This document shows, piece after piece, positions 1-64,000 of a stretch of DNA of 64,000 bases. The number at the start of each line of letters is the position of its first letter. Within the stretch, counting starts at the first letter, position 1. The DNA comes from Nitrosomonas sp. Nm34 (GTDB taxonomy: Bacteria; Pseudomonadota; Gammaproteobacteria; Burkholderiales; Nitrosomonadaceae), in the NCBI RefSeq assembly GCF_900113925.1, contig NZ_FORD01000018.1:1-64000 (forward strand), written 5' to 3'. Below the pieces are notes generated by a model that was not told the DNA's origin, ran no database searches, and saw nothing but the letters and a program-made list of their open reading frames with translations. The translations under genes and the position numbers were made by a program.

Positions 1-92
1 CGGTTTCCCCCTTGCGTTTCACTACGGTTGTCGTTACTAACTCCGGTTATCTCCTCTCAGATAACAAGTTTTAACCCATGCCGGGCACACTA

Positions 93-175
93 GGGTGCAA
101 TAAGTGTAACGCATTGCACCAGATGATGAAATAAGGCACATACGGCGCAATGTCCGATGGTTATTGCGCCTTACG
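93..175. repeat. Composite palindromic repeat (GGTGCAAT type)
   Basis: Two short inverted repeats lie in series. GGTGCAAT pairs with ATTGCACC (94-120), and GGCGCAAT (144-151) pairs with ATTGCGCC (163-170). The first half recurs almost unchanged at 49304-49331, including the following AGATG. It is a dispersed non-coding repeat; its function is unknown. Confidence 0.75.
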
Positions 176-190
176 CGGGTTTAATGACGT

Positions 191-293
191 AATTCCATTT
201 CCAAATCAAACATGACGTGAAGGCGACCGTAGGTACTATGAATAAAACGTCAAGGTTACGCCTACAAAGCCAGTTTTAATTTAGAAATGGAAT
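191..293. repeat. MITE-like palindromic element, copy 1
   Basis: The left end AATTCCATTTCCAAATCAAA and the right end TTTTAATTTAGAAATGGAAT are inverted copies of each other. Related elements with the same ends lie at 44205, 54245, 55384 and 57426, and a degenerate one at 49205. There is no coding capacity. This copy stands alone upstream of the GH99-like gene. Confidence 0.75.
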
Positions 294-858
294 AAAAATT
301 AATGCGTCTCAATGAGGCATAAGGACAAGAAATCTTTTAAGAAAGAAATCAAGCTTCACTTTTCTGCCAAAAAAAACCGGTAAAACTGTCATTCGGGGAT
401 TTCCCTCCATCTCAATAAAATTTTTAAGCTGTACAGGCGTATTAGCAAGCCTCTCGTATCAAAGGGCAAATACGCATAGAGGTCAAGTTGCCGGTCGCCA
501 CAGAGAATCCCATGACACCGATCCCTAGCCCATCAAACTGTACCCATGCTCACTTCCATACCTCTCCCCAAATATCCCATTATCCCATTTGAAGCTTTTT
601 AGGAGCTCAAACACCCAGGGATAGAAATTGTATGTCTTTGCATTATTGTCTACTTGCCGTCTATTCCTTAGCATCATCATAAAGCAGAGCTAGATCAATT
701 TGATTCGCGACCTCTGCTTAAACTCCAGCTGTCAATCAGCTTGGTAAAGAAAATTCATTTTCCTAGGCACATTCGCTGTCCCCTAGCATGGCTAGACCCA
801 CTAAAACTGAGCAACCAAGACGTATTGCCTAAATCATCCATTCCATGGAGGAACGCAA
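294..858. other. Non-coding region upstream of the GH99-like gene
   Basis: No convincing gene on either strand. It must hold the promoter of the gene starting at 859, but no clear -35/-10 pair was picked out. A GGAGG ribosome-binding site lies about 8 bases before that ATG. Confidence 0.5.
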
Positions 859-2448
859 ATGTATAAAGTCTTGCACCAACTCGCCTCAGCTCTTTTCTTC
901 CTCTTAATCTCGACAACCGTTGCCACACTTTACTCAAAGGATGTATCAGCCCGCTCTGCTCCGCCCGGACCGTATTTGAAACAGGAGACGCCCGCCACTC
1001 ACTTACAAAGCACATTCGATCATGATCAGCCGATCGTTGGCACCTATTACTTCTACTGGTACGATATCAATACTAAAATGCACATCCTGGATCCGGATGG
1101 GACGGATGCTCTCACCGATCACCCCACCGATTCCAGTGGAATGTCGTATCGTTCTTCCGCTTGGCATCTCCAGCAATTACGCGACGTTCTTGCCGCTGGA
1201 ATTGATTTCATGCTTCCAGTTTATTGGGGTTACCCAGGGTCCGGGTCGCATTGGAGTTTGGAAGGACTGCCAGCCTTAGTGGACGCTGCTCAAAAACTTG
1301 AGAAAGAAGGGATTCGCTCTCCCCGCATTGGAATGTTTTACGATACAACCACTTTGCGAGACAACAGCAAAAAATATCATGTTGATCTTAGCAAACCAGA
1401 AGGCAAGGAATGGTTTTATCTTACTGTGCGCGACTTCTATTCGATGATACCCAGCAATCTGCGCGCTTCGGTCAATGGCAAACCGATTGTATGGCTCTAT
1501 TCAGCTGCATTCGCAAAGAACCAGGATGCGACTGCATTCGATTATCTCAGGACGGAATTCGCCAGAGACTTTGGCATCGAACCTTTCATCGTCAAAGAAG
1601 CTTCATGGCAGGGCCGTGCGGATCTGGACTATAGCTGGGGCGCTGCGCTGGAACCCCAGATAAAAGGCGTCGCGGCTGTTGGACCAGGATTCGACAATTC
1701 AACTGTCCCGGGTGTCAAACACCACCTCCGTCAACGGGAAGGGGGAAATTTTTACCGAAGCGCCTGGAATATAGCGCTCTCTCTCGATCCCGTAACGAGA
1801 CCAAGAATCGCCGTTGTTGAAACATGGAACGAGTTCCACGAAGGTACTGATATCGCACCATCAAGAGAATATGGACGCCTGTATGTTGATCTCACCCGAA
1901 AGTACGCCAATCTCTGGCACTCCGGTATACAAACTAAGCGCGAAGGCCCATACGCAGATGATCAGGAAGTCTCCATTATTCTCGAACAACCCCCAGTCAG
2001 CCACGGTTTAACGCTGGGATCAAATCCTGACGGAAAAACAACCCTTGATTTAACAGCTGGCATACCTGCCATGCGGGCTGAGTGGTCGAATCACGCTGTC
2101 AATTATTTCTATTTCAACGTTGACAATTCCTTCTTCTTTCGGGATAAAGTACCACTTGAACTGGAATTCGAATACCTGGACATAGGAAACGGAAATATCA
2201 TTGTTGAATACGATAGCACCATGACAGTACTTCCAAATGATAATGCATTTAAATCAGTCATAAACGCTCACTTGACCAATATGGTAGCGTGGAAAACAGC
2301 TAAAATTCGGCTTTCTGATGCCTATTTTGGAGGACGGGTCAACGGTCAAGATTTTCGTATTTCGGCACCGGATGCCGGTCTAACCATCCGAAAAGTCATA
2401 CTACGCAAACTTCAGGATGCTAGCCCGCCCCTTCTGGTAATGCCTTAA
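859..2448 (+). CDS. Secreted GH99/GH71-like glycoside hydrolase (DUF5010-like)
   Basis: Probable secreted hydrolase acting on a polysaccharide. Residues 1-31 form a signal peptide with a hydrophobic core (FFLLISTTVA). Residues about 55-360 resemble the TIM-barrel of the GH99/GH71-like and DUF5010 families. YYFYWYD (63-69) starts the first strand and WNEFHEGTDI (from W323) carries the conserved acidic residues near the active site. Residues about 375-525 look like a C-terminal beta-rich domain. The start is supported by GGAGG just upstream. GH99 enzymes cut alpha-mannosides, which would fit the mannose pathway of this locus, but the true substrate cannot be read from the sequence. The gene is monocistronic and faces away from the rest of the locus. 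Confidence 0.72.
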   Translation: MYKVLHQLASALFFLLISTTVATLYSKDVSARSAPPGPYLKQETPATHLQSTFDHDQPIVGTYYFYWYDINTKMHILDPDGTDALTDHPTDSSGMSYRSSAWHLQQLRDVLAAGIDFMLPVYWGYPGSGSHWSLEGLPALVDAAQKLEKEGIRSPRIGMFYDTTTLRDNSKKYHVDLSKPEGKEWFYLTVRDFYSMIPSNLRASVNGKPIVWLYSAAFAKNQDATAFDYLRTEFARDFGIEPFIVKEASWQGRADLDYSWGAALEPQIKGVAAVGPGFDNSTVPGVKHHLRQREGGNFYRSAWNIALSLDPVTRPRIAVVETWNEFHEGTDIAPSREYGRLYVDLTRKYANLWHSGIQTKREGPYADDQEVSIILEQPPVSHGLTLGSNPDGKTTLDLTAGIPAMRAEWSNHAVNYFYFNVDNSFFFRDKVPLELEFEYLDIGNGNIIVEYDSTMTVLPNDNAFKSVINAHLTNMVAWKTAKIRLSDAYFGGRVNGQDFRISAPDAGLTIRKVILRKLQDASPPLLVMP

Positions 2449-3204
2449 TGAGTTATGATGCCCTACTGGCATTCAACCAATTGATCGACCACCAATTGAA
2501 GTTGACATAACATAATACCCTGGTTAATACACTGATTAAAGCATGTCCGCGAACCGTAGAACCGTAGCAGGATCATATTGCGCCCTTTTGAAAAGTAAGC
2601 ATTTACTGGACGACGCATTTTTTAAGTATGTTTATCCAAGCTCGGTTTTGCGGCTAGTCTCAAAATTTATTTACATTGCTTAATATTGTTCAGAAGTCTA
2701 ACCGATTAAAAACAGGAAAAACTGCATTTCACTATATGTATTCACCAATAACGACAGTTGGAACAACTCTCAACCAGATCAATCAGGAATATTGTTTCAC
2801 CGCACATGACTCTGGCTTGCAAACCGAAGTACACTACACTACGTTAAGAGTTAATGTCATAAACTGGAATGATATGTTTATTTCTCGCTTTGCTCAATAA
2901 GATTAAAGCCAGCAAATATATACCTTATTAGGTTGCGGTTTATTCGGTTAAGTTTATAACATATGGCGAATGGCACAGGCTTATCCGCACTAACTCACTG
3001 CTTGAAATCCATAAACAAATCAGCCAGCCACTAGAGATTTGTTCCAGTAAAACAAAACATTTACCTGTCTAAGGTGAGCGTAGCCGAACCGCTAAGCAAT
3101 AATATCAGCCTTCGACACACTCAAGTTGAACGGTATTTCTGTCATAGTTGAGAAAATCTACGAATTAACTAATGTGCAATCTGTTTATCAGCGAAACTTC
3201 ATCT
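2449..3204. other. Intergenic region with a dispersed repeat
   Basis: No supported gene. A 74-codon frame at 2676-2900 has no recognisable features or ribosome-binding site. The stretch 3071-3133 belongs to a dispersed repeat family (separate entry). A terminator for the upstream gene was not evident. Confidence 0.5.
3071..3133. repeat. Dispersed repeat of the TCGACAGGCTCA type, copy 1
   Basis: Contains GCCGAACCGCTAAGCAA followed by CCTTCGACACACTCAAG and GAACGG. This is a degenerate form of a repeat common in proteobacterial intergenic DNA. Copies lie at 5333-5453 and 49556-49627. Confidence 0.6.
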
Positions 3205-3879
3205 TTACTTTTTTTCAGAAATATTAATAGCAAAATAGCAAAATTCAGTTCCTGGGTTATCTTCGCTGTCAGGCAAAATACCTACAAAATCTCCACGACC
3301 ATCTTTCATGACTGGCACATCATACTCCATGGTATGAATTGACCATTCTGACCCTGCGATAAATTTGCGCCAACCGGAATTACCAACTTCGTTAGTTGAA
3401 TAAGCCACAGCAAAGTGTGATCGATCACTACCAGAAGCACGGGCAATAACATGTACAGTGACATGATGGCCACTTGCTGCAGCTTCAACTTGATCAGGAA
3501 GACGAACGCTGTAACCATTCGTAGGTCCACTGGAAAGAGCTTTAGGATTACCTTTAGCGAGAGTAATATAACCATCCTCACCATTCTTGCCACCGTAGCT
3601 TGAACAAACCATTCCTGCAGGGATAGTTGTTGCACCGCCTGTTTCAAAAACGTAAATATAAGCGGCATCCTGAGCAATTTCAGTACGTAACTGCTCTATC
3701 AGACTAAATGATTTCGCTGGTATTTCTGTTACTTCAGAAGAAGTAGTCTTAGGAGAATGAATAGCTATAGAAGAAGCTGGAGAATTGATTTTTGAAGAAG
3801 AATGTTCCGAAGGAACCTTTTCTCCACCGAATACCTCCTGTATCTTCTCAAAAAATATTTGTAAAATTCCTTTTGTCAT
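3205..3879 (-). CDS. Stand-alone paralogue of the N-terminal domain of the WcbI-like protein
   Basis: Unknown function. Nearly the whole 224-residue protein matches the first ~220 residues of the WcbI-like protein at 8587-10164. It has the same start pattern (M-x-KGILQI then KIQE-x-FG), a Ser-rich linker (about 22-55) and a beta-rich region (about 60-222). Shared motifs are RTEIAQ, RLPDQ-EAAASGHH, IARASGSD, STNEVGNSGW and EGRGDF/DGRGDF-GILPDSE. The beta-strand-rich body with conserved Trp and Asp could be a carbohydrate-binding or jelly-roll module, but this is a guess. There is no signal peptide. The gene follows cysC on the same strand with 188 bases between them. Confidence 0.7.
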   Translation of the reverse strand: MTKGILQIFFEKIQEVFGGEKVPSEHSSSKINSPASSIAIHSPKTTSSEVTEIPAKSFSLIEQLRTEIAQDAAYIYVFETGGATTIPAGMVCSSYGGKNGEDGYITLAKGNPKALSSGPTNGYSVRLPDQVEAAASGHHVTVHVIARASGSDRSHFAVAYSTNEVGNSGWRKFIAGSEWSIHTMEYDVPVMKDGRGDFVGILPDSEDNPGTEFCYFAINISEKK

Positions 3880-4067
3880 CGTTTGAGCCTCTCTTTATAA
3901 AATCAGAATGGAATTTTATACAAATTCCTATTTCATGCCACCACACTAATTTCTTTAGGATAATACATCTAAATGAAATTCGTTAATATATAATCAAAAC
4001 TAAAACATTTCCTTTCATGAACACGCCTGCTTTTTAAATAAAAGCTGGATCTTTAAATACAGCAATG

Positions 4068-4715
4068 TTAAGAGACATGACGCTTGCTGTCACATTGACT
4101 CTCATTTTTACCCTGACTTATTATCCCTCTGAAGCGCAACAGTGTAAGAACTTGTGACACACAATCTTCCAAAGGCAAGCTATCTGTTGCAACCACCAAT
4201 TCTGGACTTAGAGGCGGCTCATAAGGAGAAGATATACCTGTGAAATCCTTCACCTCACCAGCACGGGCACGACGGTAAAGCCCTTTCACATCGCGCTGCT
4301 CACAAAGCTCCAGCGGGGCTTGGCAATAGATTTCAATAAAGTCACCATGTGAAAACAAATTGCGTGCCCGTTCCCGGTCGCTGCGGAAAGGGGAAATGAA
4401 GGCTGTCATTGCAATCACCCCTGCTTCAGTGAGAAGTTTAGCCGTTTCAGCAATACGACGAATATTTTCTGTACGATCTTCAGCTGAAAAACCAAGGTCC
4501 GCACAGAGGCCATGACGAACATTATCACCGTCCAGTACGAAAGTACGACACCCTTGACGATGCAGTTCCTCCTCTACAGCATGGGCTAAAGTGGATTTAC
4601 CTGCACCGGAAAGTCCCGTGAACCATAACACTACCGAACGGTGACCATTCTGTTGTTCACGACGGTTACGAGTGACAGTAGCATGATGCCAGATTGTGTT
4701 AGTGCTTTTTTTCAT
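4068..4715 (-). CDS. cysC: Adenylylsulfate (APS) kinase
   Basis: Phosphorylates adenylylsulfate at the 3' position to give PAPS, the sulfuryl donor for sulfotransferases. The P-loop GLSGAGKST lies at residues 34-42, DGDNVRHGL follows, and the family motifs [16 protein letters not shown] and [10 protein letters not shown] are intact. At 215 residues it is full length; it is the free kinase, not a CysN-CysC fusion. No CysH-type reductase or ATP sulfurylase lies nearby. The genomic partners are the sulfotransferase at 28531-29412 and the sulfotransferase-like fusion near 44 kb. This suggests that its job here is to feed glycan sulfation rather than cysteine synthesis. Confidence 0.95.
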
Positions 4716-5531
4716 ACAAATAATTGAGTGGAGTAATTAGCACTTCAAGTAAAAGCTAACGATAAGGATGAGCATATGTTCTTTTCATACAAACACAAAG
4801 CAGCCATCAACTCAAGTCTCAGCAAGTAATTGATTGCAATGAAATATACAAGTTGTCAAATGTGAATATTACTAAAGTAAAATTTTATTGATTTGTTACT
4901 ATTCAAATATTTCTTCGTAACTTTGATACACCATTGTTCTGCCAAGTTAACATATATTTTCTATACTTCCGCCATTCAAAATTTAATTTATAAAAGAGTT
5001 TTTTATTACTTATTATTTATGGTACTTTTATTATTCTAGTGTAAATGCTTCTAAAATAGAATTAGCTACAGTCTAATAAACGACATTCTCCACCGAAACA
5101 TTAGAACAAATTTACATTGCCATTTCCTTTAGCATAAGTCGGTAGATTTTGAGCATTCTGCTAACAGCATATTACACATCAAAATGACAAGAACTTTCTG
5201 TTACACTCTGTTAAGTAAGAAAGCATAAGAAGTTAAATCATAATCCGAAAGATTCTAATATACTAGAGACATATGCTGAAATTAATATAGAGATTAGTTT
5301 ATTGAATCGCTCCAATAGAGTCATTACAGCCCAGCCTGCACTGAGCAGTCGGTTTGCCGAACCGTTAGCAATGAGCTTGTCGAATCGTTCGCGGTGAACC
5401 TGTCAAACCACTAAGCAGCTGACATCTGCCTTCAATACGCTCAGGACGAACGATAATTTTATAATTGTTATGCTAATACGATTATCTAGCAGCATGATCT
5501 TTACCACTTTAAACACTACACAAAATTTGTA
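4716..5531. other. AT-rich divergent intergenic region
   Basis: About 800 bases between divergently transcribed cysC and the glycosyltransferase at 5532. It is strikingly AT-rich with no supported gene. Both promoters should lie here. The last part (5333-5453) is a dispersed repeat. Confidence 0.55.
5333..5453. repeat. Dispersed repeat of the TCGACAGGCTCA type, copy 2
   Basis: Contains TTTGCCGAACCGTTAGCAA, GAGCTTGTCGAATCG, GTGAACCTGTCAAACCA and CTTCAATACGCTCAGGACGA. It is a longer, tandem-like version of the repeat at 3071-3133 and 49556-49627. It ends about 80 bases before the glycosyltransferase start. Confidence 0.65.
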
Positions 5532-7445
5532 ATGACAAAGGCTTACCGAGCTCAGACCACAAAGAAAAGAATTAAGCCAAATCAACTTGATGTAGAACAA
5601 GCTCCAGCTACTTCTCTGGCAGCTTTGTTCGCCACCTTACCACAACAAACTAGTGCAGAACATTTTTATGCACAGCCTATTCTTGGCCTGGATGTCCCTG
5701 GCATCAGTCCTTTTTATGGTTTGCATCTGGCGATCTGGCAGATCCGGGATAAAGATCTGCAGCAGATGTGCCCGCTCACCACAATTGACGGTCGCCATCG
5801 CTTTCTTGCCTGGTGTGTCGTGCATGGCCGCAAAGAATATGTTGCATTGCGTGAACTCATCCCATTCTGGCAAACATTGTCTTTACCTGCAGAGCTACCC
5901 GTTACCGAATGGTCTGGGGGGATCTCGCGCTTTATGCAATTGGTTATCATGGAACGCAAAGATCTCGACATCAATTCAAGTCTAGCTACCAGTGAAGATC
6001 AATTAGCAGTACTCGGCTGGTTCTGGTGCGCTGGGGGATGGCGTGAACTCGATCTCGCAATAGTTGAAATTCCTGCATGGCAAAAGCACTTTTTAATTGA
6101 TCATGATGAAATCGACAAAACTTGTTTTGCTCATCTCTTATATCAATACCGCGCCGATCTGCGAGCTGCTTTTGATCTTACCACTACACGGGGTTGCGGC
6201 GGGTTCCGTCACTGGCTGGAGCATTATGCGCCGCAGGAAACTGCCCTACCCTTGCTCACTCAAGTAAAACCGCAAACCTGGTCGCATATCAGCAACAAAT
6301 CTTCAACCACACATCAAGATTTTGGTATCAACCTGATAGGCTACGCCTTTGGTGAGCTTGGTATCGGTGAAGATGTCCGCATGGCAGCACATGCATTTCA
6401 AGCTGCCAATATTCCCTTTACCGTCATTGACTTCCCTCCTGGCAGTAATATTCATCAACAGGATCGAAGCATCGAGCAATGGGTTTCGAGCGAACCACGC
6501 TATTCTATTAATCTTGTTTGCCTGACAGCTCTGGAGCAGTTGCGCCTTTATATTACCCGCGGCGCGCATCTATTTCGTAGCCGCTACACTATCGGCTATT
6601 GGCCGTGGGAACTGCAGAACTGGCCGACTAATTGGAACCACTGCTTTAACCTTGTGGACGAGGTCTGGGCTGCTAGCCAGCATATTCAGCAAGCAGCACA
6701 ACGCGCCAGTAGTGTGCCAGTACTATATATGCCAACGGCAGTAAAGCTCCCGGATATCGATCTCACGGCACCCACTCAACGCCGCCGTTTCGGTCTGCCG
6801 GAAAATAAAACATTGTTTGTATTCTCATTCGATGGCAATTCCTTCATTGAGCGTAAAAATCCTTTAGCCATTATTAACGCATTTCATCAAGCATTCCCTT
6901 TGATCGAAGATGCGGTCGGTCTTGTCGTCAAATGTATGCGCCCCGATATTCATAACCCAGCTTGGCAAACTATCCTTACTGCTGCAAAAGCTGATAACAG
7001 GTTGGTTATTCTTGATGCCCGACTCAGCAAAACTGAAGTGCTGGAGCTATATAGATCATGTGATTGCTTTATTTCGCTGCATCGCGCTGAAGGATTTGGC
7101 CGTGGTATTGCCGAAGCGTTGCTACTGGGTCTGGAAGTCATCGCCAGTAATTACGGCGGCAATACCGATTTCTGCCGTACTGCAGGTGCAAGATTAATTC
7201 CTTGCCACCTCAAAGCTACGAATTCAAATGATTATGTTGAGGGACAAGATAATTTCTGGGCAGAACCGGATATATCTGCCGCAGCCGAAGCCATGCGTGA
7301 AGTATTCCGAGTGCGACAACGTCATACCAAGGGAAACATCTCGATTGAGCGGCAACAACAGATGAAAGATTTATTTTCTCCGGAAATTATCGGTGATCGC
7401 TATCTCGAACGTCTCACTGTTCTGAAAAATCATATAAAAAATTAA
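5532..7445 (+). CDS. Large GT4-type glycosyltransferase
   Basis: Probably transfers a sugar from a nucleotide-sugar donor to the growing surface glycan in the cytoplasm. Residues about 255-630 form a GT-B fold. NLIGYAFGELGIGEDVR opens the acceptor domain and YWPWELQNWP is typical of this subgroup. The donor site is in the C-terminal half, with FVFSFDGNSFIERKNPLAII and the E-x7-E stretch in RAEGFGRGIAEALLLG. Residues 1-250 form an extra domain rich in Trp, with two similar segments (HRFLAWCVVHGRKE and LAVLGWFWCAGGWRE), seen in some large bacterial glycosyltransferases; its role is unknown. No strong ribosome-binding site precedes the ATG. It converges with the GSCFA gene. Confidence 0.85.
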   Translation: MTKAYRAQTTKKRIKPNQLDVEQAPATSLAALFATLPQQTSAEHFYAQPILGLDVPGISPFYGLHLAIWQIRDKDLQQMCPLTTIDGRHRFLAWCVVHGRKEYVALRELIPFWQTLSLPAELPVTEWSGGISRFMQLVIMERKDLDINSSLATSEDQLAVLGWFWCAGGWRELDLAIVEIPAWQKHFLIDHDEIDKTCFAHLLYQYRADLRAAFDLTTTRGCGGFRHWLEHYAPQETALPLLTQVKPQTWSHISNKSSTTHQDFGINLIGYAFGELGIGEDVRMAAHAFQAANIPFTVIDFPPGSNIHQQDRSIEQWVSSEPRYSINLVCLTALEQLRLYITRGAHLFRSRYTIGYWPWELQNWPTNWNHCFNLVDEVWAASQHIQQAAQRASSVPVLYMPTAVKLPDIDLTAPTQRRRFGLPENKTLFVFSFDGNSFIERKNPLAIINAFHQAFPLIEDAVGLVVKCMRPDIHNPAWQTILTAAKADNRLVILDARLSKTEVLELYRSCDCFISLHRAEGFGRGIAEALLLGLEVIASNYGGNTDFCRTAGARLIPCHLKATNSNDYVEGQDNFWAEPDISAAAEAMREVFRVRQRHTKGNISIERQQQMKDLFSPEIIGDRYLERLTVLKNHIKN

Positions 7446-7455
7446 CTTTAGGACG

Positions 7456-7470
7456 CTCTAAAAATTAGAG
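7456..7470. terminator. Weak candidate hairpin between convergent genes
   Basis: CTCTAA-AAA-TTAGAG forms a 6-bp A/T-rich stem just after the glycosyltransferase stop, in the 74-base gap between two convergent genes. It is weak and has only a short T run after it. Confidence 0.25.
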
Positions 7471-7519
7471 TTCTAAACAACACAAGATTTGAAGTGCAAA
7501 ACTATATTAATATATGTAC

Positions 7520-8590
7520 TTAAAAGCCTGCTCCTCGCAAAGCTCTCTCAATCACCTCCTCATCACACACAACGTCTGCCTCACTCTGCAGTGAAGCCAA
7601 CAGTGGCACGGAAGTTTGTTCGGTTGCAAAATGGTTGCTTTGATCGGGGAAAAAATGTTTACTAAACATCCTCATCACATGCTTAACTCCGATTTCAGTC
7701 ACTTGCCTCAAATCATCAGCATAATACCTGCCACCTGCAGCTGGTGAGGTTATAATTTCGTATGAAGGAAAGTAAATCACATTTTTATAGCTTCGTTCAG
7801 CCACATCAGCCGCAACCCTAAGCGCGGCCTTACTGTAAGTAGTGGATACCCACACATGCCGATTCTCGTACGTCGCGATCAGAGGTACGGGTGAAACCGT
7901 CAGCAGAATCTGCACATCAGGATTCACGCTTCGAATTTTTTCAATAAGCAGACAAAGATCCGCCTGAACTTCGTCACAAGTGAAATTAACAAACTCATGC
8001 TTGGAAGAATCAAATTCTCCTCCAGCCACACCAGGAGCTGTAGGATAAATTGCTCCATCCAGTCTGGAACGCCAGGCTTCTGTCAAACCCAGCGTAAAAA
8101 TGAACCAATCAGCCTTCTTAAAAACATCCCGTACACAATTCAGATGATTGGCGACATCTCGCTTTACCTCATCTATTGAACCATAACCATCTGGCTCGAT
8201 TTGAGGCCGGAAAGCATCAACAAATCGCCCGTTTCTTTTCCATATCCCATCAATAGGTGAGAATTCTTCAAATGCCCGCTCAAATAATTGAACAGCCTGC
8301 CGTACCGTGTACACATTCCCGTATCGGGCAGAAAATACACCATAATTTTTCTGAGTAGCCTCCTGCTCACTCATACCTACTGGCGCTGACTCTGGCACAT
8401 AATAATTCAAACCGGACGCCCTGATATGCTTAGCCAGGTGCTGGGCAAAACAACTTCCCATGGTAGCGACTTTGTGTGACGGTAATATGCTGGCGTTTCT
8501 TGTCGCTGGATCTATTTGTCCGGGAGGAGGTGTTGTCATACTGCGCGACCAAAAGCAATAATCATCCAATCCTTTGTAAGGGTTAGTCAT
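7520..8590 (-). CDS. GSCFA-domain protein
   Basis: Member of the GSCFA family, related to SGNH/GDSL hydrolases. Such proteins are often found in polysaccharide loci and are thought to act as esterases or acyltransferases on glycans; the reaction is not established. The family motif MGSCFAQH lies at residues 44-51, with TLGLTEAW near 166-173 and a conserved LTVSPVPL block near 239. The 356-residue length is normal for the family. Its ATG overlaps the stop of the WcbI-like gene by 4 bases, so translation is coupled and the two proteins likely act on the same sugar. There is no signal peptide. Confidence 0.87.
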   Translation of the reverse strand: MTNPYKGLDDYCFWSRSMTTPPPGQIDPATRNASILPSHKVATMGSCFAQHLAKHIRASGLNYYVPESAPVGMSEQEATQKNYGVFSARYGNVYTVRQAVQLFERAFEEFSPIDGIWKRNGRFVDAFRPQIEPDGYGSIDEVKRDVANHLNCVRDVFKKADWFIFTLGLTEAWRSRLDGAIYPTAPGVAGGEFDSSKHEFVNFTCDEVQADLCLLIEKIRSVNPDVQILLTVSPVPLIATYENRHVWVSTTYSKAALRVAADVAERSYKNVIYFPSYEIITSPAAGGRYYADDLRQVTEIGVKHVMRMFSKHFFPDQSNHFATEQTSVPLLASLQSEADVVCDEEVIERALRGAGF

Positions 8591-10164
8591 TTTTTAACTC
8601 CTGCAATTGGCCCGAGAACGTGGTCATATACGGATTCATCCCGTCCACGGAATTTGATATCATAGCTCTCAACCCTTTGGCTTTGAAAATTATTAAAGCT
8701 GTATTCAATATAATTATTTACTCCACTTATTATTATATTTCCATAAAATTTCCAGTCATAAGAACCGCCGGGTAAAGCATAAAAATCTGCAATCTCTGGA
8801 TAAACGGGCCAGACAATATCAGTTAATCCATCTCTAATATTAATATCTTTTTCCAGAATTGACTGATTAATACCAGCTTGCATAGCAATCATTTTTGCCA
8901 GTCTTACTAAAACATATACTTTTGGATGGTTGATCGAATACATAAACAATCCCTGTCGGATAATGAAGGGTAGAAATAAATTTGCATCCAAATTACAGCT
9001 CTTAAATAATTGCAAAAGATAATCAACGCTTGATTTCCACTTAGAGAAATAACCTAACTTATAATAAACCTCTGATGTAAAAAGTGCAGCAATATCAACA
9101 ATTTCCAGGTTATTTTTATAACCCCAGACACATATTGCTGAATGATAATCATGCGGAGTTCTAATTACTTCATTTGTCGATATTTTATTGGCATAAATTA
9201 AATCAGGATGAAAAGCTGGAAAATGCAAAGAAGGGATTTTGTAGATCGCTAACTTTGGATTAGTTGTTAAACACTTCTGAGCTATATCAAATCGATCCGA
9301 CGAAATCCAGATATCTGCTTCAGATAAATGCTCAAGTAACTGATCATTGGTGAAGTTTGGGTGAGGCACAGCCAAGACCTTGTCTTTCCAAAATATTTCT
9401 TGTAAAGCAGCCGTTATTCCACCGGTCTGGCAGTTACTACTGACAATAATCGTTCTTCTCACGATATTCTTTTGTTGAAGAACATTTTGAATTTCAATCC
9501 TCTTTGTTATAGTAATAGAAAAATAGCAAAAATCAGTTCCCGGGTTCCTCTCACTGTCGGGCAGAATACCGATAAAATCTCCCCGACCTTCTTTCATGAC
9601 GTTAACATCATATTCCATGGTGTAAACTGACCATTCCGATTCCGCGTTAAACCAGTGCCAACCGGAATTGCCAACCTCATTTGTCGAGTAAGCTATAGCA
9701 AAGCGTGATTGATCGCTACCCGAGGCACGGGCAATAATATGCACAATGACATGATGACCGCTTGCCGCAGCTTCGATTTGATCAGGAAGTCGCATACTGT
9801 AACCACCTGTAATTCCATCGGAAAGAGCTTTAGGATCACCTTTAGCAAGTGTTACATATTCAACATCATCATCCGTGTCAATATGATTTGAACAAATCAT
9901 TCCTCTTGGGATGGTTGCATTGCCTGTTTCAAAAGTGAAAAGAAAAGCAGCTCCCTGAGCAATTTCAGTACGTAACTGATTTACTCGACTCACTGATGTT
10001 GTTGGCAATACCACTTCTAATGATAAAAGTTCAGTATTAGCAGCTACAGAAGAAGAAATAGCCTGAGTAGTACTTTTTGAAGAGTCATCTTCTGAGGAAG
10101 TTCTTTGCCTACCAAACGCTTCCTGTATTTTTCTTAGAGATATTTGTAAAATTCCTTTTTTCAT
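8587..10164 (-). CDS. WcbI-like polysaccharide biosynthesis protein with paralogous N-terminal domain
   Basis: Two-domain protein of 525 residues. Residues about 1-225 match the stand-alone protein at 3205-3879. Residues about 235-510 match the WcbI family of capsule enzymes. Those proteins bind coenzyme A and are presumed to acylate or deacylate capsule sugars. The WcbI motif SNCQ lies at 243-246, followed by TGGITAAL. A downstream LPFIIRQGLF block and a conserved WPVYPEIADFY stretch complete the fold. It is co-transcribed with the GSCFA gene (4-base overlap). The insertion sequence that starts about 27 bases upstream of its ATG (10192) separates it from its original promoter region at 12424-12737. 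Confidence 0.8.
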   Translation of the reverse strand: MKKGILQISLRKIQEAFGRQRTSSEDDSSKSTTQAISSSVAANTELLSLEVVLPTTSVSRVNQLRTEIAQGAAFLFTFETGNATIPRGMICSNHIDTDDDVEYVTLAKGDPKALSDGITGGYSMRLPDQIEAAASGHHVIVHIIARASGSDQSRFAIAYSTNEVGNSGWHWFNAESEWSVYTMEYDVNVMKEGRGDFIGILPDSERNPGTDFCYFSITITKRIEIQNVLQQKNIVRRTIIVSSNCQTGGITAALQEIFWKDKVLAVPHPNFTNDQLLEHLSEADIWISSDRFDIAQKCLTTNPKLAIYKIPSLHFPAFHPDLIYANKISTNEVIRTPHDYHSAICVWGYKNNLEIVDIAALFTSEVYYKLGYFSKWKSSVDYLLQLFKSCNLDANLFLPFIIRQGLFMYSINHPKVYVLVRLAKMIAMQAGINQSILEKDINIRDGLTDIVWPVYPEIADFYALPGGSYDWKFYGNIIISGVNNYIEYSFNNFQSQRVESYDIKFRGRDESVYDHVLGPIAGVKK

Positions 10165-10211
10165 TATTTTGAATTTCTATTTATAGAAATAAGAAGCTGT
10201 CTGGCAAAACA

Positions 10212-10953
10212 CTAGACGCACTTTGCAAGTGTTATTTTCATCATGGCAATACGAATCATATTTTAAGCAGTACCAGTCAAGATTTCAAAATCCTTGGATG
10301 AACGGCGGAAGTTACCTAGCCAGGAAAACGTACGTTCGACTACCCATCGCTTTGGCAAAACAGCCCATTTACCTTCGATTTTTTCTGAAATGTGGCAAAC
10401 TCAGACCTAGTCTACCAGCTGCGAAATCAACTGCTGTACCTCGGTAGCCGGCATCCCCTGAGAATGCTTTGAGTGAAGGGCATTTATCGTATTTATCGAT
10501 AACGCTTTCCAACACTATACAAGCGCTTTTGGTATCGCTCATATTGGCAGCATGAACTTTGACATGGAGTAAATTGCCAAGAATGTCTACTACGACATGC
10601 CGTTTGTGACCTTTAACTTTTTTGCCACCATCAATTCCTCGTTCTTCGCTGGCATACTGGGTTTTTAAGCTTTGCGCATCAATGATGCCATAACTGGGTA
10701 CTGCACGGCGTCCAGTTTTTTGGCGACGAAGAACCGTCAACTTATCCATGCATTTCTCCCAGACACCTCGCTTGTTCCATCGGCTAAAGTGATCGTAAAC
10801 AGTTTGCCAAGGAGGAAAATCGTTCGGCATAAGCCGCTACTGAATCCCGCCTTTGACAACGTATAGAATGGCATTCACAATGCTTTTTTTGCTATGTTTG
10901 TGGCTATTGCCGCGTTTACTGATAGGGTCAAACTCTTTTTTATCAAATTCCAT
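10212..10953 (-). pseudogene. Broken IS5-family transposase
   Basis: Reading from the ATG at 10953 the protein starts MEFDKKEFDPISKRGNS. It hits an in-frame TAG at 10837-10839 (in GGIQ-stop-RLMPNDFPPW). It continues through DAQSLKTQ, GIDGGKKVKGHKRH and GDAGYRGTAVDF, then shifts frame near 10400. The last part ([25 protein letters not shown] in another frame) has a further TAA in GTA-stop-NMIRIAMMK. The DDE core of IS5 transposases is recognisable. At least two stops and one frameshift make it inactive. Confidence 0.88.
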
Positions 10954-11002
10954 TCCTCATCATTTATATCCGTTTTGTATGACATTTCTTAACTTATTAT
11001 AA

Positions 11003-12371
11003 CTAGAGTTTAGAGTTTCAGCATCAAAGGAGAAAAATAATCTAAAATCAATGAAAAAGTAACATAAGGCTTGACAAAGCAACGAAAAAATCGTTGCCGC
11101 CTTTCTAAATAGCTTTGTTTTTAAAAGCTATTTAGAAAGGCTGCCTCTAGAAAGAAATGTCATTTTACTTCTGGAGGCCGCGATGAACGCAAAAGGACAG
11201 GTTGGTATCCCTGGCGAACTATGTAATTGGATAACATTTTTAGCGAAAGTGCTACCCTTAAGATCAACAGGTACCTTTATTGAGCTGTTGATCGGGGCGA
11301 TGTTGACCCTAAGGGGATTTGTCACGGACGCGTATTTGATGCTGGCTATGCGCAATCACTGGACGAGTTACTACAAGTGGCTGCAACAGGGAAAATAGTC
11401 CTGGCTGGCGCTGGCACGGCAATTTATGCGACTGATGTTAGCAAACGTCACACACGATGTGGTTCATCTGACGATTGATGATACGTTGACATTGCGTGCT
11501 TCGAAAAAAGCACCAGGCAGCCGGATTCATCACTAGCATGGCAATAAGGTCAATCTGTCAACATTTGTGCAAGATCAATGCTGGGTCAATCTGGCGATCA
11601 TCAATCGTCGGCCCAGCCAGGAACCGGTAGCGTTGCCGTTACTTTCCCGATTGATGCCAGCGAGTAGCCACACCGGGAAACGGGTGGCAGCTAATACGCT
11701 GATACGTGCTGTACAGAGCTTGCTTCGTGGTTTTAGGGTGCGCGTACTGATGGATAGCTGGTATATGCGGCAATACGTTATCAGCAAGATGCTTAATCGC
11801 GGCTTTGATGTAATGGGTCAGGTCAGAAGATATACTCGTCTATACGATGTGCCTGCACCAAGGTTAGAGAACCAACGGGGGCGAAGCCGGAAATACGGCG
11901 AGAAGTTTACGCCCGAACAGGTTGAACACTTGCATCGTTGGATGGCTACCTTGCACATCTACGGCAAAGAACAACGCGTCCGTTTGCGCAGCATACTGGC
12001 AAAAGCGCGCTTCCTGAACGGCCGGTTGGTTCGGGCTGTCTGGTGCGAGTTTGAGAATGACCATAAGCCTGGACAATGGAAAACAGCCAGGCAGTGGAGA
12101 TATTGTACCAGTATTCTCCATGGCGCAAGCATCAACCCCAAACTGCTGGTCAGATTCGTAAAGGACTGGTGGATATTTTAAGACATGTCGCTATTCGCTC
12201 ATGGTGGAATGCAAAATGTAAGAAATTCATGCCGCCAGATTGGAATAAAAACTCGAATTCTGGATAGGTATAAAGCAACAACATGTAATACAACAAAAAA
12301 GATCATATGCATTACATTTTTCAGGTTGGGAAAAAATTCCAACTATAAGGGGCGTTTACTCTAAACTCTAG
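11003..12371 (+). mobile_element. Insertion sequence of the IS4 superfamily, 1,369 bp, nested in the IS5-type element
   Basis: Terminal repeats CTAGAGTTTAGAG (11003) and CTCTAAACTCTAG (12359-12371) are perfect inverses. The 9-bp target TTATTATAA is duplicated exactly at 10994-11002 and 12372-12380. This proves insertion into the older element and allows the exact ends to be set. A 9-bp duplication and a transposase of about 350 residues fit IS4-type elements; the exact family is not certain. Confidence 0.92.
11183..12270 (+). pseudogene. Broken transposase of the nested element
   Basis: One reading frame runs from the ATG at 11183 to 12181, interrupted by TAG at 11396 (after LQQGK) and another TAG near 11540 (RIHH-stop-HGNKVN). 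The frame shifts near 12080, where the true C-terminus (QTAGQIRKGLVDILRHVAIR) continues in another frame. Motifs such as LTIDDTL, VLMDSWYMRQYVI and FDVMGQVRRYTRLYD fit a DDE transposase of the IS4/IS701 kind. The element cannot move by itself. Confidence 0.85.
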
Positions 12372-12423
12372 TTATTATAAAAATCATTGATTTTAATTGA
12401 AATTATTTTTCCAGACAGCTTCT

Positions 12424-12737
12424 GAAGGCTGCCAGGTAATAATCAAAGCAGCAATTTGATAAAAATAAATTATTACTTAATAGTTTAAGTACGACATTAT
12501 CGAGAAAATACTTTTTATCAACATTTTTGCCACATCAACATCAAACTGAGGCACCACCTCGGCTATCGTAAACTTTTCTTTATCTTGGAGAGCCAGGACT
12601 TTATTGCTGAATGCAGTGAATTTGCCAATAAAGTTCGTTCTTATAAAGGGCTTATAGCTCATGTATTTGGAAAACTAACTGTGTCTCCCTTTTTTCTGGA
12701 ATTTTTACATATTAGCTCTTAATTCAAATTTTAATGA
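12424..12737. other. Remaining upstream region, no supported gene
   Basis: AT-rich DNA between the IS5-type element and the phosphomannomutase stop. A 61-codon frame on the minus strand (12477-12662) has no known features. This was probably the promoter side of the WcbI-like/GSCFA pair before the insertion. Confidence 0.4.
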
Positions 12738-14180
12738 TTAGATTTCGCCAGCGATGCGTACCCGCTCCAGTGTCATCTTCACTAATTCCTTTGCTTGCAC
12801 CTCGGAATCTGTCTCAGCATAACACCTCAGTTCCGGGGCATTACCCGATGGTCGCAGATGAATAATCTGCCCAGAAGTAAATGTCAACCGCAAACCATCC
12901 GTTTCATCCTGGCTTACTACATTACCACATGCATCCCCCAGCACTGTTAATACGTTCTGACGAGAACTCGCCAAGTTGGCGATCATCGCTTGACTGCGCT
13001 CAGTAGGGAATTCCTTAATCCGGTCACTTGCAGTAAATCGCTGAGGCAAGGATGCGGACAATCTAGAAAGTGGTACGCCTTGCTCTCGCGCTAATGCAAG
13101 CAGCGCCAACATTGGCAAGACAGCGTCACGGGTTGGTAAAGGTTCTAGCTTGCAGCCGTTTCGTTCAAAATTGTTCCCAACTAGAAAGCCGCCATTGGCT
13201 TCGAATCCAACTACACCACTTCTCTCTGCAATCAATGCTGTCTGCATAGCACTGATTACATAAGGTGATCCTATTTTAGTACGCATGACATGAGTAAAAG
13301 CATCGCAGCGCTCAATCGCGGTAGTACTGCTAACAGGCGTCACCACCGTGTGAGCATTGAGATATCGGGCACAGAGTAAACCTATAACATCTCCACGCAG
13401 CCACCGACCAGCTTCGTCACCAATTAAGGGACGATCTGCATCGCCATCCGTGGATAACAACGCATCTAACCGATGCGCGGCAGCCCATTTTTGACCCAAT
13501 ACTTGGTCTTCTTCACTCACCGCCTCAGTATCTATCGGCACAAAGTTATTTGTGCGACCGAGTGAAACTACCTCGGCACCAAATTGTTTGAGCAGCTCCA
13601 TCAAGAAATCCCGTGCCACGCTGGAATGCTCATAAACACCAATTCGCTTACCACTCAGAAAGTTTTTCGGAAAGAATTTTCGATAACGCTCCCGGTACAT
13701 ATCTAGTGAAGCGGTAACTGGGATTAGGTCCGTAGCGCTGCTATAGGTTCCCGCATCAGGAACTACTGCTTGTGTGATCGCAATTTCGTGCTCCTTGCTT
13801 ATTTCACCCTCGTCAGTGTAAAACTTAATACCGTTGCGGTCAAAAGGGATATGGCTACCCGTAATCATAATGGCGGGTATCTGCTCCTGTAATGCATAAT
13901 AGGCCAAAGCGGGCGTCGGCAGTGCACCCGCATAGACAACATCCAACCCTCGCGCCTGGATTGCTGCTGCACAGGCCTGGATAATCTGCGGGCTGCTCGG
14001 CCGCAGATCGTGCCCTAACGAAATACGCTTCGCTCCGGGTATAACTTCCTGTAGGAACGCGGTTGTATACGCCCAGCACACACGATCAGTCATATCTGAT
14101 ACTAAACCGCGTGCGCCGCTGGTGCCAAAGCGCACCCCCGAATCTTTGACAATGTCTTCCAAACAAATTTTGTTACTCAA
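12738..14180 (-). CDS. manB: Phosphomannomutase
   Basis: Converts mannose-6-phosphate to mannose-1-phosphate for GDP-mannose synthesis (a phosphoglucomutase activity is also possible). It is an alpha-D-phosphohexomutase of 480 residues. RFGTSGARG lies near 17. The phosphoserine loop TGSHIPFDRNG (S109) takes a form that differs from the common TASHNP. The Mg2+ loop DGDADR is at 245-250, the sugar-binding FEANGG near 325, and the phosphate-binding RPSGNAPE near the C-terminus. It lies 84 bases after fcl on the same strand (gmd, fcl, manB order), which favours the mannose role. It completes the path from fructose-6-phosphate to GDP-fucose together with ManC at 44306-45745. Confidence 0.88.
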   Translation of the reverse strand: MSNKICLEDIVKDSGVRFGTSGARGLVSDMTDRVCWAYTTAFLQEVIPGAKRISLGHDLRPSSPQIIQACAAAIQARGLDVVYAGALPTPALAYYALQEQIPAIMITGSHIPFDRNGIKFYTDEGEISKEHEIAITQAVVPDAGTYSSATDLIPVTASLDMYRERYRKFFPKNFLSGKRIGVYEHSSVARDFLMELLKQFGAEVVSLGRTNNFVPIDTEAVSEEDQVLGQKWAAAHRLDALLSTDGDADRPLIGDEAGRWLRGDVIGLLCARYLNAHTVVTPVSSTTAIERCDAFTHVMRTKIGSPYVISAMQTALIAERSGVVGFEANGGFLVGNNFERNGCKLEPLPTRDAVLPMLALLALAREQGVPLSRLSASLPQRFTASDRIKEFPTERSQAMIANLASSRQNVLTVLGDACGNVVSQDETDGLRLTFTSGQIIHLRPSGNAPELRCYAETDSEVQAKELVKMTLERVRIAGEI

Positions 14181-14264
14181 GACCTTCCCATCCCTTATTT
14201 GTACAAGTCAAGTATTTAATACACTATATACGAAGGTATTACTAAGGTCAGCTTAGTATCTATT

Positions 14265-15227
14265 TCAAGCCTGCCGATAACGATCCTGATTCGCCACAAA
14301 CCAGGCATAGGTTGCACGCAGACCCTCTTCCAATTGAATTTTCGCCTGCCATCCTAGCGCTTTAAGACGAGAAACATCCATTAATTTGCGTGGTGTTCCG
14401 TCGGGTTTACTGGCATCGAATGCCAGCTGCCCCTTAAAACCAGTAACCCGCGCCAGCGTTTCTGCCAGCTCGCGAATGGTGCAATCAACTCCAGTCCCCA
14501 CATTAATGTGAGACAGCATGGGCTGAGTATTGGCGCGATAAATATCTTGATTCATATTCATAACGTATACACTGGCCGCTGCCATGTCATCTACATGCAG
14601 AAACTCTCGCTTGGGTGTTCCGCTGCCCCAGATCACCACTTCTTCGGCTTCAGCCTGAACCGCTTCATGAAATCGCCGCATCAGCGCAGGAATGACATGG
14701 CTATTATCCGGATGAAAATTATCATGCTGACCATAAAGATTAGTTGGCATGACTGAACGGTAATCCCTGCCATATTGCCGATTGTAACTCTCGCACAGCT
14801 TGATACCGGCAATCTTGGCAACCGCATAGGGCTCGTTAGTTGCTTCGAGCACACCGGTAAGGAGTGCATCTTCCCGCATTGGTTGCGGAACATTCCGTGG
14901 GTAAATGCATGATGATCCTAAAAAAAGTAACTGCTGCACCCCGGCGCGATGAGCGGCGTCGATAACATTGCATTCCATCATCAAGTTTTCGTAGACGAAC
15001 TCGGCCGGATAAGTGTTATTGGCATAAATGCCCCCAACCTTTGCTGCTGCCAGATAAACCTGATCAACACGCTCATCCCGGAAAAATTTCTGTACATCCG
15101 CCTGATTCAATAGATCCAACTCCGCGTGAGTACGTGTTACGACTTCACAGTCACCTCTCGCTTCCAACTGTCGCACAATTGCTGAACCTACCATACCCCG
15201 GTGTCCAGCTACATAGATTCTTTGCAT
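14265..15227 (-). CDS. fcl: GDP-L-fucose synthase
   Basis: Epimerises and reduces GDP-4-keto-6-deoxy-mannose to GDP-L-fucose with NADPH. It is a short-chain dehydrogenase/epimerase of 320 residues, the usual length. The nucleotide loop GHRGMVGSA is at 8-16 and the catalytic Ser region GSSCIYP at 104-110. YAVAK (Y134, K138) and the C-terminal dinucleotide/sugar block NVGTGVD are also present. It sits between gmd and manB on the same strand, giving a fucose-nucleotide operon. Confidence 0.95.
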
Positions 15228-15455
15228 ATAAACTCAACTCCAAAAAACTGAATAGTTGGAAGGCTCATTTCAATATCTTGACAATGGCACAAGCAGATCC
15301 ATAGCCAGAGCAAAATGGAATAGGCACAGACCCTTTTGTCATAGTAACCCACCAGATATGCGTATTTATATTCTATAGCAATGCTGGCAAGGTTACGCAA
15401 AACGTTAATTTAGCTTATAGATTAAATATTATAAATGCCAATTTTTAATCGATCA

Positions 15456-16568
15456 TCACTCATGATAGTCAAACACCGCAAAACCATGGCGTTTCACCAG
15501 ATCATCTCGCTCAGCGGACTTCAGGTCTTCCTGCACCATCTCAGACACCAGCTGAGCAAAACTTATGCGTGGCTGCCAACCCAATTTTTCCTTTGCCTTG
15601 GTTGGATCACCTAATAAAGTTTCCACCTCAGTAGGACGGAAATAGCGAGGATCCACTGCTACAATCAGCTTCTCATTCCCTGCCAACATTGAAGAAATCG
15701 AGGGAGAAATCCAATAACCCTTTTCTTTCACCCCTTGCCCTTCCCAGCGAATTTTCATCCCAAGTACATCCGCTGCCGCATTCACAAAATCACGTACACT
15801 GTACTGCACCCCCGTAGCAATCACAAAATCATCCGCTTGATTCTGCTGCAACATCAACCACTGCATTTCTACATAATCTCGTGCATGCCCCCAATCGCGC
15901 TTGGCATCAAGATTCCCCAGATACAAACAATCCTGCAGACCAAGCTTAATTCGTGCCAAAGCGCGCGTAATTTTGCGAGTAACAAATGTTTCACCACGCA
16001 CAGGTGATTCATGATTGAACAGAATACCGTTGCAAGCATACATTCCATATGCCTCACGATAATTAACCGTAATCCAATAAGCATATAACTTAGCTACCGC
16101 ATACGGACTGCGCGGATAAAATGGCGTGGTCTCCTTCTGAGGAATTTCCTGCACCAGGCCATAAAGCTCGGAAGTTGACGCCTGATAAAACCGTGTTTTC
16201 TTTTCCAGTCCGAGAATGCGAATCGCTTCCAAAATTCTCAAAGTACCCAGCGCATCAGAATTGGCAGTATATTCAGGTTCCTCAAATGATACCCCAACAT
16301 GACTCTGTGCCGCCAAATTGTAGATCTCGTCCGGCTGCACTTGCTGGATAATGCGGATCAAACTTGAAGAGTCCGTTAAATCTCCATGGTGGAGGACAAA
16401 TCGACGATTTTCGACATGAGGATCCTGATACAAATGATCAATACGATCGGTATTAAAAAGCGAAGTGCGCCGTTTGATACCATGAACTTCATAACCTCTT
16501 TCTAACAGATATCCTGCCAAATAAGAGCCATCCTGACCAGTAACACCACTAATTAAAGCTTTTTTCAT
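15456..16568 (-). CDS. gmd: GDP-mannose 4,6-dehydratase
   Basis: Makes GDP-4-keto-6-deoxy-D-mannose, the first committed step to GDP-fucose or GDP-rhamnose. It has 370 residues. The NADP loop [10 protein letters not shown] begins at 8, RRTS sits at 33-36, the catalytic STSELYG near 131 and YAVAK at 156-160. All key residues are present. It is the first gene of the gmd-fcl-manB operon; 228 bases separate it from fcl. A heavily decayed second copy lies at 29649-30262. Confidence 0.96.
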
Positions 16569-17056
16569 TTTATATTTCTTATAAAATTAATTTGAATATG
16601 TCGATTAAATGGAGATTAAAACGGCCATAATATGCTGTAATTATCTGTTTATTTATGATAAATTCTTTCTCCTCCCGAGGTGATAGAATTGATCATAAAA
16701 ATAATCAAACTCACGAATAATAAGAGCCTGGCCGATTTATAAATTATATTCAACTATTGATTATGACAAGACCATTATAATCAATAAGAATTTACCGGCA
16801 ACTATTGTTTCTGATTAAACCCAAGTGCAATAGAAATGGAAGGTCTTCAGAAAATTTGCATATAAGGGTAATCGGCAATTTATTCGTTGGCTTTAGCAGT
16901 TTAAGCATGGTTAAAGCATCAAATTATTGACGCTATCCACAATAACCCGCTTCAACAGCCACTTCATCGCAGTCCACTTCAGCCATTAACGCAATTTACC
17001 GCATCAGATCCTGATCAAGAAAGTTTACTTGCTTTTCAACCGCAGCTCGATCGGCA
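16569..17056. other. Intergenic region, no supported gene
   Basis: AT-rich up to about 16900, then base composition rises toward the GC-rich operon. It should hold the gmd promoter on the minus strand and the end of the radical SAM operon. No hairpin terminator or repeat was recognised. Confidence 0.4.
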
Positions 17057-19144
17057 TCAACGCTGGCCGGACACAGCCACAGGTGAGGCAACATGCAATC
17101 CATGGTTTTTTACGAACTCGTCCAGCATGACCTGCATTGAGCGCATGCCCTGTGGGTCGCGCGTGTCGCAGCCCCTGCAGGTATCGCAGACTGGTTCCTG
17201 CCCCGGGTTGAGCTGACCCCGCCGCAGCGCACTGAACAAGGGATTCCGCCACAGAGTCTTGAAGCCCTTTTCCTGCGGGAAATCGAACGGTGTATGGGGC
17301 GCAAGGTTCAGGGTAGCCAGAGGTCCCAGGCAGGGATACATGTAGTGTCCGCCCGGAGCTTGCGTCTGGTACTTTTCGCTGATCCCGATAGATGCCTGCC
17401 GCCAGAGGTAATGACAAGGAGCAGACTCTACCGGTCGAAGCGGTGTACTGATCAACAGCTTTTCTAGCCGTGAATCGTGGAGCTCCGAGTTGGCAAAATC
17501 TAAGAACTGTCGGTGCTCTATACCGAAGGCCGCTGCCTTGGCGCCAGCAGGCGCCGGCAATTCAACGGACACTTGCCAGTGTTCGGCTGCCTCGACTGTG
17601 CGGGCGTAAATCTCATCGTAGGCGGAGCCAACATGGTGATACGCATCGTTCGGACCCAGCCGATCGAGGCGGTCATACCCTAGCGAGAAAAATGGGATGG
17701 CAGTGAAACGGTCCACACCCAGCTGCCTGCATAGCCGCGGCATCAACGGTAGCTCGTACACGCTCTCGCGCGTGAGTACCATTGTGCCGTACAACACTGG
17801 GGTAAATGACTTTCGGTGGCGCTTTTCCTCCAACAAAAACCGCAAGTTACGAGTAACTCGTTCGAACTGCTTCGTGCCGCAGAGCCTTGCCCAGAGCTCT
17901 GGCGTGGCTGCGTTGAGCGAAACGCTGATCCACGCCAGTTGGCTACCCACGAGTGCCGGGATCAGACCAGCACGGTCCAGCAAGATCCCGTTGGTGAAGA
18001 AATTCATCGAGATCTGCGGAAAAGCCCTACCGATATAGCCAACGATGTCCGCTAAGCCGCGGTTCACGGTGGACTCTCCGTTGCCGCTATGAAGCCGTAA
18101 AATACGGATATCTCGCAGGAAATCGAGTTTCATCATTTGCGCAACCGATGCCTGATCCTTGCGTGCGGTGTTATGGCTGTACGAGCAGAACCGGCATTCG
18201 AGGTTGCACAACCCGCTCAAGGCGATGTGGATTTCCGACGGAATGCTATCGGGCTGGGGTTGACCCGAACGGTGCTCCACCACGTTGAGTAATTCGTTGA
18301 AAATCCATCTGGCTGCGGATGTCTCGCGTTGGGCGACCAGCGCCATGTGCAATTGCTCCACGTTTCCATCGATGGGCATGCGGTGCGCCGGATGCAGGAT
18401 GGCTTCCGCCAGAGCAATGTTCAGGTACGCAGGCGCATCGAAGGGCATCACCGCACTACTCGCGCCCGAACCGGCCATGGTAGGCGACAGCTCAGGCCCT
18501 GAGGTCTCGATGGACTCCCAGGCTTCGACTGCAACGCCCGCTGCGGGCTGCTTCGACCGTGCTGCAAGCTTGCTTGTCAACCGCCGCAGCAGCTCGGGCA
18601 CGGCTCTTTCGTGGCCACTCAGTTCGCGCAGGGACACGGCCACAGCGTACAAACTGCCGTCTCCGGTGCCCGCGCAGGCAATGCTCGTGCGAAGCGCCCT
18701 CCTGAGCAGCGCATCGAGCCGCGGATCAATACGCAACAGGTAAGAGGCCGTGGCAAAAACAAGGACCTCACAGCTGGCAAGATGCTGTGGCCTAGTCCCC
18801 ATCGCAAACCGCTGCAGAAATGCGCCCAACGGCTCACGTCCGCGCGTAGCCCAGGAAACGATACTGGCGGCATCAGCTGCGGCCCATTCGGACGATAGAT
18901 GCATGATGTGATTCGAAGCTGCGTCATAGCCGGCCACCTGCGCCCCCAGTTTCACCAGAGCTGCGCCCGCCAGCGAAGATGTCAGCTGGCGGATGGACTG
19001 CACTAACACCCCACCTAAAAACATCGGTCCACTAGGCGCCTCGATGGGTGTGACCGGAAACATCACGTAGATGCATACCCGCGGGACTGGCTCTTCACGC
19101 GCATGGCCTTCGCCCCTTGTAGAAGACTGTCGCCACATCACCAC
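17057..19144 (-). CDS. Radical SAM / SPASM-domain protein
   Basis: Probable iron-sulfur radical enzyme using S-adenosylmethionine; the substrate is unknown. The SAM cluster motif C313-x3-C317-x2-C320 (CNLECRFC) opens a domain of about 305-520. The C-terminal third has SPASM-type cysteines (CHYLW, YMYPCLGP, CDTCRGCDT) that could hold auxiliary clusters. Residues 1-300 form a helical region with no recognised family. The start is a GTG directly after the aminotransferase stop, or the ATG two codons later; coupled translation is likely. It is the last gene of a three-gene operon that is GC-rich compared with its surroundings, suggesting transfer. SPASM proteins modify peptides or small molecules, but some act on sugars. 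Confidence 0.82.
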   Translation of the reverse strand: MVMWRQSSTRGEGHAREEPVPRVCIYVMFPVTPIEAPSGPMFLGGVLVQSIRQLTSSLAGAALVKLGAQVAGYDAASNHIMHLSSEWAAADAASIVSWATRGREPLGAFLQRFAMGTRPQHLASCEVLVFATASYLLRIDPRLDALLRRALRTSIACAGTGDGSLYAVAVSLRELSGHERAVPELLRRLTSKLAARSKQPAAGVAVEAWESIETSGPELSPTMAGSGASSAVMPFDAPAYLNIALAEAILHPAHRMPIDGNVEQLHMALVAQRETSAARWIFNELLNVVEHRSGQPQPDSIPSEIHIALSGLCNLECRFCSYSHNTARKDQASVAQMMKLDFLRDIRILRLHSGNGESTVNRGLADIVGYIGRAFPQISMNFFTNGILLDRAGLIPALVGSQLAWISVSLNAATPELWARLCGTKQFERVTRNLRFLLEEKRHRKSFTPVLYGTMVLTRESVYELPLMPRLCRQLGVDRFTAIPFFSLGYDRLDRLGPNDAYHHVGSAYDEIYARTVEAAEHWQVSVELPAPAGAKAAAFGIEHRQFLDFANSELHDSRLEKLLISTPLRPVESAPCHYLWRQASIGISEKYQTQAPGGHYMYPCLGPLATLNLAPHTPFDFPQEKGFKTLWRNPLFSALRRGQLNPGQEPVCDTCRGCDTRDPQGMRSMQVMLDEFVKNHGLHVASPVAVSGQR

Positions 19145-21220
19145 TTATCTCACCAGGGGTATTTCTATAGCACGATGCAGTTCGGCCAATCCACCTTCGT
19201 TGCACTGCTTCACCTTCCGCAAAGCACTACTAATGACCGACAATGTTTCTTCGAGCTCAGCCTCAGTGTGGGCGTAACTGGGAAGCATAATTCCGGAATA
19301 CGTAATCAGCCCACCGCGTAGAAGCTCCTGTAGGTATAACGTACGAATCAATCTGTGACGCTTCGGATCGGTCTCATTGAAGTGGAGCACAGTGCGAAAC
19401 GGCGGCCCCGCAATAGAGGCATCCAGCCCTGCTTCGGCACAAAGTCGAGAGATGCCCTCCTGCAAGCGCCGTCCGTACGCCCAAACATGGTCAATTACCG
19501 GTTCAGTGCGGTACAGCGTCAACGCAGCCTGGGCCGCCGCCATAGAGTACACCTCGCCCTTGAAGGTTGGGCCGTAGAATGTGCGATCCATATGGCGCAT
19601 TACACTATGCCGGCCCAACAGGACCGAGATGGGATATCCGTTTCCCACGGCCTTGCCAAAGCATGCCATATCTGGTACCACGCCAGTAGCCTTTTGCACA
19701 CTACCCTTAGGGTACCGGAAGCCGGTGATAATCTCATCGAAGATTAGCACCGCACCAGCCTCGCGCGTGGCTGAGGCGGCTGTCTGAAGGAATTCCAGGT
19801 CGATGTCCTCCCCCACCATCCGATGACCACCCGAGGCTCCGGACGGCTCCATTATGACGCCTGCCAAGTCCCGGCGATGCGCCACGATCAGCCGGGTCAG
19901 AGACGTCGTATCGTTGAAATCCACCCGCAGTACCAGGCTTGGTTGGCGCTCGGGAACACCTGTTCCGCCAAATCCCAGCGACTCCGAATACCAATCCTGC
20001 CAACCGTGGTATCCGCAAAATAAGATGATCTTGCGCCCAGTTGCCTGACGCGCCAGGCGGACGGCCAGCGTGCACACGTCCGAGCCATTCTTGCCGAAAG
20101 CCACCACTTCGGCGCAGGGAATCTCCGCGGTCTGACACAACATGTCCGTCAATTCCAGTTCAAGCCGGTGTGGCAGGGGCAGCGTCGGTCCGCATCCCAT
20201 CGAGCGGCGCACTGCTGCTTCGACAACGTCGTTGCCATGCCCCAGAAGGGCGCAGCCCCAGCCCATCGTGTAATCGATGAAGCGCCGCCCGTCGAGATCC
20301 CAGACATGGCAGCCCTTGGCCCGCTCAAGCACTTGGGGCAGCGCCGTGCCATCGGCCAATCTGGAGACCCCCAGTGACGGGTGATAGAATGCCCAGTTGC
20401 TGCGCAAGGCGGTATCGTAGAGCGCGGCTCCAGCTGGGACGCTGGCTGAGCTGACCGTGAGTGGGGTTTCCATGGAAGACACGTTTTTCGCCTTGAAGTA
20501 TGTAATGCCTTCGTGCACTAGATTGACCTCCAGCACATATTGCCCAGGTACCACAGGCGCGGACACAACCATGTGCAGGTCGCAGATCTGGAGCGGCCCC
20601 ACCGGAGCGGGCAAGCTCTCACCGGCCACGATGTGACCATTGATCCACGCAACCACCCGAACACGACGGCCAGATGCCGCGGAGATATCCCAGTGCAAGG
20701 AGCCGCTATTGCGCAGCCGCACCCAAATGCCGAAGCGCGCTTTTGGGCACACCGTCGCGGGTGAGCTGAATTCCAAGAAATCAACACCATAGGTCGGCGG
20801 GTTGGCAGTGACATTGCTGGTCAGCTGCAACAGCGCCGATCGTGCATCGGAAAAATACGTAACATTCTGCTTGACCATGTCCACAGTCAGCACCACGGGA
20901 TCAGAGGTTGAAGGCCAGAGAAACACCATCTGAACTCGCGCCGCTTCCTGCGGATCGACCGGATGTGGCAACGGGAACTGGTGTGTGACTTGCTCCACAC
21001 GTAGGACTAGATTGACAGCCTGGCCATCCGGAGGATGCGGTTCCCAACGCTGCGTGCCCTCGTTGCGTACATCCACCCATGCACGGCACCACTGGCCGGG
21101 TATGAAGTGTGAGGGTAGCGAATGGTCGACATAGCGAACCGCATGTGCTCTGGCAGGTTCGGGTGCGGGCGGGCTATCGATGCACGCAATCGACAACGGC
21201 TCCAACTCGATGTATTCCAA
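19145..21220 (-). CDS. Class III aminotransferase (glutamate-1-semialdehyde aminomutase-like) with two N-terminal Ig-like domains
   Basis: PLP enzyme fused to two beta-sandwich modules. Residues about 25-135 and 145-255 each have the N-x-G-x2-W pattern of FW/NBR1-type Ig-like domains (RNEGTQRWE, RNSGSLHWD). Residues about 260-680 form the fold-type I aminotransferase. GKNGSDVCTLAVRLAR is the PLP-phosphate region, DEIITGFR lies at 495-502 and the Schiff-base lysine K523 is in FGKAVGNGYP. It resembles HemL-like aminotransferases of secondary pathways rather than haem synthesis. The first ~135 residues are encoded by DNA almost identical to the 3' end of the upstream gene, and the start codon lies inside this duplicated block. 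It abuts the radical SAM gene. Confidence 0.85.
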   Translation of the reverse strand: MEYIELEPLSIACIDSPPAPEPARAHAVRYVDHSLPSHFIPGQWCRAWVDVRNEGTQRWEPHPPDGQAVNLVLRVEQVTHQFPLPHPVDPQEAARVQMVFLWPSTSDPVVLTVDMVKQNVTYFSDARSALLQLTSNVTANPPTYGVDFLEFSSPATVCPKARFGIWVRLRNSGSLHWDISAASGRRVRVVAWINGHIVAGESLPAPVGPLQICDLHMVVSAPVVPGQYVLEVNLVHEGITYFKAKNVSSMETPLTVSSASVPAGAALYDTALRSNWAFYHPSLGVSRLADGTALPQVLERAKGCHVWDLDGRRFIDYTMGWGCALLGHGNDVVEAAVRRSMGCGPTLPLPHRLELELTDMLCQTAEIPCAEVVAFGKNGSDVCTLAVRLARQATGRKIILFCGYHGWQDWYSESLGFGGTGVPERQPSLVLRVDFNDTTSLTRLIVAHRRDLAGVIMEPSGASGGHRMVGEDIDLEFLQTAASATREAGAVLIFDEIITGFRYPKGSVQKATGVVPDMACFGKAVGNGYPISVLLGRHSVMRHMDRTFYGPTFKGEVYSMAAAQAALTLYRTEPVIDHVWAYGRRLQEGISRLCAEAGLDASIAGPPFRTVLHFNETDPKRHRLIRTLYLQELLRGGLITYSGIMLPSYAHTEAELEETLSVISSALRKVKQCNEGGLAELHRAIEIPLVR
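20805..21220 (-). repeat. Duplicated Ig-like domain, downstream copy
   Basis: Partner of 21250-21668. The two blocks match almost base for base, with scattered differences (about one in ten by eye). They run from the start codon of the aminotransferase through the first Ig-like domain. The order is direct, with about 30 bases between the copies. Confidence 0.92.
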
Positions 21221-21223
21221 GAT

Positions 21224-23179
21224 TTAACCCTCCTTAGTCGGTAGATTGGCAACGGCCTTACTGGTCAGCTGCAACGGCGCCGATCGTGCATTGGAAAAAT
21301 ACGTGACGTTCTGCTTGACCATGTCCACGGTCAGCACCACGGGGTCAGAGGTTGAAGGCCAGAGAAACACCATCTGAACTCGCGCCGTTTCCTGCGGAGC
21401 GACCGGATGTGGCAACGGGAACTGGTGTGTAACTTGCTCCACACGCAGGACTAGATTAACAGCCTGGCCATCCGGAGGATGCGGTTCCCAACGCTGCGTG
21501 CCCTCGTTGCGTACATCCACCCACGCACGGCACCGCTGGCCGGGTATGAAGTGTGAGGGTAGCGAATGGTCGCCATAACGGACCGCGTGCGCTCTGGCGA
21601 GTTCGGGTGTGGGCTGGTGGTCATCGATGCGTGCTACTGACAATTGCTCTAGCTCGATGTCTTCCATGGTTTTGCCCTCCTTATCCAGCAGCGCGAGCGA
21701 CAGCCGCGCCAGCGCTGCGCCATCCTCTCGAGATTGTTCTAGCGGAAAATACGCGATGCCTCCTGATGGTACCTCGGCCCGCAAGCGTAAGCGGCCGACC
21801 ACCTTATCATCGTCGGCACGGTGCATGAGCAGGTGCACAGACGGCCGGTCTTCAGCTAGATGCCATCCGTGGGTGCCGATATTCTGGATCACGATCACAG
21901 CGTTCGGGCTACTGCAGGTTCCGGATATCCAGCGTCCCGCATACTTCGAGGGCTGAGTATCTGACGCAACCATGGGGCCAGGCACTACGCCGGTTCTGAA
22001 CATTTGCATCATTTGACCGTGGCGTTGCACAAGCTGGCCCGGTATGTCGATACCCTGCGGGCAGCGGCAGCTATGGTTATCGCATGCCGAACAGACGGCA
22101 CCTTCGGTAACCGGGTGAATATCGAAGTACTGCCTTTGCTGGGGTGTTTCGAATGATACGGCGCCAGTGCGCTCGATGTCGCTGGCACGAAACAGCCATG
22201 ATATGGGAAGCTGTCGGCTGCACAACGGCTCACATTGGCCGCAACGTGAGCAAACCGAGTTCTGCAGCTGATCCACTACCGCCGACACGACAGACTCGAG
22301 GCCCACGCTGCCCCCCAACACGCCGTGTCCGGCCGACGCGTTCTCAAGCGCCTCCTCGACACTGGCTGTGCCGGGCATCACGCAGGCAACAGTGGGTGCC
22401 CTGCGCAGAATATAGCGCAGCAATTCGCTCACCGCCGGGAGCGATGCATGGGTCGGGGTAGCCTGCGCATTCCCCGTCTGCAGTGGTATCCGAGCGGGAA
22501 AAGCACGACTGCGGCACAGCAGCCCGCCCGCGAGTACTTCCATCAGCATGACACCCACGTCCCGGGCATGGGCCAGTTCGAACAGAGCCAAGTTGGCGTC
22601 GACAGCTTCTCGGCCCCGGTCATCGGGAGGAGTGAACGAGAGCATGTGGTAGCCCAGCGGGTTGTACGCGAACATCACCGCGTCGAAAACATCGCTCTTG
22701 ATCAGTCCGTGGATGTAATCGGGCGAGCCGTGGGATGTGCAGAAGGTATGTAGTAGCACTCCTTCTCGCTTCTTACGCTGCAGAAAGGCGACCAGTCCCT
22801 GGCTGCCCCAGACGTCTTCATGGAGTATTTCACGATCCTCGACGCTTGCGATACCGAAGAAGTCGAGCTGCACTTTACCATTGCTGCCCTTGTGTCCGAA
22901 CTTCGATATCGTGTCCTCGAACAGCTGCTCGAAGTAGGAAGTACTGCCCCATCCGTTAGAGCATACATAAACATGCCGTCCGCTTACCCGTATCGCTTCG
23001 GCGATCAGCTCGGGAGCATCACCGTAGTCGGGTGCGGTATGGACGATGTTGACGCCCATGTTGAACCCAGTTACCAGCGTTTCGATAGCCTGATGGACAG
23101 GCACCATGCGTAACTGGCAAGTGCCAAAACCAACCTCCGACACCTTCAGATTGGTACGTCCCAGACGCCGATACCGCAT
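21224..23179 (-). CDS. Aldo/keto-reductase-like protein with two cysteine clusters and a C-terminal Ig-like domain
   Basis: Residues about 1-300 follow the aldo/keto reductase barrel (LGRTNLKVSEVGFGT; HTAPDYGDAPEL). C310-x2-C313-x2-C316-x3-C320 is a classical ferredoxin-type cluster, and C363, C366, C371 and C373 form a second Cys-rich knot. Residues about 505-640 are an Ig-like domain almost identical to the first one of the next gene. Only the catalytic Tyr (Y52) of the usual Asp-Tyr-Lys-His set is evident. The Asp position is His (H47), the Lys strand reads VYVCSNGWG and the His strand reads FFGIASVED. It is therefore unlikely to be a plain NADPH reductase. First gene of the operon; 3 bases separate it from the aminotransferase start. 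Confidence 0.78.
   Translation of the reverse strand: MRYRRLGRTNLKVSEVGFGTCQLRMVPVHQAIETLVTGFNMGVNIVHTAPDYGDAPELIAEAIRVSGRHVYVCSNGWGSTSYFEQLFEDTISKFGHKGSNGKVQLDFFGIASVEDREILHEDVWGSQGLVAFLQRKKREGVLLHTFCTSHGSPDYIHGLIKSDVFDAVMFAYNPLGYHMLSFTPPDDRGREAVDANLALFELAHARDVGVMLMEVLAGGLLCRSRAFPARIPLQTGNAQATPTHASLPAVSELLRYILRRAPTVACVMPGTASVEEALENASAGHGVLGGSVGLESVVSAVVDQLQNSVCSRCGQCEPLCSRQLPISWLFRASDIERTGAVSFETPQQRQYFDIHPVTEGAVCSACDNHSCRCPQGIDIPGQLVQRHGQMMQMFRTGVVPGPMVASDTQPSKYAGRWISGTCSSPNAVIVIQNIGTHGWHLAEDRPSVHLLMHRADDDKVVGRLRLRAEVPSGGIAYFPLEQSREDGAALARLSLALLDKEGKTMEDIELEQLSVARIDDHQPTPELARAHAVRYGDHSLPSHFIPGQRCRAWVDVRNEGTQRWEPHPPDGQAVNLVLRVEQVTHQFPLPHPVAPQETARVQMVFLWPSTSDPVVLTVDMVKQNVTYFSNARSAPLQLTSKAVANLPTKEG
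21250..21668 (-). repeat. Duplicated Ig-like domain, upstream copy
   Basis: Encodes the last ~140 residues of the aldo/keto-reductase-like protein, beginning MEDIELEQLS. It matches 20805-21220 (MEYIELEPLS). The internal ATG shows that this block could also act as a start. Confidence 0.92.
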
Positions 23180-23379
23180 CTAGACACTCCTCTTGTGTGA
23201 AATCGACGATCGTTGGGCTAAGTGTAGGATAAATAAATACTCATTTTTCATAAAATGAAAATACAAGAAAACAGATGGAGTGTCAAACTTAAGTCTCTTC
23301 CAATGAGGAATGAGTCTGAAGTGATGAAGCGTAGCGTTATTTGAGACCCCATCTGCCAGTATCAGCCGTAGGAAAGCCA

Positions 23380-24045
23380 CGAGGGTTGAGTATGCGTCAA
23401 GTGGTAACAGATTGCCAGTGGCGACAATTGCCTCGTGAATTCCCGGTCTGAGCTCGGTTTATTACTATTTCTACCGCTGGTCCTATAACGGGACATGGAA
23501 ACGTCTTCATAATTTGTTGCGCTCTCGCTTGCGAGAAAAATGTGGTCGACATAAACAACCGACGGCAGGCTGCCTGGACAGCCAAAGCGTCAAATGTAGT
23601 GCAGTTCCTGGGCAACGTGGTTTTGATGCAGGCAAGAAGATCAATGGTCGTAAACGCCACATTCTGGTAGACACACTGGGATTGCTGTCGGCGGTGTAGT
23701 GATTGCTGCCAGTGTGCAGGACCGTGACGGTGCCCGCCTGCTGTTGCGACATCTGCCCAGAGGGTGTAAAAATTAAGGAAGATTTGGTTGGATAGTAGCT
23801 ATGGCGGTCGTTTAGTAGACTACAGGGTCGCAACGGTTTAAATTCTGTCTGAAAGTGGTGTTGCGCCCCAGGGAAACCAGGAAATTTGTGCTATTGCCTC
23901 GTCGCTGGGTAGTCGAGCGCACTTTTGGCTGGCTGAACCATTCACGCAGGCTTAGTAAAAGCTATGAGCGCCTCACCCGAACACATGAAGCCTGGGTTTA
24001 CATCGCCATGACCCGCATTATGTTGAGGCGCTTGACATAAAACAG
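23380..24045 (+). pseudogene. Decayed IS5-family transposase
   Basis: Fragments in three frames give a recognisable transposase: YYFYRWSYNGTWKRLHN near 23460 and CLDSQSVKCSAVPGQRGFDAGKKINGRKRH near 23570-23670. Then come SVQDRDGARLLLRHLP near 23710, and FKFCLKVVL and [23 protein letters not shown] to about 24040. Stops and frameshifts occur throughout. No paired terminal repeats were found, so the element ends are lost. It lies just upstream of the GC-rich operon and may mark its junction with the host DNA. Confidence 0.85.
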
Positions 24046-24120
24046 GAGTTTCCAAACAGTTTCTTAGGTATAAAAGTTAATTAATGCAGTATTACATTGA
24101 ACAAAGCCCAGTGCATTACT

Positions 24121-25275
24121 TTAATTCTTACAATTAGTTGGAACGGGTGAGGTAACAGGATATAAATATTTTCTTATTGCCTTAATTTGCTCAATCTGTG
24201 CTGGGTCAATATAACCCACATATGGAGTAGGTACACTGGGCCCAGCACTTCCCTCTCTATTAAACCCCAGAGTCCCTACATCAAATGTCAGCGCACCTCC
24301 TTTTGAGGTAACTTGCGCTATATACTCACCTAATTCTTGGTTGGAAAAACGAACTCCACCTGATGACCAAAATCCACCAAGATATGTCCAAGAATGCCAT
24401 TGTGCTCCATCAAGCCAACGATTATTAGGGATCGAGCGGAGGTTTTTGCTTTCACCAGCAATAAAATCAGAATTAAGCGTATAACGATTACTCACTTGTC
24501 CTGGATTAAAGGCAACAAGAGCATTCGGATTCCCCACACGCAAAGCATTAGCAATCATAGTAAACCAGCGCTCACGATTTAGTGATTTTTTATACTGTGG
24601 CACCCCAGCTCCATCTACCCACCAAGCGGCAACTTTATTACCATAGCGCAGTGAATATTCCCTGTAAACAGCGGCAATATTATTAATTAAAGCATCATTA
24701 GGCGGCCATCCACCCATGGTATCCTTTACCATTGAATTAGCTGTCATAAAAATATTGACGTAAAGTATCAATTTGATGTTTTTCTTACCTAGGGCTTTAT
24801 ATAGCTCGAGCGGGATATCTCTACTAGGTGTGTAGTCACTATTACCCACGATAGTATCAAATGTCTCATTAGGAGCCATCATCATCCAATTTTGGTGCTG
24901 TAATGTAAAAATAAACCAAGACGCCCCTGATTCTTCAACTTGATTCGCCACTTTCTGTACTTGAAAGGTATTGGCGACTTCCTCCACACTCTCCTTCTTC
25001 AAAGGAAAATAGTGCGTAGAAAGTCCTATTTTTCCGCGATACATCCAATCTGTCTTGCACAATACTGAATGGTTGACACTCGTTTGTACGTTGGCCTGCT
25101 CTGCCCAAGACAAGTCGGCAGCAGTAAATAACCCGAAATAAAAGATAAGTATGACAGCTAATCCGCGCCAAGATCGCACACTCTTTTCACATATTGCATA
25201 GCGTTTAGATCCGAGTTCTTCTCCCTCTGTCATAATAGAGATATTTGATTTTTCTATCATAAATACACATCTCAA
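24121..25275 (-). CDS. Secreted GH29-like (alpha-L-fucosidase-type) hydrolase
   Basis: Likely exported hydrolase. A hydrophobic signal segment (GLAVILIFYFGLFTAADLSWA) lies at about residues 38-58, so the true start may be an internal Met after position 1. The body resembles the GH29 barrel: GLSTHYFP, SWFIFTLQHQNW, LYVNIFM, AAWWVDG (the nucleophile region), NRWLDGAQWHSWTYLGGFW and GGALTFDVG. GH29 enzymes cleave alpha-fucosides, which fits a locus that makes GDP-fucose. It could trim or release the polymer. It is isolated between two dead IS remnants. The exact catalytic acid cannot be fixed by eye. Confidence 0.65.
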   Translation of the reverse strand: MRCVFMIEKSNISIMTEGEELGSKRYAICEKSVRSWRGLAVILIFYFGLFTAADLSWAEQANVQTSVNHSVLCKTDWMYRGKIGLSTHYFPLKKESVEEVANTFQVQKVANQVEESGASWFIFTLQHQNWMMMAPNETFDTIVGNSDYTPSRDIPLELYKALGKKNIKLILYVNIFMTANSMVKDTMGGWPPNDALINNIAAVYREYSLRYGNKVAAWWVDGAGVPQYKKSLNRERWFTMIANALRVGNPNALVAFNPGQVSNRYTLNSDFIAGESKNLRSIPNNRWLDGAQWHSWTYLGGFWSSGGVRFSNQELGEYIAQVTSKGGALTFDVGTLGFNREGSAGPSVPTPYVGYIDPAQIEQIKAIRKYLYPVTSPVPTNCKN

Positions 25276-25784
25276 GAGATTTTGATCAAAAAAATGTATG
25301 TTTTCTTTTCATATAGCCCACCAACAATACAGAGCGAAATCAATCTTTGAAAGATTCTCAGTTTTTCAATTTTTAACCTCAACTTCTCAAAAATGAATAA
25401 ACTCGCCACAAGCATCGGGTTATCAGAAGATGGCTAGTTGCTTATCTTTGCATAACTGTTGATGCTCTTTTCTCTGTTTTGACATAGTTTCTCATTATAC
25501 TTTCATTTTTATGGTAGCCAACTGTGCTGGCAAAAGATATCTGGCTAGAATTCATCACCCCACAGCAGTTTCCTCACATGAGGACACAAGCGAAATATCT
25601 CTCGTGCATGACATTACTATCAACCTTATTAGATTTATTACACTATAATCCGCGTGGTTATAATTGCGGATTTAAAGTGGATGAACATATTAAATTATCA
25701 GTTTTTTCGTTTTTATTTTCCGCTTCCGTGGCTGGGCGAAGTATATAATTAGAGCTTACTCAGAAAATATAATGAATTTTTTTA
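25276..25784. other. Intergenic region, no supported gene
   Basis: AT-rich. A 74-codon frame at 25524-25748 has no recognisable features. It presumably carries the promoter of the GH29-like gene near 25300-25400. Confidence 0.4.
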
Positions 25785-25788
25785 CTAA

Positions 25789-26639
25789 GGTCTGTTGACA
25801 TTTTACATAGGTAGCCACAGATATCCATACGCTATGGCTACCATACTCTCGTAATTTCGCTTCAGTTTGTCGTATCGTGTTGCTATTGCTCGATACTGCT
25901 TTAGCCGGGCAAAAGCATGCTCCACCAAATGCCGGTATCTATACAAATCCCAATCCATATCTGCATTACCCTTCAACGAGTTGCGCTTGCTCGGTATCAC
26001 AGCTCGAGATCCCTTCTTCATTATCTGTTCCCGTAACCATTCGCTGTCATAGCCCTTGTCCGCAACTATTGCTTTTGCGTCAGGCAACCTGGCAATCAAA
26101 TCAGGTGCGGCAGAACAGTCATTGACTTCTCCGCCGGTGATTTCAAACTCAACTGGTAAGCCATAACCATCGACCCCTAAATGGATCCTGGTGGTATTGC
26201 CTGCACGGCTTTTCCCGATAGCGTGCGATTCTTGACTCGCTGCTCCCGCACTATGTTGATGCGCTTTAACATAACTGCCATCCATAAATCTCCATTCCCA
26301 ATCCGGATCAAGCCAATGCTTTGAAAACATTGAGCCATTTCCTGCTCAATGACCCTGCATTGAATCTTTTATAGATAGAATTCCAGCAGCCGAGCACCCT
26401 GGGCAGATCGCGCCATGGACAGCCAACCCGCATCGATACAGTATGCCTTCTACCGTCATGCGCAGATTGTGCTTGTTATAAATCGCTTCTTGAAGCAGAA
26501 TCTTCTCCAGCTTCGACCAGTACTCATCATTGAGCATCATTCGGGGCATCGCAAACTCGTTTTGTGGGTGGTGTAGGAGCCCTAATATTATGAGTTTGTT
26601 TTTATCTATGAAATACTTATCTTAAAACGTCAACAGACC
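25789..26639 (-). mobile_element. IS5-family (IS427-like) element, 851 bp
   Basis: The ends GGTCTGTTGAC and GTCAACAGACC are inverted. The target CTAA is duplicated at 25785-25788 and 26640-26643. Size and 4-bp target fit the IS427 group of the IS5 family. A fragment of the same element lies at 50717-50850, also beside CTAA. Transposase described separately. Confidence 0.93.
25803..26549 (-). pseudogene. Frameshifted IS427-type transposase
   Basis: The N-terminal part starts at 26549 (MPRMMLNDEYWSKLEKILL). After VEGILYR the conserved sequence MRVGCPWRDLPRVLGCWNSIYKRFNAGSL continues in another frame. It shifts again at about 26300 to WLDPDWEWRFMDGSYVKAHQHS and runs to the end (LVEHAFARLKQYRAIATRYDK). 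One shift could be programmed as in other IS427 relatives, but two make decay more likely. Confidence 0.85.
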
Positions 26640-26783
26640 CTAAGAATATCGTAAAAGTCACTTTTTAAGTGCAAGGTTTTTGAATAAATTATGCAGAAAC
26701 TTTTACACTTGATTTGAGCTCAAGCTCACCTGAGTACGATCAATTTTTATTAAACTACCTACTGCTATGAATAATATTCTTTA

Positions 26784-28134
26784 GGGCGCCTCTAAAAATA
26801 CGTAAAAGAAACCAAATCAATCTAATCCGGAGAGCGATTTCACTCTATTTGGAAGATTTTCTGTCTGATGATTAGATTTCCCCTCAATTCAAGGTGATTT
26901 TAGGCAGTTATCCTCTTGTTTTTGTCCCCTTTAGGCCATTTCGGACGCAATAACCCTATCGAAGCTGAAATATCCTTTGCGAATAAACGTCGCTACACGC
27001 TTGATGTTATAAACGAGATTGAGTAAGCCTATTTGTACTTTTGCTCTTCCATGACCAATGGTACGAATGGTGATACCGCCCAGTTCATTCGTCATCGAAC
27101 CAAATACATGCTCGACTCGCGCATGCACCCGTGATTTCTCCTTGTTGCTGGATGTTTGTGCATCCGTGAGTCGGCGATTGCGAGCACCCTTTTCGTGAAT
27201 CTGACTCGTGTGTCCTGAGGCGAGCAGACTTTCTTCCTGTGCATTGCTGCGATATGCTGAGTCCGCGTAAACCTCTGCTCCTCCCACTTCAGGGGATTGG
27301 AGTACTTCTTCCAAAACCTGACTGTCATGAATTTGTGCTGAGGTAACTTCCCATGCGGTTATCAGCTGGTATCCTGATCCACATTGACGTGATCTTTGTA
27401 ACCATAAAATGATTCGTTGTTCTTCTTAGTCCAGTGCGCATCAATGTCTTTTTGTGCCCGTTTGTGGGGGTTCTTCCCCCATTCAATCGGAACAGCGCCT
27501 TCTTTGATTATCTCGTTTTCTTCACGCGTATTGCGTTGTTTAGGCACAGTCACAAAGCTCGCATCAATGATCTGACCTGATTTCAGCTCTACACCCAGCC
27601 CCCGTAAACATTCATCAAATCTTGCCAATAGACGCGCCATCAGATGGTTCTCTTCCAGCTCTTCCCGAAACGCCCACATGGTTTTTGCGTCAGGCACCAC
27701 TCCTGTCAAATCAAGCCCCAAAAACCGCATGAAACTCAATCGATCCCGGACTTGGTACTCCACAGCCGATCATCTGACAGATTATTCATTCTTTGCAATA
27801 CCAGCATCTTAAATAGCATCACTCGATCAAAGGGTTTGCGCCCCGCTGCATTTTTCCGGGGCTTCGTCGTTGTCTCTGCAAGAAGATCAGCGAATAGATT
27901 CCAGTCGATTACGCGATTCAGTTCTTCAAGCGGATCTTTTAGCTTACTTAGCTGAGCATATCGATTGTCAAGATCAAAGAAACCGAGTTGCATGGTGAGT
28001 TCTCATATCGGAAAGAATAATTTTTATATTATAGTTTTAAAACAATGTATTATCCTAACTCAACCAAAAAACAACTTTCTTCCCCTCTTCCCCTGATCTG
28101 CCTCATTTGGTAAATTGAATTTTTAGAGGTGCCC
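26784..28134 (-). mobile_element. IS5-family (IS5 group) element, 1,351 bp
   Basis: The left end GGGCGCCTCTAAAAAT and the right end ATTTTTAGAGGTGCCC are inverted with one mismatch. The target TTTA flanks both sides (26780-26783 and 28135-28138). It sits 141 bases from the previous element, showing an insertion-prone spot. Confidence 0.9.
26931..27993 (-). pseudogene. Frameshifted IS5-group transposase
   Basis: Three overlapping pieces form one protein. MQLGFFDLDNRYAQLSKL starts at 27993. A shift near 27765 leads to EYQVRDRLSFMRFLGLDLTG, and another near 27360 leads to AWEVTSAQIHDSQVLEEV. The core motifs DASFVTVPKQRN, YGYKDHVNVD, ADSAYRS and RVEHVFGSM are intact. Two single-base shifts inactivate it. 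Confidence 0.9.
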
Positions 28135-28138
28135 TTTA

Positions 28139-28530
28139 GAAAGCAGTAGATTATATAGATAATAAATTTTATATAAAATTACAAGAAATACTTTTTGAGT
28201 AGACGCTATTTAAGAGCAGACTGCACCAGAAAATGAAAATAATACTTGAACCTTTCGATCTCCAAAAATTTCATCTAGTAGCGCCGCTCAAGCTCTAAAA
28301 ACACATTCCGCAACACTCCGTCTGCATCACCAAAACGGCACGACGATATTTCACTAGAGACCAAAAATAATAGTGAAATATCATTTCATTACAACTTTTA
28401 TGTATATATTCTTTCACATCAATACTCTAGCCGCAAAGGATGGTAAATAAATCAAGGAGGTATAATAATTATTTATATAACACTAAAAAACATTCCGGTT
28501 CAATATCGTTTCATGTAACTAGAGTATTTC
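28139..28530. other. AT-rich intergenic region, no supported gene
   Basis: About 390 bases downstream of the sulfotransferase stop and next to the IS5 element. No reading frame, repeat or strong hairpin was recognised. Confidence 0.4.
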
Positions 28531-29412
28531 TTAGGTATTATCGGCAAGATATCCATATCCAAACTGACGAAGTATATTTTCGTTCTTAATTAAAAATCTT
28601 GTTATTGCAGCAGGTGAAAAGAACTCTCGATAATAATAAGCTCCCATCTTATTGAAAAAAATCGCATTATTAGAGGCTTGATCAGTTAAATTTGATTTTC
28701 TTTCTTTAGTGGTTTTATTTACAGAATCTAATGCGCGAGATAAATCAACAGAATTAAAGGTAAAGTATGGAAGTGTTTTCATAAATTCTTCGCTACCTGC
28801 TAAGCAATCTTCATACCGAATTGAGATTCCCTTACCTTCATTGGCCGCATTAATCCATGAAAGAGTGTTCTCAAACCAAGATCCACTCATATTATTAAGA
28901 GTTTCAATATTCAATTGACTATCTGAGAAAGCATCTAATGCATGATCTAAATTCGCAGTTGGTATGTCCTCCAGTTTAATATTTCGCCAAGTATCACATT
29001 CAATGTAATGATTATAACCAAGCATATGGTAAAAAATAATATCCTTATAATTTTTTTCGTTAAATCGATAAGAATACTCAAGACGAGTGAAATTTAAATA
29101 AGAAAGCAAGACATCAAAAGGATTACGGTAAATATGAATAAATCCAACCATATTAAAACCATTGTCATGATGAGGGGGAGCTACACCAATTAGAGCATGT
29201 GTCTTCAAGACGGAGCATGGCTTAATGGTAACATTTGGATTTACGCACTCACAAATCGGAAAATTTTTTCCTTCCTTACTTAACATATAGTAATCAAGAG
29301 TACTCTCTGGAAATCCATAGTTTATCCCAGCATTTTGGATTACTGAACAAACCCAGGTATTTCCCGATTTTGGATAAGAAGCGATCCAAATCACATCTCT
29401 TAATTCATTCAC
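28531..29412 (-). CDS. PAPS-dependent sulfotransferase
   Basis: Moves a sulfuryl group from PAPS to a hydroxyl, probably on a glycan. It has the 5'-phosphosulfate loop ASYPKSGNTW (11-20). The 3'-phosphate site is in HIYRNPFDVLLSYLNF, and the C-terminal RYEDCLAGSEEFMKTL block is present. It is 293 residues long, normal for the Sulfotransfer_1 family, and has no membrane segment, so it acts in the cytoplasm. It pairs functionally with CysC at 4068-4715, which supplies PAPS. Codon and base use are AT-rich like its flanks. Confidence 0.9.
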   Translation of the reverse strand: MNELRDVIWIASYPKSGNTWVCSVIQNAGINYGFPESTLDYYMLSKEGKNFPICECVNPNVTIKPCSVLKTHALIGVAPPHHDNGFNMVGFIHIYRNPFDVLLSYLNFTRLEYSYRFNEKNYKDIIFYHMLGYNHYIECDTWRNIKLEDIPTANLDHALDAFSDSQLNIETLNNMSGSWFENTLSWINAANEGKGISIRYEDCLAGSEEFMKTLPYFTFNSVDLSRALDSVNKTTKERKSNLTDQASNNAIFFNKMGAYYYREFFSPAAITRFLIKNENILRQFGYGYLADNT

Positions 29413-29648
29413 TATTCTATCTCCGCTTAATTAAACAATACGATATTAAATTTTAAGTATCTCAAACATATTTAACTTACCATATCTAGCTTACCTCGTC
29501 AGAGGCTTAATTAGCAATATTAGACATATTCATCTTCTTAATGACATCACCATATAACATTTAACACACCAGCAGAATAGGTAAGTTGCTCTACTAATAA
29601 TGTTAGTTGTTCGGCAAAGTACCAGTGAAATATCGACATGTTTTTGTC

Positions 29649-30262
29649 ACATATGTGCACCAGCTTCGAATATGAACGCAACAAGATCGACCAGTGTATT
29701 AGACTCACCGCGTGCAATGACTAAGTTATCCGGGGTATTCTGTTACAGATATACCACATCGCCTTGGCATATTCTGACGCACAGTACCGTCGCGCTTGGT
29801 ATCAAGTCTGCCAAGTACAAAACATTCTTTACCTTCTGCCGCAATTCGCTCTGCAATTTGAATATTTTTTGTGTTATGAAACGCTTGGGTCTTAAAGTTA
29901 ATTTATGGTCGAATAATATTGCAGTGCTTGCATACAAATTGTATGACGCCGGATAATTGGTTAACAACTTTTGGGCTGAGGTCTTAGCTACTGCATGTGG
30001 ATTATATGGCTTGAATAGTTTTTTTTCATCAGAAGGTGTATTACTGATATTACCAAAACACTTGTTTGAACCAATGTTATAGAGCCCGACCGTTTTTTTC
30101 ATTACTTTAATGACCTCGAGTAGAAGAACTCATGTCATAGTGCTTTTTAAAGTGTCGGCTGATTGCTCAAAAGACAGACCAACTAACTTTGTCCGGCTAG
30201 ATAGGAAATTTCCGCAGGATCACTTTGTTCTACCGCAGTCAGCACATTGGAAGCCGTTAGGT
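29649..30262 (-). pseudogene. Decayed second GDP-mannose 4,6-dehydratase
   Basis: Pieces in several frames align in order with Gmd at 15456-16568. They are LTASNVLTAVEQSDPAEISYLAGQS (near 30262-30190), GLSFEQSADT-x3-T (near 30175) and EVIKVMKKTVGLYNIGSNKCFG. YNPHAVAK follows, where the catalytic Tyr is His, then LYASTAILFDHK and RFITQKIF. The last is PDNLVIARGESNTLVDLVAFIFEAGA (near 29725-29655). At least one stop and two frameshifts separate the pieces, and both protein ends are missing. The flanks (29413-29648, 30263-30442) hold nothing recognised. Confidence 0.82.
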
Positions 30263-30442
30263 ACTATGAACATGCCTATCACTTGTTCAGCTAAACCTAG
30301 TGCCTGCAGATTGTACAAGGATGATTACCGCGCATCCCGAGAGGTGCCCTAAACCTGATAGCCCCTGCCAAGTATAAGCTGAATCAGATAACTGCTCTCC
30401 TGTCCACGATTGCTATAAATTAATGCTCCCATACTGATGCCT

Positions 30443-31600
30443 TCATTGTGAGTAGTCGACGTTAGCCTGTATTTGACGCAATCTTTTCCATTCAACAAAA
30501 AAATTATCGTAAACACCAGCACGAGACTCTTTGACTAAAACTTCAGCTATAGCTGTTAACTTGTTCGCTATGACCTCCCAATGAAATTTTTGGGCATGAG
30601 CTAGCCCTTTCTGACGCAAAGTGTCTCGTATATTTGTATTCTGGATCTGTATCAATGCTGAACGCATCTCTTCAATCGATGTACCACTGATGAGTAATGC
30701 AGCATCACCTGCAGCCTCTGCAAGAGAGCCATGTGAGGTGGTGATTACAGGGCAACCCGAAGCCATTGCCTCAACCACAGGCATACCAAAGCCTTCATAA
30801 AGAGAAGGGTAGACTAATGCTAATGCGCCCCCGTAAGCTAGCGCAAGTTCTTCATCAGTCAGTACGACACGCTGACAACGTACGCCCGCCGGTAACTTGT
30901 TTAGAATTTCCTGTTCGACCTCACGCTCACCGCCAACACAAAACACGTCAAATTGAACCTCGCTCATACCAGCCAAAGCTTCGAAGAATAAACCACTGTT
31001 CTTATAGCCAGTGTGCTGTACGCGCGAACCTACGAACAGAAAATAAGGTCGGTTAAGTCCATATTGGATCCTGAATGCATCAATCGTAACTCGGTCATGT
31101 TGATGGAATACAGTATGATCTACACCATTATATGCCGTGAACACCAGGTCAGGAGGAATTTCCGGGTAAAGAGCTAACAAGTCGTTACGAGTATTATCAG
31201 AAACACACAAATAACGTTGCGCATAGCAGATCGCAGTCATTTTTTCCATCCAATCTTTATGCGATAAATCAAAATTGAACAATTCAGGTATCATGTCATG
31301 CACCATTAATATCATCGGCGTGGATATCGGAGTGGTATAGTAGGTAGAGCTGAATACATCAATCTTGTAGTAATCGCAGATATCCTGTATCAATTGCGAG
31401 TCTGCAGGACAGTTGGTTGCTAAGTATGAGGGGAATGGAATGTACTCTATGCCTGAAATTGAAGGAGCTTTTCCTCTATCCAGGAAATATATCTGAAAGC
31501 GTTCATCTGCAACTAAAAGCTCTAAAACTGAACGCCACACGCGAGCGATACCGCTATTACTTAGCTGAAAAAAGACGCCATCAACAAGCAACTTGATCAT
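30443..31600 (-). CDS. GT4-family glycosyltransferase
   Basis: Transfers a sugar from an NDP- or GDP-sugar; GT4 enzymes often use GDP-mannose. It has 385 residues and a GT-B fold. GVFFQLSNSGIARVWRSVL starts the acceptor domain, HDMIPELF is the mid-loop and FLFVGSRVQHTGYKN opens the donor half. The E-x7-E motif is E269 to E277 in EGFGMPVVEAMASG. The start lies 20 bases inside the end of the upstream GT2 gene, so the two are translationally coupled. Confidence 0.9.
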   Translation of the reverse strand: MIKLLVDGVFFQLSNSGIARVWRSVLELLVADERFQIYFLDRGKAPSISGIEYIPFPSYLATNCPADSQLIQDICDYYKIDVFSSTYYTTPISTPMILMVHDMIPELFNFDLSHKDWMEKMTAICYAQRYLCVSDNTRNDLLALYPEIPPDLVFTAYNGVDHTVFHQHDRVTIDAFRIQYGLNRPYFLFVGSRVQHTGYKNSGLFFEALAGMSEVQFDVFCVGGEREVEQEILNKLPAGVRCQRVVLTDEELALAYGGALALVYPSLYEGFGMPVVEAMASGCPVITTSHGSLAEAAGDAALLISGTSIEEMRSALIQIQNTNIRDTLRQKGLAHAQKFHWEVIANKLTAIAEVLVKESRAGVYDNFFVEWKRLRQIQANVDYSQ

Positions 31601-33350
31601 AATTTGATTCCTTGGTCATTTTGTACTTTTGATGTCGCGCTAAATTGCGCAGCGCTTGCTGCGCCAATACATAGCGATCTTTAGAATTATTTACATCCAC
31701 CCAGGTTGCTTCCTTTGAGTTCAGTCTTTGTAATAACTGCTCGTGTGAAATCACCATTTCAGACGGGATGAGTTTGCGGCAATAGCTCTTGTTTATTTCC
31801 ATACTTTCCACAACCCCTCGACTATCTGGTCGCGTAGATAGTCCTTTTGGATTTTGATAATAAATCACGTGTGGATCATTGATTTTATAAAACTTCTTGC
31901 CTGAAGCAAGGCAACGCATCCAGAATTCATAGTCGCCGGCTGACTTATAATGCGTGTCGAAATATCCAAGCTCATCGTGCAGACGCTTTCGCCACATGGG
32001 TGCATTATGAGGTGAATTGTACCGCATCATGTTATGGGGTGTGATAACTGGCAGCGAAGTCTGGTAACCGAAGGCGCTGATCTCTTCAAATGAAAGACGG
32101 GGATCGAATGTATAGTACAAATCCTGATAAACAACATCAACGAAAGGCAGATTGTCCAGAACGCCGGCTTGTAGTTGCAACGAATCATGACGACGAAAAT
32201 CATCCATATTAGTATTTGTAAGATATTCGCCACGAGCAGCTTTTGCCGCTACATTCCACGCGTCATAAATTCCTATCCGATAATTGCAACGGATATAATT
32301 AATATTTTTGTAATGCGCAAGATATTTTTTAATGACTTCATACTCATTCTCAGGTGATTCTGCATCTACGATCACGAGTTCTAAATAATCGTCGAAACCA
32401 TCTTGACTAGTAATATTGTCCATAAACTGTTCAATAAAGTCACCCCCGCGATACATACTCGCCAGTGCTGATACTAATATACGGGGCTCGCCCTTGATAT
32501 AAAAGCGATTTATATATCGTTTGTCTGCTTCTTTTGGAGGTGCATCGCGTAATTCCTCTGATCGATGCTGCCAGTCATTAACAGTGACATGTTTATCCGT
32601 TCCCATGATTAAACAGGATAAACCATCATGAGGTGCTGAATTGGCTCGCGCTAAAGAAGAATTGTATGAAATCTCGAACAAGTTTGCGAGCAGCCCTGCA
32701 CGATCCATACTGCCATCTTCCAACTTGAGTATCCAAGGCTCGATTTCCCATGCTGCAGCACCGCGATTCAATACTAATTCGTAGGCCATCTGGATAAACT
32801 CACCATTGCTAATATCTGGCAGAATTGATCGGCGCTGGGAATGTTGTTGCGCTTCCTGGCTCGCACCCATCAGCAACATAAACTCATGAAATGGCAGGCC
32901 ATTATTAAAATTATTTTTCCATATTTCAATCTCTTCAGATACGGGTGTACGGCCGACAGAAGTCCGATAAGTTTTGACGATCGCGTCCTCAAGCGTGAAT
33001 TTTTTCTCGCTCTCCTGCTCTTCAGCTGGGGCCAGAGTCTTATTTATCGGCATAGCGCTAAGCTTGGCAGCCAATTTTTCACGCAGGTACAGTAAAGAGC
33101 GTACCAAGGGAGCTCGGGTAGCTGCCGATCTACAGTGGGAAAGTTCGCGTGAGCAGCGATTAATGTACAAGGCCAGCGACTTAAAAGCTATCGTAGGTTT
33201 GTCTGCTTTGATCAGTTGTAGGATATTGTCTCTTATATGATTGCTTTCGCTCTGTTTGAGTACCCAATCCACTAATTCGATAATTAGGCTAATCTCTTGC
33301 CTTGTTACCGTCGCACTCGCAAGCTCGATTAGTTTTTTTGTATATTCCAT
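31581..33350 (-). CDS. GT2-family glycosyltransferase with N-terminal DUF4214-like segments
   Basis: Residues about 290-540 are a GT-A (family 2) domain. ILVSALASMYRGGDFIEQFM opens it, VIVDAESPENE carries the first acidic site and NTNMDDFRR is the DxD-like metal site. SAGDYEFWMRCLASGKKF is the ED-type acceptor motif. Residues about 115-235 hold two segments like DUF4214 (VKTYRTSVGRTPVSEEIEIW and MAYELVLNRGAAAWEIEPWI), often seen in surface-glycan or S-layer proteins. The N-terminal 100 residues are helical. It overlaps the next gene by 20 bases. Confidence 0.88.
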   Translation of the reverse strand: MEYTKKLIELASATVTRQEISLIIELVDWVLKQSESNHIRDNILQLIKADKPTIAFKSLALYINRCSRELSHCRSAATRAPLVRSLLYLREKLAAKLSAMPINKTLAPAEEQESEKKFTLEDAIVKTYRTSVGRTPVSEEIEIWKNNFNNGLPFHEFMLLMGASQEAQQHSQRRSILPDISNGEFIQMAYELVLNRGAAAWEIEPWILKLEDGSMDRAGLLANLFEISYNSSLARANSAPHDGLSCLIMGTDKHVTVNDWQHRSEELRDAPPKEADKRYINRFYIKGEPRILVSALASMYRGGDFIEQFMDNITSQDGFDDYLELVIVDAESPENEYEVIKKYLAHYKNINYIRCNYRIGIYDAWNVAAKAARGEYLTNTNMDDFRRHDSLQLQAGVLDNLPFVDVVYQDLYYTFDPRLSFEEISAFGYQTSLPVITPHNMMRYNSPHNAPMWRKRLHDELGYFDTHYKSAGDYEFWMRCLASGKKFYKINDPHVIYYQNPKGLSTRPDSRGVVESMEINKSYCRKLIPSEMVISHEQLLQRLNSKEATWVDVNNSKDRYVLAQQALRNLARHQKYKMTKESNYDQVAC

Positions 33351-33780
33351 ATCTTTTTCTTATCTCTCCGAAAACCGCATATTATCTTGCATATCGCTTT
33401 ATGCTTCTTTTAATAACCACATTAATTCAAAATCTTGATCACTCAAGAATTTAGAAAGATCAAGTTATTAATATCCCAGGACAAACTTCAATTTACCCGT
33501 AGCCTGCTGTAAATCTCTTTCCACCCGATCAAAGCCTGAGGAATAACTCAATATGAAAACTTCTTGTCAATATAAAAAACATGTTTTACATCTACTGATC
33601 TCTGAGCAGGAAACTTGTTATCGATTCTACTGCTCCATTTGGTAGGGTATTAGCACCTCGCTTAATCACTACTCCAATACTTACGGCAATAGATAATAAA
33701 TGTTTAATGTTTTTAACTTCTCTATCGATTCTGGGTACGTGCCATTATCCGTCTGGTGGAGAATAACTTTCTGATATTCT
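33351..33780. other. Intergenic region, no supported gene
   Basis: About 430 bases splitting the 33.8-45.7 kb gene run from the two glycosyltransferases below it. It could contain a separate promoter. No repeat or hairpin was recognised. Confidence 0.4.
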
Positions 33781-35148
33781 TCATTCTTCTATTTTTTCAT
33801 ACCAATCATCCCATTGCTGCTCAGTACATCGATAGCCTTGCTGCTCCAGCAGAGCACGAATATCGGCACGCCTTTGTGTAAAGTTATGCTCGATTGTTAG
33901 CAAACGGATATGCCATCGATCAAATGGAAAATTTTCAAGGATTTCAAATTCGCTGCCTTCCGTATCAATACTCAGATAATCAATTTCACGCGGGGCATTA
34001 TGTTGCTCCAGAAAATCATTGAGTGAGGTGGCGGTGAAAGTGAGCATCCTGCCAACGTTACGATACGCTGCGCGTTTATCGGCGTGTTGATCATCATCGG
34101 CATATTCCTGGCTACCACCATAGGCATCAGCGAGAATAAATTCGACCTGTTTCCCTGTTATGCCTCCAATATATGCATCAGATATTGTGCATTGGCGGTT
34201 TTGTTTGAGTTTAAGAAAAAACTTGGGATTGGGTTCTACACAAATACCCTGCCAGCCGAATTCTTTTTCCAACAGCCAGCTATTGCTGAGCAGTACTCCA
34301 TCAGTAGCACCAAATTCTACGAAGTAGCCGTTGCGCTTATATTTAGTTTTTTCCAACACCCAGAGATCCTGCCCAAGTTGTGAGACAGATTTTTTCTTGA
34401 GGGTATCAAGGCATAAGGAAGCGCCTTCGACGAATGCTGGTGTAATCTCAGCCGATGAAGTATGAATCATCTTTTGTTGCGCAAGTGATAACTCACTGTG
34501 AAGCAGTTCGAGTTCAGTTTCAAATATCTTCAGATGGGATGTTTCAAGGAAAGAAGCGCGCTTCATGGCACGTAATTCTTCATCCATCAGACGTGCAGCT
34601 TGGGGCAGTAGTCCGAGCTTCGCTGTCTCGCGGATGATCCGGGTTTGACCCAGCAACCGTACGTCAGACTGGGGCATTACGATGGCAATGGATGTCTCGA
34701 AATGCTGGATAGCGCGCTGCTCCTGCTTACCAGCGACAGCGGCACGGCCTAGCGTGTTATACACGCTGGCAATCAGGACCTGGCTAACTATTTTCTTGCT
34801 GCATCCCCATTCCTGCGCCAGACTGGTGAATTGACGAGCAGATTGAGTATCGCCTTGCTGCATATGACCCGCGGCGGCCAATAACGCAAGCTTAGCTCGG
34901 TCCGGATGATGTTGCAAAGTGTCATTATTGAGTTTAACGAGATTAGCCCAGTCGCCAAACTGCCATTGAGTACGTGCACGCTCTAGCAGGTTTTCATCAT
35001 AAGGAATGACAGGACGAATGGTGGATTGCTCATCCATATGAATAGTTTCGGTGTCTTTCTGGGTATTTTCCACTGGCGTGGCGGAGCTATCGGTCTGGGT
35101 GGAACTACTGAGCCAACGAATAATAAATGTGCGAAGATTGAAAAGCAT
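33781..35148 (-). CDS. FkbM-family methyltransferase with TPR-like N-terminus
   Basis: SAM-dependent methyltransferase, probably for a sugar hydroxyl. Residues about 235-440 match FkbM: SQLGQDLWVLE, GYFVEFGATDGVLLSNSWLLEK (the SAM loop), GICVEPNPKFF and DYLSIDTEGSEFEIL. Residues about 45-175 are helical repeats of TPR type (AKLALLAAAGHMQQGDTQSAR, RAIQHFETSIAI), likely for protein contacts. The start lies 20 bases after the stop of the 961-residue protein, so it is in the same operon as the coiled-coil proteins. Confidence 0.88.
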   Translation of the reverse strand: MLFNLRTFIIRWLSSSTQTDSSATPVENTQKDTETIHMDEQSTIRPVIPYDENLLERARTQWQFGDWANLVKLNNDTLQHHPDRAKLALLAAAGHMQQGDTQSARQFTSLAQEWGCSKKIVSQVLIASVYNTLGRAAVAGKQEQRAIQHFETSIAIVMPQSDVRLLGQTRIIRETAKLGLLPQAARLMDEELRAMKRASFLETSHLKIFETELELLHSELSLAQQKMIHTSSAEITPAFVEGASLCLDTLKKKSVSQLGQDLWVLEKTKYKRNGYFVEFGATDGVLLSNSWLLEKEFGWQGICVEPNPKFFLKLKQNRQCTISDAYIGGITGKQVEFILADAYGGSQEYADDDQHADKRAAYRNVGRMLTFTATSLNDFLEQHNAPREIDYLSIDTEGSEFEILENFPFDRWHIRLLTIEHNFTQRRADIRALLEQQGYRCTEQQWDDWYEKIEE

Positions 35149-35168
35149 AGTATTAGGATATGCCAGGA

Positions 35169-38054
35169 TTACAGTCCAGGCTCTCGGAGTAAAACATCCT
35201 TAAGCTGCTCCAGCTCGGCCTTATGTTGACTGATCATTTTGCTTTGTTCAGCTTGTGTCTGGGTCAAGGTGTCGATCTGCGTCCAGCGTTGATGGGTTAA
35301 CCTATTTTGTTCTTCGCATGCCTTACTCAGCACCGTCATTTCCTGTTTCAGCACTTCGTATTGTGCCGTTAAGGTTAATTTTTCCTGAATCAGCGCTTCT
35401 TTAGCAGCCTTCAGCGCAATATATTTCTGAGTCAGGGTATCAATCTCCATTTTATGTTGATCTGCCAACACGCGTTGTTTGTTACGCCCTTTGTTGAGAA
35501 TTGCCACCTCCTTTTTAAGCGCCCTATTCTTTGTCATCAATACTGATTTTTCTTGAACCAGTTCTTTTATATCCGTTTTTAGGGCGAGATTGATCTGAGT
35601 CAGGGTGTCAATCTGCGTCTTATGTTGATCCGCTAACATTCTTAGCTCATCATGGGCTTTAATAAGTGTTGTTACTTCTTGTTTGGACGCTTCATGCTGC
35701 GCCATCAGCTCTGATTTTTCCTGACTAGAGTTTGTAGTTGAGTGGACAAGTGCTAAGATTTCTTGGTCAAGCGTATCCAGCTGTGTAGCCTGCTCCGGTT
35801 TTTCCTCAATCAGACAAGCACTCTTGGCATAGAACTTTTCTAAATACTTATCGCTAACACCTGCAAGCCAGAATAGATGTTTGCCAAGCTCAGGGTGAAT
35901 GCGGAGTTTTTTTATCGACGCCTCCACTATCGCTTCCTGCTTTCCGACAATCACTAAATTGGCATGGCTGCCTTCACTCCAAAGTAACTCAAAAGCCGCG
36001 GGCATTTGAGTTCGTCCTTTATGCGATTCAGTAGTACCAACTAACAGGAGCGAAAGCCATGTTTTCAATGCTTCGGCCATTTGATCCGCATCGATGGTCG
36101 TGCCTAAAGCAGGTGCAGAATCTTCGATACCTGATCCTTGATGGAGCCAGCTCAAAACAAAAGGTTGCTCGCGCTTCGAGCCGAAGACCTGTAACCATTC
36201 ATATAATTGGTCAGCCACAGCACGTGAAATACATATTGCGCCATCAAAACAAAGGATAGTCTTGAGTCCCCATTGATGTATCGCCTCAGCATCGTCCAAA
36301 AAAATCTGTGGTAACAAAATAGGCGATAAATCATAGATTACAAAATAAATCTTGATACCCCGTTGATTCAAACTTAGCAAATAGTTTTTTTGCGCTGACA
36401 CAACCACTGATTGCAAATCCAATCCCAGGAATATATCTCCCTCCCAGGAATTAACCGGCATATCTTCAGCCCAACTATCATTAATCTCCAGAAATTGGCT
36501 TGCAAATCGATGAGCATAACAGTAGCCATTAGTGTCTTTTGTTGCGTAAACAGGTTCAATCGTCCATCCTTCAGGAGGGTTACGCAGGAGTTCCCTAAGA
36601 AGCGCATGGAGAACGTGCTGAATACCGCTTTCCGCATCATGCTGAACGAGTTCACTGATATCCAGCAGTAATTGCTTACGATGAGGTCGAGGTGGAAAAT
36701 TGTTCACTGATTGGGATGAATGACGCGACCATTCATCTAAAGATAAACCTGGATCGGTATCGGCATCAGCAATTGCATCAACTAATGCCGGTAGCTCTGC
36801 TGATGTCTTATTATAGCGGGTTGCCTTATTGTAAAAATCTTCAATAGCCTGAGTATACAGTTTGGCACAGTGCCGTGGCTGATGAAAATTGCAGATCACT
36901 TCTCTGGCATGTTTCCCTAAAGTATTGCGGCGACCAGAATCATGCCACAGCGTTGTTAGTGCCTCAATAAGTTGATCATCGGCAAACTTATCAGGCAACA
37001 TCCACACGGCATTTACCGGCAGATCTGCCATCGAACCATGGGCATTGACGATGGTAGCCAACCCGTAATTCATACAATCTAACACTGTGCCCGAAGTTTC
37101 ACCACGCGATAAATCACGTAATTGAACACCTATGTCGGCAGCAGCCAGCCAGGTTCGATAAAGCTCCCTCTCTGCCCAGCCGGTAATCTCAATACGATCC
37201 GCTGACAGACTACTGTGCCAGGTACGCACCAATTTATTGCCATACTCTCCGCCATAATTCTCACCGACGAAAACCAGGCGGCAGTGGAGATCACTTGCCA
37301 ATGGTGAGGCCAGCCAGGCTGATAGTAATTTATGATTAAGCTTATGGGGCCCTAGAAATCCGAAACTACAGATGACCAAGTCATTTTCTGCTAGCCCAAG
37401 CTTTAGCCGTGCGGCATAACGAATAGCTTTCCGGTCAACATTTAATAAAGGTACACGCAGGTGTGGAACTTTTACCCAATTATCCTCAAATCCTTCACCA
37501 TACCACTCTTTCGCCAGTCTCCGAGAGTATTCCGCATGGACGATCACTCCCAAGGCTTGTTCTAAAATTTCCAAATTGCAGGGATACGCCCAAACAACAT
37601 CAGCTGGATCTTTTGCCAGGTAGCGCTCCTGAAGGGCTCGCCAACCATGCGCATAAGCAAGCGCTTTGGCCCAACTATGCGGCTTGAACCCGTGGACATC
37701 CAAATGCGCAACAACTCCCGAAAGAAAAAAGTCATGCAATACTACTACACCTGGAAATTCAGGAAGCAGGTCAAACATATGAATGTGAAACAGAGAATTG
37801 CCAAAGTGATACAACACTCGATCGAAGCGAGAAGCATGCTGCCGAAACCATGCAACATCACGTATTGGACAATGGGATCGAACCCAATCATCCGACACTT
37901 CTGATTGCATAACAATAACTTCTATCTCGTAGTGTTGAGCCAATTCCGGGAGCAGTTCTGCGCTGTAATCACTAATACCGCTCTGTTCTGGTGGTAGAGG
38001 AGAAATATAGGCTAAACGTGGGCGCTTTTGCATTGCCTCTAAATCTTGCATCAC
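35169..38054 (-). CDS. Glycosyltransferase fused to a long coiled coil (961 residues)
   Basis: Residues about 12-420 form a complete GT4-type domain (LAYISPLPPEQSGISDYSAELL, FGFLGPHKLNHKLLSAWL, RGETSGTVLDCMNYG). Residues about 460-765 look like the first part of a second GT-B enzyme (LLLDISELV, YFVIYDLSPILLPQIF, LLLVGTTESHKGR). This one stops where the donor-binding half should continue (FWLAGVSDKYLEKFYAKSACL). Residues about 775-955 are a coiled coil with 56-residue repeats, including the pair starting TQIDTLTQINLAL and MEIDTLTQKYIAL. It ends in KDVLLREPGL, the same tail as the 971-residue protein. No signal peptide. It probably works on the inner face of the membrane. Confidence 0.85.
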   Translation of the reverse strand: MMQDLEAMQKRPRLAYISPLPPEQSGISDYSAELLPELAQHYEIEVIVMQSEVSDDWVRSHCPIRDVAWFRQHASRFDRVLYHFGNSLFHIHMFDLLPEFPGVVVLHDFFLSGVVAHLDVHGFKPHSWAKALAYAHGWRALQERYLAKDPADVVWAYPCNLEILEQALGVIVHAEYSRRLAKEWYGEGFEDNWVKVPHLRVPLLNVDRKAIRYAARLKLGLAENDLVICSFGFLGPHKLNHKLLSAWLASPLASDLHCRLVFVGENYGGEYGNKLVRTWHSSLSADRIEITGWAERELYRTWLAAADIGVQLRDLSRGETSGTVLDCMNYGLATIVNAHGSMADLPVNAVWMLPDKFADDQLIEALTTLWHDSGRRNTLGKHAREVICNFHQPRHCAKLYTQAIEDFYNKATRYNKTSAELPALVDAIADADTDPGLSLDEWSRHSSQSVNNFPPRPHRKQLLLDISELVQHDAESGIQHVLHALLRELLRNPPEGWTIEPVYATKDTNGYCYAHRFASQFLEINDSWAEDMPVNSWEGDIFLGLDLQSVVVSAQKNYLLSLNQRGIKIYFVIYDLSPILLPQIFLDDAEAIHQWGLKTILCFDGAICISRAVADQLYEWLQVFGSKREQPFVLSWLHQGSGIEDSAPALGTTIDADQMAEALKTWLSLLLVGTTESHKGRTQMPAAFELLWSEGSHANLVIVGKQEAIVEASIKKLRIHPELGKHLFWLAGVSDKYLEKFYAKSACLIEEKPEQATQLDTLDQEILALVHSTTNSSQEKSELMAQHEASKQEVTTLIKAHDELRMLADQHKTQIDTLTQINLALKTDIKELVQEKSVLMTKNRALKKEVAILNKGRNKQRVLADQHKMEIDTLTQKYIALKAAKEALIQEKLTLTAQYEVLKQEMTVLSKACEEQNRLTHQRWTQIDTLTQTQAEQSKMISQHKAELEQLKDVLLREPGL

Positions 38055-38060
38055 TGAAGA

Positions 38061-38213
38061 TTAATTATGTTCAGAATGGCGCACTTCCTTGGCACCTTCT
38101 GCCTCAGGCGTAATCTTCCCTACGGCTGCGCCAATCATAACTATCGCCGCAGGCTTACCAAACCATTGTTTTAAGTAAGTATTAAAGGTGGATTTAGCGG
38201 TATTTTTTGACAT
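38061..38213 (-). CDS. Small protein of 50 residues
   Basis: Unrecognised. It starts two bases after the stop of the 971-residue protein and ends seven bases before the start of the 961-residue protein, filling the gap exactly. It begins MSKNTAKSTFNTYLKQWFGK, then a short hydrophobic stretch (AAIVMIGAAVG) and a polar end with HSEHN. Its position inside the operon with no spare bases supports a real gene. There is no clear ribosome-binding site, so translation would be coupled. Confidence 0.5.
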   Translation of the reverse strand: MSKNTAKSTFNTYLKQWFGKPAAIVMIGAAVGKITPEAEGAKEVRHSEHN

Positions 38214-38215
38214 AC

Positions 38216-41131
38216 TTACAATCCAGGCTCTCTAAGTAACACATCTTTAATGAGCTCGATTTGTGCCTCGGCTTTGATCATTTCTTCGTTAATTAGATGT
38301 TGCCGAGTATTGTTTTCGGCAAGCTCCGACTCCAATTGAGTAATACGTACACTCGATTGCCGTAATTTTAATTGAAGTTGCTCAAGCTCAGTTTTGTATT
38401 GAGCAACCAGCTTGGTTTGCTCAGCTTGGTCTTGGGTCAAGATATCTATTTGCGCCAAACGCTGATGAGCTAATGTACCTTGTTCATCACAGACTCTGTT
38501 AAGCTTTGTCACTTCCTGTTTTATCGCATCAAACTGAGCCGATAATTTCAGTCTTTCCTGAATCAGTGCTTCTTTTTCAGCTTTTAGCGCGACGTTATTC
38601 CGAGTCAGCGTATCAATTTGTTTCTTTCGTTGATCTGCTAGCGCGCGCTGTTCGTTACGTGCCTTATTGAGAGCTGTCACCTCCTGTTTAAGCGTCTTTT
38701 TCTGTGCCGTCAGTGCGGATTTTTCCTTAATCAAAGCTTCTTTATCAGCTTTCAGGGCAATATCAGTTTGTGTAAAAGTATTGATTTGAGCTTGCAGCTG
38801 CGTCGCTTGGTTGGCATGACTATCTCGCTCTTGTGCGAGTACTTCAAGCTGCTCTTGGCGTTGATTCGCTAATGCACTTTGTTCATCGCGTGCCTTCCTA
38901 AGCGCTACTATCTCTTGTTTAAGCGCCTCCTGCTGTCTCGCTAGCACTGATTTCTCCTGAGCTATTGCTTTCTTTTCATCATTCAATGAATTATTTGTTT
39001 GTGTTAAGGTAACAATTTGAGTTTGCAGTTGCATTGCTTGGTTGGCATGACTATCACGCTCATGCATTAGCGCCTCGGTTTGTGCCTTGTGTTGATTAGC
39101 TAATGCACTTTGTTCGTCACGTGCTTTGCTCAGTGCTGCCACTTCTTGCTGCAGTGCCTCGTACCGCGCTGCTAATAATGTTCTCTCCTGGTCTATTGTC
39201 TTCTTATCAGCATCCAGGGCAATATTAGTTTGTGTCAAGGCATCGATCTGCGTCTGCCGTTGGTCCGCTAACGCACTTTGTTCATAGTGCGCCATGCTAA
39301 GCACGCTCATCTCCTGCTTCAAAGCATCATGCTGAGCGGCTAGTTCTAATTTTTCCTTGGTGATTGTCCCCTTATCAGTTTCCAAAGCAATATTGGCTTG
39401 CTTTAAGGTATTGATCTGTGCATGTAACTTCGCCGCCTGGCTGGCATGACTATCACGCTCTTGCGTCAATGATTGATTAGCTAATATACTTTGTTCATCG
39501 AATGCCTTGCTAAGCGTTGCCACTTCTTGCTTCAGAGTATCACGTTGAGTTGCTAGTACTATTTTTTCCTGAGTTATTTCCTCCTTTTCAGCTTTCAAAG
39601 TAACATTAGTTTGCGTCAAAGTATCAATCTGCGTCTGCAACTGTGTCGCTTGGCTATTATGCCTGTCGCATTGTTGTGTCAGTGCTTCGATTTGTACTTT
39701 ACGTTGATTAGCTAATGCACTTTGTTCGTCACGTGCTTTGCTTAGCACTGCCACTTCCTGTTTCAGTATTTCATACTGAGTTGCCAGAGCTGATTTTTCC
39801 TGCACTAATGCTTCAATCTGCGCAAGATATTGACTGATTAATTCATTTTGTTCATCGCGTGCTTGGCTTAGCGCTGTCGTTTCCTGCTTCAGCGCCTCGT
39901 ACTGTGCAACCAATATTGATTTTTCCAGAGCTAATGCTTCTGCACCATCATTTAACGCAATATTGGCCTGACCCAAAGTGTCGATCTGCGCTTGTCGCTC
40001 CGCTGATTGGCTGGCATGTTTGACGCATTCTTGCGTTAATGCTTCAATCTGCACAAGATGCTGACTTACTAATTCGTTTTGTTCATCACGTGCTTGGCTT
40101 AGCGCTGCAACTTCCTGTTGCAGCGCCTTGTACTGCGCTGTCAATGCTGATTTCTCCTGAGCTAATGCTTCCGCATCAGCATTCAGCGCAATATTGGCCT
40201 GACCCAAAGTGTCAATCTGTGCTTGTCGCTCCGCTGCTTGGCTGGCATAACTATTGCGCTCCTGTGTCAATGATTCGATCTGCACCAGGTGGATATCGAC
40301 TAACGCCTCTTGCTCTTCATATGCCTTGCTAAGTGCTGCTACATCCTGATTCAATGCCTCCTGCTGTCTCACTAGTGCTAATACTTCATCAGTTAGAATA
40401 GCATTCGCCTTACCAAGCGTTTCAGTTCGAGAATGCAATATCCTTTTCCAGCTCCGGGCGAAAAGTGCGTAACCGATCGCAGGGTGGTTGCTTTCCGTGA
40501 TTTCGACACACTGGAAACCTAGTGGCTGAAGATAGGTTTCGATACTTTGCAGCGCCGCGTCTTCTTCGATTTCGGCAGCAGGATGAAGCAGTACGCGAAG
40601 TTTGAGCACATTCCACTGCTCGATGTATATACCGGCGCCTCTGAGGATGGGCAAAGCAGGAAGGCAATCGACAAATACCCAGATCGAGTCGGCTTGTGCA
40701 AATGTACTACCGATATCTTCAGCCAGGAGATGATCAAGACGCCGGGAAGGACAAACACTTTGATCTGTTGTATGTAGATTAGGCCAGAGACTGCTCAAAC
40801 GCTGTGGAGAAATGAGACCATCTTCTTCAGGGTTGCTCGCCTGGTAGTAGTCAATCTCACCTTCATTTTCGGAAAGAACTGCACTAATAGCGTACCAACT
40901 AGGATTCTCGGCAATTAATGGTCGTGCCCACTCGAGGCGGTCTTCGTTTGCATCAATGAGGAGAGCATGGGATACATCCCATTGTCTCCATTGATGCATT
41001 TCCCCATAGCCATCCCCTGCACCAATATGAATGATCGCTTGCGGTGGCGCAAGCTTTTGCAACACACAAAGTGAGCTCAGTGACTTTTTAACGATCGTTG
41101 GTCGTTGTTTGATATTGGGTGAATATATCAT
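38216..41131 (-). CDS. Methyltransferase-like domain fused to a very long modular coiled coil (971 residues)
   Basis: Residues about 20-230 resemble a SAM-binding FkbM-type domain (AIIHIGAGDGYGE, ALLIDANEDRLEWA, WVFVDCLPALPI), but the catalytic fit is loose. Residues about 245-965 form a continuous coiled coil. It is built from units of 77 residues (four clear copies), 56 residues (two) and 42 residues (one), all exact multiples of seven. A consensus unit runs AQIEALTQERDSHASQ, then QIDTLTQTNIAL, EKSALAAQYEALKQEV and ALSKARDEQSALANQ. It ends with KDVLLREPGL. The start overlaps the previous gene by 4 bases. The layout recalls WbdD, whose methyltransferase-kinase plus coiled coil measures O-antigen length. 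Confidence 0.82.
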   Translation of the reverse strand: MIYSPNIKQRPTIVKKSLSSLCVLQKLAPPQAIIHIGAGDGYGEMHQWRQWDVSHALLIDANEDRLEWARPLIAENPSWYAISAVLSENEGEIDYYQASNPEEDGLISPQRLSSLWPNLHTTDQSVCPSRRLDHLLAEDIGSTFAQADSIWVFVDCLPALPILRGAGIYIEQWNVLKLRVLLHPAAEIEEDAALQSIETYLQPLGFQCVEITESNHPAIGYALFARSWKRILHSRTETLGKANAILTDEVLALVRQQEALNQDVAALSKAYEEQEALVDIHLVQIESLTQERNSYASQAAERQAQIDTLGQANIALNADAEALAQEKSALTAQYKALQQEVAALSQARDEQNELVSQHLVQIEALTQECVKHASQSAERQAQIDTLGQANIALNDGAEALALEKSILVAQYEALKQETTALSQARDEQNELISQYLAQIEALVQEKSALATQYEILKQEVAVLSKARDEQSALANQRKVQIEALTQQCDRHNSQATQLQTQIDTLTQTNVTLKAEKEEITQEKIVLATQRDTLKQEVATLSKAFDEQSILANQSLTQERDSHASQAAKLHAQINTLKQANIALETDKGTITKEKLELAAQHDALKQEMSVLSMAHYEQSALADQRQTQIDALTQTNIALDADKKTIDQERTLLAARYEALQQEVAALSKARDEQSALANQHKAQTEALMHERDSHANQAMQLQTQIVTLTQTNNSLNDEKKAIAQEKSVLARQQEALKQEIVALRKARDEQSALANQRQEQLEVLAQERDSHANQATQLQAQINTFTQTDIALKADKEALIKEKSALTAQKKTLKQEVTALNKARNEQRALADQRKKQIDTLTRNNVALKAEKEALIQERLKLSAQFDAIKQEVTKLNRVCDEQGTLAHQRLAQIDILTQDQAEQTKLVAQYKTELEQLQLKLRQSSVRITQLESELAENNTRQHLINEEMIKAEAQIELIKDVLLREPGL
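38400..40400 (-). repeat. In-frame coiled-coil repeats (231, 168 and 126 bp units)
   Basis: The coding DNA of the 971-residue protein repeats with the protein units of 77, 56 and 42 residues. The best conserved copies are around 39850-40310 (two consecutive 77-residue units) and 38640-39120. Recombination between units could change coil length. Confidence 0.8.
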
Positions 41132-44100
41132 TTTTGGACTCTGCGTCTTTTTGTACCTGAAGCAGATTTAGCAGCACTCGTCTTTAATGCAGTTTGAGTT
41201 GATGATTTTTCGGAGGGCTTAACCACAGAAAGCAGCTCCTGAGTTTGCTTGGGTTCTTCCGGGGATGAAGCACTCGTTGACGGTGCCGTGGACTTAATAG
41301 AAGCAACGGACATTGGTACCGCTGGCACTGGTGTTGGCACCAGAGATACAGTAGTACGCATTGCGAAGATACGCTGTATTTCGGTGGCCAATTTGCTCCA
41401 TTCCGCCCACGGCCTTTGGAGCTTCCCATCCGAATTTTTCACCGTGTCAAGAATAAATGGTAAACATTTGATCAGTGCGGCAAGAAAGGTACGGTCGTGT
41501 TCCGTCAGGCGCCACCAGATAGCCATATCCATGGCATCAGGCTGTGCAAAACGCAACTCGAGCTTGGTCCCAAAATCATCATATGATTCTACGAACCAGG
41601 CATTGAACGGAACCTGACCACCTTCTTCTGGAAATTCCAGCCTGGGATGAGCACCAAACTGATTTGGCTGAACATCCGCACAGGCGATACGAAATTCAAA
41701 TTCAGGCCAGCCTTTGCCGTGGAATGAAAAATTATCAAAATGTAACCACAAATGTTCATAGCCAAGTGTAGTATGCACACTCTTGAGTTGAACTTGATCA
41801 TAGCGCACTGTTGCCGGGAACTTCTTAAGAATCTGCATAAACTTTTCCAGTCCGCTGCGAAATGCTTCAGCCTGAATATCAGTATATTCCTTAATAAAAT
41901 CAGGGGAAGCAAGTTTTTCAATCAATAATGCAGTAAGGGCTTGGATTAAATTCCAGTCACTAGTAGTCAGTTCAAATGAAGTTTCGATGAACTTCTCAGT
42001 GGACATTCTTTCCCCGACAGGCATAAGAATGAGTTCATTATGATGTCTGGCTGAAGCGGGCCAGCGAGTAAAGAGAGAAATACTTTCTGACGAACGGGTG
42101 AATATTATTCCTGCAATACCTTGTTCAAGCGGTGTTCTGAATTCAAGAGTGGGGAGTAGATGCCCAGCAATAAACAAATTAGTTAATTGCCATGTTATTG
42201 CTTTATCTTCACCGAGTAAAGCGGGTAGAATTTTGATTGTCTCATAATCCAGATAAGCAGGATTGCGCTGTAACAAGCGTTGCCATCGAGCTTCAGCTAT
42301 TTGGAGACGATCAAGTGTTTCCTCTTGTTGCTGTCGGAAGGATTGCTCGCTTTCCAGTTGAGCTTGATGGAGTTGAAGCAACAAAAGTTCATTATTTTCT
42401 GTCTGATTTTTATCAAGTTGCTCAAGCTGAGATACAATTGCTGAATTCTGCTGGGCTAGTGCTTCATTGTTGGTTTTCAGAACCGCATTTGCTTGAGTTA
42501 AGGAGTCAATATGAGCTTGTTTTTCGGCCACATGGCTAGTGTGCTCTTGAGTGAGCGCTTCAATCTGAGCCTGGAGTTGATTCGCAAGCTCACTTTGTTC
42601 ATCGTGAAGTCTGTTGAGCATCACGACTTCCTGCTTCAGCGCCCAAAACTGTGCCATCACTGTTGATGTTTCTTTAATCTGCGCTTCTTTGTCATTTTTC
42701 AGAGCAGCATTGACCTGATTCAAAGATTCGATCCGTGCTTGCTGTTCTATTACTTGATTAGCATAGCTGTCACGCTCTTGTTTTAATACTTCAATCTGTT
42801 CTTGGCGATTGGTCGCAAGCGCATTCTGTTCATCACGCGCCTTACTTAGCGCTGCTACTCCTAGTTTCAGCTCTTCCTGCTGTGCGAGTATCGTTGATTT
42901 CTCTTTCACCAGAGTTTCCTGTTCAGTTTTCAGAGCAACATTCGCTTGAGCCAAAGAGTCGATTCGAGCTTGTCGCTCCGCTGCTTGGTTAACGTGCGTA
43001 TCACGCTCTTGAGTCAGTGTCTCAATTGCTTAACAATTGATTTTTGTTCTTCACACATATTGCTAAGCATCGTCACTTCCTGCTTCAGTGCTTCCTGCTG
43101 TGCTGCCATCACCGTTTTTTCCTGCAGCAACGCTTCCTGTTCAGCTCCCAGCGCAGCATTAGTCTGGATCAAGGAGTTGATCTGTGCTTGCTGGGATTCA
43201 TGTTTTACGAAAGCTGCCTCAAGTTCCCCCTGCATCTGGCGTGACTGCTGAAGCAAGAGTTCAATTTCCCGAGTAGCTTCGTTAAATATATCCTCGTTAT
43301 CCTTCTGCTTTTGTGTATAGCTCGCTAGAGTTTGTTCGAAGCTGATCCTGAGATTTGCAAGCTCTTCTTCAACAGCTTGAATTTGTCGCAATTCGGCAGA
43401 TCGATCGCATAGGGCACGGTAACCAGCAATAATTTGCGTGGGTCCGAGGGTACTCGTTTTGTTAGTTTGATCTCCATTACTGAGGTGTGTGAGCGTAGCT
43501 GCAAGTTCATGATGCAAACTAGTGACTTGAGGATAGTCCTGGCACAACTGATGAGCCAGATAAATAGCTAAGGGATCAGTTGTTACCTCGAACTGGATTG
43601 AATCAAATGAGGTAGTGAGCGGAAGCTTCCATTGTTCAGTGCAGTGTTTGACTAAATTTTCCGGATAACTGATGCACTCATTAAAATCAACCAGCAAGCT
43701 ACGTTGTGGATTGCGGAGGTGAAAACGTAATAATTCCTGATGATATGCCTGCCAGGTATTCATCACCATTTCGACAGAAAGAGTCTCTGTTTCAGTCGCC
43801 ATGACACTCGCAAGCATTTGTTGTGGTGAGATACAAACGAGGATGAAATTGAGGTGGGGCTCAAAGCCAAGCCAATAGTCGAGAAGCCAGGTGCTGTAGG
43901 TATCAGACCAACCCCATATTCTTGATTTGATGTTGGCAACAAAAATATCGCTTGCGAGTTGTTCCCAGAGTCTGCCAGGATTAGCGATCGATTGCGCACT
44001 GCCGAAATCTTCCATTGTCAGGGCCATGACTTGCTCATGCCAGAATCTTATGTCAACAGAATTGTCATTCTTAACTGGCTTTGACTCCTTCATGCCGGCT

Positions 44101-44168
44101 TGATGCAGAATATTGGCAACGATTTGTAAATTGGATTGAACTGCCCCGGTGATACAGATACTTTTCAT
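41128..44168 (-). pseudogene. Sulfotransferase-like / coiled-coil protein split by a frameshift
   Basis: Two neighbouring reading frames (44168 to 43014, and 42954 to 41128) look like one protein of about 1,010 residues. The first ends in a coiled coil at EEQKSIVKQ and then reads out of frame to a stop. In the other frame the coil continues at once with IETLTQERDTHVNQAAERQARIDSL, joining the second frame before its apparent ATG. The first part (about 1-225) resembles a degenerate sulfotransferase (ITGAVQSN at the P-loop site; SLLVDFNECISYPENLVKHC). The second has a 77-residue coil unit, then an unrecognised domain (about 235-545) and a Ser/Pro/Lys-rich tail ending KRRRVQK. It may be a real mutation, a programmed shift or a sequencing error. 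Confidence 0.75.
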
Positions 44169-44204
44169 TTGCTCTCTAAACGCCTTTTCTAAATACTTAT
44201 TATT

Positions 44205-44307
44205 ATTCCAATTCTAAATCAAGACTTACTTTATCGATTTTTCCTTGCCATATTGTTCAACCTGCCTGCAGCACGCCTTCTCGTCATTTTAAATTGGAAA
44301 TAGAATT
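44205..44307. repeat. MITE-like palindromic element, copy 2
   Basis: The left end ATTCCAATTCTAAATCAAG and the right end TTTTAAATTGGAAATAGAAT are imperfect inverses. It fills the gap between manC and the sulfotransferase-like fusion, and its right edge overlaps the manC stop codon (44306-44308). It may act as a transcriptional hairpin at the end of manC. Confidence 0.75.
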
Positions 44308-45745
44308 AGCTGGTACGGCCGTAATTGTCTTCAAACCTTACGATATCGTCTTCTCCAAGGTATGAACCGGATTGAACCTCAATTAAATGCAAAGGGATTT
44401 TTCCCGGGTTTTCCAGCCGATGAACGTGGCCGAGCGAGATATAGGTTGATTGGTTTTCAGTGAGCAGAATTTCCTTGCCATCGACTGTGACCTTGGCGGT
44501 GCCGCTGACCACAATCCAGTGTTCTGCACGATGGTGATGCATCTGTAGCGAGAGTTTTTCTCCTGGTTTCACCATAATGCGCTTGACCTGAAAGCGTTCT
44601 CCTTGATCGATACCTTCGTACCAACCCCAGGGGCGATGCACGCGAGGGTGTTCCAGGTGTTCCTTCCGATCGTTTATTTTACAGTGCTGCACAGCATTCT
44701 TGATGAGCTGGGCTTTGCTCTTATGCATCACCAGCACAGCATCAGCCGTTTCGATGACCACAACGTCTTCAAGACCTATCACGGAAACCAAGCGATTTTC
44801 GGTGCGGATGTAGCTATTTTTGGTATCAGCAAGGTAGACATCGCCACTGGTAACGTTGCCGTTCTTATCCTTAGGCGCAATCCCCCAGAGGGAATCCCAG
44901 GAACCAACATCGCTCCAACCAAATTGTGCGGGCACCACTGCGGCTTGCTCGGTGTTTTGCATCACCGCATAATCAATGGAATCCGAAGGGCAAGCAAAAA
45001 ATGCACTCTCACAGGGACGGATAAAGCCAATATCTGCTGTTCTCTCCTGCCAGGCTTTTTGTACGGCAGCGAATATATCCAGCCGGTGCCGCCGCAATTC
45101 TTGCAGATAACGTTTAGCCGTAAAAACGAACATGCCGCTATTCCAGCTGTAGCCACCTTCCTTCAGATAAGCCTCTGCGGTTGCACGATCAGGTTTTTCG
45201 TAAAAAGATTGCACCCGGCAGGGGTTAAGCGAAGTCGATGTCGTAAGCGAGATCGCTTCTCCCGCCTTAATGTAGCCATAACCTGTTTCCGGCGCGTGCG
45301 GCACTACGCCAAAGGTGACAAGATAATCTTCCTGGGCGGCTTGTACTGCCGTGTTCACGGCTTCTGCAAAGGCAGCTTGATCTTCGATGACATGATCAGC
45401 TGGCAAAACGAGCATCATGGCATTTTCATCCGTTTGCGCAAGATGGAGTGCGGCCAGTGCAATGGCTGGGGCAGTATTGCGTCCGACCGATTCAAGATAA
45501 ATTGCCGCTGGGGTGATGTCGATTGCCTCACATTGCTCTCTGATCAGAAAGCGATGCTCTGAATTACATACTAATATAGGGGCCTGTGTTCGGGGCAAGC
45601 TGATTGCTCGAGCAAGCGTGGCTTGCAGCATGGTTTCTTTATCCACCAGCGACAGCAGTTGTTTGGGATAAGCAGCACGGGAAAGTGGCCATAGTCGAGT
45701 ACCACTACCACCAGAAAGGATAACGGGGTGAATGTATGTTTGCAT
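44306..45745 (-). CDS. manC: Mannose-1-phosphate guanylyltransferase / mannose-6-phosphate isomerase
   Basis: Bifunctional type II enzyme of 479 residues. Residues about 5-290 are the nucleotidyltransferase that makes GDP-mannose: LSGGSGTRLWPLSRAAYPKQ is the activator/GTP loop, and LVLPADHVI and FYEKPD follow. Residues about 350-475 are the cupin-type isomerase that makes mannose-6-phosphate from fructose-6-phosphate (PWGWYEGID, KPGEKLSLQMHHHRAEHW, YISLGHVHRLENPG). With manB, gmd and fcl it gives all steps to GDP-L-fucose. It heads the minus-strand gene run that contains the coiled-coil proteins. Confidence 0.96.
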   Translation of the reverse strand: MQTYIHPVILSGGSGTRLWPLSRAAYPKQLLSLVDKETMLQATLARAISLPRTQAPILVCNSEHRFLIREQCEAIDITPAAIYLESVGRNTAPAIALAALHLAQTDENAMMLVLPADHVIEDQAAFAEAVNTAVQAAQEDYLVTFGVVPHAPETGYGYIKAGEAISLTTSTSLNPCRVQSFYEKPDRATAEAYLKEGGYSWNSGMFVFTAKRYLQELRRHRLDIFAAVQKAWQERTADIGFIRPCESAFFACPSDSIDYAVMQNTEQAAVVPAQFGWSDVGSWDSLWGIAPKDKNGNVTSGDVYLADTKNSYIRTENRLVSVIGLEDVVVIETADAVLVMHKSKAQLIKNAVQHCKINDRKEHLEHPRVHRPWGWYEGIDQGERFQVKRIMVKPGEKLSLQMHHHRAEHWIVVSGTAKVTVDGKEILLTENQSTYISLGHVHRLENPGKIPLHLIEVQSGSYLGEDDIVRFEDNYGRTS

Positions 45746-46524
45746 AATTTTATCAATAGATATTAGTCAGTACTAAAGATTAATCATATCTTTCGTTGAG
45801 AGATTTTGAAAACGAAGTTTCACCAAAACGGAATTTCGATAAAACGAAGTTTAATTTATTTACTGCGTAATCCAATCGCTATATTGACCAGCACTCGCTT
45901 CCTGCCTCTCTACGTGATATGTCGCCTCAGCAAAACTCGCAAAGCTTATTTTACATAACCGAGTTCCGTCTGCCCTGCTCTCGTAGGTATTTATTAGATT
46001 TTCTTTACAATTTTTAGAATATTGTGTGATTATCAACAGTGTTCCTAGCAAATTTTTATAGCTTCTTTGCGAAGGGTTAAAGTGCTCGCCAAGGCAAGCA
46101 AGAAAATTCAATAAATATATCATTTAATAATTAAAAAATTAAGTGTAGAATATGACATTATCAGTTTTCTTATGAAGATCTTGTTGCGAATGTGCTGAGT
46201 CAATTTATCAGCCTTGTCATAACACTTTCAGCACTTATTCATATTCCTGCCTGAATCAAGCTTTTGCAATTTTACTAATTAAAGACCTATAAAATTATTG
46301 ACCAGCAAGTCATGCGAGATTTGCCGCTGTATCTGTTTCAGTAAGGTTAATTAGGTATGGTTACAGATGTTCATCTAGCGTATTCTCCTGAATACTATAT
46401 ATAACGGCCAGTGATTCTAATAATTGAGCAAAATATTAGAAAACGTAAAGTAAAACATTTGGTAAAGTAAGGCGGGCACGTCGAGGGATAAAGGATCCCT
46501 ATCAGTTATTGTGAGTGACAAATT
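45746..46524. other. Intergenic region, no supported gene
   Basis: Marks the right edge of the polysaccharide locus. An 87-codon frame at 45860-46123 (minus) has no recognisable family. The manC promoter should lie just above 45745. Confidence 0.4.
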
Positions 46525-47063
46525 CTAATAGCAAACCGCGGTTTGCTCCTTATTAAAGTTTCCGCTCCAAGGTATTTTCGCTACTGCATAACAATGTAAG
46601 CTGCTCAGAGCAAACTCTACCTCTATACCTGCCATCAACTTTATGCCCACCATTGAGTACGTCGTTACCAAAGGAATACGAGTCAATGGATTTTTCTTAG
46701 AGAATTCGAGCAAGCCTTTGAACTGTTGGGGATCTTCGAACGGACGATCAGACCATTTGACCTCCACCGCAAACCGTGGTCGCTGCTGGGCATCAAGACT
46801 GACTAAATCCACTTCCCCACGTTTCCAGCGAGCGTAATAAAGCGAGTCGACAAACGTTACGTTATGTAACCATTGACTAAACACTGCTGTCTCGACCAAT
46901 TGTCCGATTGTTTCATGATGCTCATCCACAGGACCAAACAATGCCGTGCGCATCGTTGTATTGGTCAGATACACCTTGAATGTTGTAGCGCGTTTAAAAT
47001 GTGCTGCATCCTGGTCCACGCAACGAATACGCCGAATTAAAAAAGCTGCTTCAAGCTATTCTA

Positions 47064-48060
47064 ACCTGAGTTCGGGATAAGCTTTCAAGCTTTGGCCAAG
47101 CTATTGACCCTGGTCAGGTTCAAGGCTGGCTTGTTATCGGACAAACAGTAAGCCACGATGCCAGCCATCAGATTGACGAGGAAATTGAAAAGGGAGCGAT
47201 GGCGGGTGTGCTCGATCTGGCAAAGATTCTTCAATCCGTCGAAGATCGTCTCGATCAGGGAACGGCGGCGTAGAATGATTTTTTCGAACTCGGTACGAGG
47301 CACAGGCTTCATGTTTTTCTTAAGGGTAGTGATGAGTTGAAGGTCTTGCCGGGCCAGTGTCGAAGTCAAGCCAATGGGCGATATAGTCCTTATCGGCGAA
47401 CAACTGGCCGAACAGTCCTTGGCAGAGGTTGGGCATGGGCTGACGGTCATCCACATTGCCGGGAGTGAGCTGGAGGCGGATCAGCTCACCCTTGGAGTTG
47501 ATAATGGCGTGGAGCTTGAATCCATAGAACCAACCCATCGAGGTCTTGCCACGCTGGGCGCTGTCTGCGAAGACTCGATGGCGGGCGATGCGCCGGTTAT
47601 CACAAACAGCGATCGGGGTGGCGTCGGCAATGGAAATCCCGTCGCATTGGCCTTTGAGTACCTCGAACAAGGCTGCCAAGGGAGCTGCACAGCGGGGCAG
47701 GAGTTCCACACATCGTTGATAGCTCGGCAGCTTCGGAAACTCAGTCCGCAAGTAGCGGCACACGTAGACCAGGTAAAAACTCTTGAACTGGCGAAAGCGC
47801 AACTGATGGAATAAAACGGTCAGAGTCATCAACTCCGACAAGCTTAACTGGCTTCAGCGTTTGCGCTTTTTTGCTCCTGTTTCCAGAAGACGGTGCTCTA
47901 AAGTGGGTTCAAACAGGCGGCAGAAATCATCCATAAGGCAAAAAAGTTCGGTTAAACTGTCCATGGGCGTCTCCCGGATGCGATTAATTTATGTGTGGGA
48001 ACATAATTTTACGCAAAAAAGCAGGCGCTCACTCTCACTCTTCTTATCCCGAACTCAGGT
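47064..48060 (-). mobile_element. IS982-family element, 997 bp
   Basis: The ends ACCTGAGTTCGGGATAAG and CTTATCCCGAACTCAGGT are perfect inverses. The 7-bp target TATTCTA is duplicated at 47057-47063 and 48061-48067. The ends starting with AC and the target size fit IS982. It lies inside the ATPase pseudogene. Confidence 0.94.
47085..47965 (-). pseudogene. Broken IS982 transposase
   Basis: Starts at about 47952 (MDSLTELFCLMDDFCRLFEP). There is an in-frame TGA after KKRKR, where Trp is expected before SQLSLSELMTLT. The DDE region follows (ADATPIAVCDNRRI, GWFYGFKLHAIIN, GNVDDRQPM). The frame shifts near 47350, after which LITTLKKNMK, RRRSLIETIFDGLKN and RHRSLFNFLVNLMAGIVAYCL complete the protein. 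Inactive as it stands. Confidence 0.9.
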
Positions 48061-49204
48061 TATTCTAAATATTTTACTAGTGTATTTTTTGCAACATGCG
48101 AAGTTTGAGATAAATCTTCCAGGCTCAATTCCTGCCCGGTGTTATATGCTAGCGTACTGAAGAGACTATTCAACTCCTCGATTCCGTAATACCATACAAA
48201 ATGGATAAATCTCGCAGCAACACCTTGTCAATGATATCGCTCTTGATATAGGGACGCGGATTCTGACGTACAGCTTGCATAAACACAGCTTCAGGATACC
48301 CACCGAAATTCAGGTAATCAATAAAAACTTCGTTCAATCCATGCAAATCATTCGCTGCAAAGCGCAAGATTCCGCGTTCTTCTTCTTCACGAATCAGCTC
48401 TTCCTCACGCTCGATAAAACGTAAATATTCAGCAAAGGTTAAAGATGGCAATACAAACTCAGTGAATCGCCCTGCTCCGGATTCAATGCTTTTGGTCTTG
48501 AGTGCTGCAGCTGCAGAACTGGTTGCAACAAAACAAATTCTACGAAATGTGTCCACCAGTGATTTGAGATGCACTTGCTAATTTTTTAAGTACTGGATTT
48601 CATCGAAAAATACATATAACTGTATACCTTCAGGACGATGAAACAACTTCAAAAAACGGGTCACCTAGCCCTCAAGCATTAATCCCGTATAAAGCGGGAT
48701 TTCCAGTGAAACGTATAAAATATCTCGTCCACTAACGCCGTATATATCCAGCAAATCCTGAATGGCAGGATAAATCAGAATGGTCTTGCCAAAGCGACGT
48801 GGTCCGAGCAGCACTACCGACCGATTTACCTCCTGACGCATCAATCTTGAAAAATCATGCAGATATGCGCGACGAGGAAAGATTTAGTAATCTGATTCGA
48901 TTCCATTGCCCGCTTGCCACCAAGAATTATCCAACCTCAAGCGATTTTCTATTTCTTTTTCAGAAACTTGTAACATAACCAGCACTCAGAAGCAACGAAA
49001 TGATGCTAAAACATACCAAATAAGATCAATTCTGTAACCTTATTTGAATAATATTAATATATTAAATTATATCAATGAGTTATCATGAGATTAAATACGA
49101 ACAATAGTTTACTCATGCATTAAGAAATGGTAGAAATTCTTAGAAAAATTGATGCACCTCGGATTTTTCAATATAGCCTAGCCAGTTAAGAATGATTCAA
49201 AAAG

Positions 49205-49300
49205 AATTCTCATCTAAACCAGACATGACGTGAAGGCAAGCTGTAGACAGTATCAATAATACGGCAACAAGAGCCGACAAAGTCATGTTTGATTTAGCTG
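49205..49300. repeat. MITE-like palindromic element, degenerate copy
   Basis: Shares ACATGACGTGAAGGC with copy 1 at 191-293 and ends in GTCATGTTTGATTTAG. The outer AATTCCATTTC/GAAATGGAAT ends are eroded. Confidence 0.55.
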
Positions 49301-49303
49301 GCA

Positions 49304-49331
49304 GGGTGCAATAAATGTAACGCATTGCACC
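49304..49331. repeat. GGTGCAAT palindromic repeat, copy 2
   Basis: GGTGCAAT and ATTGCACC enclose AAATGTAACGC. It differs from 93-120 by one base in the loop and is followed by the same CAGATG. Confidence 0.7.
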
Positions 49332-49555
49332 AGATGGTAAGCACATACTACGCGGGGTGTTCTATCGAACACAAATAGGCGTTGTCCAAAGTACTGGGTA
49401 AACAACCAAACCGTCGACATGCTCTTTGAATCCGATACATTCTGAATCATTCTTAACTGGTCAGGCTATAGATGTTCCTTATCCCTGCGAGAGGTATCAG
49501 GTAGGGAAAAATATTTTTTCCTCTCGCACACACTAAGCGGGCAGTTTCCACTGTT

Positions 49556-49627
49556 TGCCCTGAGCTGGTCGAACCGTGAATCGCTAAACAACAGGAATCG
49601 ACCTTTGACAGGCTCAGGTTGAATGGT
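49556..49627. repeat. Dispersed repeat of the TCGACAGGCTCA type, copy 3
   Basis: Contains GAGCTGGTCGAACCGTGAA and CCTTTGACAGGCTCAGGTTG. It lies just downstream of the RNase T2 stop. Confidence 0.6.
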
Positions 49628-49657
49628 GTTTTATATCTGTTGATTTATTTATGTCGT

Positions 49658-50674
49658 TCATTGCTGATAGCCGATAGGATCCACTAAAAATGTTTCTTGA
49701 CAGGAAGAAGGAGTTAGTTTTGGCGCCTGTGCAATGAGTTGTTCGAGATCCTTGCCTGGCGTCAGGTCAGCAATCAGGCTGATCTGTACTTCCACTAGCA
49801 TTCCCTGTTCACAGTTCAGTTTCACCCGCTCGCGTGCTGCTGCACCCAGGACTGCGGTAAGATGATTCAGAAAATGCTCGGTACGTACTTGCTGACCGAT
49901 TCTGCGATTCATAAAATAAGCCATCCCTGCCTCATTAAATTGGCGGGTTAAATCCACTGAAAGATCATAATATTCCTCCATAGACCAAATGGTCTGGCAA
50001 GTGCCGTGCTTATGCCACTCATGCCGTTCCAAACAAGAGCCGGCTGTTACACTGGGCATGACTTCTGCTAAGGCGGTCCGGGAATCTGAATCTAATTTGA
50101 TGGCCGGGTAATCGCAAAACTTCTCTTTCTTAGCACGAACCTCACCACAAAATTCATAACGCTCTCCACATGACTGCTGGTTGGGCCATAAGCCATGCAA
50201 AGTAAAATGACGTGCCTGATAAGAGGTAGGATTGGTAATCCGGCATTCTGATTTTTGTGGTTTAATTTCGCAGAATGCAGGCTGCCATGAGAGAGCGAGT
50301 ACATAACTATCTGCTCGACCAGCGGTATTACAAGCTTCATTTTTTACGACTGCCCCAGTTCCTAACCCCTCCTCTGACTGGAACTGACCACAGTCAGCAC
50401 TGACCCAGCGCTCTTTAGGATAAGCATTCGGGACGATAATACGATACCAGCTTGGATGATCAGGCCGATTCACCTCGAGCGTCTGGTAATGCTCTCCCAC
50501 CTTAAGCTCGGCATTACCTGGGTTAGTCAGTTTATTTTTGGATACATAGGCTGAGCATGATTGCTGTGCTGAGAATATTCCATTTGTTTTATCCGCCCAG
50601 CTTGGAAATACACAATTGATACCAACAATCAGCAGCAATAATTGAAATGCAGCGCGCCTTCGAACAGATATCAT
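49658..50674 (-). CDS. Secreted ribonuclease T2
   Basis: Periplasmic or secreted endoribonuclease that cuts RNA through a 2',3'-cyclic phosphate. The start at 50674 (MISVRRRAAFQLLLL) is chosen because a signal peptide begins there; an upstream ATG at 50758 would lie in an IS remnant. A GAAAAGAGA stretch precedes it. The two catalytic segments are intact: FTLHGLWP (CAS1) and RHEWHKHGTC (CAS2). Paired cysteines suggest disulfides. Residues about 30-115 form an extra N-terminal SH3-like or wall-binding segment (KVGEHYQTLEVN, PSWYRIIVPN) before the nuclease core. It likely scavenges phosphate and nucleotides. Confidence 0.92.
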   Translation of the reverse strand: MISVRRRAAFQLLLLIVGINCVFPSWADKTNGIFSAQQSCSAYVSKNKLTNPGNAELKVGEHYQTLEVNRPDHPSWYRIIVPNAYPKERWVSADCGQFQSEEGLGTGAVVKNEACNTAGRADSYVLALSWQPAFCEIKPQKSECRITNPTSYQARHFTLHGLWPNQQSCGERYEFCGEVRAKKEKFCDYPAIKLDSDSRTALAEVMPSVTAGSCLERHEWHKHGTCQTIWSMEEYYDLSVDLTRQFNEAGMAYFMNRRIGQQVRTEHFLNHLTAVLGAAARERVKLNCEQGMLVEVQISLIADLTPGKDLEQLIAQAPKLTPSSCQETFLVDPIGYQQ

Positions 50675-50716
50675 TTTCTCTTTTCTATAACAATTCAGAT
50701 GCAAATAAAATACTAA

Positions 50717-50850
50717 GGTTAGTTGGTATTTCATATAGGTAGCCCCAGATACCCACAAGCCATGGCGGTCATGCTTTCGTATTTTCTCTTCAGCTTGTCA
50801 TATCGTATGTTTCCTGCTCGATACCGCTTCAGACCGGCAGAGACGTTTTT
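50717..50850 (-). mobile_element. Fragment of the IS427-type element
   Basis: Matches the left ~125 bases of the element at 25789-26639, encoding the transposase C-terminus (YDKLKRKYESM in the minus strand). The terminal GGTTAGTTGG follows a CTAA, the same target. The rest is deleted. It lies upstream of the RNase T2 gene. Confidence 0.82.
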
Positions 50851-51451
50851 CACCAAAAGCCGATTTTATACAAAACTAAGCCATGTTTGTGTTAATTTTA
50901 ACTGTGTTACGCTTTTTTGGTATCACCGTTCTAATCGTCCACAGCCCTTAGTTACAGAAAAAGAAAAATAAATAACTCAACCATTTATAAATATTATCTA
51001 TGTATATTAGATAATAATACACAGATACTGAATAACATATTTGAGTTTTGAATAAAATTCTGTCGAAGAATTTTACAATTTTATTAAATAATATCTCTCG
51101 CAGCGCACGTGCATACACCCATGCACACTTCCCTACTCCTCTTTATCTCGCTGATGCGGACTTACCTGGTATTAAAACCAGATCTTTTTGTACTAAATCA
51201 AGAACGTAGTTTTCTCTCTAAGCACAACAAAATCATGTCGCAGAATTTTACACTTCAATTCAGTTTTATGCTCCGTTTACCTGCAACATGATGTTTATTC
51301 ACGAATTATATAGCTTGGCATGAATTATGCTGTGTTTTTAATACAATTTATGCTTTTGTAATCTTTAAAGATAATAGAAATAATAATAAATTGTAGAAGC
51401 TTAGAGGTTTAACCTCAGAAAATATTTATATGGTCTAAAAGGAGGATGTTT
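50851..51451. other. AT-rich intergenic region
   Basis: Divergent promoter region between RNase T2 and the Agd3-like gene. No supported gene. A strong AAAAGGAGG lies at 51436-51444. Confidence 0.5.
51436..51444 (+). promoter_or_regulatory. Ribosome-binding site that sets the Agd3-like start
   Basis: AAAAGGAGG lies only one base before the ATG at 51446 but seven bases before the ATG at 51452. Normal spacing therefore favours the second ATG. Confidence 0.8.
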
Positions 51452-53584
51452 ATGAAAAAGAATTGGAGATTAACAGGGGGTCTGCTTGTCACTGTGGCAA
51501 TGTGGCTAGCATTAATGATAGCGCCGCCTGCCTTTGCCGATAATGTGGTCAAATTGAAAGTATTGGTTATTTCGACAGGAGATGTAACCCAGGATCTGGG
51601 ACTCAGCTATATTAAGCCTGTTCTTGATGAAATGGACGTACTCTATGAAGTATTCAATGCTAACACCCAGGATTTAACTGCCGATATGCTCGCCTCTTTG
51701 AATGGTGTAGCCTGCAACTCTCTGGATGCGGGTTGTGTAGGTAACTATAACGGTATTATCCTGACCCTCTCCGATTTGACTCCCAACTTCACCCCGGCAG
51801 AGTGGGACATTCTGCACAATTACGAAAAGGACTTTAAGGTGCGTGAAGCCGTCTTGTCGGGGTGGCCCGCCACTTATTTTGATGCCAATGCGCCATTCGG
51901 AATCTACCTGGATTATGGCTTGGTTTTTTCATCCAGTGCAGCCAGCTACAATACGCAGTGGTCAGTACCGGCTGCCTATCAAAAAGAGGTACTTGAATCG
52001 GTAAACCTGGCAAATCCGTTGCCGATTACTGATTTTGCCTTTGCAGCCACTCCCCGCAATAATAATGCGGGTCCACGCGATGGCACTATCCCGAGTGTTA
52101 CCCCTCTGCTGAAAACCACCAATGGAGAGGCGCTGTTATCGATCGTACAATACAAGTTGCCCAATCAGACCACGCCAGCGCGTGAGGTGATGATCTCGAC
52201 CATTACCCATGCTTCATTCCTCATCCATTCAAAAGTATTGGCTTACGAGTTTATCAATTGGGCGACGCAAGGCGTGTTCGTGGGAGGACGTCACGTTTAT
52301 ATGGCAGCCCATTTGGATGATTTGTTCTTAGCGAATACGCTATGGGATCCCAGCCTTAAAGCGGATAATCCGTTGCAAACCTATCGCTTGAACAGCGGCG
52401 ATATCAACAATCTTGTGGGCAAGCAAACTGCCTTTCGGGCTGCCCATCCCACGGCAGGCAGCGCTTTCCAACTCGATTTTCCATTCAATGGATCCGGGGC
52501 TGTGGTTGATCCGGAAGCCACGACACTGGTTGCAAATCTGACGGAAGATTTGGTAGCGGCAGTAATCACCAACAAAAATGCGTTCCGTTACATCAATCAC
52601 ACCTTTACGCATGCAGACATGGATAAAGCACCAACTCCGGCAAATGCTCCGTGTGATTATGAGACCTTCACTACCGTGGCACCTATCCAGGCAGAAATTA
52701 CCAAGAACCGCACGGTATGGGGGCTTCTAGGGCTGCCTGATCAAGCGAACAACGACCGGATCCTGCTAACTGGCAATCACTCCGGCCTAAAAGACCGCAA
52801 ATGCACCGATGATCCTTTGCTGCACACAGATATGGCCAATGTTCAGGATGACGATGTAGCGTTTGATGAGGGTGGTGCCAATCCGCTATTCCTACGAGCC
52901 GCTGCCATTACCAATGTGAAATATCTGGCTTCCGACTCATCACAGCGAGCGCAAAACATTGAGCAATTTATCACTCAGTACGATGATGGCAGTGCGTCTT
53001 CTAATCGCATTATGCTGCCGCGCTGGCCAACCAATGTGTTTGTTAATGTCATCAATCCGGATCAACTGGTTGATGAGTACAACTATATGTTTCACGATCG
53101 ATTTGTCAATGCCGGCCAGGATCCCTGCACGACACCCGGGGCGATTTGCACTCCCCGCAATTATGCAGAAATTCTCGCAGCTGAAGCTGATAATGCGGTA
53201 CGCCATATGTTGTCCTTTAATAAATGGCCTCACTTTTTCCATCAATCGAATGCAGCCAATTATGCAAATGGTAATACCCTGATATTTGACTGGTTAAACG
53301 CTGTCTTCGCAGCCTACGAGCGATTATTTAAATTACCCGTCTTGAATTTGCCGTATTGGCATATTGGCGATAAGACAAGACAGAGAATCGACGCGAAGAC
53401 TACAGCTATTCAAGCGGAGTGGGATCGGACCACCAATCAAGTCACCTTATCAGCAAACAAAGGTGTAACTCTAAAGGTTACGGGGATTATGGGTGGAGGA
53501 ATCTATGGCGGCCAGTATGTCCGCGTAGTTAGCTTAACAACGACACCAGCAGTGTTCACGGTTAACCGGGGACTGACGCAGTAA
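51452..53584 (+). CDS. Secreted Agd3-like polysaccharide deacetylase
   Basis: Resembles the Agd3 family (carbohydrate-binding module CBM87 plus CE18 deacetylase), known from fungal galactosaminogalactan. The signal peptide spans residues 1-29 (GGLLVTVAMWLALMIAPPAFA). The N-terminal part (about 35-270) fits the binding module. The deacetylase part (about 275-620) carries the metal Asp motif HLDD in YMAAHLDDLFLAN and the His pair in NHTFTHADMD, then GNHSGLKD. A short beta-rich tail follows (VTLSANKGVTLKV). It probably removes acetyl groups from N-acetylated sugars of an exopolysaccharide, making it cationic and adhesive. Its start is fixed by the AAAAGGAGG at 51436. It is followed 57 bases later by a small secreted protein. 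Confidence 0.75.
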   Translation: MKKNWRLTGGLLVTVAMWLALMIAPPAFADNVVKLKVLVISTGDVTQDLGLSYIKPVLDEMDVLYEVFNANTQDLTADMLASLNGVACNSLDAGCVGNYNGIILTLSDLTPNFTPAEWDILHNYEKDFKVREAVLSGWPATYFDANAPFGIYLDYGLVFSSSAASYNTQWSVPAAYQKEVLESVNLANPLPITDFAFAATPRNNNAGPRDGTIPSVTPLLKTTNGEALLSIVQYKLPNQTTPAREVMISTITHASFLIHSKVLAYEFINWATQGVFVGGRHVYMAAHLDDLFLANTLWDPSLKADNPLQTYRLNSGDINNLVGKQTAFRAAHPTAGSAFQLDFPFNGSGAVVDPEATTLVANLTEDLVAAVITNKNAFRYINHTFTHADMDKAPTPANAPCDYETFTTVAPIQAEITKNRTVWGLLGLPDQANNDRILLTGNHSGLKDRKCTDDPLLHTDMANVQDDDVAFDEGGANPLFLRAAAITNVKYLASDSSQRAQNIEQFITQYDDGSASSNRIMLPRWPTNVFVNVINPDQLVDEYNYMFHDRFVNAGQDPCTTPGAICTPRNYAEILAAEADNAVRHMLSFNKWPHFFHQSNAANYANGNTLIFDWLNAVFAAYERLFKLPVLNLPYWHIGDKTRQRIDAKTTAIQAEWDRTTNQVTLSANKGVTLKVTGIMGGGIYGGQYVRVVSLTTTPAVFTVNRGLTQ

Positions 53585-53641
53585 GTAACCGCTAGTTCGG
53601 TAATTTTATAGAAAAGGGTTAACAATTAAGAGGATAATCAA

Positions 53642-54034
53642 ATGAAACACTATATTCATTCATTGAGAACCATCCTTGCTCTGCTGATCGTCGCCACAGC
53701 TATAGCGATCGGCACAGGGGTGTCAATATCGGCCCATGCAGCGGGAGGACAAAAACCCGATAATCCTGGCAAATCTGATGCCGCACCAGGACATAATAAG
53801 GATGAGTTTGAGCAGCAGAGAAATAAAATACGGAAAGAGGAAGAGCATAAGTTAAAAAAAGGAAAGGGGATAAGAGAAGGGAGGGAACAGGGAGAGGAGA
53901 ATTCAAATTACCCTCAGCAGGCAAAGTCAATGGCAGAGCGGCTTAGAGAATCGGCAGCTATTGTGGCTCAACAAGGCGGCAATGCCCAACCGCTACTTGA
54001 TGCGGCTGCTTATTTCGAAAAAGATGCGGAATAA
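53642..54034 (+). CDS. Small secreted charged protein
   Basis: Unrecognised. It has 130 residues with a signal peptide (TILALLIVATAIAIGTGVSISAHA, cleavage near 34). A Gly/Pro/Asp-rich linker (KPDNPGKSDAAPGHNKDE) and a highly charged Lys/Glu helix (about 58-90) follow. A C-terminal helical segment (MAERLRESAAIVAQQGGNAQPLLDAAAYF) ends it. AAGAGGA lies nine bases before the ATG. It shares a transcript with the Agd3-like gene and ends at a strong terminator, so the two may act together on a surface polymer. Confidence 0.8.
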   Translation: MKHYIHSLRTILALLIVATAIAIGTGVSISAHAAGGQKPDNPGKSDAAPGHNKDEFEQQRNKIRKEEEHKLKKGKGIREGREQGEENSNYPQQAKSMAERLRESAAIVAQQGGNAQPLLDAAAYFEKDAE

Positions 54035-54088
54035 TCGCTTTTTTGTTCGATGGGCAGCCTAAATAGTTGCCACTGAGTAATTATATAA

Positions 54089-54132
54089 GCTCTAGACTAA
54101 CAGACATCATCTGTTAGTCTAGAGCCTTTTTT
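54089..54132 (+). terminator. Rho-independent terminator
   Basis: A perfect 16-bp stem, GCTCTAGACTAACAGA (54089-54104) with TCTGTTAGTCTAGAGC (54110-54125), has a 5-base loop CATCA and is followed by CTTTTTTA. It ends the Agd3-like operon. Confidence 0.95.
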
Positions 54133-54244
54133 ATTGAAAGTTAGAATGATACGTTCCTCGTGAAAAAGAAACCTTCCCTTAATATTAGGCCCGCTCAATC
54201 TCTTCCACCGTGGTTTGTTGCGATCCTTATGCCGAACTCACGTT

Positions 54245-54347
54245 ATTCCATTTCTAAATCAAAACTGACATTGTCGGCTTCACCTTGCTGTATTATTTAT
54301 ACTGTCTGCGACTCGCCCTCGGGTCATTTTTGATTTAGAAATGGAAT
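54245..54347. repeat. MITE-like palindromic element, copy 3
   Basis: The ends ATTCCATTTCTAAATCAAA and TTTGATTTAGAAATGGAAT are perfect inverses over 18 bases. The centre reads TTGTCGGCTTCACCTTGC, shared with copy 4. It lies just upstream of vapB. Confidence 0.88.
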
Positions 54348-54432
54348 AAGAATGTGCCTCTTGTCTGTACTCTGGATTCGCACAACTATGTGTATAGACA
54401 GATTTTATTATACACACCGGAGCTTCTTCCTA

Positions 54433-54627
54433 ATGAGAACGAACATAGTTATTGATGACAAACTTATGGAAGATGCCCTCAAAATTACAGGACTCAAAAC
54501 CAAGCGAGAAGCTGTTGAGCTCGCGCTTAAAATTCTGATTAAACTAAAAAAACAAGAAAGCATTAAAGCATACAAGGGCAAGCTAAAGTGGGAAGGCGAC
54601 CTTGAAGAGATGCGAACCACAAGATGA
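54433..54627 (+). CDS. vapB: VapB-type antitoxin
   Basis: Type II antitoxin of 64 residues that would bind and neutralise VapC and repress its own promoter. It has the ribbon-helix-helix start MRTNIVIDDKLMEDALKITG and TKREAVELAL, then a Lys-rich tail ending EMRTTR. The start at 54433 is preferred; a longer frame from 54352 adds 27 residues with no family likeness. The ATGA overlap with vapC is typical of such pairs. It has no functional toxin partner in this copy. Confidence 0.85.
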   Translation: MRTNIVIDDKLMEDALKITGLKTKREAVELALKILIKLKKQESIKAYKGKLKWEGDLEEMRTTR

Positions 54628-55024
54628 TTCTTATAAATTCCAGTGTCTGGATCGACTACTTCAATAGCCTGGATACGCAGCAAACAAGCAAGCTCGATAT
54701 GCTACTTGATGTTGAGCCGTTGGGTATAGGCGATCTTATTTTGATTGAAATACTTCAAGGCTTCCGCCTCGACAAAGATTACGAGACCGCGAAACAGTTG
54801 CTTACATCATTAAGCATTTTTAATATGCTTAACATGGAATCGCGATTAAATCGGTTGATAATTTCCGGTATTTGCGGAAACGAGGCATTACAATAAGGAA
54901 CACTGTTGACACAATCATCGCAACATTTTGCATCGAAGAAAAATATCCACTCCTATTTTCTGATAGAGATTTCCTTCCTTTTGCAGAATATTTCGGCTTA
55001 CGCGCTGTCACAACCAACACATGA
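54624..55024 (+). pseudogene. vapC: Frameshifted VapC-type PIN-domain toxin
   Basis: The first part (MILINSSVWIDYFNS with the metal Asp, then GDLILIEILQGFR) runs in frame from 54624. Near 54843 the frame shifts. The remainder, AIKSVDNFRYLRKRGITIRNTVDTIIATFC and LLFSDRDFLPFAEYFGL, lies in another frame and ends at 55022-55024. All catalytic acids are encoded but not in one frame. A one-base error in the sequence is possible. Confidence 0.88.
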
Positions 55025-55383
55025 CGCTAAAGTCCACCCGCTTATGCCCCTCATAAATTCAAGAATATCCATAGCGCTTACAGGAGCGGGCCGGAGAGAG
55101 CGCAATATTAGGCAAGAAATAGTGGGATCAGGTTTACTATTCGCCATCTAGCTTTTCTCTATTTTTTAACTACCAGACTAAAAGTAGAATAATATAACCC
55201 AAATTTATCCGCGATCTGTTTTTCTTGCCGTCTCATCATTGCTTATTCCGTAATTCCAACGAGCCAAAGAATAGCTCAGAATTTTGGTTTGTCATAATGA
55301 AAGACTTCGTATATTAACACTGTGTGTGATTGGTACACTGTAAATCGGTCCAGAATAACATTTACAATAGTACCGTTCGGCCT
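55025..55383. other. Intergenic region, no supported gene
   Basis: Lies between the broken vapC and the palindromic element at 55384. No feature was recognised. Confidence 0.4.
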
Positions 55384-55487
55384 AATTCCATTTCTAAATC
55401 AAAATTGACTTTGTCGGCTTCACCTTGCCATATTATTTATACCGTTTGAGGCTCGCCTCGCGTCATTATTGATTTGGAAATGGAATT
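55384..55487. repeat. MITE-like palindromic element, copy 4
   Basis: The ends AATTCCATTTCTAAATCAAA and TTGATTTGGAAATGGAATT are near-perfect inverses. It ends two bases before the dacB stop codon. With copy 3 it brackets vapBC. Confidence 0.88.
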
Positions 55488-55489
55488 AA

Positions 55490-56959
55490 TTATGCTCTTT
55501 CATACACCCATCTAATCAGCGCATCCATTGCTGAACGTGCGTTAGTTGCTTGCGCATGATTAACAAAGAAAACAACCACATTACGGCGATTTTTATGATC
55601 CAGTAAATAACCCGCGATCGTCGCTACCTCGTTGAGCGTACCGGTTTTCATATGCGCCCTTCCTGCTACCAGCGTCCCTTTGAAACGGCTTTTCATGGTT
55701 CCATCCACCCCGGCTATTGGCAAGGATGAGATGAATTCCGGCATCACCGGGCTGTGAAATGCTGCGACCAGCAATTCTCCCATTTGACTGGCACTGATCC
55801 GCTCCGTGCGTGATAGCCCTGAGCCATTCTCCAGAATTAATTCCGGAGAGCTTAAACGTTTGGTCAACAACCAGCGTCTGATGATTTGATCGGATTGCGC
55901 TAAAGAAACAGAAGTATGGCCATTGGGTGGAATGGTCGTGTCCCCCAGCGCCAAATAGAGCTGCCGTGCCGCCACGTTATTGCTGAATTTGTTGATGCCC
56001 CGAATAATTTGTGCAAGCGGTGGCGAATGATACACTCTGAGCGGTACTATTCCTTTTGGCACGACGCTATTACGCACAGCGCCACTAAATGAGCCGCCCT
56101 GCTGTAACCATAATTTTTTGAATAAATCATGAATATAGTCTGGGTTTTCATGCAGGCTCAAATAATAGGTATTGTGACCACATTGCATGGCGTAATTACC
56201 ATTGAGAATAACGGTAGTTCGACCATTACCGTTTTGCCGTTCACGCACCTCGACACGCAGTTGATTACTCCAGTCACCACAATTACCGCGAGTCAGTTTC
56301 AGATTGTTCTGCAAATCGAGCAATTCCGAAGCAGGATCCGCCACGACGCGTACTGTATTATTTTCCACCTGCGGCATCAGATGCAAAGCTGAGGTGCGAT
56401 AATTGACCAGTAGTGCTTCAGGGAAAATGTTATAGGTCTTATAGCGGTCCCCATCAAAAGCGCCAGGGTCACCCACCGTCACATTGTAATAGCTGTTGTC
56501 GAGCAGCAGATCGCCTGTAATTTCTTTGATACCAGCCTGCCGGATCTGGCGAACCAATAGCCAGAAATTTTCCAGATTGAGATGGGGATCACCATACCCT
56601 TTAAGCGCGAGGTCGCCTCGTAACACCCCATCCTCTATCTTACCCAATGCATAGATTTCAGTTCGCCAGCTATAGGCAGGCCCCAGCAACTCCAGTCCGG
56701 CGTAGGTGGTCACGAGCTTCATCACCGAAGCCGGGTTCAAGGCGGTCCCTGAATTAACCGCAATCACTGGCTGCTGGCTGCTGACTTCTTTTACATAAAT
56801 ACCGACCGCCGCCTCAGGAATCCTTGCTTGCTTGAGTGCCTGACGGACAGCCTGCGGCATATCGGCCGACCATGCAGGTAAAGCACATAAGATGGTGATC
56901 GCCAGTAAAAAAGAAAGCATCGCGCTTGATTTAGGCTTCAGGCTCAAGAATGGCTTCAT
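55490..56959 (-). CDS. dacB: D-alanyl-D-alanine carboxypeptidase/endopeptidase (PBP4 class)
   Basis: Periplasmic penicillin-binding protein that trims or cuts peptidoglycan cross-links. It has 489 residues with a signal peptide (MLSFLLAITILCALPAWSA). The three active-site motifs are S78-V-M-K81 in NPASVMK, SNN in KFSNNVAARQ (about 319) and KTG in HMKTGTLNE (about 437). Length and the long insert between motifs 1 and 2 fit the PBP4 class. A palindromic element abuts its stop. Confidence 0.95.
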   Translation of the reverse strand: MKPFLSLKPKSSAMLSFLLAITILCALPAWSADMPQAVRQALKQARIPEAAVGIYVKEVSSQQPVIAVNSGTALNPASVMKLVTTYAGLELLGPAYSWRTEIYALGKIEDGVLRGDLALKGYGDPHLNLENFWLLVRQIRQAGIKEITGDLLLDNSYYNVTVGDPGAFDGDRYKTYNIFPEALLVNYRTSALHLMPQVENNTVRVVADPASELLDLQNNLKLTRGNCGDWSNQLRVEVRERQNGNGRTTVILNGNYAMQCGHNTYYLSLHENPDYIHDLFKKLWLQQGGSFSGAVRNSVVPKGIVPLRVYHSPPLAQIIRGINKFSNNVAARQLYLALGDTTIPPNGHTSVSLAQSDQIIRRWLLTKRLSSPELILENGSGLSRTERISASQMGELLVAAFHSPVMPEFISSLPIAGVDGTMKSRFKGTLVAGRAHMKTGTLNEVATIAGYLLDHKNRRNVVVFFVNHAQATNARSAMDALIRWVYERA

Positions 56960-57028
56960 CCCAATTGAAACGGTCTGAATAAATTTGCGTGCTATCGTTT
57001 TTTTACTTAAAGCAGTTTTGAGGTTGAA

Positions 57029-57379
57029 TTAACGTTTACCCTTGCAAATCGAAAACCCATCATCCCATCCCATGCGGTATTGCCCATCATTACGGTAGCG
57101 TTGCTCATCCTTGAACCCATAACGGGTTTTTTTCGCGGTTTCACAACCATCAATATAGCCTTCCTTGGTGGCAGGAGGATAACCGCTCAGATTGTAAGTA
57201 GGCCGTGCACTCGGGGGTAACGGGCCAGCCGGGCGCTTCATTGGTGCCGGGGCGGGCGCTACCTCAGGCGCAGGTTTTGCAGGCGCGCCAGGGGATGGTA
57301 AAGGTTGAGTCGGAGCACAGCTCGCCAGTAATCCGACTAAAAACACAGCCATTAAAGATACAGCTGAAATTCGATACAT
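57029..57379 (-). CDS. Small lipoprotein
   Basis: Unrecognised family. The signal peptide ends in the lipobox LLASC (Cys at about 21). A Pro/Ala-rich linker (PLPSPGAPAKPAPEVAPAPA) follows. The C-terminal domain of about 60 residues has the pattern GYIDGCETAKKT and YRMGWDDGFSICK, with two Cys that could form a disulfide. It is probably anchored in the outer membrane. Confidence 0.85.
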   Translation of the reverse strand: MYRISAVSLMAVFLVGLLASCAPTQPLPSPGAPAKPAPEVAPAPAPMKRPAGPLPPSARPTYNLSGYPPATKEGYIDGCETAKKTRYGFKDEQRYRNDGQYRMGWDDGFSICKGKR

Positions 57380-57425
57380 CGTTGTTCCTTTTTATTTTAT
57401 CCAAACGATTTCTTCGGCAAACCTT

Positions 57426-57543
57426 ATGCCATTTCTAACTCAAAACTCACTTTGTCGGCCTGATTTGGTCTTTTTTATCTTGCCATAGTATTGATACTAT
57501 CGGCAGTTCGCCTTCGCGTCATGTTTGATTTTGAAATGGAATT
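57426..57543. repeat. MITE-like palindromic element, copy 5
   Basis: The ends ATGCCATTTCTAACTCAAAA and TTTGATTTTGAAATGGAAT are imperfect inverses; the copy is longer (118 bp). It lies 18 bases after the sucD stop. Confidence 0.78.
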
Positions 57544-57561
57544 AGAGCCATGTCTTTGTGG

Positions 57562-58437
57562 TTATAATACCGATTTGAGTAATTTCCCCATTTCTGCCGG
57601 GTTGCGGGTGACGCGAATGCCGCATTCCTCCATGACGGCAATTTTTCCCTGCGCTGTTCCTTGACCACCTGCAATAATGGCACCGGCATGCCCCATGCGT
57701 TTACCGGGCGGTGCGGCCAGGCCTGCGATAAAGCCAACCACCGGCTTTTTCATGTTGTCCTTGATCCAGCGCGCGCAGTCCTCTTCATCCGTTCCACCAA
57801 TCTCGCCGACCATCAATACCGCATCGGTTTCAGCGTCCTCATTGAACAGTTCCATCACATAGCGATGTTTCAAGCCATTGATCGGATCCCCGCCGATGCC
57901 CACGCAGGTGGATTGCCCTAATCCCAGCGCCATCAGCTGCGCAACTGCCTCATAAGTCAGCGTGCCTGATCGTGACACCACCCCAACGCGCCCTTTCTTA
58001 TGGATATAGCCGGGCATGATGCCAATTTTGATCTCATCGGGGGTAATGATGCCGGGGCAATTGGGTCCAATCAGGCGGGTTTTGCGCCCTTCCATCTTAT
58101 AACGGGTACGCAGCATATCGTGCACGGGGATGCCTTCTGTGATACAAATCACCAGGTCGAGCTCTGCTTCGACTGCTTCATCGATTGCTGCCGCAGCAAA
58201 GGCAGGCGGCACGTAAATGACCGAGACGGTTGCACCCGTGGCTTGCTTGGCTTCCTGTACAGTCGCAAAAATGGGGATTCCGTCAAACTGCTCACCCGGT
58301 TTTTTGGGATTGACCCCGGCGACGAAACATTGCTGGCCGTTGGCATACTCACGGCACAGTCGGGTATGAAACTGTCCTGTTTTACCCGTAATGCCTTGGG
58401 TCATTACTCGGCTATTTTTATTAATCAAGATAGACAT
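57562..58437 (-). CDS. sucD: Succinyl-CoA synthetase, alpha subunit
   Basis: TCA-cycle enzyme that turns succinyl-CoA into succinate with ATP or GTP formation. It has 291 residues. The CoA/nucleotide loop [11 protein letters not shown] lies near the start, [10 protein letters not shown] at about 124 and the phospho-histidine in MGHAGAI near 245. It lies 20 bases after sucC on the same strand; the two subunits form one enzyme. Confidence 0.98.
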
Positions 58438-58457
58438 GGTCTAGATTCCCCTTGTTC

Positions 58458-59618
58458 CTATGCAGCGGCACCGACTGCTTTCTCAGCAGCATCGGCCATG
58501 GTCGTGGCAGAAATAATCGGCAATCCCGATTCTGCCAGAATTTTTTTACCTAATTCGACATTGGTTCCTTCCAGGCGCACAATCAACGGCACTGCTAATT
58601 TTACTTCTCGTGCTGCCGTGGTCACGCCTTGCGCAATGACATCGCATTTCATGATGCCGCCAAAGATGTTGACCAGGATAGCGCGCAAGTTTGGATGACG
58701 CAGCATGATTTTAAATGCCTCGGTTACTTTTTCGACGGTCGCGCCACCGCCCACATCCAGGAAGTTAGCGGGATTACCGCCATACAGCTTGATGATATCC
58801 ATCGTGGCCATCGCAAGCCCTGCGCCATTCACCAGACAGCCAATGTTACCCTCGAGTGGAATATACGAGAGATCATGCTCGGCTGCTTGAATTTCTGCCG
58901 GATCCTCTTCATCCAGATCGCGCAAAGCAACAATATCGGGATGACGGAAGAGCGCGTTATCATCAAAATTCATTTTTGCATCCAACGCCAGTACCTGACC
59001 GTCACGCGTGACAATGAGCGGATTAATTTCCAGCAGTGAGGCGTCATTCTCGTCAAAAGCTTGATATAACCCTTTCAGTAAAGCTTGGGCTGCGAGTTGA
59101 CTGGAGGCAGGGATACCGATTTTGCACACCACGTCATTGACTTCCTGATCACTGAGCCCTGTCATGGGGTTAATCAGAATTTTATGGATTTTTTCTGGTG
59201 TGCTCGCAGCCACTTGTTCGATATCCATGCCCCCTTCCGAGCTTGCGATCAGACAGGCACGCTGACGACCGCGATCGATCACAATCCCCACATAATATTC
59301 GTGCTGGATGTCGACCCCTTGTTCGAGATAGAGTCGATGGACCACTTGTCCGGCTGGGCCCGTTTGCGGCGTGATGAGCGGTTTATTCAACATCCCTTCC
59401 GCCAGTAACCGTACTTCTGCCAATGATCGCGCTAGTTTGACCCCCCCGCCTTTACCCCGTCCGCCTGCATAGATTTGGGCCTTGACGACCCATTTATCCC
59501 CCCCTAGTTTTTCAGCCGCGGCGACAGCGTCATCCACGCTGAAACATGCGATGCCTGCCGGTGTCTTTACCCCATAACGGCGTAAAATCTCCTTCGCCTG
59601 GTATTCATGAATTTTCAT
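58458..59618 (-). CDS. sucC: Succinyl-CoA synthetase, beta subunit
   Basis: ATP-grasp subunit of 386 residues that binds nucleotide and succinate. [17 protein letters not shown] starts the fold. [24 protein letters not shown] and the ligand loop [10 protein letters not shown] are intact. First of the sucC-sucD pair; it starts 11 bases after the hybrid kinase stop, so read-through from that gene is possible. Confidence 0.98.
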
Positions 59619-59629
59619 GGTTAATTTCC

Positions 59630-62600
59630 CTATTGTGCTTTTTTGTTGTTATCCAGTGTCGCCAGATAAGTATCGACCGCTTTTAATTCCTGTTCGAAAT
59701 GAGGCAGCAAATTGGCCAATTCTTTTTCATTGCGGTCTTTGACAGCTTGCTCTATTTTCGCACACCATTCGCCCAGCTGTATTGCGCCGACTGATCGCGA
59801 CGAGGATTTGAGTTTATGCGCGGCTGCCTTAATTAAATCCAATTGGTTCTTGTCAGCGGCACTACGCAATTGCTCGCCAATTTCGCGCGCATTGATACGA
59901 AAATCCTGCAAAAATTCCCGAATGATGGCGGGATCATTCCCCACCAATGCCTCGAGTACACTCACATCGACCGAGCTAGCTGCCTGGCTGCCCGCAGCCT
60001 GCTCAGCAGGTGCAGCGGGCTTTTGTTTGGATTCGGGGGCAGGCATCCATTTCTCCAGCGTCGCTTTGAGTTGTTGCAGTTGCACTGGCTTGCTCAGATA
60101 ATCATCCATGCCAATGGCACGGCATTTATCGGCTTCCCCTTTGAGTGCATTAGCGGTGAGCGCAATAATGGGAATACTCGTCTTGCCTTGCTGGGCTCTG
60201 CGGATAGCCTGGGTAAGCTGATAGCCATCCATCTTCGGCATATGCAAGTCAGTGAGGAGCAAAGCATAGTTTCCGCTTTGCCAGCGCTGCAAGGCCTCCT
60301 GCCCATCCGGTACCACATCCGCGGTATACCCCAGCAAAGCCAGTTGCTGTCGAATCACTTTCTGGTTGATCTCATTATCTTCCGCTACCAGGAGCAGTTT
60401 ACCTTGTTGCAAGGCTTCCTCACGGGAGGGGGGTGTCACCTTTTTAATCCCTTCCGGCGTAGCGACTTCTTCTTCCAGTTTTGCTCTGCCTGCCGCAGCA
60501 GCAACAGCCTGAAGAAAGGCTTGTCGATAGAGAATATTTCCGTCCAGCGTAACCGATCCGTCTGGCTCGATACGTCCGCGATGACGCCGCCCACGTTTAA
60601 CGATGACAAAGTGAGGTTTTTCTTGTGCTTCCAGCATCATGCGGGTGCGGAAAGCCAGCCGCAAATCATCGACCGGGGGCTCCTCATGACCGGCATCAAT
60701 TACCAGTAGCCATTGCCCATGGGGTAGCGTCTTGATGCGCTCACGCGCGGTAGCAAGATCAATCACCCGCTCAACATTCGCTCCAGCAAACTTCAGATAG
60801 GCAACCAGGTCGTTACTGATGCCCTCATCACTACCGACCACTAGACATGAAAGCCCTTTCAAATTAAATACTTTTTCGTGCCTGTCAGCTGATTTAACCG
60901 GTACAGGCTTAAAGGGTAAATGCACGATAAAGGTAGAACCTTCACCGAGGACACTCTGGACAGTGATTTCTCCTCCCATCAGTTCCACCAAATGATGAGT
61001 AATCGTTAGCCCCAGGCCAGTCCCGCCAAAACGCCGCGTAGTCGATACATCTCCTTGGCTAAAGGGGGTGAACAGACGATCCAGTGTCTCCTTATTCATA
61101 CCAATGCCATTATCGGCCACCTGAAATGCAATAAGAACACGGTCGGGACTTGACTCAGTCATGCTTACGTTAACGGACACTCGTCCCAACCTTTGCTGAC
61201 CACTGGAAAATTTGATTGAATTATTGATCAAATTGACCAGCACTTGGCGTAGTCGCAACGCATCACCCAAAACTTCCTCCGGGATAGTCGGGTCAGTAAA
61301 TAAAGTCAGCTCTACTCCGCGGTTTGCTGCTAAATGCTCGAGCATGCTGCAGGCCTTTTCCACCACAGCTGCCAAGGGAATAGGGGTAAGTTCGATCTCT
61401 ATCTTGCCAGCTTCCACTTTTGAGAAATCCAGAATATCTTCGATGATTTCGAGTAAGGTAAACGCTGATTCTTTGATCAGATTGGTCATTTCCATCTGAT
61501 AGCTGGTCAAGCTTGATTGCTGCAAGACTTCGATCATCCCAATGACACCATTCATAGGCGTTCGAATTTCGTGACTCATCACTGCCAGGAAAGCTGATTT
61601 AGCCTTATTCGCTTCCTCTGCGTCCAGTCGAGCATTCTCTAAATCCTTCATGATCTTTACATGCTCGCGGATATCACGCATCACTCCGGTAAAATGGCGT
61701 TCATTTCCGACAAAATATTCACTGACCGCGAGATAGATAGAAATCCGTTCACCATTTTTGTGTACGGCTTCGACTTCACGCCCAAGACCAATGCTATGTG
61801 ATCCGGCAGAATAATGACCGATATATTGTTGACCTTGCCCAGTCTTACAGTATCGCTCCATATAAAAGGAATGTTTGCTTCGATCCGGTTCAGGCACTAA
61901 AATAGACACATTCTGGCCCACTGCTTCCTCAGAGGTATAACCCAACAACTTTTCCATCACGGGATTGACCGATAGCATAACGCCTTTTTCATCCGTTGTG
62001 ACGACACAATCCACCATGTGCTCGACGACTGAACGCATCTCCTCTTCCTTAATGGCTAATTCAGCGTTAGCACTCTCCAGTTCGGCTGTGCGTTCTACCA
62101 CACGATCTTCCAGCTCACGATAGCTGTTACTCAACCGTTCAGTCATGACATTGAAGGCTTCTGCAAATTTCCCTATCTCATCCCACCCTTCGCTTGGCAC
62201 CCGCTGTTGCAAATCCCCGGATGCAATGGCCTGCGCTCCCTGGTTGAGTTTTTTCAGGGGAATGACGACGCGCCGGTTGAATAACAAGGCACCTAACGTG
62301 GTCAGGATAAAGGCCAGGCACAGAATTATAAAATCAATGATGCGTACCCGAAAAACAGCGGCAAAAGCTTCTTTCACATCAACCTGAACCACTATTCCCC
62401 ACTTCATACGTGGAAGATAACGCCAGGCCGCCACCACCTTATTACCACTATAATCGAAAGCCAGCCCTGCTCCCGCCTGACCGGCCAGGCTATGTTTAAT
62501 GGTAGTCGACAGAATGGGGTTATCCAACGGAATGGTTCGCTTTAAGGCCGCATCCGGCTCGTCACTCAAAGGCGCCATGACCAGCGCAGTATGTGCATTT

Positions 62601-63298
62601 TCAAGACGCGTGACCACTGTTTCACCACTCTTTCCCAGCCCGATATTATTGGTTAACACTTTAAATACATGCTCGCTATATATCTGCAGTGCAAATACAC
62701 CACTTAACTTCCCTTCAATCACGATAGGTACGGCAACGAAAGCCGCAATTTCTCCTTTGGAAGGTCCGTAATATTCAAAATCCGAGATACTGCTTGCCTG
62801 CGTATTGAGTGCCTGACGAAATACTTGAGCCAACCCTGTCTTCTGATATGGGCCCGTCAATAAATTGGTAGCAAAATCTGATTCATGTGCATAGCTGAAT
62901 ACTATCCAGCCATCCGTCGAAATCAGGAAGACATCATAATAATTTGCTCTCTCGATAAACCGTTTATAGTGACCGCGGTGAATAGCATCTATATTACGGT
63001 ACTCTATAGAATCCGCACCATACTGATGAAAGGCCCTGGTAAAATCATTCATTGCCTGATAGGTTGTTTCAGCTGCCTGGATTACATTGGCATCCAGCAT
63101 GCGCTCATTTAAGTAGTCATTAATTTGTTCCACTTTTTTATCAGCGATGGCTGAGACTTGTTGGATAGCTGCCTTGTGAATTTCGCTCTCAAACGTCCGT
63201 AACAGGCTATAGCCAATCAGCGCTATGGGTAGTAGCGCGACCAATGCAAACCAGATCGCGAAGCGCTGTGTCAGGGAAGTGAATTGAACGGGAATCAT
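59630..63298 (-). CDS. Hybrid sensor histidine kinase with receiver and Hpt domains
   Basis: Membrane sensor of a multistep phosphorelay. The start at 63298 ([24 protein letters not shown]) is chosen because it opens the first membrane segment and follows the aldolase stop by two bases; a longer frame to 63391 would overlap that gene. Domains in order (residues approximate): TM1 about 10-32, a periplasmic dCache-type sensor to about 310, TM2, HAMP ([18 protein letters not shown]) and PAS (about 430-540). HisKA ([13 protein letters not shown]), HATPase ([22 protein letters not shown]) and a degenerate receiver-like domain follow. A true receiver ([12 protein letters not shown]) and Hpt ([10 protein letters not shown]) complete it. 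It resembles BarA-class kinases. No response regulator is adjacent. Confidence 0.93.
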
Positions 63299-63300
63299 TC

Positions 63301-64000
63301 TCACAAGCAATCTGCATTGTGTGACTGTTTCAGGCTGCGGCGCGCATAGTAGGCAAACGCAGCTGCACTGCGTTGCGCACGTAAAATCCAATCATGGGCT
63401 TCACGCCCGAGTTCCGGATCAATCGGCTCAATCTTACCAGCAGAAGCGGCCAGCAGATGCATACGCGCAGCCCGCTCAAATGCGAGCGCCAGCAGACAAG
63501 CTTCTTCAATACTGCCACAAGCCACCAATAAGCCATGATGCGCCAGCAATAAAGCCCGTTTATTGCCCAATGCGGAGGCAATCAGCTCGCCTTCCTCGTT
63601 GCCTACCGGCACGCCTGGCCATTTAGAGAGGAAAGCCACATCCCCATAGAGTACGCAATTATCCATATGAGAAATTTGCAACGGTACTTCTAGCATGCTC
63701 AAAGCTGCTGTATGCACCGCATGGGTATGGATGATACAGCGCACATCAGGGCGCGCGCGGTAGACCCAGGCATGGAAGCGATTGGCAGGATTCGCCATGC
63801 CGTCCCCTTCCAGCACCTGCAGATTCTCATCAACCAGCAACAGATTACCTGCACTGATCTCGTCAAATCCCAGGCCAAGCCGCTGCGTCAGAAAAGTACC
63901 CTGCTGCTCCATACGTGCCGTGATCTGGCCAGCCAGGCCGGAATCATGACCATTATCGAACAGAATGCGGCACGTCAAGGCCAGTTTCTGGCGTAAAGAA
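63301..64000 (-). CDS. Class II aldolase/adducin-family protein, 5' end outside the window
   Basis: Zinc-dependent aldolase or dehydratase-like enzyme; the sugar substrate is unknown. The frame stays open to the window edge (LRQKLALTCRILFDNGHDSGLAGQITAR), so the TTG at 63978 is not the start and the gene is partial. Family features are GLGFDEISAGNLLLVDE, the zinc histidines in IIHTHAVHTAALS, and LLAHHGLLVACGS. It ends two bases before the kinase start, so the two are probably co-transcribed. Confidence 0.88.
   Translation of the reverse strand, partial: SLRQKLALTCRILFDNGHDSGLAGQITARMEQQGTFLTQRLGLGFDEISAGNLLLVDENLQVLEGDGMANPANRFHAWVYRARPDVRCIIHTHAVHTAALSMLEVPLQISHMDNCVLYGDVAFLSKWPGVPVGNEEGELIASALGNKRALLLAHHGLLVACGSIEEACLLALAFERAARMHLLAASAGKIEPIDPELGREAHDWILRAQRSAAAFAYYARRSLKQSHNADCL

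Follow-up and report, generated by a model that had tools for sequence, protein, structure and literature searches.

A long coiled-coil protein with a conserved tail and a recurrent enzyme partner at a glycan locus of Nitrosomonas sp. Nm34

The window analysed here is a 64,000-nucleotide stretch of contig NZ_FORD01000018.1 from Nitrosomonas sp. Nm34, in which a cluster of genes combines glycan-modifying enzyme folds with long coiled coils (Table 1). An earlier note on this DNA had described three neighbouring genes, here called A, B and C, each joining an enzyme-type head to a long coil, and had suggested that they may act as several coordinated rulers of polysaccharide length or as a coiled-coil scaffold. 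All three are present on the minus strand, accompanied by a fourth gene, D, but as the sequence reads only gene B is intact among the three long-coil genes: gene A is a recombination hybrid and gene C is frame-broken. The reading frames of both B and D are intact, and the ManC-type gene holds the same position relative to gene C in N. communis.

Table 1. Coordinates of the genes and features in the window
Feature	Coordinates	Strand	Description
Gene D	33781..35148	minus	partner module aa ~26-190 (34579-35073) and FkbM methyltransferase
Gene A	35169-38054	minus	961 aa
Gene A, B-type coil	35169..35798	minus	tail cut to last residues, KDVLLREPGL
Gene A, GT part, aa 1-752	35799..38054	minus	GT4 and first half of a second GT4
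Gene D remnant, between B and A	38096..38214	minus	5' end, communis-type; nucleotide match
Gene B	38216-41131	minus	971 aa
Gene B tail, aa 926-971	38219..38356	minus	...RQHLINEEMIKAEAQIELIKDVLLREPGL; 30-sequence alignment
Gene B coil, aa 241-925	38357..40411	minus	proline-free, 77-aa (11-heptad) repeats
Gene B head, aa 1-240	40412..41131	minus	class I SAM methyltransferase fold, distantly FkbM-like
Gene C	41128-44168	minus	two ORFs: C1 43014-44168 (384 aa) and C2 41128-42954 (608 aa)
Gene C2 C-terminal domain	41335..42279	minus	no Pfam match
Gene C2 coil	42280..42954	minus	listed TTG start; proline-free open frame extends upstream to ~43029
Gene C1 coil, aa 246-384	43014..43433	minus	stops where the coil carries on in another frame
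Gene C head, C1 aa 1-245	43434..44168	minus	sulfotransferase fold, degenerate loop
ManC-type GDP-mannose pyrophosphorylase/isomerase	44306..45745	minus	upstream of gene C

The expectation of long coils with related repeats was borne out. The gene B coil comprises ~685 heptad-patterned residues and its longest run without proline spans 751 aa, so that an estimated coil of 720 residues is right for B; it does not hold for A, whose longest proline-free run is 205 aa, or for C, with ~141 + 256 aa severed by the frame change. The whole-coil hydrophobic period peaks at 3.495-3.555 in all 18 B homologues (p at the minimum that 500 shuffles allow) and lies near 3.5 in the coils of A, C1 and C2 (p 0.004-0.006), and no proline precedes the tail in any of the 18 B coils. 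A first local periodicity test of gene B, using 42-residue windows and counting Ala as hydrophobic, gave p<0.05 in 1 of 92 windows; a second, using I/L/V/M and 84-residue windows, was positive in 72 of 86 coil windows and in 1 of 23 head windows. All 25 strong self-match offsets in gene B (z>6), which are mutually non-independent, equal 0 or 1 modulo 7, and the leading one, 77 aa or 11 heptads, matches a 231-bp DNA repeat; we propose that the coil may evolve through in-register duplication of such 77-residue units.

Repeats are shared between genes as well: the gene A coil is 48% identical to that of window B over 217 aligned positions, and window B aligns with N. communis gene C at 39% identity over 719 positions. 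Homologues with other coil lengths were found when sought: among the 18 B homologues the coil after the head ranges from ~119 to 731 residues, the window's being the longest, and head and tail are kept as length varies widely; two orthologues, those of N. communis Nm44 and the window, measure 704 and 971 aa though their heads are 89% identical. That contrast in length and the shared repeats would suit a passive scaffold, in which the B and C coils merely cluster glycan enzymes, perhaps co-assembling, and length drifts by repeat duplication with no measuring; a C head lacking a loop residue in all 13 sequences aligned (see below) points the same way. The strict register of window B (25/25 offsets) and the proline-free state of the 18 coils speak against such drift, although both also fit a mere rod, and we consider this passive reading somewhat unlikely.

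Past the coil, gene B ends in a tail of 46 residues that closes with LLREPGL. A DNA pattern for this tail, run over genome contigs, recovered 34 stretches, compared with ~7 expected in random sequence by a hand estimate; 29 of the 34 are ends of coil ORFs, and the remaining five (L010, L019, L024, L033 and L034, with frames of 11-90 aa) were dropped as non-coil ORFs. One locus, L029, on a contig labelled as a Bordetella MAG, contributed the tail and D module alone. Five residues outside the search pattern (E-22, Q-15, L-12, I-11 and K-10) are invariant in 30 of 30 aligned sequences, and window gene B retains every invariant residue; since the codons vary, the constraint acts on the protein, and conservation merely as DNA is ruled out. 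With an Eisenberg moment of 0.10-0.28 the tail is moderately amphipathic at most, and a membrane-binding helix is therefore not evident. When 40 relatives, 24 of them congeneric, were searched with the full-length B protein and with its head region, nothing homologous turned up beyond the own genome, nor did the exact pattern of LLREPGL plus stop occur outside it in 60 relatives; the tail profile picked up one further same-genus genome (G535), and viral contigs yielded no match to the tail pattern.

The head of gene B is predicted to adopt a class I SAM methyltransferase fold (AlphaFold pLDDT 85.7). Its model has 535 PDB matches at E<=0.001 in Foldseek, and nearly all of the 50 listed among these are described as methyltransferases; the others listed, such as OvoA, AzeJ and RdmB, share the fold. 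The proposal of an FkbM-like head stood as regards the general fold and, as regards the family, at best as a distant kinship: PF05050 (FkbM) matches 5 of 15 B heads, weakly (best E 0.0011), and no Pfam family matches the head in the window. The SAM glycine motif IGAGxG is present in the window; three loci (L014, L030 and L037, the last from Azotobacter beijerinckii) carry an altered form and L021 a shortened one. The six PDB matches to a profile of the 15 heads (up to E=1) include no WbdD chain. Heads on tail-bearing coil proteins differ among loci, being of methyltransferase fold, sulfotransferase-like (L081, whose SGT loop looks intact by reading), of another type (L083), or absent (L013, L084, L091, L093 and L094); D adjoins all the coil-tail genes with variant or absent heads except L091.

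Gene D combines a partner module, with weak TPR matches below the Pfam threshold, and a C-terminal domain that is a clear FkbM match (PF05050, E=1.6e-19, 71.2 bits against a cut-off of 22.7), in contrast to the gene B head, which is at best distant from FkbM by profile. Across loci the modules are 43-65% identical and the C-terminal enzymes vary: above the Pfam cut-off they are FkbM (window, L059, L062 and L063) or Methyltransf_23 (L065), and below it Sulfotransfer_3 (L060) or Methyltransf_24 (L061 and L066), with no Pfam match in L064. Gene D was matched in 28 of 30 genomes, own included, and shares its locus with the tail in 26 of 29 cases (the D of L023 being visible in the longer L061). 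In an independent draw of 369 genomes of the class, tail and D module each match the same 4, own included; leaving out the own genome, they share the same 3 of 368 (hypergeometric ~1.2e-7, calculated by hand on the assumption that the genomes are independent). Among 399 genomes of the order, each is found in 5, with 4 shared: in G716, which matched for D alone, a tail-like end (GQIEMIKDFVMFAK) immediately precedes D, and G535 (L091) carries the tail without D, right after KpsE. Two MAGs, G064 (locus L018) and G086 (locus L031), likewise have a tail without D; for L027, D sits on another contig, and in G718 the tail and D matches are on separate contigs, the D frame being interrupted by a stop.

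Gene A, judged from a gene D remnant before it and its B-type coil end, is a chimera. The remnant is 73% identical over 119 nt to the start of N. communis D (E=4.7e-17). A head consisting of a GT4 and half of another glycosyltransferase had been correctly recognised: the first GT matches PF00534 at aa 218-385 (E=1.1e-16, 61.3 bits against a cut-off of 26.4), and the second GT4 is cut near aa 752, with alignments to frames of 868-1397 aa ending at aa 751-757. Relatives continue for 92-127 aa past this end, a stretch that should contain the donor site. The coil is 52% identical to N. communis B over 223 positions, too close to its 48% identity to window B for the source copy to be distinguished, and most of the conserved tail is absent, the tail profile finding B's tail alone in the own genome. 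Gene A may have arisen as a by-product of recombination that introduced a second GT/coil/D segment. Its joining of a glycosyltransferase to a coil in one chain resembles WbbB of K. pneumoniae O12 and ORF6 of O7, described in PMC11231755 as ruler and polymerase together; unlike in these, the second GT is truncated and the coil stems from a B-type end through recombination. None of the 29 tail loci, several of which end at contig edges, showed a protein of GT-coil-tail design.

The head of gene C has a predicted sulfotransferase fold (AlphaFold pLDDT 81.6), with sulfotransferases at Foldseek ranks 1-16 (best E 3.5e-6) and P-loop kinases next. The suggested sulfotransferase likeness accordingly holds for the fold, which is that of PAPS sulfotransferases, and not for the loop: we take the PAPS loop motif to be Lys/Arg before SG(T), and Lys/Arg before the loop serine is missing in all 13 aligned gene C heads (window loop GAVQSNLQ), none of which has a Pfam sulfotransferase match. 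The head was detected in 14 of 20 genomes, and the C2 C-terminal domain is shared with N. communis, Nitrosomonas MAG_42, Azomonas, Azotobacter and L082. C1 and C2 lie in different frames that meet at ~43014-43044; N. communis gene C is a single ORF of 1198 aa.

With A a hybrid that lacks most of the tail, and C split and without the loop Lys/Arg, there is no designed set of three rulers, and we dismiss the idea of three coordinated, parallel ones; a spacer or ruler role is plausible for B, given its WbdD-like architecture, Kps genes near 13 of 23 loci, and coil variation. The split of C, the D remnant and the shortened second GT of A might further suggest that the locus is partly decayed, A being a dead recombinant, C broken, the module non-functional in this strain and the large coils relics. 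This we regard as quite unlikely: B and D remain open and the B tail keeps all its invariant residues, the 961-codon frame of A is likewise open, and the frame change in C could be a sequencing or assembly error.

Genomic context links some of these loci to ABC-type export. Kps-type exporter genes are near in 13 of the 23 loci judged, a non-random selection of our own with long enough flanks (the class and order draws supplied only 8, of which 5 lie near Kps genes), and are absent beside the other 10, the window's included. An RTX-type protein and GT2 genes stand in place of Kps at L064, L070 and L082, and the glycan is thus not necessarily capsular. No exporter gene was found in the window (contig 65,151 bp), and an ABC-dependent polymer is hence a candidate only here; a Wzm/Wzt-like pair is found on another contig (C57) of the genome.

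The closest parallel in architecture is WbdD, which, as described in PMC3482155 and PMC11231755, has a methyltransferase head, a long coil and a C-terminal region past the coil. Gene B presents the same order of parts, namely a methyltransferase-fold head, a long C-terminal coil and a conserved region after it, and many of its relatives share WbdD's ABC-exporter context (PMC3482155, PMC11231755, PMC5082667). A true ruler of this type, in which the B head would cap the chain from the distal tip of a ~100 nm coil, the tail would sit at the membrane with the polymerase, and coil length would set chain length, could also draw on the Kps neighbours, the coil range of ~119 to 731 aa and the IGAGxG kept in the window's head. 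Yet D is also found beside coil-tail proteins that have no head (L013, L084, L093 and L094), the glycine motif is changed or shortened in four loci, FkbM matches 5 of 15 heads weakly and the others not at all, no exporter was found in the window, and 711 residues would extend ~105 nm, about five times the ~20 nm coil of WbdD given in PMC5082667. Gene B further differs in that no kinase was seen, its head is weakly conserved in the family, and its tail, which ends in LLREPGL, goes with a partner of its own, D, whose enzymes vary. We therefore consider a ruler in this strict sense unlikely.

We instead hypothesize, in a judgement that is evenly balanced, that B and D, frequently joined by C, make up a compact coil-and-dock scaffold in the cytoplasm for glycan-modifying enzymes. 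The B protein would be a coiled-coil rod that bears an enzyme-fold head and, at its opposite end, a tail for docking; this tail would recruit D by binding its conserved module. The varying modifying enzyme carried by D (in the window, an FkbM methyltransferase) would in this way reach the chain as it grows. How far the head lies from the docked enzymes would be set by the coil, whose length could therefore serve as a spacer or ruler. Several results weigh against this model: the tails that lack D, detection of the C head in just 14 of 20 genomes, the 10 loci with no Kps genes beside them, the at most moderate amphipathicity of the tail and the sub-threshold TPR matches of D. Moreover, if docking of D is at the tail, the likely active enzyme would lie opposite the end at which WbdD has its terminator. 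The long, rod-like B protein probably spaces enzymes along growing sugar chains, and control of glycan length by its coil is a plausible predicted role; by this analysis the scaffold would work like WbdD-type rulers, to which it is a candidate relative.

A broader and doubtful possibility is that the LLREPGL tail and the D module act as plug and socket, by which bacteria exchange capping enzymes (methyl, sulfo) on coil rulers of exchangeable length in capsule and other glycan systems; if so, window gene B, with its coil of ~100 nm, would rank among the longest rulers of this kind. A literature search without most subscription journals turned up no name for the tail, for the D module or for the gene set. 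To our knowledge, the setting of length and end group in ABC-exporter-type capsules is understood in few systems. A fixed tail and one partner module, combined with varying heads, cargo enzymes and coil lengths, constitute natural variants, which could be used to test coil length against polymer length, and the swapping of capping enzymes by docking.

The most conserved part of gene B is its C-terminal end, the tail, which closes with LLREPGL. The pattern D-x-LLREPGL-stop, searched over the genome_contigs collection, returned 34 stretches, of which 29 are the ends of coil ORFs; from record titles we take these 29 to be Beta- and Gammaproteobacteria (one is titled Proteobacteria only). Outside the search pattern, five residues (E-22, Q-15, L-12, I-11, K-10) are the same in all 30 tail sequences. 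The heads on tail-bearing proteins differ: members of the B-head alignment (A1) have a methyltransferase fold, the L081 protein has one that resembles sulfotransferases, judged from its SGT loop, L083 has another head, and the tail proteins of L013, L084, L091 and L094 are headless with a QLHQVQEELE-type coil, of which the L093 protein, also headless, has a variant. In the L081 protein (8104-9753 of that stretch) the SGT loop looks intact by reading, coil and B-type tail follow, and a D module adjoins; the same genome holds a second tail protein, L082. The motif LLLLQLHQ(VQEELE) recurs in the coils of C2, the second frame of gene C (window 41128-42954), and of the headless L084, L091 and L094 proteins. 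The tail/D family was not described in any paper found when the literature was searched by topic and by peptide words.

Directly or shortly behind B lies gene D, whose N-terminal module (VPYDENLLERARTQWQFGDW...) shares 43-60% identity with the window copy and has 26 invariant columns in a 25-sequence alignment. The D C-terminus varies: above the Pfam cut-off it is FkbM (window, L059, L062, L063) or Methyltransf_23 (L065), below it Sulfotransfer_3 (L060, 26.9 vs 27 bits) or Methyltransf_24 (L061, L066); L068, L070 and L071 have a family-less stretch, and L064 and L067 little beyond the module. Counting the window's own genome, 28 of 30 genomes have a match to D, and D shares the locus of the tail in 26 of 29; in L027 it is on a different contig, and the genomes of L018 (tail at base 49 of the stretch) and L031 have none. 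Among 369 genomes drawn from the class, the tail and D profiles found the same four, and among 399 from the order five each, four of them shared (own included in both draws, whose genomes are not fully independent). G535 has the tail but lacks D; in G716 D is present and no tail reaches the threshold, though a tail-like end lies upstream of D; and in G718 the two matches lie on separate contigs, the D frame has an internal stop, and upstream of D is a coil protein whose end has diverged.

Features of the window, with positions in nucleotides
Feature	Positions	Strand	Remark
Gene C	44168 to 41128	minus	first in transcription order
Gene B	41131 to 38216	minus	second in transcription order
Gene A	38054 to 35169	minus	third in transcription order
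Gene D	35148 to 33781	minus	last in transcription order
ManC-type gene			upstream of C
224-aa protein	3205-3879
APS kinase	4068-4715
WcbI-type protein	8587-10164
Transposase-like frames	10369-12181, 25803-26330, 47085-47841		by reading
GDP-fucose synthase-like gene	14265-15227		by reading only
GDP-mannose dehydratase-like gene	15456-16568		by reading only
Radical SAM gene	17057-19144
Aminotransferase	19145-21220
Aldo/keto reductase-like protein	21224-23179
Alpha-L-fucosidase-like protein	24121-25275
Sulfotransferase PF00685	28531-29412

The window is nearly the whole of a 65,151-bp contig in a genome of 3.80 Mb. Its nearest relative seen is Nitrosomonas communis Nm44 (L039/L059), at 89% identity in the B head, 84% in the C head and 96% in ManC. 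The start codon of B lies within the end of C in an ATGA overlap, an arrangement also found in L018, L022, L030, L037 and L039. An earlier note had assigned a sugar-enzyme head to each of A, B and C, and this stands clearly for A, whose GT4 domain is a clear match. The B head is FkbM-related by sequence at best distantly (5 of 15 heads); its model (15 sequences, pLDDT 85.7) matches SAM-methyltransferase folds among the best 50 matches listed, with modest TM-scores of 0.35-0.46 by query length, and the best hit of a PDB profile search with B heads, a methyltransferase, reached only E=0.12. Sulfotransferases are the first structural matches of the C head model (13 sequences, pLDDT 81.6). A Lys or Arg before the loop serine is a sulfotransferase motif; it is absent from all 13 C heads, so that the C head is likely inactive as a sulfotransferase. 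C had also been taken as one gene, as it is in N. communis (a single frame of 1198 aa), but in the window it is broken: C1 stops at 43014 and the coil resumes in another frame from about 43029, through either an error or a mutation.

A is a hybrid gene. Its GT part has strong matches in 4 of 19 other genomes searched (Azomonas, Azotobacter, Modicisalibacter and P. capeferrum; frames of 868-1397 aa), a fifth being marginal at E=5.9e-4. These alignments end at aa 751-757, and the relatives' frames extend 92-127 aa further; past aa 752, window A goes on as B-type coil and has, of the tail, just the last ten residues. Wzt-like genes adjoin three of the four strong relatives, and the fourth has an ABC2_membrane match just outside the fetched stretch. 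No GT-coil protein appears among the frames listed for the 29 tail loci, several of which are cut at contig ends. D lies directly behind B in N. communis, and the 119 nt behind the window's B stop match the start of that D at 73% (E=4.7e-17). Over most of its length the present window D shares 61-63% identity with the D genes of two genomes, one Tepidiphilus and one Methylococcaceae, but in the module it shares just 43% with the N. communis gene. The simplest history would be that a segment ending in coil, tail and D replaced the resident D. Transposase-like frames surround the glycan genes, as would be expected of a mosaic locus.

Long coils in all three genes, as first proposed, hold best for B, where the longest proline-free run is 751 residues (aa 218-968); it is 205 in window A, 484 in N. 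communis B and 578 in N. communis C, and the window's C coil is split between frames. The best hydrophobic period is 3.495-3.555 in 18 of 18 B homologues; one local coil-periodicity test was negative before its residue set and window were altered. Self-similarity of B gives 25 strong offsets, 77 foremost, each 0 or 1 modulo 7, and Tandem Repeats Finder reports a 231-bp unit (71% and 85% matches); the second offset class is consistent with a phase shift of one residue around coil residue 340. A coiled coil rises 0.1485 nm per residue, giving about 105 nm for 711 residues. According to PMC5082667, the ROCK2 coil measures 107 nm and the distance between membrane and WbdD head is about 20 nm.

We judged the exporter context of 23 loci: 14 from the tail pattern, the window, and eight from the class and order draws. 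Kps-type capsule exporter genes lie near 13 (L018, L061, L062, L063, L065, L066 with KpsT and KpsE, L071, L090, G453, G491, G535, G712, G718); G453 has KpsT and, some 11 kb away from its tail, an ABC2_membrane match, G491 has KpsM/T and, by reading, a KpsE-like frame, and in G718 the Kps genes adjoin D and the coil protein, not the tail match. None were seen beside the window, L059 (N. communis), L060 (MAG_42), L064, L067, L068, L070, G103 (an ABC pair about 14 kb away), G338 or G716 (a short contig). In place of a Kps exporter, L064, L070 and L082 have matches to GT2 genes and to an RTX-type protein, the latter confirmed by Pfam for L064 only and short, 56 aa, in L070; these loci possibly glycosylate a secreted protein. 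The window's genome has a Wzm/Wzt-like pair on contig C57. A phosphomannomutase-type gene in the window, with the APS kinase, GDP-mannose dehydratase-like and GDP-fucose synthase-like genes, would be consistent with a fucose/mannose glycan that is methylated or sulfated, and the APS kinase, PF00685 sulfotransferase and alpha-L-fucosidase-like protein suggest a sulfated, fucose-containing one. About 110 aa (SLPSHFIPGQ...AWVDVRNEGTQRWEPHPPDG) look almost identical by eye between the aminotransferase and the aldo/keto reductase-like protein, lying at the N-terminal end of one and at the C-terminal end of the other, and the radical SAM gene adjoins this pair. The 224-aa protein resembles the N-terminal part of the WcbI-type protein, apparently a related copy.

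Across the family, tail and D module are constant, and heads, cargo and coil length vary; C is less constant, its head occurring in 14 of 20 genomes. On the plainest reading D would dock on the B tail, with the coil as spacer; D also occurs with headless coils, which points to the coil or tail rather than the head as what D pairs with. If D does dock there, the likely active enzyme would be placed at the tail end, whereas the WbdD terminator is distal according to PMC11231755. Such a placement would weaken the reading of B as a literal WbdD ruler and favour instead a scaffold that may still measure.
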